DNA from: Acidobacteriota bacterium | GTDB lineage: Bacteria > Acidobacteriota > Terriglobia > 20CM-2-55-15 | Assembly: GCA_022821145.1 (NCBI GenBank) | Contig: JAJEEE010000036.1 | Span: 1-37,230, forward strand | Length of the DNA: 37,230 nt | Direction: 5' to 3' | Shown here: piece after piece, positions 1-37,230 of the stretch | How the letters are laid out: each line of letters starts with the position of its first letter | Numbering within the stretch: position 1 is the stretch's first letter | Position numbers and translations under genes: made by a program | The notes under the pieces: generated by a model | What the model was told of the DNA's origin: nothing | Database searches by the model: none | What the model saw: only the letters and a program-made list of their open reading frames with translations

Positions 1-85
1 TCGCTACGCTCCGCGCGGGCACAGGCCGCTCCCCACAAATTCAACTCCTGGAGGCGTTTCCAGACAACCAGTCAACCGATAACCC

Positions 86-136
86 AACCGGACACTTCAC
101 TTGCTACAGAAACCGGACATTTTCATTTGCTACGGA
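86..136. repeat. two tandem imperfect ~25-bp repeats, possible IS end
   Basis: Two adjacent near-identical units run from about 86 to 110 and from 111 to 136. Each starts with aaccggaca and ends with ttgctac plus two or three bases, and they differ at only a few positions. Closely spaced short repeats of this kind, read outward as tgtccgtagcaaatgaaaa, resemble the multiple transposase-binding repeats at the ends of IS21-like elements. No transposase is visible in the 85 bases to the left, so family and boundary are inferred. Confidence 0.4.
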
Positions 137-278
137 CACGAACGAGTTACACGTCGATCGTCGGCGGAATTCCGGTCGTCTATGATCCCCGCAGCGGGCG
201 CCGCAAGTCGGGATCGAGGACCCGATGCGATAGAACGCCCGGATGGTTGTCTCCAAGCACCGGCCCGAAACGGATGCC

Positions 279-548
279 ATGAACGGAGAGTCCAGAGGCT
301 ATTGGTTGCAAACCCTCGTCATCGTCGGATCGCTGGGCGTACTGACGGTATTCCTGAACAACCAGACGAACGCCCGATTCGAGGCAAGATTCGACGCCAT
401 CGACGCAAGGTTGGATCGTCTTGAAGTTCGCTTCGAGGATCGCATGGATGGCTTCGACGCGCGCCTCCGCGCCGTCGAGGTCGAGTTCGGCAAGATCGAC
501 CAGCGGCTGCTGACGCTGGAGCGTGTCTTGCTTCCGCCCGCGGAATAG
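279..548 (+). CDS. small membrane-anchored coiled-coil protein, function unknown
   Basis: This 89-residue protein has one hydrophobic N-terminal segment (about residues 8-25, TLVIVGSLGVLTVF) followed by heptad-like repeats of the type RFDAIDARLDRLEVRFEDR. That pattern predicts a single membrane anchor and a coiled coil. The architecture is common in small bacterial proteins placed next to mobile elements, but no function can be assigned. The ATG at 279 is preferred over an in-frame ATG at 243 because it directly precedes the membrane segment; neither has a strong ribosome binding site. It stands alone, on the opposite strand to the operon that follows. Confidence 0.6.
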   Translation: MNGESRGYWLQTLVIVGSLGVLTVFLNNQTNARFEARFDAIDARLDRLEVRFEDRMDGFDARLRAVEVEFGKIDQRLLTLERVLLPPAE

Positions 549-657
549 GCGCCGCTCGACATCCTTCGCGCCGGCGCCGGACAATCCGGTTCCCCACCGC
601 GTCACGCGCGGCGGACTGGCCGCGCGGCCGTCGACGCCGGCCGGCCAGCCAGGCGGC

Positions 658-1065
658 CTAATCGTCCTGCGCGTCCGGGTTGGACGTGCCGGCGAACAGG
701 CGTGTCCCGTCGGGGAACGTGATGCTGCGCGCGTTGCCCGAAGGCCCGCCGCCGCGCACCTGCCAGCCCTCGATCACCAGCTCCGTACCGGCCGTGAGGT
801 CTTCGCGCCGCCAACCCCGGCGGATCAGCCCGTTGGCGCCGCTGGTCTCGAAAGCCCAGTTGACGATCTCGCCGTCCGGTCCCTCGACGTCGACGTAGAT
901 CCAGGCGTGCGGGTTGGCCCAGAGCATCTCGGTCACCTTCCCACGCACCTCGATCGGCGCATTGGGATCGAACTCCGCGCTGAAGGCGTGATGGGCGTAC
1001 GCCGCGCCCCCCGACGCGGCCGCGAGTACGACGAACGCGGCGATCCATCGTCGAGTGTCCTTCAT
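658..1065 (-). CDS. DUF6152 family exported protein
   Basis: This is a 135-residue protein with a signal peptide (MKDTRRW, then a hydrophobic core ending near AYA). The mature part starts with the HHAF motif and contains VRGKVTEMLWANPHAWIYV, which is characteristic of the DUF6152 family of small exported beta-rich proteins. Their biochemical role is not known. An AGGAGG ribosome binding site lies just upstream of the ATG at 1065. The start overlaps the stop of the upstream gene in an ATGA, so it is the last gene of a translationally coupled three-gene operon (2746 to 658). The neighbours suggest a role in the cell envelope or periplasm. Confidence 0.8.
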   Translation of the reverse strand: MKDTRRWIAAFVVLAAASGGAAYAHHAFSAEFDPNAPIEVRGKVTEMLWANPHAWIYVDVEGPDGEIVNWAFETSGANGLIRRGWRREDLTAGTELVIEGWQVRGGGPSGNARSITFPDGTRLFAGTSNPDAQDD

Positions 1066-1907
1066 CGTGCCGGTCCTCCTTGGCCCTGCTCCGCGCGCCA
1101 CGCGTCGCGAACCTCCCTCAGGTGCCCCAGATCCTGGTTGTCCTCGTGGCATGCGACCTCGAGAATCTCGTCGTCCCGCCGGCGAAGCTCCATCTCGATC
1201 GTCCACGGCCGCGTGTAAACGACGGGGTCGGTCACGGTCGCGCTGAACAGGATGGTATCGGCGTTCAACGGCGTGTAGCGCTCGACGGTGGTCTGCGCGT
1301 GGCTGACGATGTCGCCCGCCTCGTTCAGCCACGTCTTGCCGTTCATGTTCCGGGTCTCGATGACGAGGGTGTCACCCTCCCACCGGCCGACGGAGTCGCC
1401 GTTCCACAGCCGGATCGTGTCGGGCAGGTGATCCCGGCCGTCGAGCGGAACCTGGCGCCACGCCATGCGCTCGAAGAGCAGCAGGACGTAGCCGGGCGGC
1501 TGCAGGATCTGCACGGGCGAGGGTACGTAGATCGAGCGGGGGACGCCCGCGGACACGAAGCAGTGCGCGGTGGGATCGTCATAGCCCCGGTGCGGGCGCT
1601 CCCTGTCGATGCGCTCGGCCCGCGCCCATTCCTGGTACGGCAGGACGCCGTCGGGCGGGTCGACCACGACGCCGCGGCTCGTCGGCGTCAGGAACCGGCG
1701 CTCCGCCTCGCGTTCCAGCCCGTAGTTGGCGCCGCCCGCGTTGGCCGAGTAGAGCCCCGAAATGTCGGGCGTCCCGTCGGGCAAGCGCCGCACCGGCCCA
1801 GGAGGCGGCGCGTCCGCGTCGGCGCCGCGTTGCGCCCACGCCGCCGCGGGCGCGGCGAGGACCGCGGCCAGCGTGGCGTGACGAAGAATGCTGCAGGTTC
1901 TGTTCAT
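1062..1907 (-). CDS. secreted protein of the GRWEGDTLV family, copy B
   Basis: This is a 281-residue protein with a clear Sec signal peptide (MNRTCSILRHATLAAVLAAP, cleavage near AWA). The mature part holds LPDGTPDISGLY near the N-terminus and GRWEGDTLVIET, TTVERYTPLNADTI and VYTRPWTIEM in the C-terminal half. This set recurs in many Acidobacteriota exported proteins of unknown function. It is clearly paralogous to the gene just upstream (1904-2746), with the same motif order, and probably arose by tandem duplication. Both ends overlap neighbours by 4 bases (ATGA), which implies translational coupling. The start at 1907 is chosen for that overlap and for the signal peptide; the longer open frame upstream of it has no support. 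Confidence 0.8.
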   Translation of the reverse strand: MNRTCSILRHATLAAVLAAPAAAWAQRGADADAPPPGPVRRLPDGTPDISGLYSANAGGANYGLEREAERRFLTPTSRGVVVDPPDGVLPYQEWARAERIDRERPHRGYDDPTAHCFVSAGVPRSIYVPSPVQILQPPGYVLLLFERMAWRQVPLDGRDHLPDTIRLWNGDSVGRWEGDTLVIETRNMNGKTWLNEAGDIVSHAQTTVERYTPLNADTILFSATVTDPVVYTRPWTIEMELRRRDDEILEVACHEDNQDLGHLREVRDAWRAEQGQGGPAR

Positions 1908-2746
1908 TGGGTTTCTCCGTCCGGCCCCTCGTCGGAATAGGGTCCGGGATACCAGGTGCGCAGATCGCGTTCGAAGTCGCCGTTGAACTCCTCGCGCTCG
2001 GCCTGGCAATGGTACTCGAGGATGCGGTCCATGTCCTTGTGGCGATGGAAAGGCATCCGGATCGTCCACGGCCGCGTGAAGACCTCGGGATCGGTGATCG
2101 TCGCCTCGTACTCGATCGTGTCGGCGTCGACCATGGTGTAGCGCTCGACGAGGGTCATGGACTCGCCGTGGAAGTTCCCGGCCATGTCGAGCCAGGTCCG
2201 GTCGTTGTGGTCCGTCACCTCCACGACCAGCGTGTCACCCTCCCAGCGCCCGCGCGAGTCGCCCATCCAGAACGGAACGCCGGAATACCGCTGCGATTGT
2301 CCGCCGGTATAGATCAGGCGATAGACCAACGACCATTCGAAGGTCATCGCGATGTGGTCCGGCGTCTGAAAGATCTGGAACGGATGCTCCATGTACATGA
2401 TGCGCGGAACGCCCGGCATGTAGCATTCGGCCAGAGGGTCGGCGGTCGCGCGGTCGCGGAAGTTCTCGTTCCGCCGGGCCAGGGCCCAGTCCTGGTAGGG
2501 GATCGTCTCCCCGTCGACCACGCTGGGGCCGGGAGGCATCCGGTAACTGGCCGCGTGCGCTTCCAGGCCGTACGCCGCCCGGTTGCGGACCTGCCAGATC
2601 CCCTGCAGATCGGGCCGGCCGTCGGCCGTTCGCGGAATGTCGCCACCGGCGTCCTGCGGCGTCGCGCAGGCATGGACCGCGAACGACGCGGCCAGCAGAG
2701 CGGCCAGGGCCGCCGCTTGTAACGGACGTCCGGACTTCAAGAACAT
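1904..2746 (-). CDS. secreted protein of the GRWEGDTLV family, copy A
   Basis: This is a 280-residue exported protein and the first gene of the three-gene operon. A GAGGAG ribosome binding site precedes the ATG at 2746. The signal peptide is followed by TADGRPDLQGIWQV, then YMEHPFQIFQTPDHIAMTFE, GRWEGDTLVVEVTDHNDRTW, LVERYTMVDADTIEYEATIT and VFTRPWTIRM. These are the same blocks in the same order as in the downstream paralogue. The predicted structure is mostly beta. The family is common in Acidobacteriota but, as far as I know, uncharacterised. A cysteine near the signal peptide end (VHAC) might suggest a lipoprotein, but the site lacks the usual leucine at -3. Confidence 0.8.
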   Translation of the reverse strand: MFLKSGRPLQAAALAALLAASFAVHACATPQDAGGDIPRTADGRPDLQGIWQVRNRAAYGLEAHAASYRMPPGPSVVDGETIPYQDWALARRNENFRDRATADPLAECYMPGVPRIMYMEHPFQIFQTPDHIAMTFEWSLVYRLIYTGGQSQRYSGVPFWMGDSRGRWEGDTLVVEVTDHNDRTWLDMAGNFHGESMTLVERYTMVDADTIEYEATITDPEVFTRPWTIRMPFHRHKDMDRILEYHCQAEREEFNGDFERDLRTWYPGPYSDEGPDGETQ

Positions 2747-2810
2747 GAATCCTCCTCACCGTAACTCGAAAATTGAAGCACGAAGGCCCAACCGGATCAA
2801 GCCGCGCCGA

Positions 2811-2967
2811 TCAGGAATCGAGCCATCGGAGCTTCTGCACGCGCTGTCCGGTGTTGACCTCGGTCGTGTAGAGGTTGCCCGCCGAATCGATCCCGATGTC
2901 GTGGACGACGTGAAACGGCCCGGCCCACCGGCCGGGCCGCCCGAGGACGGCCCTCGATCGGCGGTCG
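2811..2967 (-). pseudogene. 3' remnant of an NHL-repeat gene
   Basis: The last ~44 codons of an NHL-repeat protein are readable here (LGRPGRWAGPFHVVHDIG, then DSAGNLYTTEVNTGQRVQ). They match the C-terminus of the intact NHL gene at 3995-5146. By eye, bases 2811-2940 and 3995-4124 are about 89% identical. Similarity continues past a 9-base gap to about 2967 and then stops, exactly where the DUF4325 gene ends. No start or propeller body exists for this fragment. It is either the tail of a second, tandem NHL gene or a duplicated end; the level of divergence favours an old paralogue. Confidence 0.75.
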
Positions 2968-3991
2968 TTACTCGGTCTCCCCATCCAGTAGCGTGCCGTT
3001 GGTAACTTGCGCCGCACGCTGCATGATCGCCTTGTCAACGAGGCCGCGAACGACGGCGTCCATTCCAAGATTCCTCACCCGAGCCGAGAACGCCAGAGGG
3101 CCCAGTGACGCGAAGAGCTTCCCGACCAGCTCATCTGCAAAGCTGCTGGATACCAGGGGCACACCGGCCCAATCGAGCAACAGTGGTTTCGCCGGTTCGG
3201 CGTCCAGCAAGTTCATGCACTTGTTGCGCAGTTGGCGGCCGGCCGCCCTGGATCCAAACCCGGTGGATTCATCACGCATCGTCAGAACCATGGCCTCTCC
3301 TGCTTCGGTTTCGTACGCCCGTTCAATGATGTCGACCGGCCGATGCGGTTCACCAGCGAAACCGAGCGCCTCGGACAGATGAAATTGTGTGTCAAGGCCA
3401 AGTTCCGCGTAGACCACCGTGCCCTGGAACCGTTGCGATGGCCTCCCCTCGTAGACGTTCGAGTCCGGCCGCCCCGTCGATGGATCGATCCGAACTACGA
3501 TACGCGCCAGTCCGGACGTAATCTCGAACGACCCTTCCGACATCGTCCCGACTCTGAGGGCGCCGGCAATGCCGTTGCCTTGGCCGGCGTCGGGGTTTCG
3601 CGTGATTCCGGCCTTCCTCGCACTCCGCGTGGTTCAGGACGTTGTCGGTCAACTCGTTGACGGACCATTCCAGTCCTGCGATGACCCGACGATCCAAGGT
3701 CATGTTCCGCATCACGACGTCCATGAAGGCATTCACGAGCTTCTGCTGTTGATCGGAATCGCCAAAGCGCTGAGCCGCAAGATGGCGACCATGTACCGTA
3801 TCGCTCTTCTGAAAGCGCGGGGGCTCCAGCAAATGAGCCCAGTTCGTGTTGCGGAAGAGGCGCTCCAATTCCGGCCTTTCCGGCATGTTGACGGACACAT
3901 CGATTCGGTCGCGCCGCAGTGCGTCAACGCTATCCCTACCGCGGCGCCGGCGGCGTTCCCCCGCAAGCCACGAAACGTCAGTGCACCCCAC
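2968..3991 (-). pseudogene. disrupted GHKL ATPase / STAS-like (DUF4325) protein
   Basis: Two frames together encode a recognisable ATPase-STAS protein. The upstream frame (from 3991) carries ERLFRNTNWAHLLEP and then the N-box NELTDNVLNHAE (about 3659-3622). The downstream frame carries the G2 box GQGNGIAGALRV (about 3585) and, from 3543, a well-kept DUF4325 domain with ESTGFGSRAAGRQLRNKCMN, LLLDWAGVPLVSSSFADE and a TAA stop at 2968. Intact proteins have roughly 70 residues, including the G1 box, between the N-box and G2. Here about 15 codons remain and the frame shifts, so ATP binding is probably lost. The 5' end is also cut at the border with the NHL gene. A standalone STAS-like product from 3543 is possible but lacks a convincing ribosome binding site. 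Confidence 0.65.
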
Positions 3992-3994
3992 GGA

Positions 3995-5146
3995 TCAGGG
4001 ATCGAGCCGCCGGAACTTCTGCACGCGCTGACCCGTGTTGACCTCGGTCGTGTACAGGTTGCCCGCCGAATCGATGGCGATGTCGTGAACGACGTGGAAC
4101 TGCCCGGCCCAACGGCCCGGCCGCCCGAGGCGCCCGAGGACGGCCGTCGACGCGCGGTCGACGATCCGCAACTCGTTGTTCGTGCCGTCGACCATGAAGA
4201 CGAGCCTCTGTCCCGGATCGCGTGACAGGACCAGGTCGGAAACGGAACCGCTCAGCAGCGTGTCCGGCTCGAAAACCGCCTCGGAGACGAACGAACCGTC
4301 CTTCTCGAAGACCTGGTACCGGTTGTTGACCCGGTCGCACACGTACACGAACCCGTCCTCGGAAAGATGGACGCAGTGGACGGGGCTGCCGAACTGGTCC
4401 GACGGCGGACGGGACGGATCGTACACCGGCATGGGATCGTCATGGGGCGCGTTGCCGTAGGCGCCCCAGTGGCGCTTGTATTCGCCGGTCTCGGAGTCGA
4501 ACACGACGACGCGGCGGTTGCCGTACCCGTCGGCGACGTAGAGCTCGCGGGCGTCACCGTCCACCACCAGGTCCGCCGGCCGGCCCAGGTTGGCCGTGTC
4601 GTTGCTGCCCCGGCCCGCGTCGGGACGCCCGATCTGCATGACGAACTCGCCGTCCACGGTGAACTTCAACACCTGATGGTCGCCCTCGCCGTTCCCCGCC
4701 AGCCACACGAATCCATCGGCGACGTGGATGCCGTGCTCGTTGCGGGGCCAGTCGTGGCCCTCACCCGGTCCGCCCCATGCCCGCAGCAGGTTGCCGTCGG
4801 TGTCGAACTCCAGGACGGGCGGCGCCGCGACGCAGCACCGGCTCCACGGGGGGGCCTGGCCGGCCCCGACCTCGCGGTCGCTCAGGGAACGGGGCCGTTG
4901 GACGATCCACACGCGGTCGTCGGCGTCGACGTGGACGCCGGCCACCTGCCCGACGATCCAGTCGTTCGGAAGCGGTTGCGGCCAGAACGGATCGACGACG
5001 AAGGCGGGCGCGTCGGCCGCGCCGGTCTGCGCCAGCGCCGGCGGCGTCACTCCGGCAAGCGCCCAGCAGGCCGCGATGACGATCGTCCACGAGCTCGAGG
5101 GCGGCCGTCCGACGCGCGGATCGGTGGGAACGAAGATTCCCGTCAC
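3995..5146 (-). CDS. exported NHL-repeat beta-propeller protein
   Basis: This 383-residue protein has a signal peptide (hydrophobic core about residues 20-38, ending near ALAQ) and NHL-type blades throughout. Examples are GQVAGVHVDADDRVWIVQR, GIHVADGFVWLAGN, PADLVVDGDARELYVADG, CVHLSEDGFVYVCDRVNN and HDIAIDSAGNLYTTE. It resembles the six-bladed propellers related to peptidyl-alpha-hydroxyglycine amidating lyase, but no catalytic role can be claimed. The GTG start at 5146 overlaps the stop of the TolB-like gene in a GTGA, so the two are translationally coupled. It is the last gene of a three-gene operon of exported proteins. Its 3' end is partly duplicated at 2811-2967. Confidence 0.85.
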   Translation of the reverse strand: MTGIFVPTDPRVGRPPSSSWTIVIAACWALAGVTPPALAQTGAADAPAFVVDPFWPQPLPNDWIVGQVAGVHVDADDRVWIVQRPRSLSDREVGAGQAPPWSRCCVAAPPVLEFDTDGNLLRAWGGPGEGHDWPRNEHGIHVADGFVWLAGNGEGDHQVLKFTVDGEFVMQIGRPDAGRGSNDTANLGRPADLVVDGDARELYVADGYGNRRVVVFDSETGEYKRHWGAYGNAPHDDPMPVYDPSRPPSDQFGSPVHCVHLSEDGFVYVCDRVNNRYQVFEKDGSFVSEAVFEPDTLLSGSVSDLVLSRDPGQRLVFMVDGTNNELRIVDRASTAVLGRLGRPGRWAGQFHVVHDIAIDSAGNLYTTEVNTGQRVQKFRRLDP

Positions 5147-6912
5147 GGCAGGTCGACCTGCCAGAGGCTAGATTCGTCGACCGCCGCCCGGTAGACCAGC
5201 GTGCGGTTGTCCCTCGACAGACGCACCGAGTCCAGGAGCCGCGGGGCGATCGACAGGATCTCTCGGGGCGGGGACAACTGCGCGGTGTCGAGCAGCATAA
5301 GTCGGCTTCCACCGTCGGTGTAGATCAACCTGCGGTCGTCGCTCATCCACCGGGGGTCGTCGCCGTCCGGCGCCACGATGCGGAACGTCCGCGCGGACGT
5401 GTCGTACAGGAAGACGCCTCCCGGAGCGGCGCGGTTGACATAGACGCGGGTCCCGGCAATCTGGCTCCCGTCGGACGACCACGAGCTCGCCGCGAAGTAC
5501 TCGTCGGATCCGCCGATGGCGGGCAACTCCTCCACGACCTGCTCCAGCGGCCTGCGGGCCGGGTCGATGACGTAGGTGTCCCGGGACGGTCCGCTCCGTT
5601 GCCGGTAGAGGAGCCGCGCACCGTCGGGCGACCACAGGATGCCGGAGCGGTTGGCGGCCGGGTCGCGGGTGACCTGCGTCAGGCTCGACCCGTCCGGATC
5701 GACGGTCCACACCTCGTAGTTGCCGCTGCGGTCCGAGTAGAACGCGATCCGGCCGCCATCGGGAGACCATACCGGCCCGCGATCCCGGCCGCCCGGGTTG
5801 TCTCCGGTCACGCGCCGAATGGCCCCTCCGCGGCTTCCAGTGACATAGATGCTCTCTTCCGGGGCATTTCCGGAGTGGGCGCGCGAATAGAACACGATGG
5901 ACTGCCCGTCGGGGGACGGCTCGACGTCGAACGCCAGGGTCGACGCTTCCAGGATGACCTGCGCGGCGCCCGTCACGCGCCCAGCCTCGGGATCGAACTC
6001 CGCCGCCTCGACCGTGGTCGTGATGCTGTCCTCCGCGAAAACGAGGCGCCGTCCGTCGCTCGAGATCGCCAGGTGCCCCCGGACCCCGAGGGCGCCGCCG
6101 GTGATCTGCTCGGGCGCGCCCTGGACCTGGCCCGTGGCCTGGGCGATCGCGACGCGCCAGATGTCCATGTCGCCCCGCCGGTCGCTGGCGAAATACAGGA
6201 ACGCTCCACTGGGCGACCAGGCCGGGCTCCAGTCCGTGGCGGCGTCGCGCGTGACCGCGACCGCCTCGCCGCCGGCGGCCGAAACGGTCCAGAGGTCGCG
6301 CTGGCCGCCCTGGGCCGCGAAGGCCCAGAACGCGATGCGTTCGCCGCTCGGGGACCACCGCGGCTGAACGGCGTCGCCGAGCGCGTACAGGAGCCGCCGC
6401 TCGCCGGTGGCCACGCGCACGATGCTCAGATCGCCGGGGATCGGACGGGAGGCGGGGTCCGCGACGATCTGCGTACTCGAGTAAACGATCTCTTCGCCGT
6501 CCGGCGACCAGGACGGGTTGAAGCCGACGTTGGTCAGCCGGCGAATCGCCCCGCCGCCGCGGTCCATCACGTAAAGGCCGCCGCCGTCGCGTTCGGAGCG
6601 AAACACGAGCCGGGCGCCGTCGGGAGAGAACTCGGCCTGCCAGTCGTCGGCGTCCGAGTCCGCGGTGACGTTGACCGGCGCCTGCCCCGGGGCTTGAAGG
6701 AACACGTCCCAGTCGCCGCCGTCCCGCCGGCTGAACGCCAGCGCCCCGTCCGGCGCGAGGGTCGGGAACAGGTCGCGCCCGCCGGACTCGACCACGAGCA
6801 TCGGTCGTCCAACGCCCGGCAACTGCCCCATCGGGCCGGCGCCCAGGCTCGAAAGCGCGCCGGCCGCGCTCAACAGACCCGTAATCCAAACCTGTCGCCG
6901 TCGTTTCACCAC
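5143..6912 (-). CDS. TolB-like PD40/WD40 beta-propeller protein
   Basis: This 589-residue protein has an N-terminal signal sequence and at least nine PD40-type units with the WSPDG signature, for example FSPDGARLVFRSERDG, WSPDGEEIVYSS, WSPSGERIAFWA, WSPDGGRIAFYSDRSGN and WSPDGARLLYRQ. These are the units of the TolB propeller family. It lacks the TolB N-terminal domain and is not in a tol-pal cluster, so a genuine TolB role is unlikely. Protein or ligand binding in the periplasm is the reasonable inference. Translation starts at GTG 6912, with a G-rich stretch just upstream and only 15 bases after the preceding gene; its end overlaps the NHL gene by 4 bases. Confidence 0.85.
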   Translation of the reverse strand: MVKRRRQVWITGLLSAAGALSSLGAGPMGQLPGVGRPMLVVESGGRDLFPTLAPDGALAFSRRDGGDWDVFLQAPGQAPVNVTADSDADDWQAEFSPDGARLVFRSERDGGGLYVMDRGGGAIRRLTNVGFNPSWSPDGEEIVYSSTQIVADPASRPIPGDLSIVRVATGERRLLYALGDAVQPRWSPSGERIAFWAFAAQGGQRDLWTVSAAGGEAVAVTRDAATDWSPAWSPSGAFLYFASDRRGDMDIWRVAIAQATGQVQGAPEQITGGALGVRGHLAISSDGRRLVFAEDSITTTVEAAEFDPEAGRVTGAAQVILEASTLAFDVEPSPDGQSIVFYSRAHSGNAPEESIYVTGSRGGAIRRVTGDNPGGRDRGPVWSPDGGRIAFYSDRSGNYEVWTVDPDGSSLTQVTRDPAANRSGILWSPDGARLLYRQRSGPSRDTYVIDPARRPLEQVVEELPAIGGSDEYFAASSWSSDGSQIAGTRVYVNRAAPGGVFLYDTSARTFRIVAPDGDDPRWMSDDRRLIYTDGGSRLMLLDTAQLSPPREILSIAPRLLDSVRLSRDNRTLVYRAAVDESSLWQVDLP

Positions 6913-6927
6913 GCCCCCGTTCGCCGG

Positions 6928-7431
6928 TCAGTCCCGCTTCCGATAGACCTCGATGCTGCTGATGTTGTTGTTGAACTCCACGCGAATGGTCATCTCCCGG
7001 CCGTCCGGCGAGATCGTCCGCGACGCCCCGCCGACGACGATGCCGGCGTGCGAGAACGTCGAGCTGGCCGTCAACGGTCCGGTGCGCTCCAATGCGATGG
7101 CGTCGGCCTCTCCGGGCCGGCTCGCGTACGGGTGGTCGACGCCGTCGTACTGGCCGACGAACTCCGACGTCGTCTCGGCGCCGCCGGCGTCCACGGTGAT
7201 GACGGTCCCCTTCAGGCCGTCCGGGTGCGGCTCGTAGATCCGGGTCTGGCTGCGCGGCGCCGGCCGGCTTCGGAACTCGGACCGGTCGACGTCCAACTCC
7301 CAAACCCCGAAGATCGGATCGCCGGGCTCGAATTGCGCGGGCTCGGCGAATCCCGGCGACGCCAGGACCGTGACGGCGGCCGCCAGACCCACGACGATCG
7401 ACCGTCTCGACGGATGTCTCGGATGTCGCAT
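6928..7431 (-). CDS. small secreted protein, uncharacterised Acidobacteriota family
   Basis: This 167-residue protein has a signal peptide (RRSIVVGLAAAVTVLASPGF). The mature part contains GVWELDVDRSEF, RSQTRIYEPHPDGLKGT, SEFVGQYDGVDHPY and SRTISPDGREMTI. This pattern (a W-x-L-D/N opening, a K/R-x-x-Y/F segment, then a repeated beta motif) is widespread in Acidobacteriota secreted proteins and suggests a lipocalin-like beta-barrel; the function is unknown. The ATG at 7431 follows a GGGAGGGG ribosome binding site, so the longer frame from 7491 is rejected. It is the first gene of the operon with the TolB-like and NHL proteins. Confidence 0.75.
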   Translation of the reverse strand: MRHPRHPSRRSIVVGLAAAVTVLASPGFAEPAQFEPGDPIFGVWELDVDRSEFRSRPAPRSQTRIYEPHPDGLKGTVITVDAGGAETTSEFVGQYDGVDHPYASRPGEADAIALERTGPLTASSTFSHAGIVVGGASRTISPDGREMTIRVEFNNNISSIEVYRKRD

Positions 7432-7501
7432 GGATCCCCTCCCGATCCGGCAAGCTTGCCTGATTGTAGTCCGGCCGCCATCGGTAACCAATCGATAAGC
7501 G

Positions 7502-7510
7502 TGTGATAAT
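7502..7510 (+). promoter_or_regulatory. extended -10 promoter element for the GAPDH gene
   Basis: The sequence TGtGATAAT (7502-7510) fits an extended -10 element in the divergent spacer between the secreted-protein gene (start 7431) and the GAPDH gene (start 7582). No good -35 is visible, as is usual for extended -10 promoters. A transcript would start near 7517 and leave a leader of about 65 bases. Confidence 0.35.
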
Positions 7511-7581
7511 AGGGGTTTGTCGCAGCGCCGTTTTCGGCGCCGTCAAGGACTCGAACGATGATGAGGCACAGGTGACCCACC

Positions 7582-9033
7582 GTGAGTCGACCGCGGCCCG
7601 CTGATTTCTTCAAGGACTGGAAAGAACGCGAAGCCCTCGCCGAGGCGATGATTCCCGTCATCGGCAAGCTCAACCGCAACAACAACGTGTCGCTGTACAT
7701 GTACGGCCGCAACATGGTGCGCCGCTCGGTCATCGACCTGATGAAGCTGCATCGCTTCGTGCGCCAGATCGAGCACAACGAGCTGTCCGTCTACGAGACG
7801 TTCCCCATCATCGAGGCGCTCTCGAAGATGGACCTGGGACCCGCGCACATCGACGTCGGCAAGCTGGCCGTGATGTTCCAGGCACAGCAGGACCGCCCGC
7901 TCGGCGATTTCCTCCGCGACCAGGTGGGCGACGCCATAGGCCGTCGGCGCAAGCCGCTGCCCCAGCCTCAGGACGTCGTGCTCTACGGCTTCGGACGCAT
8001 CGGACGTCTCGTCGCGCGGCTGCTGATCGAGAAGGCCGGCGGCGGCGATGTCCTGCGGCTGCGCGCGGTCGTGGTCCGCAAGGGCCGCAGCGGCGCCGAC
8101 CTGGCCAAGCGCGCCAGCCTGCTGCGCCGCGACTCCGTGCACGGCTCGTTCCGCGGCACGATCCGCGTCCTCGAGGACGAGAACCGGCTCGTCTGCAATG
8201 GCAACGAGATCCAGTTCATCGACGCCGACTCGCCCGACGAGGTGGACTACACGCGATACGGCATCCGTGACGCCCTGATCGTGGACAACACCGGCGCCTG
8301 GCGCGACGAGGCCGGGCTCGGGCGGCACCTGCGGTGTCCCGGCGTGTCCCGCGTGCTTCTCACCGCCCCCGGCAAGGGCGGCATTCCCAACGTCGTGTAC
8401 GGAGTGAATCACGACGCCATCACCCCGTCGGAACGGCTCGTTTCGGCCGCCTCCTGCACCACCAACGCCATTGTCCCTGTATTGAAAGTCCTGCTGGAAC
8501 GGTTCGGCATCGAGAAAGGCCACGTGGAGACGGTGCACGCCTACACCAACGACCAGAACCTGAACGACAACTACCACCGGCGGGCGCGGCGTGGCCGAAG
8601 CGCGCCGCTGAACATGGTGTTGACCGAGACCGGCGCCGCGACGGCCGTGGCGAAGGCCATCCCGGAGCTGGAGGGCAAGCTCACAGGCAACTCCATCCGC
8701 GTGCCCACGCCGGACGTCTCCATCGCGATCATCCACGTGAAGTTCGGCCGGGCGGTCGGCACGGAGGAACTGAACGAGTTCCTGCGCCAGACCGCCCTGC
8801 ACTCGAAGCGGCAGCAACAGATCGGCTACACCATTTCCGACGAAGCCGTATCCACGGATTTCGTGGGCGACCGGCACGCGTGCGTCGTCGACTCGAAGGC
8901 CACGATCACCAACGGCGACACGGCCGTCGTCTACTGCTGGTACGACAACGAGTTCGGCTACTGTTGCCAGGTCGTCCGGACGCTCGAGACGATGGCCGGC
9001 GTCGAGTGGGAGATGTACCCGCGTACGGGATGA
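7582..9033 (+). CDS. gap: glyceraldehyde-3-phosphate dehydrogenase, large (~480 aa) form
   Basis: This enzyme catalyses the reversible oxidation and phosphorylation of glyceraldehyde-3-P with NAD(P). The 483-residue product has the Rossmann motif YGFGRIGRLVARLL (about residue 135), the active-site block AASCTTNAIVPV with Cys292, and the C-terminal WYDNEFGY. It is about 150 residues longer than standard GapA, because of an N-terminal extension with REALAEAMIPVIGKLNRNNN and DLGPAHIDVGKLAVMFQ. This matches the long GAPDH class known from Pseudomonas and Vibrio, which has been linked to gluconeogenic flux. Start is GTG at 7582 with only a weak ribosome binding site. The gene is convergent with the next one, 10 bases away. 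Its place near pckA and the glg genes fits triose-P/glycogen interconversion. Confidence 0.95.
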   Translation: MSRPRPADFFKDWKEREALAEAMIPVIGKLNRNNNVSLYMYGRNMVRRSVIDLMKLHRFVRQIEHNELSVYETFPIIEALSKMDLGPAHIDVGKLAVMFQAQQDRPLGDFLRDQVGDAIGRRRKPLPQPQDVVLYGFGRIGRLVARLLIEKAGGGDVLRLRAVVVRKGRSGADLAKRASLLRRDSVHGSFRGTIRVLEDENRLVCNGNEIQFIDADSPDEVDYTRYGIRDALIVDNTGAWRDEAGLGRHLRCPGVSRVLLTAPGKGGIPNVVYGVNHDAITPSERLVSAASCTTNAIVPVLKVLLERFGIEKGHVETVHAYTNDQNLNDNYHRRARRGRSAPLNMVLTETGAATAVAKAIPELEGKLTGNSIRVPTPDVSIAIIHVKFGRAVGTEELNEFLRQTALHSKRQQQIGYTISDEAVSTDFVGDRHACVVDSKATITNGDTAVVYCWYDNEFGYCCQVVRTLETMAGVEWEMYPRTG

Positions 9034-9043
9034 AGCGTCCCCC

Positions 9044-10372
9044 CTAGTCGAAGCTGAAGATGTCTTCCTCTTCCGGCCGCTGCATACCCGGCTCCCAATA
9101 CTTTTCCCAGAGCTGGGCCCAGGGCCGCCCGTACATGTCCAGCATCTCGTATTCGAAGACGCTGCCCGGCGTCATCGGCGTTCCCGTGCCGTCGATCGGG
9201 TAGATGGTCTGCAGGCATTCGATGAAGGTCTGCGGATCGCCGTCCTCGAACCCGCTGGTCCTGAGGTAGTTCCGGACGATGCGCACGGGCTCCACCAGGG
9301 CCTCGGGATCGTAGAAGATCGCCTCGTGATTGAGGCCGAGGAGCGTGCCGCCGTCATCGTGCATCGGCGCGTAGATCTCGATCGACTGCATCCGGTTGGA
9401 ATGCTCGATCGCCGCGTGCGTCTTCCAGCCCTGGATGTTCGAGGTCCAGGTGATCAGCGTGTCCTGGTCCCAGAAGCCGATCGTTTCCCCGTACCAGCGC
9501 GGCACGTCGGCGCCGAGCCGCGGCACCACGCCCTCCATGTTGAACTCGCGCCCGATGTGGATGTTGGTGACGAAGTTGTCCGCCACGCCGGTCATGATCT
9601 GGACGATCGAGGGCGTCACCATGATGCTGTGATCGCGCACGGCGGCCCCGTGCCAACGGCGCAGGAAACCTTCGGGCCAGCAGTACTGCGACGGCCACAT
9701 CGCCTTGTTCGTGACCCCGTGATGATAGGCCTCCTGCACGAACCGCGCCTGGTACTCGTCGGTCAGCAGCGACAGGACGGTCGGAATCTGCACCTGGCCC
9801 ATACGGAACCAGTACCCGCCGGCGGCGCGGTACCGGCCGGTCCACTCGCCGGGCACCGTGGCGTAGGTGTGCTCGGTCGGGCCGCCGCGGACGCGCGCTT
9901 CCTCGCGGAGCGCTTCGTAGTGTGCCTCGGCCGTCTCGAACCCGTACGGGCTGACGATGGCCTCGCGCGGATAGTCGCGGTCGCAACGCCCCCAGGCCGC
10001 CGTTCGCGGCGGGTCCTCGCCGAGCAGAACCTCGGCGTTGCGGGTCCAGAAGCCCTCGATCGCGACCGAGCTGTTGCAACGGAAGTACCGCGGATCGCTC
10101 CAAAGTTCCCGGTCCTGGTAGTAGTCCGTGGTCGTGAACATGTCCACCGGGAGCGGCTCGACGCCCGGCGGCGTCTCGCCGGCGCGGGCCGAGCCGTTGA
10201 AGCCTCCGCGGCCGCCGGCGCCGACCGTTTCGTAGTCGTTGATGTCCGCCGGCATCGGCGCGCCGCGGCCGACGCTCGCGAAACCGGGATCCACCACCTG
10301 CTGCGCGAAGCCGTTCGATGCAACCCCGAATGACAGCGACAACGCAGCCGCGCTCCATCCAGCCCACTTCAT
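9044..10372 (-). CDS. large secreted protein distantly related to the GRWEGDTLV family
   Basis: This 442-residue exported protein has a signal peptide ([20 protein letters not shown], cleavage near GFAQQ). Its C-terminal half contains [20 protein letters not shown] followed by [12 protein letters not shown] and [19 protein letters not shown]. These blocks align in order with GRWEGDTLVVEV, LVERYTMVDAD and YEATITDPEVFTRPW of the proteins at 1062-2746. The N-terminal half is specific to this protein and includes several aromatic stretches. A GGGAGGAA ribosome binding site precedes the ATG at 10372. The function is unknown. It sits alone between the convergent GAPDH gene and phosphoglucomutase. 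Confidence 0.75.
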
Positions 10373-10438
10373 GATCGTTCCTCCCGCGGGATCCCCCGCA
10401 CCCATCGATGTTCGGTCGTCAATGAAGCTACTTCCCCT

Positions 10439-10466
10439 CCGTGGGCCTGTCCACGGATTTCCGTGG
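10439..10466 (-). terminator. alternating inverted repeats after pgm, possible terminator
   Basis: Three 6-base arms occur in a row: ccgtgg (10439-10444), ccacgg (10451-10456) and ccgtgg (10461-10466). The middle arm can pair with either neighbour, giving two mutually exclusive hairpins with loops of 6 and 4 bases. They lie just past the pgm stop and before the next minus-strand gene. No T-run follows, so a standard intrinsic terminator is not assured. Confidence 0.35.
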
Positions 10467-10474
10467 CCGCCGTC

Positions 10475-12109
10475 TCAGCCGAGCGCGCACCTTACCAGCG
10501 CCGCGGCTTCGTCCTGGATCGCCCGCAAATGATCGGCGCCCTTGAAGCTCTCCGCGTAGATCTTGTAGACGGACTCGGTGCCCGACGGCCGCGCGGCGAA
10601 CCATCCGTCGCCGGCGACGACCTTGAGACCTCCGATCGGCGCGCCGTTCCCCGGCGCCCGCGTGAAACGGCCCGTGATGGGCTCGCCCGCGAGTTCACTC
10701 GCCCGAACGTCGTCCGGCGACAGGCGTTTCAGTCGGTCCTTCGCCTCCGGCTCGCACGGAACGTCGACCCTCGCGTAGACCGCCCGGCCGTGACGGTCTT
10801 CGAGCTCCGCGTAGTGCGCGGACGGGTCCCGGCCGGTCACGGCCGTGATCTCGGCCGCGAGCAGGGCCAGGCTGAACCCGTCCTTGTCCGTGGTCCACGC
10901 CGTCTGGTCCCGCCGAAGAAACGCGGCGCCCGCGCTTTCCTCGCCCCCGAAGCCCAGCCGCCCGCCGTGGAGCCCGTCGACGAACCACTTGAAACCCACC
11001 GGCGTCTCGAAGAGCTCGCGTCCGAGATCGCGCGTCACGCGATCGATCATCGTGCTCGAGACCAGCGTCTTCCCCACTCGGACCGACGGGGCCCAGCCGC
11101 GCGTCTCGAACAGGTACCGGATCGCGACGGCCAGGTAGTGGTTCGGGTTCATCAGGCCGGACCGGGTCACGACGCCGTGCCGGTCGCAGTCGGGATCGTT
11201 GCCGAACGCGATGTCATAGTCGTCCTTCAGCTCCAGGAGACGCGCCATGGCGAAACGGGACGAACAGTCCATGCGTATCTGCCCGTCGTGGTCCATCGGG
11301 ACGAACCGGAAGTCGGGGGACACCTCGCCGTGGGTGACCGTCAGGTCGATGCCGTATCGCTCGGCGATGGGCGCCCAATACTCGCACGCGGCGCCGCCCA
11401 TCGGGTCGACGCCCACGCGCAGTTCCGAGCGCGCGATGGCCGCCATGTCGACGACGTTGGACAGGTCCTCGACGAACGGCCGCACGAAGTCGACCGCGCG
11501 AGTGGTCTCTTCGGCCATCGCGCGGTCGATCGGCAGACGCGGCGCGTCCCGGACTTCCCGTTCCAGGATCCGGTTCGCGCGTTCCTCGATCGCGCGGGTG
11601 GTCTCGACGTCGGCGGGACCGCCGTGGGGCATGTTGTACTTGACGCCCCCGTCGCGCGGCGGGTTGTGCGACGGCGTGATGACGACGCCGTCCGCGCGGG
11701 GCGCGGACGCGTTCCGGTTATGGGTCAGGATCGCGTGCGATATGACCGGGGTCGGCGTATACCCCCCGTGTTCCTGTACGCGAAGCTCGACGCCGTGCGC
11801 GGCGAGCACCTCGATGGCCGTGGTGTGCGCCGCTTCCGACAGCGCGTGCGTGTCCATTCCCATGAACAGCGGCCCGTCGACCCCGCGGTCGCGGCGGTGC
11901 TCGGCGATCGCCTGGAAGATCGCCCGGACGTGGTCCTCGTTGAAGCTCATCGCCAGCGAGGTGCCGCGGTGGCCCGAGGTCCCGAAAGCCACGCGCTGCG
12001 CATCGACGTCGGGATCGGGCCGTCCGCGGCGGTAGGCGTCCATCAGGGCCGGAATCGACTCCAGGCGGTCCGGCGGACACGGTCGGCCCGCGTGCTCGTG
12101 TATCGACAT
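10475..12109 (-). CDS. pgm: phosphoglucomutase (alpha-D-glucose phosphate-specific)
   Basis: This enzyme interconverts glucose-6-P and glucose-1-P, the entry and exit step of glycogen metabolism. The 544-residue length matches E. coli Pgm (546). Visible motifs are VAFGTSGHRG near the N-terminus, the phosphoserine loop VITPSHNPP with Ser147, the metal-binding loop GNDPDCDRHG, the sugar-binding loop GFGGEESAGAAF and the phosphate-binding loop ARPSGTE near the C-terminus. The ATG at 12109 follows a GGAGTGA ribosome binding site. It is divergent from glgC, with starts 99 bases apart, so the two genes that make and use glucose-1-P may share a control region. Confidence 0.97.
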   Translation of the reverse strand: MSIHEHAGRPCPPDRLESIPALMDAYRRGRPDPDVDAQRVAFGTSGHRGTSLAMSFNEDHVRAIFQAIAEHRRDRGVDGPLFMGMDTHALSEAAHTTAIEVLAAHGVELRVQEHGGYTPTPVISHAILTHNRNASAPRADGVVITPSHNPPRDGGVKYNMPHGGPADVETTRAIEERANRILEREVRDAPRLPIDRAMAEETTRAVDFVRPFVEDLSNVVDMAAIARSELRVGVDPMGGAACEYWAPIAERYGIDLTVTHGEVSPDFRFVPMDHDGQIRMDCSSRFAMARLLELKDDYDIAFGNDPDCDRHGVVTRSGLMNPNHYLAVAIRYLFETRGWAPSVRVGKTLVSSTMIDRVTRDLGRELFETPVGFKWFVDGLHGGRLGFGGEESAGAAFLRRDQTAWTTDKDGFSLALLAAEITAVTGRDPSAHYAELEDRHGRAVYARVDVPCEPEAKDRLKRLSPDDVRASELAGEPITGRFTRAPGNGAPIGGLKVVAGDGWFAARPSGTESVYKIYAESFKGADHLRAIQDEAAALVRCALG

Positions 12110-12193
12110 GTCTTCACTCCACGCCGGCCCATCATGCGTGCGCCGCGTGCCGGATGCAAGGGGCCGCCCTGGCGCGGTCCCGGCGACTATGTG

Positions 12194-12199
12194 TACGAT
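12194..12199 (+). promoter_or_regulatory. -10-like TACGAT before glgC
   Basis: TACGAT ends 9 bases before the GTG at 12209. If it is the -10 element, the transcript would start about 3 bases before the codon, which agrees with the absence of a Shine-Dalgarno sequence and suggests a nearly leaderless mRNA. No clear -35 is seen. Confidence 0.28.
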
Positions 12200-12208
12200 A
12201 CGGTCGTC

Positions 12209-13459
12209 GTGGAGTTGCGGATCCTGGGAATGGTCATGGCCGGCGGGCGCGGGAGCCGGCTGCGTCCCCTGACGAACCTGCGGAGCAAGCCGGCCGTCCC
12301 CTTCGCCGGGAAGTACCGGATCATCGACTTCGTTCTCAGCAACTTCGTCAACTCGGGAATCCACTCGATCTACGTCCTGACGCAGTTCCGCGCCCAGGCC
12401 CTGCTGCAGCACCTCCGGGACGGCTGGTCTTTCGGCGACCTGCAGAAGCAGCGGTTCATCATTCCGGTTCCCGCGCAGATGAACATCGGCGACCACTGGT
12501 ATCTCGGCACGGCCGACGCCATCTTCCAGAACCTGAACCTGATCGAGCGCTCGCAACCGGACCTGGTCGCCATCTTCGGCGCGGACCACGTCTACACGAT
12601 GGACCTCCGTCAGATGATCCGGTTTCACCGCGAGCGGTCCGCGGCCACGACCGTGTCCGCGCTCCCGATACCGGCAAGCGAGTCCAGGCAGTTCGGGACC
12701 ATCGAGGTCGACGACGACTGGCGGATCACCGGTTTCCGCGAGAAGACGCCGGACGCGCCCGAAATACCGCACCGCCCCGGGTGGTGCCTGGCGTCGATGG
12801 GGAACTACCTTTTCTCGACCGACGTCCTGTGCGACGTGCTGCGGAAGAACGCGTCGGACGAAGGCACGCGCCACGATTTCGGCCACGACATCCTACCCAA
12901 GTTGATCCAGGAGCAGCCCGTCTACGCGTACGACTTCCAATCCAACCAGGTGCCCGGCGAGAGCGAGTGGAACGCCGGTTACTGGCGCGACGTCGGAACG
13001 ATCGACGCCTACTTCGAGGCCAACATGGAAGTGCGGAGCATCGAGCCGCGCCTGAACCTCTACAACCAGGAATGGCCGATCCGGACGTCCGCCTACCCGG
13101 AAGGCCCGGTCAAGTGCACGTTCAACGAACACGGCAAGCGCGGCGTGCTTCTCGATTCGACGGCCGCCTCGGGCAGCATCATCGCCGGCGGCGAGGTCGT
13201 CGACTCGGTGCTGGGCCGCCGGGTATTCGTCGACGCCCGCGCCGAAGTGGCGGAATCGATTCTCCTGGAGAACTGCCGCGTCGGCGCCGGCGCGCGGCTG
13301 CGCCGCGTCATCGTGGACCGGAACGCCATCGTGCCGCCGGCCGCCGAGATCGGCTACGATCGGAAGAAGGACAGCGCGCGCTACACGGTGACCGAGAGCG
13401 GCGTCGTCGTCGTACCGGGCCCGCCGACGGTGATTCCCCTCACCGGCGTGGAAATCTGA
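12209..13459 (+). CDS. glgC: glucose-1-phosphate adenylyltransferase (ADP-glucose pyrophosphorylase)
   Basis: This enzyme makes ADP-glucose from glucose-1-P and ATP, the committed step of bacterial glycogen synthesis. The 416-residue protein opens with ILGMVMAGGRGSRLRPLT (nucleotide binding). It continues with SKPAVPFAGKYRIIDFVLSN, HWYLGTADAIFQN, AIFGADHVYTMD, WNAGYWRDVGTIDAYFEANM and a C-terminal left-handed beta-helix (VVDSVLGRRVFVDARAEV, ESILLENCRVGAGA). Length fits the family (about 410-430). GTG 12209 is chosen because it places the start directly before ELRILGMV, as in other GlgC proteins; an ATG at 12230 would cut into the first strand. The debranching gene begins 8 bases after its stop, so they form an operon. 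Confidence 0.95.
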   Translation: MELRILGMVMAGGRGSRLRPLTNLRSKPAVPFAGKYRIIDFVLSNFVNSGIHSIYVLTQFRAQALLQHLRDGWSFGDLQKQRFIIPVPAQMNIGDHWYLGTADAIFQNLNLIERSQPDLVAIFGADHVYTMDLRQMIRFHRERSAATTVSALPIPASESRQFGTIEVDDDWRITGFREKTPDAPEIPHRPGWCLASMGNYLFSTDVLCDVLRKNASDEGTRHDFGHDILPKLIQEQPVYAYDFQSNQVPGESEWNAGYWRDVGTIDAYFEANMEVRSIEPRLNLYNQEWPIRTSAYPEGPVKCTFNEHGKRGVLLDSTAASGSIIAGGEVVDSVLGRRVFVDARAEVAESILLENCRVGAGARLRRVIVDRNAIVPPAAEIGYDRKKDSARYTVTESGVVVVPGPPTVIPLTGVEI

Positions 13460-13467
13460 CGGCGTCG

Positions 13468-15534
13468 GTGCGACGACACGACGCGAGATTCGGCGTCCGC
13501 GCCGGCGAACGGTTCCCCCCGGGCGCGACGCCCCGACCGGCCGGCGTCAACTTCTCCACCTTCGGCCCCGACGCGAAGCGCATGGCGCTGTGTCTGTACG
13601 AGAGAGCGGACGATACGACCCCCATCCAGACGATCGAGCTCGAGCCCGACGTCCACGTCACATCGTCCTACTGGCACGTATTCGTCGAAGGCGCTGAACC
13701 CGGTCTGTACTACGCGTGGCGGACGGACGCGTCCTCGGCCGAGATCCTCGACCCCTGGGCGCGGGCCGTCGACGCGGGCCGTCGACGCGGGCGCGTGGTC
13801 GAAACCGGCGCCTACGACTGGGAGGGTGACGGCCCCCTGGACCGCCCCACCGAGGACAGCGTCATCTACGAGATGCACGTCGGGGGATTCACGCGCGGCG
13901 ATGCGTCCGCCGTGAGCCGTCCGGGCACGTTCGGCGCCGTCGTGGAGAAGATCCCCTATCTGAAGGCGCTGGGAATCACCGACGTCGAGCTGATGCCGGT
14001 GATGGCGTTCGACGCCGACGACTTGCCCGACGGGGCGGCGCGACTGGGCCTGACCAATTTCTGGGGCTACAGCCCCTACGGTTTCCACGCGCCTCACCCG
14101 CGGTACGCCGCGGGCGGCGATGCGCCGACGGAGTTTCGAGACATGGTCAAGGCCCTCCACCGGGCGGGTATCGGGGTCATTCTCGACGTGGTCCTGAACC
14201 ACACCGCCGAGGGCGGGGCGGGCGGCCCCACCATCCACTTCAAGAGCCTAGCGGCGGACGTTTTCTATCACATGGAGCCGGGACATCCAGACCGGTACCG
14301 CGACTACTCGGGTTGCGGGAACACGCTGAACTGCAACCACCCGGTCGTAGCGGAATTCCTTGTTCGATGCCTGGAGTACTGGGTCGAGGAAATGCACGTG
14401 GACGGGTTCCGCATCGATCTGGCCAGCGTGCTGACCCGCGGCGAGGACGGGCGGCCGATGGCCCATCCACCCGTCCTCCGGATGATCGAGGACTCGCCCG
14501 CGCTCCGGCGCGCGAAGTTGATCGCCGAGCCGTGGGACGCGGCGGGCCTGTACCAGGTGGGCGAATACCAGGGCGCCCGGTGGATGGAGTGGAACGGACG
14601 TTACCGGGATACGATCCGCAGAGCCCTCGGCGGAGAGCCGGGCATGCTGGGCGAGCTGGCCACGCGCGTCGCGGGCAGCAGCGACCTGTACGGGAAGAAC
14701 GGCAAGCGGCCGACCCACGGGGTCAACTTCGTCACTTGCCACGACGGGTTCACGCTGTGGGACCTGGTCAGTTACGAAACCAAGCGCAACCAGGCCAACG
14801 GCGAGAACAACCGGGACGGCAGCGACCGGAATCTCGCCTGGAACTGCGGCGTGGAGGGCCCCACCGACAAGCCCGGCGTTCTGGCGCTGCGCCGCCGCCG
14901 AGCCCGCAACTTCGTGGCCGTTCTGCTACTCAGCCAGGGCGTGCCGATGCTGTTGGCCGGCGACGAGGCGCTGCGCACGCAGGCGGGCAACAACAACGCC
15001 TACTGCCAGGACAACCCGATCGGCTGGTTCGACTGGCGGCGGGTCGAATCCAACGCAGGCATGCTCCGCTTCACGCGCGAGATCATCGCGCTGCGGCTGC
15101 GCCACCGCGCGTTGCGGCGCCGGGCCTTTCTCACCGGCCGGGCGGGAACCGGACGCGCGGGACAGGCCGACGTCGTCTGGCACGGGACGGAGACGAGATC
15201 GCCCGACTGGAACGATCCCGGCGCCCGCGTGCTCGGTTTCACTCTGTCCGGCCAGGACAACGATGAAGGCGACCTGCGCGTCATGCTCAACATGTCGGAC
15301 GCGGAGGCGCAGATGGCCGTCCCGTCACCGCCGGGACATCGGTGGTTTCGCGCGGTCGACACCGCGTTGGCGCCGCCGGAGGACATCGCGCCGCCCCACG
15401 ACCAGCCCGCGTTCGCGGAAACCCGGTACGCGGTCGCCCCCCACTCCGTCGTGGTTCTGGAGTCGCGGCCCCGCGCTCACGGGGCCTCGAGGACGATGCC
15501 GGCCAAGGGCGGCAGCGTGACGGGAATCGAGTAG
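13468..15534 (+). CDS. glgX: glycogen debranching enzyme, GlgX/isoamylase type (GH13)
   Basis: This enzyme cleaves alpha-1,6 branches in glycogen after phosphorylase has shortened the outer chains. The 688-residue protein has an N-terminal CBM48-like domain (GVNFSTFGPDAKRMALCLY) and a GH13 barrel. The barrel holds NFWGYSPYGFHAPHPRYA, IGVILDVVLNHTAEG, the nucleophile Asp317 in DGFRIDLASV, the acid Glu354 in LIAEPWD and Asp426 in TCHDGFTLWD. NGENNRDGSDRNLAWNCG is typical of GlgX/TreX. Start is GTG 13468, 8 bases after glgC. Its final 58 bases overlap the 3' end of the convergent glgB gene, so the last 19 codons are read on both strands. Confidence 0.93.
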   Translation: MRRHDARFGVRAGERFPPGATPRPAGVNFSTFGPDAKRMALCLYERADDTTPIQTIELEPDVHVTSSYWHVFVEGAEPGLYYAWRTDASSAEILDPWARAVDAGRRRGRVVETGAYDWEGDGPLDRPTEDSVIYEMHVGGFTRGDASAVSRPGTFGAVVEKIPYLKALGITDVELMPVMAFDADDLPDGAARLGLTNFWGYSPYGFHAPHPRYAAGGDAPTEFRDMVKALHRAGIGVILDVVLNHTAEGGAGGPTIHFKSLAADVFYHMEPGHPDRYRDYSGCGNTLNCNHPVVAEFLVRCLEYWVEEMHVDGFRIDLASVLTRGEDGRPMAHPPVLRMIEDSPALRRAKLIAEPWDAAGLYQVGEYQGARWMEWNGRYRDTIRRALGGEPGMLGELATRVAGSSDLYGKNGKRPTHGVNFVTCHDGFTLWDLVSYETKRNQANGENNRDGSDRNLAWNCGVEGPTDKPGVLALRRRRARNFVAVLLLSQGVPMLLAGDEALRTQAGNNNAYCQDNPIGWFDWRRVESNAGMLRFTREIIALRLRHRALRRRAFLTGRAGTGRAGQADVVWHGTETRSPDWNDPGARVLGFTLSGQDNDEGDLRVMLNMSDAEAQMAVPSPPGHRWFRAVDTALAPPEDIAPPHDQPAFAETRYAVAPHSVVVLESRPRAHGASRTMPAKGGSVTGIE

Positions 15535-17639
15535 GGCTGTTCCATGCAGGGAACGTTCTCGGAGACGATCGGCGCCGGGTTCCCGACGTCCGACCCTCCG
15601 TAGTACCGGGAGTCGGAGTTCAGGATCTCCCGATACGCGCCCGAACGGGGAACCCCGATCCGGTAACCTGTACGCGGGATCGGCGTGAAGTTCAGGACGA
15701 CGACGGCGTCTCCCCGCGAACCGACCCGAAGATAGGACAACACCGAGCTGTCGCGATCGTCCCAGCGCAGCCAACGAAAGCCCGAGGACTCGAAGTCGCG
15801 CGCGTGCAGCGGTTCCCGCGTCCGGTACAGGCGGTTCAGGTCGCCGACGAGCTTCCCGACGCCCGCATGCTCGGGCCGGTCCAGCAGAGCCCACGGCAAC
15901 TGCCCATCGTGGTTCCACTCCGACGGCTGCCCCATCTCCGAGCCCATGAACAGCAGCTTCTTCCCGGGAAAAGTCCATTGGAACGTGAACAGGAGCCGCA
16001 GGTTGGCGAGCTGCTGCCATCGGTCCCCGGGCATTTTGGCCAGCAGCGAGCCCTTCCCGTGGACGACCTCGTCGTGGGAGAGCGGAAGCAGGAAATTTTC
16101 CGAGAACGCGTACACCGGACCGAACGTCACCCGGTCGTGGTGGTGCTTGCGGTGCACGGGATCCATGGAAAAGTAGTCGAGCGTGTCGTGCATCCAACCC
16201 ATGTTCCACTTGAGGCTGAACCCCAATCCGCCGGCGTGCGTCGGCCGCGTGACTCCCGGCCACGCCGTGGACTCCTCCGCGATCACCAGCGCCCCGGGGA
16301 ACTCGAGGTGCGCGGCTTCGTTCAGCGCCCGCAGGAAGCCGACAGCTTCCAGGTTCTCGTTGCCGCCGTGGACATTCGGTGTCCACTGTCCGGGCTCCCG
16401 GGAGTAGTCCAGGTAGAGCATCGCGGCGACGGCGTCGACTCTGAGGCCGTCGAAATGAAACTCCTCGAGCCAGTAGAGCGCGCTGGAGATCAGGAAACTC
16501 CGGACCTCGCGGCGGTCGTAATTGAACGCCAACGTGCCCCAGTCGCGCTGCTCGGCCTTGAGGGGATCCGCATACTCGAACAGCGGCTCGCCGTCGAACG
16601 CGGCCAGCCCGTGCTCGTCGCGCGGAAAATGTCCGGGCACCCAATCCAGGATCACGCCGATGCCGCGTCCGTGAAGCCGGTCGATCAGGTAGCGCAGGTC
16701 GTCGGCCCCGCCGTAGCGTGACGTCGGAGCGAAGTAGCCGGTCGCCTGATAGCCCCAGGACGCGTCCAGCGGATGCTCGGTGAGCGGCAGCAGCTCGACG
16801 TGCGTGAAGCCGGTCTCTTCCAGGTACGGGACCAGGCGGTCCGCCAGCGCGCGGTAGTCGAGGAATTCCCCGGATGGACCGCGCGCCCAGGAGCCGCAGT
16901 GCAGCTCGTAGACGGAAATCGGCGCGCGGCGCCAGTCGAAAGTCGTCCGCGCTTCCAGCCACGCGGCGTCCGACCAAACGTACGCGGCGTCCGGCGCGAT
17001 TCTCGAAGCCGTGCGCGGCCTCGTTTCGAAGCACCGCGAAAAGGGATCGCTGCGCGTCAACACACGACCGTTTCGCCGGTTGCGGATCTCGAACTTGTAA
17101 AGCGCCCCCGTGTCCAGACCGGGAACGAACAGCTCCCAGACGCCCGAGCCTCCACGGACGCGCATGGGGTGGCGTCGGCCGTCCCACTCGTTGAAGTCGC
17201 CCACGACGCTGACGCGCTCGGCGTTCGGCGCCCAGAGCGCGAAGCGTACGCCGTCGACGCCGTCCACCCGGCGCGCGTGCGGCCCGAGAAACCAATGCGA
17301 GCGAAAGTGGTCGCCACGGCCGAACGACTCCATGTCGCCGTCGGAAACCTGGGGCTCGAAGGCATAGGGATCGTAACGCTCGAGGAGGCGCCCGTCACGG
17401 CGGCTGCGAATCCTGTACCGGACGGGTACACGGTCTCCGCTTCCGCGCCATTCGAATAGGTCGCCGCCGTCGATACGGACCATGGGCTCGCCGGACTCGA
17501 CGATCTCCGCGCTCTCGACGCCCGGAAGGAACGCGCGGACGATCACGTCTCCGCCTCCGGCGGGATGCCGTCCGAGCACGGAGAACGGATCGTGCAGCCG
17601 GCCTTCGGCCAGCCGCCGCAGCGCTTCTCCGGTGTCCAT
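15477..17639 (-). CDS. glgB: 1,4-alpha-glucan branching enzyme (GH13)
   Basis: This enzyme introduces alpha-1,6 branches into glycogen. The 720-residue length is typical of full-length GlgB with two N-terminal CBM48-like domains: the first holds LHDPFSVLGRHP, the second GVRFALWAPNAERVSVVGDFN. The GH13 barrel shows ELHCGSWAR, ASWGYQATGYFAPTSRYG, the nucleophile Asp402 in DGLRVDAVAAMLYLDYSR, the acid Glu455 in VIAEESTAW and Asp523 in LSHDEVVHGKGS. The ATG at 17639 fits the family's N-terminus, but no clear Shine-Dalgarno is present. It is divergent from the phosphorylase gene (133-base spacer) and its 3' end overlaps glgX. Confidence 0.96.
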   Translation of the reverse strand: MDTGEALRRLAEGRLHDPFSVLGRHPAGGGDVIVRAFLPGVESAEIVESGEPMVRIDGGDLFEWRGSGDRVPVRYRIRSRRDGRLLERYDPYAFEPQVSDGDMESFGRGDHFRSHWFLGPHARRVDGVDGVRFALWAPNAERVSVVGDFNEWDGRRHPMRVRGGSGVWELFVPGLDTGALYKFEIRNRRNGRVLTRSDPFSRCFETRPRTASRIAPDAAYVWSDAAWLEARTTFDWRRAPISVYELHCGSWARGPSGEFLDYRALADRLVPYLEETGFTHVELLPLTEHPLDASWGYQATGYFAPTSRYGGADDLRYLIDRLHGRGIGVILDWVPGHFPRDEHGLAAFDGEPLFEYADPLKAEQRDWGTLAFNYDRREVRSFLISSALYWLEEFHFDGLRVDAVAAMLYLDYSREPGQWTPNVHGGNENLEAVGFLRALNEAAHLEFPGALVIAEESTAWPGVTRPTHAGGLGFSLKWNMGWMHDTLDYFSMDPVHRKHHHDRVTFGPVYAFSENFLLPLSHDEVVHGKGSLLAKMPGDRWQQLANLRLLFTFQWTFPGKKLLFMGSEMGQPSEWNHDGQLPWALLDRPEHAGVGKLVGDLNRLYRTREPLHARDFESSGFRWLRWDDRDSSVLSYLRVGSRGDAVVVLNFTPIPRTGYRIGVPRSGAYREILNSDSRYYGGSDVGNPAPIVSENVPCMEQPYSIPVTLPPLAGIVLEAP

Positions 17640-17701
17640 CCCGGCACGATAACACCAAATCGGACCCGGCCGGCCGTCACGCGGGTCCGAACCGGATGTC
17701 G

Positions 17702-17707
17702 TACAAT
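17702..17707 (+). promoter_or_regulatory. -10-like TACAAT before the GAF-phosphorylase gene
   Basis: TACAAT lies in the 133-base spacer between the divergent glgB and phosphorylase starts. It would give a transcript start near 17714 and a leader of about 59 bases to the ATG at 17773. No -35 match is visible at normal spacing, so this is a weak call. Confidence 0.3.
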
Positions 17708-17772
17708 GGCATTTTGGCGTGCCCGGAATCGCAGCGGCTGCCTGGAGCGGAAACGAACCCCTGGAACCCCAC

Positions 17773-20442
17773 ATGAGCGAACGCCATTCCGAGTCCGAGC
17801 GCTCTCCGGAACCGCCCTCGGCGCCGGCGGACGACGTCGAGATCGAAGACGGCAAGTCGCGTGAGCTGCTGATGGAGCTCGCGGCGTCTTCGGCCGATCG
17901 CTTCGGCGCCGAAGTCTGTTCCATCTACCTGCTGGAGGCGGACCGGGCGAACCTGGTGCTGGCCGCGACGTTCGGCCTGCGTCCGGAATCCGTCGGAAAG
18001 GTCCGGATGGGACTCCGAGAGGCCCTGACCGGCCTGGTGGCCGAACGGTCCCGTCCCGTGGCGGTCGAGCACGTCCAGGCGCATCCCCGCTTCAAGTACT
18101 TTCCCGACACGGGTGAGGAAGCCTACGAGTCCTTCCTGGGTGTCCCGCTGTCCGACCGCGGGGTCCTGCAAGGCGTGCTGGTCGTGCAGACCGTCCAGCC
18201 ACGCGTCTTCGGACCGGATGACATCGAGCGGCTGGAGGCGATCGCCGACCGGATCGCACCCCTGGTCGGCGATGTCCGCGCCCTGGAACACTTCATCGCG
18301 CCGACCGGCGATCGGCTCTGGGCCCTGGCCCGGAACCTCTGGTGGAGCTGGGATCCGGATGCCGGAAGCCTGTTTCGCGATCTCGACCCCGAGCGGTGGC
18401 GCGAGCTTGGGCAGAACCCGATCGCGTTGCTCGGCGAGATCCCGCTCCGGGAGCTGGAGCGGCGAGCGGACGTCCACGTCCTCCACAGCCGGATCAACGC
18501 TGCGTTCCGCCGTTTCCGACAATACGTCGAGCAGACCGAAACGTGGGGCACCGTGAACGCCGGCGTCCTGGGGCGCGGACCCGTGGCGTATTTCTCGGCC
18601 GAGTTCGGGATCCACGCGTCCGTCCCGATCTATTCGGGCGGACTGGGGGTGCTGGCCGGAGACCACCTCAAGAGCGCGTCGGACCTGGGCGTGCCGCTGG
18701 TCGGGGTCGGGTTGCTGTACAGCTACGGGTATTTCCGGCAGCGCCTGGACGATGCCGGATGGCAGCGGGAGGAGTACATCCGAAACGATCCCGCCCGGTT
18801 GCCGATCGAGCCCGCCGTCGACGGGACGGGCCAACCCGTCCGGATCTCGATCGAGACGCGAACCGGCGTGATCCACGCGAAGGTCTGGCGGATGGCGGTC
18901 GGACGGTGCGGCCTGCTCCTGCTCGACTCGGACATCGACGGCAATGCCGCGGAGGACCGGGAATTGACCGCCCGGCTGTATGGAGGCGACAACCGCGTTC
19001 GGATCCGTCAGGAATTGCTGCTGGGCGTGGGCGGCGTCCGCGCCTTGGCGGCGATGGGGATCTCTCCCGGCGCCTACCACCTGAACGAAGGACACAGCGC
19101 ATTCGCCGTCTTCGAGGCGATTCGCCACCGCATGGCGCAGGACGGCCTGGACTACGGCGGCGCCGCGCGGCGCATCGGCCGGACGGTCGTGTTCACCACG
19201 CACACGCCCGTGCCGGCCGGGCACGATCGATTCCACCCGGAACTGGTCGAGGAGCACCTCGGTCCGTTGCGTGAAGCGCTGCGGCTCTCGCCGCGGGACT
19301 TCCTGGCGCTGGGGCGCGTCGATCCCCACAACGCCAGGGAGGAGTTCTGCATGACCGTGTTGGCGCTCCGGCTGTCGCGCCGGGCCAACGCGGTTTCGTG
19401 CCTGCACGGCGAGGTTTCGCGAGGGATGTGGACGTCGCTGTGGCCGGGCCGCCCCGAGGACGAGGTTCCGATCGGACACATCACCAACGGTATCCATTCC
19501 CCGTCCTGGCTGGCCCCGCAGATGGTTCAACTCTACGGACGGCACCTGACGGGAAAACGCGACTGGATCGAGCGCGTCGGCGATGCGAATACCTGGCGAG
19601 ACGTGGAAAGCATCGACGACGAGGAGCTGTGGGAAACCCACCTGGCCTTGAAGTCCCGGTTGCTCCGCTTCGCGCGTCGGCGCGCCGTCGTTCAGGCCCA
19701 AAAGCGGAACGCGGATCCGGGAGAGTTGGAACGGCTGTCGCGCATCCTGAGCCCCGACGCGCTGACGATCGGGTTCGCCCGCAGGTTCGCCACCTACAAG
19801 CGCGCCGCCCTGATCCTGACCGACCTGGAGCGGCTTGTCGCTCTGGTCAATGACGCCCGGCGTCCGCTGCAGCTCGTCTTTGCCGGCAAGGCCCACCCGC
19901 TGGACGAGCCCGGCAAGCGGGTGCTGCAACGGATCGCGGAGCTGACCCGCGATTCGCGGCTCCGAGACCGGGTGGTGTTTATCGAGGACTACGACCTCAA
20001 CGTCGGCCGCTACATGGTCCAGGGCGTGGACGTATGGCTCAACACGCCGCGTCGCCCGCTGGAGGCCTCGGGCACGAGCGGCCAGAAGGTCGTTCTGAAC
20101 GGAGGCCTGAACCTCTCGGTGCTCGATGGCTGGTGGGCCGAGGCCTACGACGGCTCGAACGGCTTCGCGATCGGACCGAACCGCGCCCACGTCGATCCCG
20201 AGCAGCACGACCGGCGCGACAGCGAGGACCTGTATCGGGTACTGACCGACACGGTCATTCCGCTCTACTACGACGACCGCGACGCGGACGGGCTGCCGCG
20301 GGGATGGATCCGGCGGATGAAGCGCTCGATCCGCACGCTCGGTTGGCGCTTCAGCGCCGATCGGATGGTGATGGACTACACGCGGCACTGCTACGTGCCG
20401 GCGGCCGGCGGTACGTCGCATAACATGTCCCGCGTCCCATGA
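17773..20442 (+). CDS. glgP: GAF domain fused to alpha-glucan (glycogen) phosphorylase
   Basis: The C-terminal part releases glucose-1-P from glycogen. It begins near residue 178 with WALARNLWWSWDPDA (the DUF3417 region typical of the ~850-residue alpha-glucan phosphorylase class). It continues through VAYFSAEFGIHASVPIYSGG, HLNEGHSAF, TTHTPVPAGHD and EASGTSGQKVVLNGGLNLS, where Lys772 is the expected pyridoxal-phosphate lysine. Residues 29-167 form a separate GAF domain (GAEVCSIYLLEADR, HPRFKYFPDTGEEAYESFLG, RGVLQGVLVVQ) that closely resembles the GAF domain of PtsP (enzyme I-Ntr). A charged, proline-rich segment precedes it. Standard glycogen phosphorylases lack GAF domains, so an added ligand-sensing step is inferred. 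ATG 17773 is preferred to an in-frame GTG at 17719; the ribosome binding site is weak. malQ follows after 7 bases. Confidence 0.93.
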   Translation: MSERHSESERSPEPPSAPADDVEIEDGKSRELLMELAASSADRFGAEVCSIYLLEADRANLVLAATFGLRPESVGKVRMGLREALTGLVAERSRPVAVEHVQAHPRFKYFPDTGEEAYESFLGVPLSDRGVLQGVLVVQTVQPRVFGPDDIERLEAIADRIAPLVGDVRALEHFIAPTGDRLWALARNLWWSWDPDAGSLFRDLDPERWRELGQNPIALLGEIPLRELERRADVHVLHSRINAAFRRFRQYVEQTETWGTVNAGVLGRGPVAYFSAEFGIHASVPIYSGGLGVLAGDHLKSASDLGVPLVGVGLLYSYGYFRQRLDDAGWQREEYIRNDPARLPIEPAVDGTGQPVRISIETRTGVIHAKVWRMAVGRCGLLLLDSDIDGNAAEDRELTARLYGGDNRVRIRQELLLGVGGVRALAAMGISPGAYHLNEGHSAFAVFEAIRHRMAQDGLDYGGAARRIGRTVVFTTHTPVPAGHDRFHPELVEEHLGPLREALRLSPRDFLALGRVDPHNAREEFCMTVLALRLSRRANAVSCLHGEVSRGMWTSLWPGRPEDEVPIGHITNGIHSPSWLAPQMVQLYGRHLTGKRDWIERVGDANTWRDVESIDDEELWETHLALKSRLLRFARRRAVVQAQKRNADPGELERLSRILSPDALTIGFARRFATYKRAALILTDLERLVALVNDARRPLQLVFAGKAHPLDEPGKRVLQRIAELTRDSRLRDRVVFIEDYDLNVGRYMVQGVDVWLNTPRRPLEASGTSGQKVVLNGGLNLSVLDGWWAEAYDGSNGFAIGPNRAHVDPEQHDRRDSEDLYRVLTDTVIPLYYDDRDADGLPRGWIRRMKRSIRTLGWRFSADRMVMDYTRHCYVPAAGGTSHNMSRVP

Positions 20443-20449
20443 CCGGTTG

Positions 20450-21805
20450 ATGGACGGCGTGTTCGCGCGGCGGCGGGCCGGCGTGCTGCTGCACCCGACC
20501 TCGTTGCCCGGACCCGGCGCCAACGGAACGATCGGTCCGGAGGCTCGGCGCTTCGTCGACTTCATGAGGGACGCGGGTTTCACCGTCTGGCAAACGCTTC
20601 CCATCGGACCGACCGACCGTTTCGGCTCGCCGTATTCCCTGCGGTCCGAGCACGCCGGAAATCTCGACCTGATCGACGCCGAGCCGTCGGACGAAACCGC
20701 GCCCGCCGCCTTCGCCCGGCGCCATCGACGCTGGCTTCTGCCCTATGCGCTCTTTCGTTCGTTCGAGCGGACGTTCCGCGCCCCGTGGTGGCGATGGCCG
20801 GCGGATGTCCGCGACCGCGACGGCGAGGCGATACGGAGGCGCCTGGCGCGGGAGGCGGCCGGCATCCGCGCCGTCGTCCGGGAACAATACCGCTTCGAAC
20901 GGCAATGGACGGCTCTCAAACGGTACGCGAACGACCGGGGCGTCTACCTGTTCGGCGACGTCCCGTTCTACGCCAACCGCGACAGCGTCGACGTGTGGTG
21001 GCATCGCCGGCTCTTCCGCGTCGGAACCCGCGGCGAACCGGGGGCGGTGGCCGGCGTCCCGCCGGACTACTTCAACCGCGACGGCCAGCTCTGGGGCAAT
21101 CCCCTGTATCGGTGGGACCGGCTGGAACGGGAAGGGTTCGATTGGTGGGTCGGCCGGCTGCTGCACCATCTCGAACGGTTCGACCTGGTCCGGATCGATC
21201 ACTTTCGCGCGTTCGCCGCGTATTGGGAAATCCCCGCCGGGGCGGACACGGCGCGCGGCGGACGGTGGCGTCCCGGTCGCGGCGCGGCGCTGCTGGCGGA
21301 GCTTCGGCGGCGCCTGGGACCGCTGCCCCTGGTCGCCGAAGACCTGGGCGATATCGACGACGACGTTCGCGAGCTCCGGGACCGCTTCTCGCTGCCCGGG
21401 ATGGCTGTGCTTCAGTTCGCTTTCGACGGTTCGGACGCCAACCCCCACTTGCCGCGAAACCATCGGGTCGATTCCGTCGTCTACACCGGCACGCACGACA
21501 ACGATACGACCCGGGGATGGTTCGACGGCCTCGAGGACGGCGCCCGACGCTACGTGTGCCGGATTCTCGGCTGCGCCGAACCCGACGTTCCCTCATCGAT
21601 GATCGCGGCGGCGTACGGCTCGTCGGCGAGGCTGGCGGTCGTCCCGTTGCAGGACGTGATCGGGCTCGGCTCGGAAGGTCGCATGAACACGCCGGGTACG
21701 ACGGCGGAAAACTGGCGCTGGCGTTTCGACTGGAGCGCGCTCGGCCCAGCAACGGCGGCCCGCTTCAGGGAGCTGGCCCGGCGCCACGGCCGGTTCATCG
21801 GCTGA
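20450..21805 (+). CDS. malQ: 4-alpha-glucanotransferase (amylomaltase, GH77)
   Basis: This enzyme transfers glucan chains between maltodextrins and turns short products of debranching back into phosphorylase substrates. The 451-residue protein shows GVLLHPTSLPGPG at the N-terminus, PIGPTDRFGSPYS, GDVPFYANRDSVDVW and GVPPDYFNRDGQLWGNPLY. The GH77 catalytic residues are Asp250 in RIDHFRAF, Glu297 in VAEDLG and Asp350 in YTGTHDNDT. It is somewhat shorter than the usual ~500 residues, but all core motifs are present. The ATG at 20450 lies 7 bases after the phosphorylase stop; a TTG directly before it could also serve. It is co-transcribed with glgP and convergent with glgA (11-base overlap). Confidence 0.94.
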   Translation: MDGVFARRRAGVLLHPTSLPGPGANGTIGPEARRFVDFMRDAGFTVWQTLPIGPTDRFGSPYSLRSEHAGNLDLIDAEPSDETAPAAFARRHRRWLLPYALFRSFERTFRAPWWRWPADVRDRDGEAIRRRLAREAAGIRAVVREQYRFERQWTALKRYANDRGVYLFGDVPFYANRDSVDVWWHRRLFRVGTRGEPGAVAGVPPDYFNRDGQLWGNPLYRWDRLEREGFDWWVGRLLHHLERFDLVRIDHFRAFAAYWEIPAGADTARGGRWRPGRGAALLAELRRRLGPLPLVAEDLGDIDDDVRELRDRFSLPGMAVLQFAFDGSDANPHLPRNHRVDSVVYTGTHDNDTTRGWFDGLEDGARRYVCRILGCAEPDVPSSMIAAAYGSSARLAVVPLQDVIGLGSEGRMNTPGTTAENWRWRFDWSALGPATAARFRELARRHGRFIG

Positions 21806-23165
21806 CGACGCGGCGGTAGGCCGCTTCGTACGCGTCCACCCGCCGGTCCCACGAGAAGTCGGCCGTCATGGCATTCCGGACCAGGCGCGGCCACGCCGCC
21901 GGATCGCCATACCACTCGATCGCGCGCTCGAGCGCCCACGTCAGGCCGCCGGGATCGGCGTCCTCGAAAACGCTGCCGTTCCCCTGGCCCGAACCCGGGT
22001 CGAAATGCCGGACCGTGTCGGCCAGGCCGCCCGTTCGGCGGACGACGGGTATCGTTCCGTATCGCAACGCGTACATCTGCGTCAGACCGCACGGCTCGTA
22101 GCGCGACGGCACGAGGAACAGGTCGGCGCCCGCGTATATACGATGCGCCAGTGGCTCGTCGTAGCCGCTGGCGAACGCGATGCGATCGGGATGCGCCGCG
22201 GCCATTCCTTCGAGCGTGCGCTCCAACGCGGCGTCTCCGCTTCCCAACACGACGAAACCGGCCCGGGTTCGCCCGAGGAGGCCCGGCAGCGCGTCGATCA
22301 GCAGGTCGACGCCCTTCTGGAAGACCAACCGCGACACCATGCCCACGAGCGGGGACTCCGCGTCGGAGCCCGGCAGCCGCTCGGCGCGCAGGGACGCTTT
22401 GGCCCGCCGCTTTCCCGACGGATCGGCCGCGTCGTAGCGCGCGTGGATCAGCGGGTCGCTGGCGGGCTCCCATGTCCGGTAGTCCACGCCGTTGAGAATG
22501 CCGACCAGGTCGTCGCCGCGGTCGCCGAGGAGCCCGTCCAGGCCCATTCCGTACTCCGGTGTGCGGATCTCGCGGGCATAGGTCGGGCTCACCGTCGTCA
22601 CCAGGTCGGCGGCGCGCAGTCCGGCCTTCAGGAAGTTGACGCGGCCGTCCGCTTCGAACGCCGCGTCGAAATCGCCGACGCCTTCGACCGCCGACCGGGG
22701 GAATACACCCTGGTAACCCAGGTTGTGGACGGTGAGCATCGTCGGGACCGGGGAGCGAAGCGACGGCGCCAACGCGGCATGCCAGTCGTGGCAGTGGAGG
22801 ACGTCGGGCCGCCATCCAATGACGCCGCCCAACGCATGCGCCGCGACAGCCAGGTGCGCGAAACGGACCGCGTCGCGGTCGTCGCCCGTATACACCGATC
22901 CTGCGTCGAGCCCCGGAACGTCGAGCCGATAGAGCCTGGGACCGCCCGCCGGACTGTCGTGTTCCAGCAACCGGCCCTCGCCGACGCGGCCCCGGTCCCG
23001 CGCGGGCGGCGACGTCACGCGCGCGTACGCGGGAACGAGCACGCGGACATCGTGGCCGGCATCGGCCAGGGCGCCGCCCAGCCCCGCGACCGCGTCGGCG
23101 AGTCCGCCGGTCTTGACCAGACCGGCGTACTCGGCTGCCACCATCAGGATCTTCATCGGAATCAT
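21795..23165 (-). CDS. glgA: glycogen synthase (GT5)
   Basis: This enzyme extends alpha-1,4 glucan chains from ADP-glucose made by GlgC. The 456-residue protein has the N-terminal ADP-glucose motif KTGGLADAV (Lys18). It also has DVLHCHDWHAAL, TVHNLGYQG, GILNGVDYRTW, VSRLVFQKGVDLL and the C-terminal SRYEPCGLTQMYALRYGT with RRTGGLADTV. It is slightly shorter than E. coli GlgA (477). The ATG at 23165 is favoured because a TGAGG formed by the upstream stop codon sits about 10 bases before it; ATG 23156, which begins MKILMVAAEYA, is the alternative. It is the second gene of an operon with phosphofructokinase, and its last 11 bases overlap malQ. Confidence 0.95.
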   Translation of the reverse strand: MIPMKILMVAAEYAGLVKTGGLADAVAGLGGALADAGHDVRVLVPAYARVTSPPARDRGRVGEGRLLEHDSPAGGPRLYRLDVPGLDAGSVYTGDDRDAVRFAHLAVAAHALGGVIGWRPDVLHCHDWHAALAPSLRSPVPTMLTVHNLGYQGVFPRSAVEGVGDFDAAFEADGRVNFLKAGLRAADLVTTVSPTYAREIRTPEYGMGLDGLLGDRGDDLVGILNGVDYRTWEPASDPLIHARYDAADPSGKRRAKASLRAERLPGSDAESPLVGMVSRLVFQKGVDLLIDALPGLLGRTRAGFVVLGSGDAALERTLEGMAAAHPDRIAFASGYDEPLAHRIYAGADLFLVPSRYEPCGLTQMYALRYGTIPVVRRTGGLADTVRHFDPGSGQGNGSVFEDADPGGLTWALERAIEWYGDPAAWPRLVRNAMTADFSWDRRVDAYEAAYRRVVSR

Positions 23166-23177
23166 CGCGCGCCGGCC

Positions 23178-24353
23178 TCAGGCGCGCGTCAGGAACAGCG
23201 GCAACCCGGCCTTCGCGGCGTAGTCGGGACGGAAGCGCGCCCGGTTGTATAGGGTGGCGACGTCGAGCCGGCGTGCGCCCAACGCCGGATCGGGAATCTC
23301 GGTGTCGGTGTAGCACCCGTTGCGGACGGCCGTCATGCGCCCGAATCCGCGGTCGGCCACGCACTCGAACGCCATGCTCGCGAACGTGTACGCGACCATC
23401 TTGTCGAGAAAGTCCGGATCGCCGCTCCGGAGGTCGTAGGTCAGATCGCTCACCGCCGTATCCTCGCCGGTCCGCCGCCGGATCTCCTCGCTCAACGCCT
23501 CGGCCACGTTGAGCTTTCGACGGTTCCCATAGGCATCGGGCTCGCCGTACTCCACGACCTCGCGTCCCTGCCAGGTCGCCCCCTCCGACATGACCAGCAG
23601 GGCGTAGCGGCTGGGATTGCTCCGCTTGTCGGCCATGAGCAGCTCGATCAACCGCGACAGGTCGAACGGCGCCTCCGGAATGCAGCACCGCAGAGACGCC
23701 ACGTAGGCCGTGTAGAACGCCGTAAAGCCGGCGTCCCGCCCGAAGACCCGGAAGATTCCGATCCGCTCGTGCGAGCCGATGGTCGTCGTCTGCCTCCGGA
23801 TCGCGTCGACGGCCCGCGTGATCGCCGTCGAGAAGCCGACGCAGTACTCGGTGTTGCGCACGTCGTTGTCCATGGTCTTCGGGATGGCGACCACCGGGAA
23901 TCCGTGTTGCGCGAGAACGGAGGCGTAGCTCAGCGTGTCGTCGCCGCCGATGGGGAGCAGGCAGTCGATGCGGAGCCGCTGGAGATTCTCGATCACCAGC
24001 GGGGTCAGGTCGAAGTAGCCGGGCGCGACCTCCGTGCAGCGACCCAGCATCGGCTGCTGGTTGGCCGACAGCACCGACGCCTTCATCCGAGACGGCCGCG
24101 CGCGCGACGTGTGCAGGAACGTGCCCCCCGTGCGATCGACCGTGCGCGTGTTCTCCCGGTTGAGGACGATGAAGTTCTCGGGATCGAGCTCCTTGTCCAG
24201 GTCCCCGTGCACCAGCCCCAGCCACCCGCGGCGGATGCCGACGACCTCGAACTCGTCGGTCTCCGTGCTGCGGTAGGCGACGGACTTGACGACCGCGTTG
24301 AGGCCCGCGACGTCGCCGCCCCCTGTGAGAATGCCGATTCGGATCTTTGCCAA
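23178..24353 (-). CDS. phosphofructokinase, probably PPi-dependent
   Basis: This enzyme phosphorylates fructose-6-P (reversibly if PPi is the donor). The 391-residue protein carries ILTGGGDVAGLNAVV at the N-terminus, IGGDDTLSYA (residues 135-144), IPKTMDNDV (157-165) and RVFGRDAGFTA. In E. coli ATP-PFK the second Asp is Gly104 and the Lys is Gly124; Asp plus Lys at these positions is the established marker of PPi-dependent enzymes. PPi use is therefore a sequence-based inference. The start is TTG 24353, supported by GAGGTG 6 bases upstream. glgA follows after 12 bases. GlgC releases PPi when making ADP-glucose, so pairing with a PPi-using PFK makes metabolic sense. Confidence 0.9.
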   Translation of the reverse strand: MAKIRIGILTGGGDVAGLNAVVKSVAYRSTETDEFEVVGIRRGWLGLVHGDLDKELDPENFIVLNRENTRTVDRTGGTFLHTSRARPSRMKASVLSANQQPMLGRCTEVAPGYFDLTPLVIENLQRLRIDCLLPIGGDDTLSYASVLAQHGFPVVAIPKTMDNDVRNTEYCVGFSTAITRAVDAIRRQTTTIGSHERIGIFRVFGRDAGFTAFYTAYVASLRCCIPEAPFDLSRLIELLMADKRSNPSRYALLVMSEGATWQGREVVEYGEPDAYGNRRKLNVAEALSEEIRRRTGEDTAVSDLTYDLRSGDPDFLDKMVAYTFASMAFECVADRGFGRMTAVRNGCYTDTEIPDPALGARRLDVATLYNRARFRPDYAAKAGLPLFLTRA

Positions 24354-24542
24354 GCTGCACCTCGAATCCCCAATGAAAGCACGTTCCGAAACGCGGGGTC
24401 CACCCCCCTCCCGGCGGGACAGGAAACGGAACGGCCGGCAAGCAACAGCCTTTTCGAACGCGTGAGATGTTCCGACCCGGTACGCAAGGCAACATGATCC
24501 ACGCTGGCGTTGAGCGCGTCCGCCCTCGATCGGGATGGCGAA

Positions 24543-24557
24543 TTACGTAATACGTAA
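24543..24557. promoter_or_regulatory. 15-bp palindrome, likely HigA operator
   Basis: TTACGTA-A-TACGTAA is a perfect inverted repeat around one central base. It lies where the -35 region of the higBA promoter should be, 10 bases before a TATAGT -10. Binding here would block RNA polymerase, as expected for autoregulation by the HigA antitoxin. Confidence 0.6.
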
Positions 24558-24566
24558 CACGTGGGT

Positions 24567-24572
24567 TATAGT
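24567..24572 (+). promoter_or_regulatory. higBA -10 element, probable leaderless transcript
   Basis: TATAGT ends 6 bases before the GTG start of higB at 24579. Transcription would begin at or next to the start codon, and no Shine-Dalgarno is present. Two CACGTG hexamers (24558-24563 and 24576-24581) flank the element. Confidence 0.45.
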
Positions 24573-24578
24573 GGTCAC

Positions 24579-24857
24579 GTGATTCGCAGCTTCCGCGGGC
24601 GGAGAACCCGACGGTTCTTCGAGGGCCTTCGCGTGCCGGCGTTCGAAGGGTTCGCGGATCAGGCGGCGCGACGCTTGACAGCGCTGGACAATGCCGAAGC
24701 GCTCCGCGACTTGGCCGGTTTGCCGAGTAACCGGCTGGAACGGTTACGCGGCGACAGGTCCGGGCAGCACAGTATCCGGATCAATTCGCAGTGGCGGGTT
24801 TGTTTTCGTTGGACGGACAACGGGCCGTCGGAGGTCGAAATCGTCGACTATCATTGA
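24579..24857 (+). CDS. higB: HigB-type toxin (RelE superfamily mRNA interferase)
   Basis: This 92-residue protein has the exact size and pattern of HigB toxins: an opening IRSFRGRRTRRFFEG, a central LDNAEALRDLAGLPSNRLE, the core GQHSIRINSQWRVCFRW and a terminal VEIVDYH. HigB cleaves mRNA on the ribosome when free of HigA. Start GTG 24579 is preferred over GTG 24561 because homologues begin with (M)I-x-SF. The toxin comes before the antitoxin, which is the usual order in higBA. The genes flanking it (PFK/glgA and pckA) are metabolic, so the pair was probably inserted into this block. Confidence 0.92.
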   Translation: MIRSFRGRRTRRFFEGLRVPAFEGFADQAARRLTALDNAEALRDLAGLPSNRLERLRGDRSGQHSIRINSQWRVCFRWTDNGPSEVEIVDYH

Positions 24858-24870
24858 AGAGGTCATGGGA

Positions 24871-25176
24871 ATGAACCTCAGCAACGGAATGCGGCCCGTG
24901 CACCCGGGCGAGATTCTTCAAGAGGAACTCGACACGTTGGAGATGTCGGCGAACGCCTTGTCGAAGGCGCTCGGCGTTCCAGTGAACCGGGTCACGATGA
25001 TTCTGAACGGCCAGCGGGGCGTCAGCGCCGATACGGCGCTGCGATTGGCAAGGTATTTCGGGACCACGCCTCAATTGTGGCTAAACCTCCAGAAGACGTG
25101 GGAGCTTCGCCGCGCGGAGATCGCGTCGGGTTCCGAGATCGACGCGCGCGTAACGCCCAGACGGACGGTGGCGTAG
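24871..25176 (+). CDS. higA: HigA-type antitoxin, XRE-family HTH
   Basis: This 101-residue protein starts with the HigA signature MRPVHPGEILQEEL and contains a helix-turn-helix (ALSKALGVPVNRVTMILNGQ) followed by ALRLARYFGTTPQLWLNLQ. It neutralises HigB and represses its own promoter, probably through the palindrome at 24543-24557. ATG 24871 is preferred because an AGAGG lies 8 bases upstream; ATG 24865 has only 2 bases of spacing. It begins 13 bases after the higB stop. Confidence 0.93.
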   Translation: MNLSNGMRPVHPGEILQEELDTLEMSANALSKALGVPVNRVTMILNGQRGVSADTALRLARYFGTTPQLWLNLQKTWELRRAEIASGSEIDARVTPRRTVA

Positions 25177-25339
25177 GCGGCGATCGCGATTCTTCGTTCA
25201 AGGCTGTCGGACCCCGACGCCACCCACGCGGCCAGTGGTTGCCGGTGCCGCCGAACCGCCGGTCGCGGACCCGCAGGGTCGTCAGGATCTGCGGGTCATC
25301 GAGTGGCCGATCGAGTACTACAACGAGTGGAGGCCCGCG

Positions 25340-26935
<1,596 letters not shown>

Positions 26936-26962
26936 CCCCCTCGAAACCGTTGGCGTGCGGGG

Positions 26963-28300
26963 TTACGCCAGATCGAACTTGCCCGTGCTCTCGCCCATCG
27001 TGTCGATCTCCACGCCGTAGAGCTCGGCCAGGGCGATCAGCAGGTTCGCGGTGGGTTCCTGCTCCTTCGCCGCGATGTGACGGTTCCCTTCCAGCTTCCC
27101 GTGTGCGCCGCCCACCAGGACGGCCGGCGGGTTGGACCGGTCGTGGAGGTTCCCGTTCGACATGCCGCTGCCCCAGTAAACCAGCGAATGGTCCAGCAGC
27201 GTGCCGTCCCCGTCGGGCGTCGCCCGGAGCTTCTCGACGAACTCGGCGAACTTGGCCACCTGGTAGAGGCCGATCTTGGCGTACTGCTCCATCTTCTCCG
27301 CGTTGTCGGCGTGGTGCGAAATCGTGTGGTGCGTCCCGGAGATGCCGATGTGCGCGTAGCTGCGGTCGGTCGGTTCGTGACCGATCATGAACGTGAACAC
27401 GCGGCTGATGTCGCCCTGGTAGGCCAGCCGCATCAACTCGTAGGTCACCGTCATGTGGTCGTCGAAGGCCTCGGGCAGGCCGATGGGCGCCGTGACGTCG
27501 CCGGTGAAGGTGCCCAGACGGCTCTCCATGCGGTCGAGCTGCAGCTCCACTTCGCGGATGTTGGTCAGGTACTCGTCGAAGATGGCCTGATCGGGCGCGC
27601 CCAGCTCGCGGCGCAGCTTGGCCGTCTCCTGGACGACCGAGTCGAGGAGGCTCTGCCGCTCCTTCAGCCGGGCGGTCCGAAACGCCGTGGAGCCGGTCTC
27701 TCCGAACATGCGCTCGAAGGTCACCCGCGGGTTGATGGAGATGGGCAGCGGATCGGTGTCGGTTCTCCATGCCAGCGTGTCGAAGAACGTGCAGGGGAAC
27801 CCGTCGCAAGCGCCGGTGGCCGTGCCCATGTCCTCGGTGCCCACCTCGATCGACCGCAGCGGCGTGTCGCCGGCGACCGCGTCGGCGATGTACTGGTCCA
27901 GGGTCTTGCGCGACTGGATCTTGCCGAACGCGTCTCCGGTGGCCTCGCGGTCCACGACCGGGCCGACGCCGTTCAGGAACGCCGAGCTGGCCCCGACGTG
28001 CACCGACTCGCCCCAGGGCGCCTGCATCCCGCTGATCGTGACCAGCTTGTCGCGGTGCGGTTCCAGCGGCATCATGACCTGCTTGAACGCGAAGTCGCGT
28101 CCCAACTCGTCCGGATGCCAGACGTCGGGATACACGCCGCACGGCATGTAGGACACTCCGAAGCGGAAGGGAGCGCCGGCCGAGGTCGAGGACTGCGCCC
28201 TCAGCGCCGGCACCATGGCGTCCAGCCACGGCAGCGCCACGGCAACGCCCGCGCCGCGCAGGAAAGTTCTCCGGGACACGTGTTTCTTGGTGATGATCAT
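26963..28300 (-). CDS. DUF1552 protein with Tat signal
   Basis: This 445-residue exported protein has the twin-arginine signal SRRTFLRGAGVAVALPWLDA, the usual N-terminus of DUF1552 proteins. Further family motifs are RFGVSYMPCGVYPDVWHP, GTEDMGTATGACDG, VFTFMIGHEPTDRSYAHIG, THHTISHHADN and LVYWGSGMSNGNLHDRSN. DUF1552 genes nearly always accompany DUF1592-type cytochromes in Planctomycetes and Acidobacteriota; no enzymatic activity is established. The Tat signal suggests folding, perhaps with a metal, before export. The ATG at 28300 follows GAGGGG. It is the last gene of the ankyrin/DUF1592/DUF1552 operon. Confidence 0.93.
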   Translation of the reverse strand: MIITKKHVSRRTFLRGAGVAVALPWLDAMVPALRAQSSTSAGAPFRFGVSYMPCGVYPDVWHPDELGRDFAFKQVMMPLEPHRDKLVTISGMQAPWGESVHVGASSAFLNGVGPVVDREATGDAFGKIQSRKTLDQYIADAVAGDTPLRSIEVGTEDMGTATGACDGFPCTFFDTLAWRTDTDPLPISINPRVTFERMFGETGSTAFRTARLKERQSLLDSVVQETAKLRRELGAPDQAIFDEYLTNIREVELQLDRMESRLGTFTGDVTAPIGLPEAFDDHMTVTYELMRLAYQGDISRVFTFMIGHEPTDRSYAHIGISGTHHTISHHADNAEKMEQYAKIGLYQVAKFAEFVEKLRATPDGDGTLLDHSLVYWGSGMSNGNLHDRSNPPAVLVGGAHGKLEGNRHIAAKEQEPTANLLIALAELYGVEIDTMGESTGKFDLA

Positions 28301-28342
28301 GTCGGATACACCCCTCGCGTGGATGCCACAGGCTCTCACATC

Positions 28343-30805
28343 TTATGGAACGTTGACAAGGTTTTCTGCGTCGGACCGCGCGACGGAGGACGGTGCGGCC
28401 GGTTCCAACCGCGTCCTCATCTGGAACGGCGGACTCTCGACGATGCCCATCATGATGGACGACAACGCGTGGTCGTCTTCCGCCGCCCGCCGGACGACGC
28501 TTCGGACGACGGCCATGTCCGCCGGCTCCAGGCCCCTTCCGAGCGCGTACGTCATCAGGCGCTCGGCGACGATCGCGGCGAAGGCGTCGGGCCGGTCGAG
28601 AATCGCCTGTCGAAGCTCTACGGGCCCGTTCACGTCCCGGCCGTCCCCCATCCGTCCCGCGGAATCGATGGGCGTTCCGTCGGCCGTCTCCCGCCATTTT
28701 CCGACCGAATCGAAGTTCTCCAGGGCGAAGCCGACCGGATCGATCGTGCGGTGACAGGACGCGCAGGCGGGATTCTGGCGATGCGCCTCCAACTGTTCCC
28801 GCACCGTGCGCGGGGCTTCCGTGCCGCCGGCGTCGCTCTCCTCGAGCGCGGGCACGTTGGGCGGCGGCGGCGGCGGCGGCGTGCCCAGGAACGTGTTCAA
28901 CACGTAGACGCCGCGAAACACGGGCGAGGTGCGGTTGGCGACCGATGTCAGCGACAGCACGCTGCCGTGGCCGAGAAGCCCGTGGCGCCGCTCGTCCGCC
29001 ACCTCCACCATACGGAACCGCGAGCCGTAGACGCCCGGAATCCCGTAGTGGCGGGCCAACCGCTCGTTCACGAACGTGTAGTCCGCGTCCAGCAGCTCCA
29101 GCAGGCTCCGATCGTGTCGCAGGATGTGCGCGAACAGCATTTCGGTCTCGCGGCGAAACGCCTGGCGCACGTTGTCGTCGAAATCCGGGAAGAGCAGGAT
29201 GTCGGGCTGCACCTTGGCTTCGAGACTGCGCAACTGCAGCCACTGGCCCACGACATCGCTGACCAGCGCGTCGGCGCGGTCATCGGCGATCATGCGGCGC
29301 ACCTGCGCCTCGAGGACGCCCGGTTCGCGAAGCCGGCCGGCCTCGGCCGCCGACAGCAGATCCTCGTCCGGAATGCTGCTCCAGATGAAGAACGACAGGC
29401 GCGACGCCAGCTCGATGTCGCTGATCGGAAAGGCCGTTCCGGGCGCGACGGTGTCGGGATCCTCCTCGATCCGGTACAGGAAGCGCGGGCTGGACAGAAT
29501 GCGCGTCAGCCCGGCGCGGATGCCGGCGTCGAACGCGGCGCCGCGGTCTCGAGCATCTTCGTAGAATTCCATCGGGGCCGCGATGTCCGGCAACGCGACC
29601 GGGCTCCGGAAGGCGCGGCGCGCCAGGTTCAGAAAGATCCGCTCGGCGCACGGGCGCTCCTCGGCGGCCGACGCCGGGCGGCAAACGAATACGCGCTCCC
29701 GGCTGGGCGTCGCGCTCACCCCGGTCACCGCGTACGGCCCCTCGACGTGAACGGTCTTCAGACGCGGCAGGCCGCCGATCATGTGGATTTCCTGGCTGTC
29801 GCGCAGCGAGGGCTGCCAGACGTCCTGCCACTGGAAGCTGCGTTCCCGGAACGTGAACCCCACGTCGTGCGGTCCCGCGGTGACGGGGACGCGAGCGGTC
29901 ATGCGCGCGTCGATGATGGGACGCGCCTCGTTCATGTCCCGTCCCTGGACCTCGTGGTCCTCCAACCCGCCGATCTCGGCCGAATACACCTCGGCCCCGT
30001 CCACGGTGATGACGAACGTGTTCGGAATGTCGTTGCCCTCGACCCCGGCATATCCCTCTTCGATGCCCCGAACCAGCCGCCCGAAGAGCACGTAGTCCCC
30101 GTCGGCCGGGAAGACGTGACGCACCACCGTGCCGCCGCGCGTGCCCAGGGGCAGTCCCTCGACATGCCCGCTCTGCGAGTAGTTCCGGTTGATGGCGTAC
30201 TCGGTCGTGCCTGTCTCGGCTTCCGCGTCCCCCACGGCCAGCGTGCTGATGCGCTGCGCCGCGATCAGATACCGCTCCAACAGGAGCGGCGAGGTCGGCA
30301 GCGCCGCGGCGATGTTGTCGAACCCGAAGTCGGCGCCGTCGCTGGGGAGCAGGCCGGTGACGTCGACGTCCACGGCGAGCAGGTCGCGGACGGCGTTCTG
30401 GTACTCCCTCCGGTTCAGTCGATGCGCCACGTAGCGTCCGGACGCGGACTGCGCGGCCCAGGCCTCATCCAGCCTTCCCGCCAACCACGTCGTGAACGCG
30501 GAGTAGTCCGCTTCGGAGGGGCGGCTCGCGCCCTCGGGGGGCATCGCCCGGACGCTCAGCTTGCGAAGCACGCGCTCCCATGTCGCCGCGTCCTCCATGG
30601 GCGCATCGAGGTTGGCCGACTCGAGATTCACCGGGTTGTTCTCCGGCAGCGCTTGCCGGTCGTTGTGGCAGGCCACGCAATACTGGTCCAGCAGGGCGCG
30701 ATGCTGGGCGAGCCCCCCCGACTGCGCGGCCGCGGCCGGGATGAGCAGATTGCCGGCTGCCGAGGCGACGAGGACCGTCAACACCGCACGCGCGACGGCG
30801 TTCAT
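28343..30805 (-). CDS. DUF1592-family multi-domain c-type cytochrome-like protein
   Basis: This 820-residue exported protein belongs to the DUF1587-1595-1592-1588-1585 architecture of Planctomycetes and Acidobacteriota. A signal peptide is followed by a haem-binding YCVACH (Cys43, Cys46, His47). Next come RLNRREYQNAVRDLL (DUF1587), NLARRAFRSPV (DUF1595), SRLSFFIWSSIPD (DUF1592), HGLLGHGSVLSLTS with the proline run GTPPPPPPPNVPALEE (DUF1588), and a second ACASCH followed by TIDPVGFALENFD. A carbohydrate-binding-like insert seems present around residues 210-330 (NTFVITVDGAEVYS). It likely binds haem in the periplasm; substrate and partners are unknown. The start overlaps the ankyrin gene stop in an ATGA. 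Confidence 0.94.
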   Translation of the reverse strand: MNAVARAVLTVLVASAAGNLLIPAAAAQSGGLAQHRALLDQYCVACHNDRQALPENNPVNLESANLDAPMEDAATWERVLRKLSVRAMPPEGASRPSEADYSAFTTWLAGRLDEAWAAQSASGRYVAHRLNRREYQNAVRDLLAVDVDVTGLLPSDGADFGFDNIAAALPTSPLLLERYLIAAQRISTLAVGDAEAETGTTEYAINRNYSQSGHVEGLPLGTRGGTVVRHVFPADGDYVLFGRLVRGIEEGYAGVEGNDIPNTFVITVDGAEVYSAEIGGLEDHEVQGRDMNEARPIIDARMTARVPVTAGPHDVGFTFRERSFQWQDVWQPSLRDSQEIHMIGGLPRLKTVHVEGPYAVTGVSATPSRERVFVCRPASAAEERPCAERIFLNLARRAFRSPVALPDIAAPMEFYEDARDRGAAFDAGIRAGLTRILSSPRFLYRIEEDPDTVAPGTAFPISDIELASRLSFFIWSSIPDEDLLSAAEAGRLREPGVLEAQVRRMIADDRADALVSDVVGQWLQLRSLEAKVQPDILLFPDFDDNVRQAFRRETEMLFAHILRHDRSLLELLDADYTFVNERLARHYGIPGVYGSRFRMVEVADERRHGLLGHGSVLSLTSVANRTSPVFRGVYVLNTFLGTPPPPPPPNVPALEESDAGGTEAPRTVREQLEAHRQNPACASCHRTIDPVGFALENFDSVGKWRETADGTPIDSAGRMGDGRDVNGPVELRQAILDRPDAFAAIVAERLMTYALGRGLEPADMAVVRSVVRRAAEDDHALSSIMMGIVESPPFQMRTRLEPAAPSSVARSDAENLVNVP

Positions 30806-32556
30806 TGCGCCGCGGACTCCCGCGCCGCGTCGTCCGCCGAGTTGCCTTCCGATTCGGCGTCGGCCTCGCCGGAGCCGTCCGCGTCGCCGGAAGCTTCGGC
30901 CTCGCCCGAACCGTCGCCCTGGCCGTCGCCCGCCTCCGGCTCTTCCGGCAGCGGCGGCGGCATGGGAGCCGGGTCGTCGGGGCCGAGGCCCATCAGCTCG
31001 CGCAGCGCGGCGATCACGTCTTCCCGGGAATCCTGCGGCCGACGATACGTGCGGTCGTCGGTGTTGTTGCCCTCCGGCGGCGGCGGGGGCGGCTGTTCGG
31101 CCAGCAGCAGCGGCGTCAGGTTCTCTCCGTCGACGGCGTCAAGGTCCGCGCCCGCGGCCACCAGTTCGCGAATGATCGCCACCTGCTTCGCGTCGACGGC
31201 CATGTGCAACGGCGTGGAGTCGTTCGGCGTCGGCACGTTGGGATCGGCGCCGGCCTCCAGCAGCACGCGGATCGCGTCGAGCGGCTCGCGGTTCGCGGCT
31301 TCGCGGAACGGCGGCGGCCCGAGCCGCGTGAACCCGGGTCCGGCGGCGAAGGGAGCGCCGCGGCCCCCGTTCAGGGCCACCATGATCGGCGTTCTCCCGA
31401 CGTTCGCGTTGCCGCGGCCGCCGGTCTCCTCGCCGTCCTCGGCCTCAGGCGCCAGGGGACTCCATTCCACGTCGGCGCCGTGGGAGATCATCAGCTTCAA
31501 CACCTCGACGTCGGCGGCCGTCGCCGCGCGGAAAAACGGCGAGCTGTTGACGCGCGGAGCGCAGCACAGGGTGGTGGAATGCAACTGCCCCACGAACGGC
31601 TTGTTCGGATCCGCGCCGCGATCGAGCAGCAACTCGACCAGGTCGAAGGCCGTCAGCGCGTTGTCGTGGTCGGCGCGCAACCGCGAACCGTCGTGCGCAC
31701 GCATGTCCGTGGTGGCGTCGTGCATGTCGACGGCGAAATAGAGAGCGCCGTCGTCCGGGTCCGCGCCCAGGTCGAGCAGCGTCCGGGCCAAATCGAACCG
31801 GTCGTTGATGATGGCGACGACGGTCGGGGTCGCGCCGTCGCCGTTGGTGACGGTGGGATCCGCGCCGCCCGCAATCAGCGTCCGGACAACGTCCTCATGG
31901 CCGTTCCGCACCGCGAAGTGCAGCGCGGTGAAACCGCCGGTCGCGTGATCGGCGTGCTTCCGCTCCTCGATCGTCGTGAGCCGCCCCTTCCGATCGGAAT
32001 CGGCGCCGGCTCGCAGCAGGGCGTCCGCGACGTCGGCGTGCCCTTCCGCGGCGGCCCACATCAGGGCCGTCTGTTCCTGGTAGGTTTCGACCGCGTCGAC
32101 ATCGGCGCCGGCGGCGATCAGCCGTTCGACAGCAACCAGGCTGCCCGAACCCGCCGCCGCCATGAGCGCGGTCTCGCCGTCGGGTTGGACCGTATCCAGC
32201 GACGCGCCGGCATCCAGCAGCACGCCCACCATGGCGCCGTCGCCGGTCCGGGCAGCTTGCAAGAGCGGCGCGATCCCGTACGCGTTCGCCGCGTCCACGT
32301 CCGCGCCGGCCGCGATCAACGCTTCGGCCATCTCCAAGTCGTGATGGTAGGCCGCCCACAGTAGCGCGGTCGACCCGTCCGGTCCCGGCTCGCTGACGCC
32401 AGCGCCCGCGGCGATCATCTCGCGAACGGCGTCGATGTCGCCGTCCCTCGCCGCCGCCGAGATACCGTCGTCGCGTGCTTGTCCGAGGGCGATGGCGCCC
32501 CCGGCCGCCAGCAACGCGGCCAATGACAACAGGATCGAAGTCCGTCGAGTCCGCAT
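30802..32556 (-). CDS. exported ankyrin-repeat protein
   Basis: This 584-residue protein has a signal peptide (MRTRRTSILLSLAALLAAGG) and about nine to ten ankyrin repeats. Examples are ALLWAAYHHDLEMAEALIAA, APLLQAARTGDGAMVGVLLD, TALMWAAAEGHADVADALLR, TALHFAVRNGHEDVVRTLIA and TPLHMAVDAKQVAIIRELVA. The C-terminus is low-complexity and rich in Pro, Gly, Glu and Ala. Ankyrin arrays bind proteins; here the partner is probably the co-encoded DUF1592 or DUF1552 protein. The ATG at 32556 follows AAGGGG with about 10 bases of spacing. It is the first gene of the operon, and translation is coupled to the cytochrome gene by ATGA. Confidence 0.92.
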   Translation of the reverse strand: MRTRRTSILLSLAALLAAGGAIALGQARDDGISAAARDGDIDAVREMIAAGAGVSEPGPDGSTALLWAAYHHDLEMAEALIAAGADVDAANAYGIAPLLQAARTGDGAMVGVLLDAGASLDTVQPDGETALMAAAGSGSLVAVERLIAAGADVDAVETYQEQTALMWAAAEGHADVADALLRAGADSDRKGRLTTIEERKHADHATGGFTALHFAVRNGHEDVVRTLIAGGADPTVTNGDGATPTVVAIINDRFDLARTLLDLGADPDDGALYFAVDMHDATTDMRAHDGSRLRADHDNALTAFDLVELLLDRGADPNKPFVGQLHSTTLCCAPRVNSSPFFRAATAADVEVLKLMISHGADVEWSPLAPEAEDGEETGGRGNANVGRTPIMVALNGGRGAPFAAGPGFTRLGPPPFREAANREPLDAIRVLLEAGADPNVPTPNDSTPLHMAVDAKQVAIIRELVAAGADLDAVDGENLTPLLLAEQPPPPPPEGNNTDDRTYRRPQDSREDVIAALRELMGLGPDDPAPMPPPLPEEPEAGDGQGDGSGEAEASGDADGSGEADAESEGNSADDAARESAAQ

Positions 32557-32735
32557 CGTCGAATTCCCCTTGTAACGGAAGCGTTCGGTTGTCCCGCATT
32601 CTACCCCAGCGCATCCGGTTTGCCACGACCAAGCTGCGTTGACGGGAACGAAAGACTCCACGGCCCGGAGAAATCGCGTTACCCTCGGGGCAATCGGGCA
32701 ATCCCGGACTCAAACCCGGAAAGGAGCCGGATACG

Positions 32736-33203
32736 ATGTCGAACTGCAGGATCCTTGGGGGCGCGGCGGTCGCCCTGTTCGCGATCCCCTGCCCGGGCGC
32801 CGCGCAGGACGCCCTGGACGGCGTGCTGGAGACGGCGACGACCGTCGACTGCACGTTCCCGCTAATGACGCTGGGTAACTGGGGCGACGCCGAGCCCGAG
32901 GCGGAGGTCCAGGACGCCGGCCTGACGATCGAGTTCATCGAGGTCAACGCCGACGAGGCGTCGGCGCGCATCGCCAGCGGCTTCGGCACCTACGATATTA
33001 TCGTCCGCTACGCGCGCGGCTACCTGCACTTCATCCAGTCGTTCCTGGACGGCCCTCTCTACGTTACGACGGTATTGGAGAAGGCGGGCCCGGGCGGAGG
33101 ACTGATGGCCATGCACTCCCGGCACGAGCACACCGACTTTGCGCTGCCCGGATTCACGTCGAGCCCCGAGCAGTATTACGGCGAATGCCGGATCCCGGAC
33201 TAG
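32736..33203 (+). CDS. small secreted protein of unknown function
   Basis: This 155-residue protein starts at an ATG with an AAAGGAG ribosome binding site. A signal peptide (GGAAVALFAIPCPGAAQD) is followed by a mature domain with two cysteines, one in TVDCTF and one in YYGECR, that could form a disulfide. Other recognisable stretches are GNWGDAEPEAEVQDAGLTIE, YDIIVRYARGYLHFIQ and RHEHTDFALPGF. I do not recognise the family. It is divergent from the ankyrin operon (179-base spacer) and convergent with the TonB-dependent receptor gene, 22 bases away. Confidence 0.7.
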   Translation: MSNCRILGGAAVALFAIPCPGAAQDALDGVLETATTVDCTFPLMTLGNWGDAEPEAEVQDAGLTIEFIEVNADEASARIASGFGTYDIIVRYARGYLHFIQSFLDGPLYVTTVLEKAGPGGGLMAMHSRHEHTDFALPGFTSSPEQYYGECRIPD

Positions 33204-33225
33204 TCCGCCGATAGCGCGCCGCCGA

Positions 33226-36200
33226 CTAGAACTCGTACCTCAGCCCGAACTGCATGACCCGGGCCGGGATCATGACCCGCGAATAGTTGCCGAAGCTCCC
33301 CGGGAAGACGAACGACAGCGTCTCCCATACGTCGGGGTTGAACCGCACGCTGTTGGTCACGTTGAACGCCTCGGCGCGAAACTGCAGGCTGTGGCCCTCG
33401 AACGGCAGAGCGAAGCGTTTGCCCAGGGCCAGGTCGATCGAGAATATCCCGTCGCCGCGGAGGTTGTTCCGCTGGCCGATCTCGCCGGGCAGCACCTGGC
33501 GGAAAGAAGCCAGGGCCGCCGCGGGATCGCCGAAGACGTTCGGTCCCGTCCCGCCTCCGATCAGCCGGGCATTCTTCGTGTTCGTCTGTTCCGGCACCGG
33601 CCCCACCGGCTCGGCGAAGTGCTGATAGCAATAACACGTCGGCCAGGCCAGACCGTTCAGCACGCTGAGCGGGAATCCCGACGTCAGGCGCATCAGGCCG
33701 CTGACCTGCCAGCCTCCGACGATGGCCTCGGCGGCCGAACCCAGGTCGGACAGCAGGGGCTTGCCGCGTCCGACGGGCAACTCCACCACCCAGTTGGCGT
33801 TCCATTGGTGCCGCGTGTCGAAATCCGAAACCGTCCGCTGCGTTTCCGGGTCCCAGGCGTTGATGACGCTGAACGCCGACCAGTAGGTATCTCCCGGGAT
33901 CTGGCCGAATCGTTCGCCCAGGCCGCGCCGCGCGCCCACCGACACCAGGTCCGTGGACTTGGAGAGCGTGTAGTTCACGTGGAACTGGTAGCCGTTGGAA
34001 AACGCCTTGCGCACCGACACCTGCATGGAGTTGTAGGCGGAGGTTCCGTAGGACCGCAGCGCGTCGAACCCCCAGAACTGGGGGTTCAGGAACGCGCCGG
34101 CCCCCAGGTCGCTGCAGAACGGGGCGCAGACGTAGTCGATGTTGTAGAGCGCCGTGCCGGTGTCCGGGCTGCTGGCCCGGATGGCTTCGTAGACGCGCGA
34201 GGTCGCCGTCGCGTCCGGCGTGGCGGCGCCCGAGTACACGTTCTCCCAGAACGCGATCGGCGGCACGGCCTCGGGCGGGGCGCCCTGCCGCACCCGCATT
34301 TCGAGTTCGTGCAGCGCGTCCATCAGGTGTTGGCCCGACGCCGGATCCCGGAAGTTGGTGTACTGCGCCGCGGCCGTGTCGTTGACCAGCAGCCGGCGGC
34401 CGAAACGGCCGACGTAGCCGACCTCGACGACGAACCCGCCGTCCAGCTCGCGCGCGAAAGAAACCGTGGGGTTGATGCTGTAGGGCGGCACGACGGAAGA
34501 GTCGACGCCCTGGCTCCATCCCAGCCCGTTGGGGTCGGGCGTGCCCGGGCCGCCCGGCGGCGGCGGACGGAGCCCTGCGGCGGGGAAGTTGTCGAACCCC
34601 TCGAAGCGCGGCGCCGCGGCCACGGTCGCGATCTGGTTGGTCACGCGGCTGGTCAAACCGAACGCGTTCCGGTCGAGCATCTGCATCATGCCCATGCCGA
34701 AGCTGCTGTAGAACATGCCGACGCCGGCCCGGATCGACGTCCGCCCGCCGCTCCCGAGGAGCCGGCCGAGAAACCCGTCACCGGCGTCGGGCGAGTAGGC
34801 GACGGCCACCCTCGGCGCGAAGTTCTTGTAGTGCGTGCCCCACAGCGGCCCGCCTTCGGGATCGTCGGCCCGCACGAACCCGATGGGTCCGGCATCGCGC
34901 GTGGGCCGGCCCGCGGCCGCCAGCTCCAGCCGGCGCGCGATGTAGTCGTCCAGCGTCGGAGTGATGCTGACCTGGAACCCGTCCACCTCCCGGACCGGCG
35001 GCAGCACCGACCATCGCACGCCCGCCGTGAGCGTCAGCCCGGGACGGACGCGCCAGATGTCCTGGACGTAGAACTCGGTCTGTTCGGTTCCGAACGTGCG
35101 GGTCGACGGATCGCCCAGCGGCAGCGCGTTGCCGTCGAGGTCGTAGTTGTAGTTGGCGTCGTAGAAGTTGACCACGCCCAGCACGGTCGCCATGGTCTCG
35201 CGGAAGACGCCGGGGTTGGCGGGGGGCGCCGCGAGCGGGGCCTCGAACACCGCGGACGCATCCGCCAGAGCCCAGGCCGCCTGTTTGGCGAAGTGATAAC
35301 TGTTCTCGAAGTTCACACGGCGGTTCCGGATCGAATACAACGCGCCGCCGAACTGGAGAAAGTGCGACCCGCGCGTCGCAGAGAGGTTGGCCGAAAACGT
35401 CTGCGTCGGCAGGTACGTTTCCCGCGGCGTCGTCGCGCCGCGAATGTCGTCGATGATGCTGTCTCCGAGGCTGACGCGCGACGAGGTCTGAACACCCGAG
35501 AAGGTCACCTTCTGGCCCGTGAACCCGTAGCGGAACGTGCCGATCACGTTGCCCCCGAACGTCCCGTCGTAGCCGATGGCCAACCCGCGGCTGGTGTCCT
35601 CGGTCTCGCTGTTGGGCGGCTCCCCGGGGAACTGCGGCAGGCTCGTGATGCGGTCATCCTGAAAGTTCAGGCGCAAGAACATGCGGTGCAGGCCGTCGGG
35701 GTCCGCGGTCCAGTCCAACCTGGACACCCATGTGTTCCAGACCAGCGGGGTGGGGGCCGAGAAACGGTATCCCGCCGTGTTCAACCCGTCACCAACCGTG
35801 GAGTCGTTCGGCGCGGGGAACGATCGGAAGTACTCGAGCGTGGCGGGATTGGTGCCGATTCCCATGGGGTCGATCCGGTTTCGGACGAATTCGGGATCGA
35901 GCGTGACGACGTCCCCCGAGGCGCTCCGGTACCGGACCGATCCGTCGCGCATCGAAGCCGTGGGAACGCGGCGCACCACGCTGCCCTCGCTCGCGTCGCG
36001 GCGGCCTTCGTAGTTCACGAAGTAGAAGACGCGCCCGGCCCGGATGGGGCCGCCGACGGAAGCTCCGAAGACGTTGCGGATCAGCTTGGGTCGATCGACG
36101 CCGGCCCGGTTGTTGAAGAAGTCGTTGGCGGCCGTGACCGTGTTCCTGTGAAACTCGTAGAACGATCCGTGAATCTCGTTGGTGCCGCTCTTGGTCACCA

Positions 36201-36936
36201 GCGACACCTGCGCGCCCGAGGCCCGGCCCTGGTCGGCATTGGCCGCGGTCGTCACGACCCGGAATTCCTGGATCGAGTCCAGGGTGTTGCGCAGCACGCT
36301 GGTGAACGGCGTCCGTCCGTTCTGGTCGTTCACGTCGACCCCGTCGAGCGTCACGTTCGACTGGTCGCTCTGGGCGCCGTTCACCGAACCGTTCCGGATG
36401 TCCGCGGCCCGTTTGGCGTCGAGCGGGTCCGCGCTGATGAAGGTGACGCCCGCTTGCAGAGAGAGCAGGCCGGCCGGATTGCGCGCGTTCAGCGGCAACT
36501 GGCTGATGGGCCGCGTTCCGAACGCGGTCCCGACCGACGCATCGGTGGTATTGATCTGTTCCGGCGGCGCCGAAACCGTGACCGAGTCCGTGAGCGCCGC
36601 GACCTCGAACGTCACGGGAATCTCGACATGGGTGTTGACGAGCAGAGTCACGCCTTCGACGATCACCGACTGGAAACCCGGCTGGATCGCCGACAGCGTA
36701 TAGGCGCCCGGCGGCAACTGGGCGAACATGTACAATCCCTGGCCGTCGGACAACAGGTTCCGCTGGAGCCCGTTGGCCTCGTTCGTCACGGTGATCTCGG
36801 CGCCGGGGATCACCGCGCCGCTCGCGTCGGTGACCGTGCCGCTCAAGCTGCCGGATTGCGAATAAGAATCTGGAGCGGCCCACGCCATGGCCGCCAATAG
36901 GCTGAAGAACGTGTATCGAAACCGCTTACGCGCCAT
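33226..36936 (-). CDS. TonB-dependent receptor with carboxypeptidase-regulatory N-terminus
   Basis: This 1236-residue outer-membrane protein has a signal peptide followed by a carboxypeptidase-regulatory-like fold (GTVTDASGAVIPGAEITVTN, to about residue 110). A plug domain follows (DQSNVTLDGVDVNDQNGRTP, VTKSGTNEIHGSFYEFHRNT), then a long beta-barrel. It ends in the aromatic GLRYEF typical of outer-membrane barrels. This is the OmpA-like/TonB-dependent type expanded in Acidobacteriota, often involved in uptake of large organic molecules; the substrate is unknown. The ATG at 36936 follows AAGGAGA. No SusD partner is adjacent, so it is not a classic Bacteroidetes-type utilisation locus. Confidence 0.93.
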   Translation of the reverse strand: MARKRFRYTFFSLLAAMAWAAPDSYSQSGSLSGTVTDASGAVIPGAEITVTNEANGLQRNLLSDGQGLYMFAQLPPGAYTLSAIQPGFQSVIVEGVTLLVNTHVEIPVTFEVAALTDSVTVSAPPEQINTTDASVGTAFGTRPISQLPLNARNPAGLLSLQAGVTFISADPLDAKRAADIRNGSVNGAQSDQSNVTLDGVDVNDQNGRTPFTSVLRNTLDSIQEFRVVTTAANADQGRASGAQVSLVTKSGTNEIHGSFYEFHRNTVTAANDFFNNRAGVDRPKLIRNVFGASVGGPIRAGRVFYFVNYEGRRDASEGSVVRRVPTASMRDGSVRYRSASGDVVTLDPEFVRNRIDPMGIGTNPATLEYFRSFPAPNDSTVGDGLNTAGYRFSAPTPLVWNTWVSRLDWTADPDGLHRMFLRLNFQDDRITSLPQFPGEPPNSETEDTSRGLAIGYDGTFGGNVIGTFRYGFTGQKVTFSGVQTSSRVSLGDSIIDDIRGATTPRETYLPTQTFSANLSATRGSHFLQFGGALYSIRNRRVNFENSYHFAKQAAWALADASAVFEAPLAAPPANPGVFRETMATVLGVVNFYDANYNYDLDGNALPLGDPSTRTFGTEQTEFYVQDIWRVRPGLTLTAGVRWSVLPPVREVDGFQVSITPTLDDYIARRLELAAAGRPTRDAGPIGFVRADDPEGGPLWGTHYKNFAPRVAVAYSPDAGDGFLGRLLGSGGRTSIRAGVGMFYSSFGMGMMQMLDRNAFGLTSRVTNQIATVAAAPRFEGFDNFPAAGLRPPPPGGPGTPDPNGLGWSQGVDSSVVPPYSINPTVSFARELDGGFVVEVGYVGRFGRRLLVNDTAAAQYTNFRDPASGQHLMDALHELEMRVRQGAPPEAVPPIAFWENVYSGAATPDATATSRVYEAIRASSPDTGTALYNIDYVCAPFCSDLGAGAFLNPQFWGFDALRSYGTSAYNSMQVSVRKAFSNGYQFHVNYTLSKSTDLVSVGARRGLGERFGQIPGDTYWSAFSVINAWDPETQRTVSDFDTRHQWNANWVVELPVGRGKPLLSDLGSAAEAIVGGWQVSGLMRLTSGFPLSVLNGLAWPTCYCYQHFAEPVGPVPEQTNTKNARLIGGGTGPNVFGDPAAALASFRQVLPGEIGQRNNLRGDGIFSIDLALGKRFALPFEGHSLQFRAEAFNVTNSVRFNPDVWETLSFVFPGSFGNYSRVMIPARVMQFGLRYEF

Positions 36937-37139
36937 GATTACGGATTCTCCTTGGCCGACGCGATGCCCTGCGGCGCCCGGATTCGACCGTAACACGCAT
37001 CGCGCACGGACGTGCCAGGGTTCGCAGGCGCGTCGTGGATTGAAACCATGGTCGCATCGCCGATGGCTCCGGCCTAATCTTTCTGTCGAGAATCATACCT
37101 GTCCAAATTAGATTCTGCGGAATGGAGAGAGGATTGAGA

Positions 37140-37207
37140 GGTTGAGCCCGACCTCGTAGGATTGGTTTTTCGACAAGAAAGACCGAACCGAAGAGGAGGG
37201 CTCAACC
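37140..37207 (+). promoter_or_regulatory. 10-bp inverted repeat across the leader of the last gene
   Basis: ggttgagccc (37140-37149) and gggctcaacc (37198-37207) are perfect reverse complements, separated by 48 bases. The second arm ends directly before the ATG at 37208 and covers part of the GAGGAGGG ribosome binding site. Pairing in the RNA would hide that site. An IS terminus is the alternative reading. Confidence 0.4.
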
Positions 37208-37230
37208 ATGCAGAGATTTTCCAGCATTTT
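37208..37230 (+). CDS. start of a gene cut by the window end
   Basis: An ATG follows a strong GAGGAGGG ribosome binding site, and the first codons read MQRFSSI. Only seven complete codons are present, so the product cannot be identified. The leader's inverted repeat could mark a transposase gene or a regulated leader. Confidence 0.5.

Follow-up and report, generated by a model that had tools for sequence, protein, structure and literature searches.

An alpha-glucan phosphorylase fused to an N-terminal PtsP-type GAF domain in Terriglobia-type Acidobacteriota, a candidate metabolite-sensing enzyme

The window analysed here, by which we mean the whole stretch of 37,230 nucleotides of acidobacterial DNA, carries a gene in which a GAF domain of the PtsP type is joined to DUF3417 and an alpha-glucan phosphorylase (GlgP), all within one intact ORF that encodes 889 residues (17773 to 20442, plus strand) and is recognised by both Pfam and NCBIfam. 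From comparison of sequences we lean, by a modest degree, toward the reading that in this fusion a glycogen phosphorylase carries its own sensor for a metabolite. In a narrower form, drawn by analogy and held only tentatively, the phosphorylase might be gated directly by glutamine/2-oxoglutarate through its PtsP-related GAF domain, without a PTS phosphorelay. The sensor reading is backed by the PtsP type of the GAF domain, by the constraint acting on it, by the surrounding glycogen gene cluster and by the status of the fusion as the sole phosphorylase found in the genome. Against it stand an identity to PtsP GAF domains of just 28-42%, an alanine at residue 84 (A84) in the lineage of the window, and a gene neighbourhood that is not conserved outside the genus.

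The bacteria that are best understood adjust glycogen to carbon and nitrogen supply through separate proteins and through transcription. If the sensor reading is true, abundant soil bacteria would possess a compact, testable allosteric control of a carbon store by nitrogen or another metabolite; in its narrower form, nitrogen status would be read by the carbon-store-degrading enzyme itself. Such a one-protein switch would hold for a sizeable share of the Terriglobia-type Acidobacteriota and, in the genome of the window, for the only phosphorylase that was found. A PtsP-type GAF domain would then operate outside the phosphorelay, and the fusion offers a simple enzymatic read-out of the ligand specificity of such a domain.

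Architecture of the fusion and kinship of its GAF domain

The ORF runs from an ATG at 17773 to a stop at 20442, although translation may instead begin at a GTG in the same frame at 17719. A sequence-only reading of this DNA had described a single frame holding a GAF domain (residues 29-167) and a complete phosphorylase with its PLP lysine, a description borne out by Pfam, NCBIfam and the lysine itself, K772. From Pfam and an AlphaFold model, we place the GAF domain at residues 28-170 (17854-18282), including a C-terminal helix at residues 148-169; the Pfam GAF_2 match covers residues 33-162 with an E value of 1.6e-16 and 61.2 bits, against a gathering score of 28.6. A junction of residues 171-180 (18283-18312), delimited in an alignment of fusions, leads into DUF3417 (Pfam, residues 181-283; 18313-18621), the N-terminal domain of the TIGR02094 phosphorylase family, and then into the TIGR02094 alpha-glucan phosphorylase itself (NCBIfam, residues 271-876; 18583-20400), all on the plus strand. 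The TIGR02094 match scores 818 bits, against a curated cut-off of 191.7, and covers profile positions 1-600, making the protein a member of that family; the Pfam Phosphorylase domain lies at residues 434-817. Translation and alignment locate the PLP site, GTSGQKVVLNG, at 20071-20103 (plus strand), where K772 (codon 20086-20088) sits within EASGTSGQKVVLNG. In 56 homologues K772 is invariant, and across the motif E764-A-S-G-T-S-G-Q-K772 only S766 and Q771 vary. The catalytic part is predicted to carry out phosphorolysis of glycogen or maltodextrin, with which the complete glg cluster around it agrees.

The model of the full-length fusion (mean pLDDT 82, pTM 0.76) shows, in order, the GAF C-terminal helix at residues 148-169, a weakly predicted break at 171-175 and the first DUF3417 helix at 178-187. 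Its top fold match is the Segatella copri glycogen phosphorylase 9l6i (TM 0.73), a GT35, TIGR02094 enzyme (PDB 9l6i/20yr) that shares with the fusion the catalytic domain, the DUF3417 region and the PLP lysine motif, at 38% identity and TM 0.73 over the common part. Unlike the fusion, however, the S. copri enzyme and most other family members have no GAF domain, and the S. copri match begins only at about residue 180-184 of the window protein. On the minus strand, a 975-codon ORF lies antisense to the entire fusion gene (17677-20604), and similar antisense frames occur at related loci; rather than a gene, we treated it as a shadow frame of the kind expected with G+C-rich codon use.

Profile, sequence, tree and fold all support assignment of the GAF domain to the PtsP type. 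The best NCBIfam family for the GAF segment is PtsP (PRK11061, 90.5 bits), aligned over PtsP residues 29-154, and the match to NifA is far weaker (22.7 bits). The PtsP match is confined to the N-terminal part, within PtsP residues 30-174 when the whole protein is considered, and the C-terminal PEP-utilising enzyme I domains are absent from the fusion; by its domain content, the window protein is not a PtsP. In a sequence search of the PDB, the first matches of the GAF domain were the PtsP GAF domains 3ci6 (Acinetobacter) and 3trc (Coxiella), together with the Geobacter GAF domain 3e0y. When the AlphaFold model of the GAF domain alone (residues 25-172, mean pLDDT 91.6) was compared with PDB folds, 3ci6 and 3trc were again on top, with TM values of 0.84-0.86. 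Among matches of the GAF domain in a plasmid collection, all annotated ones were PEP-phosphotransferase (ptsP-type) records. In a GAF tree of few sequences and a short domain, with the root put by choice on other GAF domains, those of the fusions form one group (89/99) and those of PtsP another (96/73), and a branch supported at 98/92 sets both apart from 11 other GAF domains, 3e0y included.

At the level of residues, the sequence-only reading had likened the blocks EVCSIYL, HPRFKYFP, SFLGVP and GVLVVQ to PtsP, and indeed all four are present and agree with the PtsP sequences of Acinetobacter, Sinorhizobium, E. coli and further species. Thirty-five positions conserved among the fusions are common to PtsP, and the PtsP-shared positions that differ in the nearest acidobacterial GAF domains include, among others, S50, G68-L69, H104, G114, S120, G123 and V137; a further 23 positions are conserved among the fusions but differ in PtsP. 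A PtsP-type GAF domain is found, in short, in both PtsP and GlgP: in PtsP (enzyme I-Ntr; 3ci6, 3trc) it has the same blocks and fold, is likewise N-terminal and is likewise joined through its C-terminal helix, but the output is a phosphotransferase there and a phosphorylase here. Two further proteins of the same genome carry tandem GAF domains (contig C3, 12413-13423, and contig C31, 18819-19826, of genome G000) and give weak scores of 35-62 bits with the PtsP GAF model.

Distribution and genomic setting

The fusion is neither a chance event nor a chimera, since a genome of the same genus holds a copy at 92% identity and dozens more are found at 58-69%. The latter come from 49 loci in a public genome collection, mainly Acidobacteriota MAGs and isolates of the Terriglobia type with a few Planctomycetota, where taxa follow deposited labels that can mislead for MAGs (as for one labelled 'Bifidobacterium breve', L049). 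Cultured bearers include Paracidobacterium acidisoli 4G-K13 and Occallatibacter savannae AB23. Within the Terriglobia-type Acidobacteriota, the class in which these relatives would place the window, about 49 of 299 sampled genomes from at least six families carry the fusion, counted as a match that begins no later than residue 33. A sample of the phylum gave 5 of 199 genomes, one of these with the fusion in pieces, and in 199 genomes sampled from the phylum of a planctomycete bearer the fusion was seen in that bearer alone. From these counts, the fusion is common in a single class, sparse elsewhere and atypical of the enzyme family as a whole. The premise that bacterial phosphorylases normally lack a GAF domain holds as well, most of the TIGR02094 family in the sampled genomes being GAF-less. 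The survey of architectures proposed with the sequence-only reading thus yielded recurrence in many genomes and, in the literature, no described function for the fusion. We found no paper describing a GAF-phosphorylase in the open literature, where subscription journals and database notes may differ, and the term 'GAF domain' does not occur in a review from 2024 on the alpha-glucan enzymes of prokaryotes.

In a tree of the catalytic part, 24 of 25 fusion sequences group together (SH-aLRT 98), while the remaining one, from a planctomycete, is unresolved; this pattern is compatible with a single fusion event. No enzyme I with a GAF domain was found among 18 genomes (17 fusion bearers and a Singulisphaera with a GAF-less phosphorylase), where enzyme I matches begin at PtsP residue 165 or later; in the fusion bearers checked, the PtsP model finds its best GAF match in the fusion gene. 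As candidates for other sensor fusions, four long ORFs that seem to be extended at the N terminus were considered and set aside, as by eye the extensions look like read-through outside the gene and not like sensors.

No phosphorylase other than the fusion was found in the genome of the window, whereas many relatives carry at least two. Its surroundings are a complete classical glycogen cluster. Upstream lie glgC (glucose-1-phosphate adenylyltransferase; 12200-13459, plus strand, start approximate), glgX (debranching enzyme; 13474-15534, plus strand, start approximate), whose TIGR02100 score of 615 bits is just below the cut-off of 641, and glgB (branching enzyme; 15477-17639, minus strand, start assumed at MDTGEAL), which is divergent from the fusion. 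Four bases past the glgP stop, malQ (4-alpha-glucanotransferase; 20447-21805, plus strand) begins, and the two genes form a probable glgP-malQ operon. The cluster is completed by glgA (ADP-glucose-type glycogen synthase; 21795-23165, minus strand) and, on the same strand and on the upstream side of glgA, a phosphofructokinase homologue (23178-24353, minus strand). These glg neighbours recur only in the same-genus genome, and a neighbourhood comparison found no conserved neighbour gene of the fusion outside the genus. Gene neighbourhood was accordingly dropped as a clue to the signal; the large ORF clusters in that comparison are alternative frames of the fusion gene itself.

As for PTS components, the enzyme I of the genome has no GAF domain, HPr adjoins enzyme I, and a PtsN-type EIIA was not found in the genome. 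With enzyme I GAF-less and PtsN not found, no nitrogen PTS is evident around the fusion. Elsewhere in the window, a DUF1587/1592/1588/1585/1595 (PSD-type) protein with a cytochrome domain lies beside a long ankyrin-repeat protein (28343-30805 and 30802-32661, both minus strand). The C-terminal half of an ORF at 24691-25176 (plus strand) resembles, by eye, an antitoxin of the HigA type (MNLSNGMRPVHPGEILQEEL...), and a HigB-like frame may directly precede it.

Constraint, possible signals and alternative explanations

Across 38 fusions, the mean share of the majority residue is 0.80 in the GAF domain, 0.82 in the catalytic part and 0.44 in the N-terminal tail. Residues 160-185 are free of indels in 38/38, and the length of the GAF domain is identical in 37 of the 38. 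For the window protein compared with its relative in the same genus, dN/dS values are 0.061 in the GAF domain, 0.114 in DUF3417 plus the junction, 0.122 in the catalytic part and 0.376 in the tail. The GAF domain, conserved like the catalytic part, with a lower dN/dS and identical spacing, is therefore a constrained part of the protein. Constraint and fixed spacing argue that it affects the enzyme in some way, and conservation and fixed spacing resemble those of a rigid mechanical link between the two, a link that we infer.

In the mechanism we propose, a small molecule would bind in the GAF pocket, and the resulting change would pass via the C-terminal helix of the GAF domain and the junction of invariant length to the N-terminal DUF3417 and the presumed dimeric enzyme, so that ligand binding would raise or lower glycogen phosphorolysis. 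The layout is like that of the adenylyl cyclase CyaB2 and the cGMP phosphodiesterases, where an N-terminal GAF controls a C-terminal enzyme; cAMP binding to the CyaB2 GAF domains switches the attached adenylyl cyclase and provides a precedent (PMC4411481).

By descent, the most likely ligands would be glutamine and/or 2-oxoglutarate as in PtsP, which makes them our leading guess, taken from PtsP only. In E. coli, glutamine inhibits and 2-oxoglutarate stimulates PtsP autophosphorylation in a GAF-dependent manner, and the PtsP proteins of Sinorhizobium and Caulobacter respond to glutamine (PMC4848567; PMC13104625). The L83Q mutation makes Caulobacter PtsP blind to glutamine. Regulation through the PtsP GAF domain is not validated in every species, since in P. 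aeruginosa its deletion was without effect on lasI regulation (PMC12369347). In the fusion, glutamine, as a mark of nitrogen plenty, would activate the phosphorylase and favour glycogen breakdown, and 2-oxoglutarate, as a mark of nitrogen shortage and carbon excess, would inhibit it; glycogen is then predicted to be stored while nitrogen limits growth. The nitrogen signal, already suggested by the sequence-only reading, is by this analogy a fair lead.

The ligand may, however, have changed relative to PtsP, given the identity of only 28-42%. Residue 84 (18022-18024) is Ala in the window protein and its same-genus relative, and Gly in 97% of aligned fusions and in all sampled PtsP and acidobacterial GAF domains; A84 may reflect an altered ligand response in this genus. 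It is thus quite possible, if short of an even chance, that the enzyme is ligand-gated but by a signal other than nitrogen, such as another amino acid, an organic acid, a sugar phosphate or a nucleotide. Such an enzyme would still be gated, only by a different ligand, and the probability of this reading overlaps that given to the built-in sensor. Besides the sequence distance, the great variety of natural GAF ligands, the 23 fusion-conserved positions that differ in PtsP and the failure to find PtsN in the genome speak for it; PtsP as the closest GAF type by profile, tree and fold speaks against it.

Two specific classes of signal are not indicated. The GAF domains of CyaB2 and the cGMP phosphodiesterases have cyclic nucleotides as ligands and usually contain an NKFDE motif, which is missing from the fusions (0/54 GAF domains). 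Redox sensing, which the sequence-only reading had entertained, finds no conserved cysteine pair of the fRMsr-like kind among 54 homologues: C49, shared with PtsP, is the only conserved GAF cysteine, and C73, found in 41/54, is absent from the window protein. Both absences also count against a signal other than nitrogen.

GAF domains frequently dimerise, and an unlikely alternative is that this one binds no free ligand and serves as a dimerisation or docking module that links the phosphorylase to, for example, HPr or enzyme I, standing in for HPr control as in E. coli GlgP. There, HPr binds glycogen phosphorylase and controls its oligomeric state and activity (PMC11046441), a complex for which the PDB holds a structure (9s8k), and HPr is present beside enzyme I in the genome of the window. 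In both systems a PTS-related input would act on a glycogen phosphorylase, but in E. coli a separate protein binds, whereas in the fusion the PtsP-type sensor is covalently part of the enzyme. If the domain were no more than a handle for dimerisation, the core positions of the PtsP type would not have to be kept, yet these are conserved, and the enzyme family manages without a GAF domain in most genomes. That the GAF domain is a passenger, joined on neutrally and without influence on the enzyme, is very improbable: Planctomycetota commonly have orthologues of about 60% identity that lack the domain, but it is kept at 58-92% identity across many families, with its dN/dS of 0.061 and spacing fixed in 38/38 fusions.

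Apart from these readings, at least three planctomycete bearers also have a GAF-less copy (L044/L081, L050/L064 and G477). Each of these genomes offers a natural pair of isozymes from one subfamily, the first fused to a GAF domain and the second without it, on which the role of the domain can be probed.
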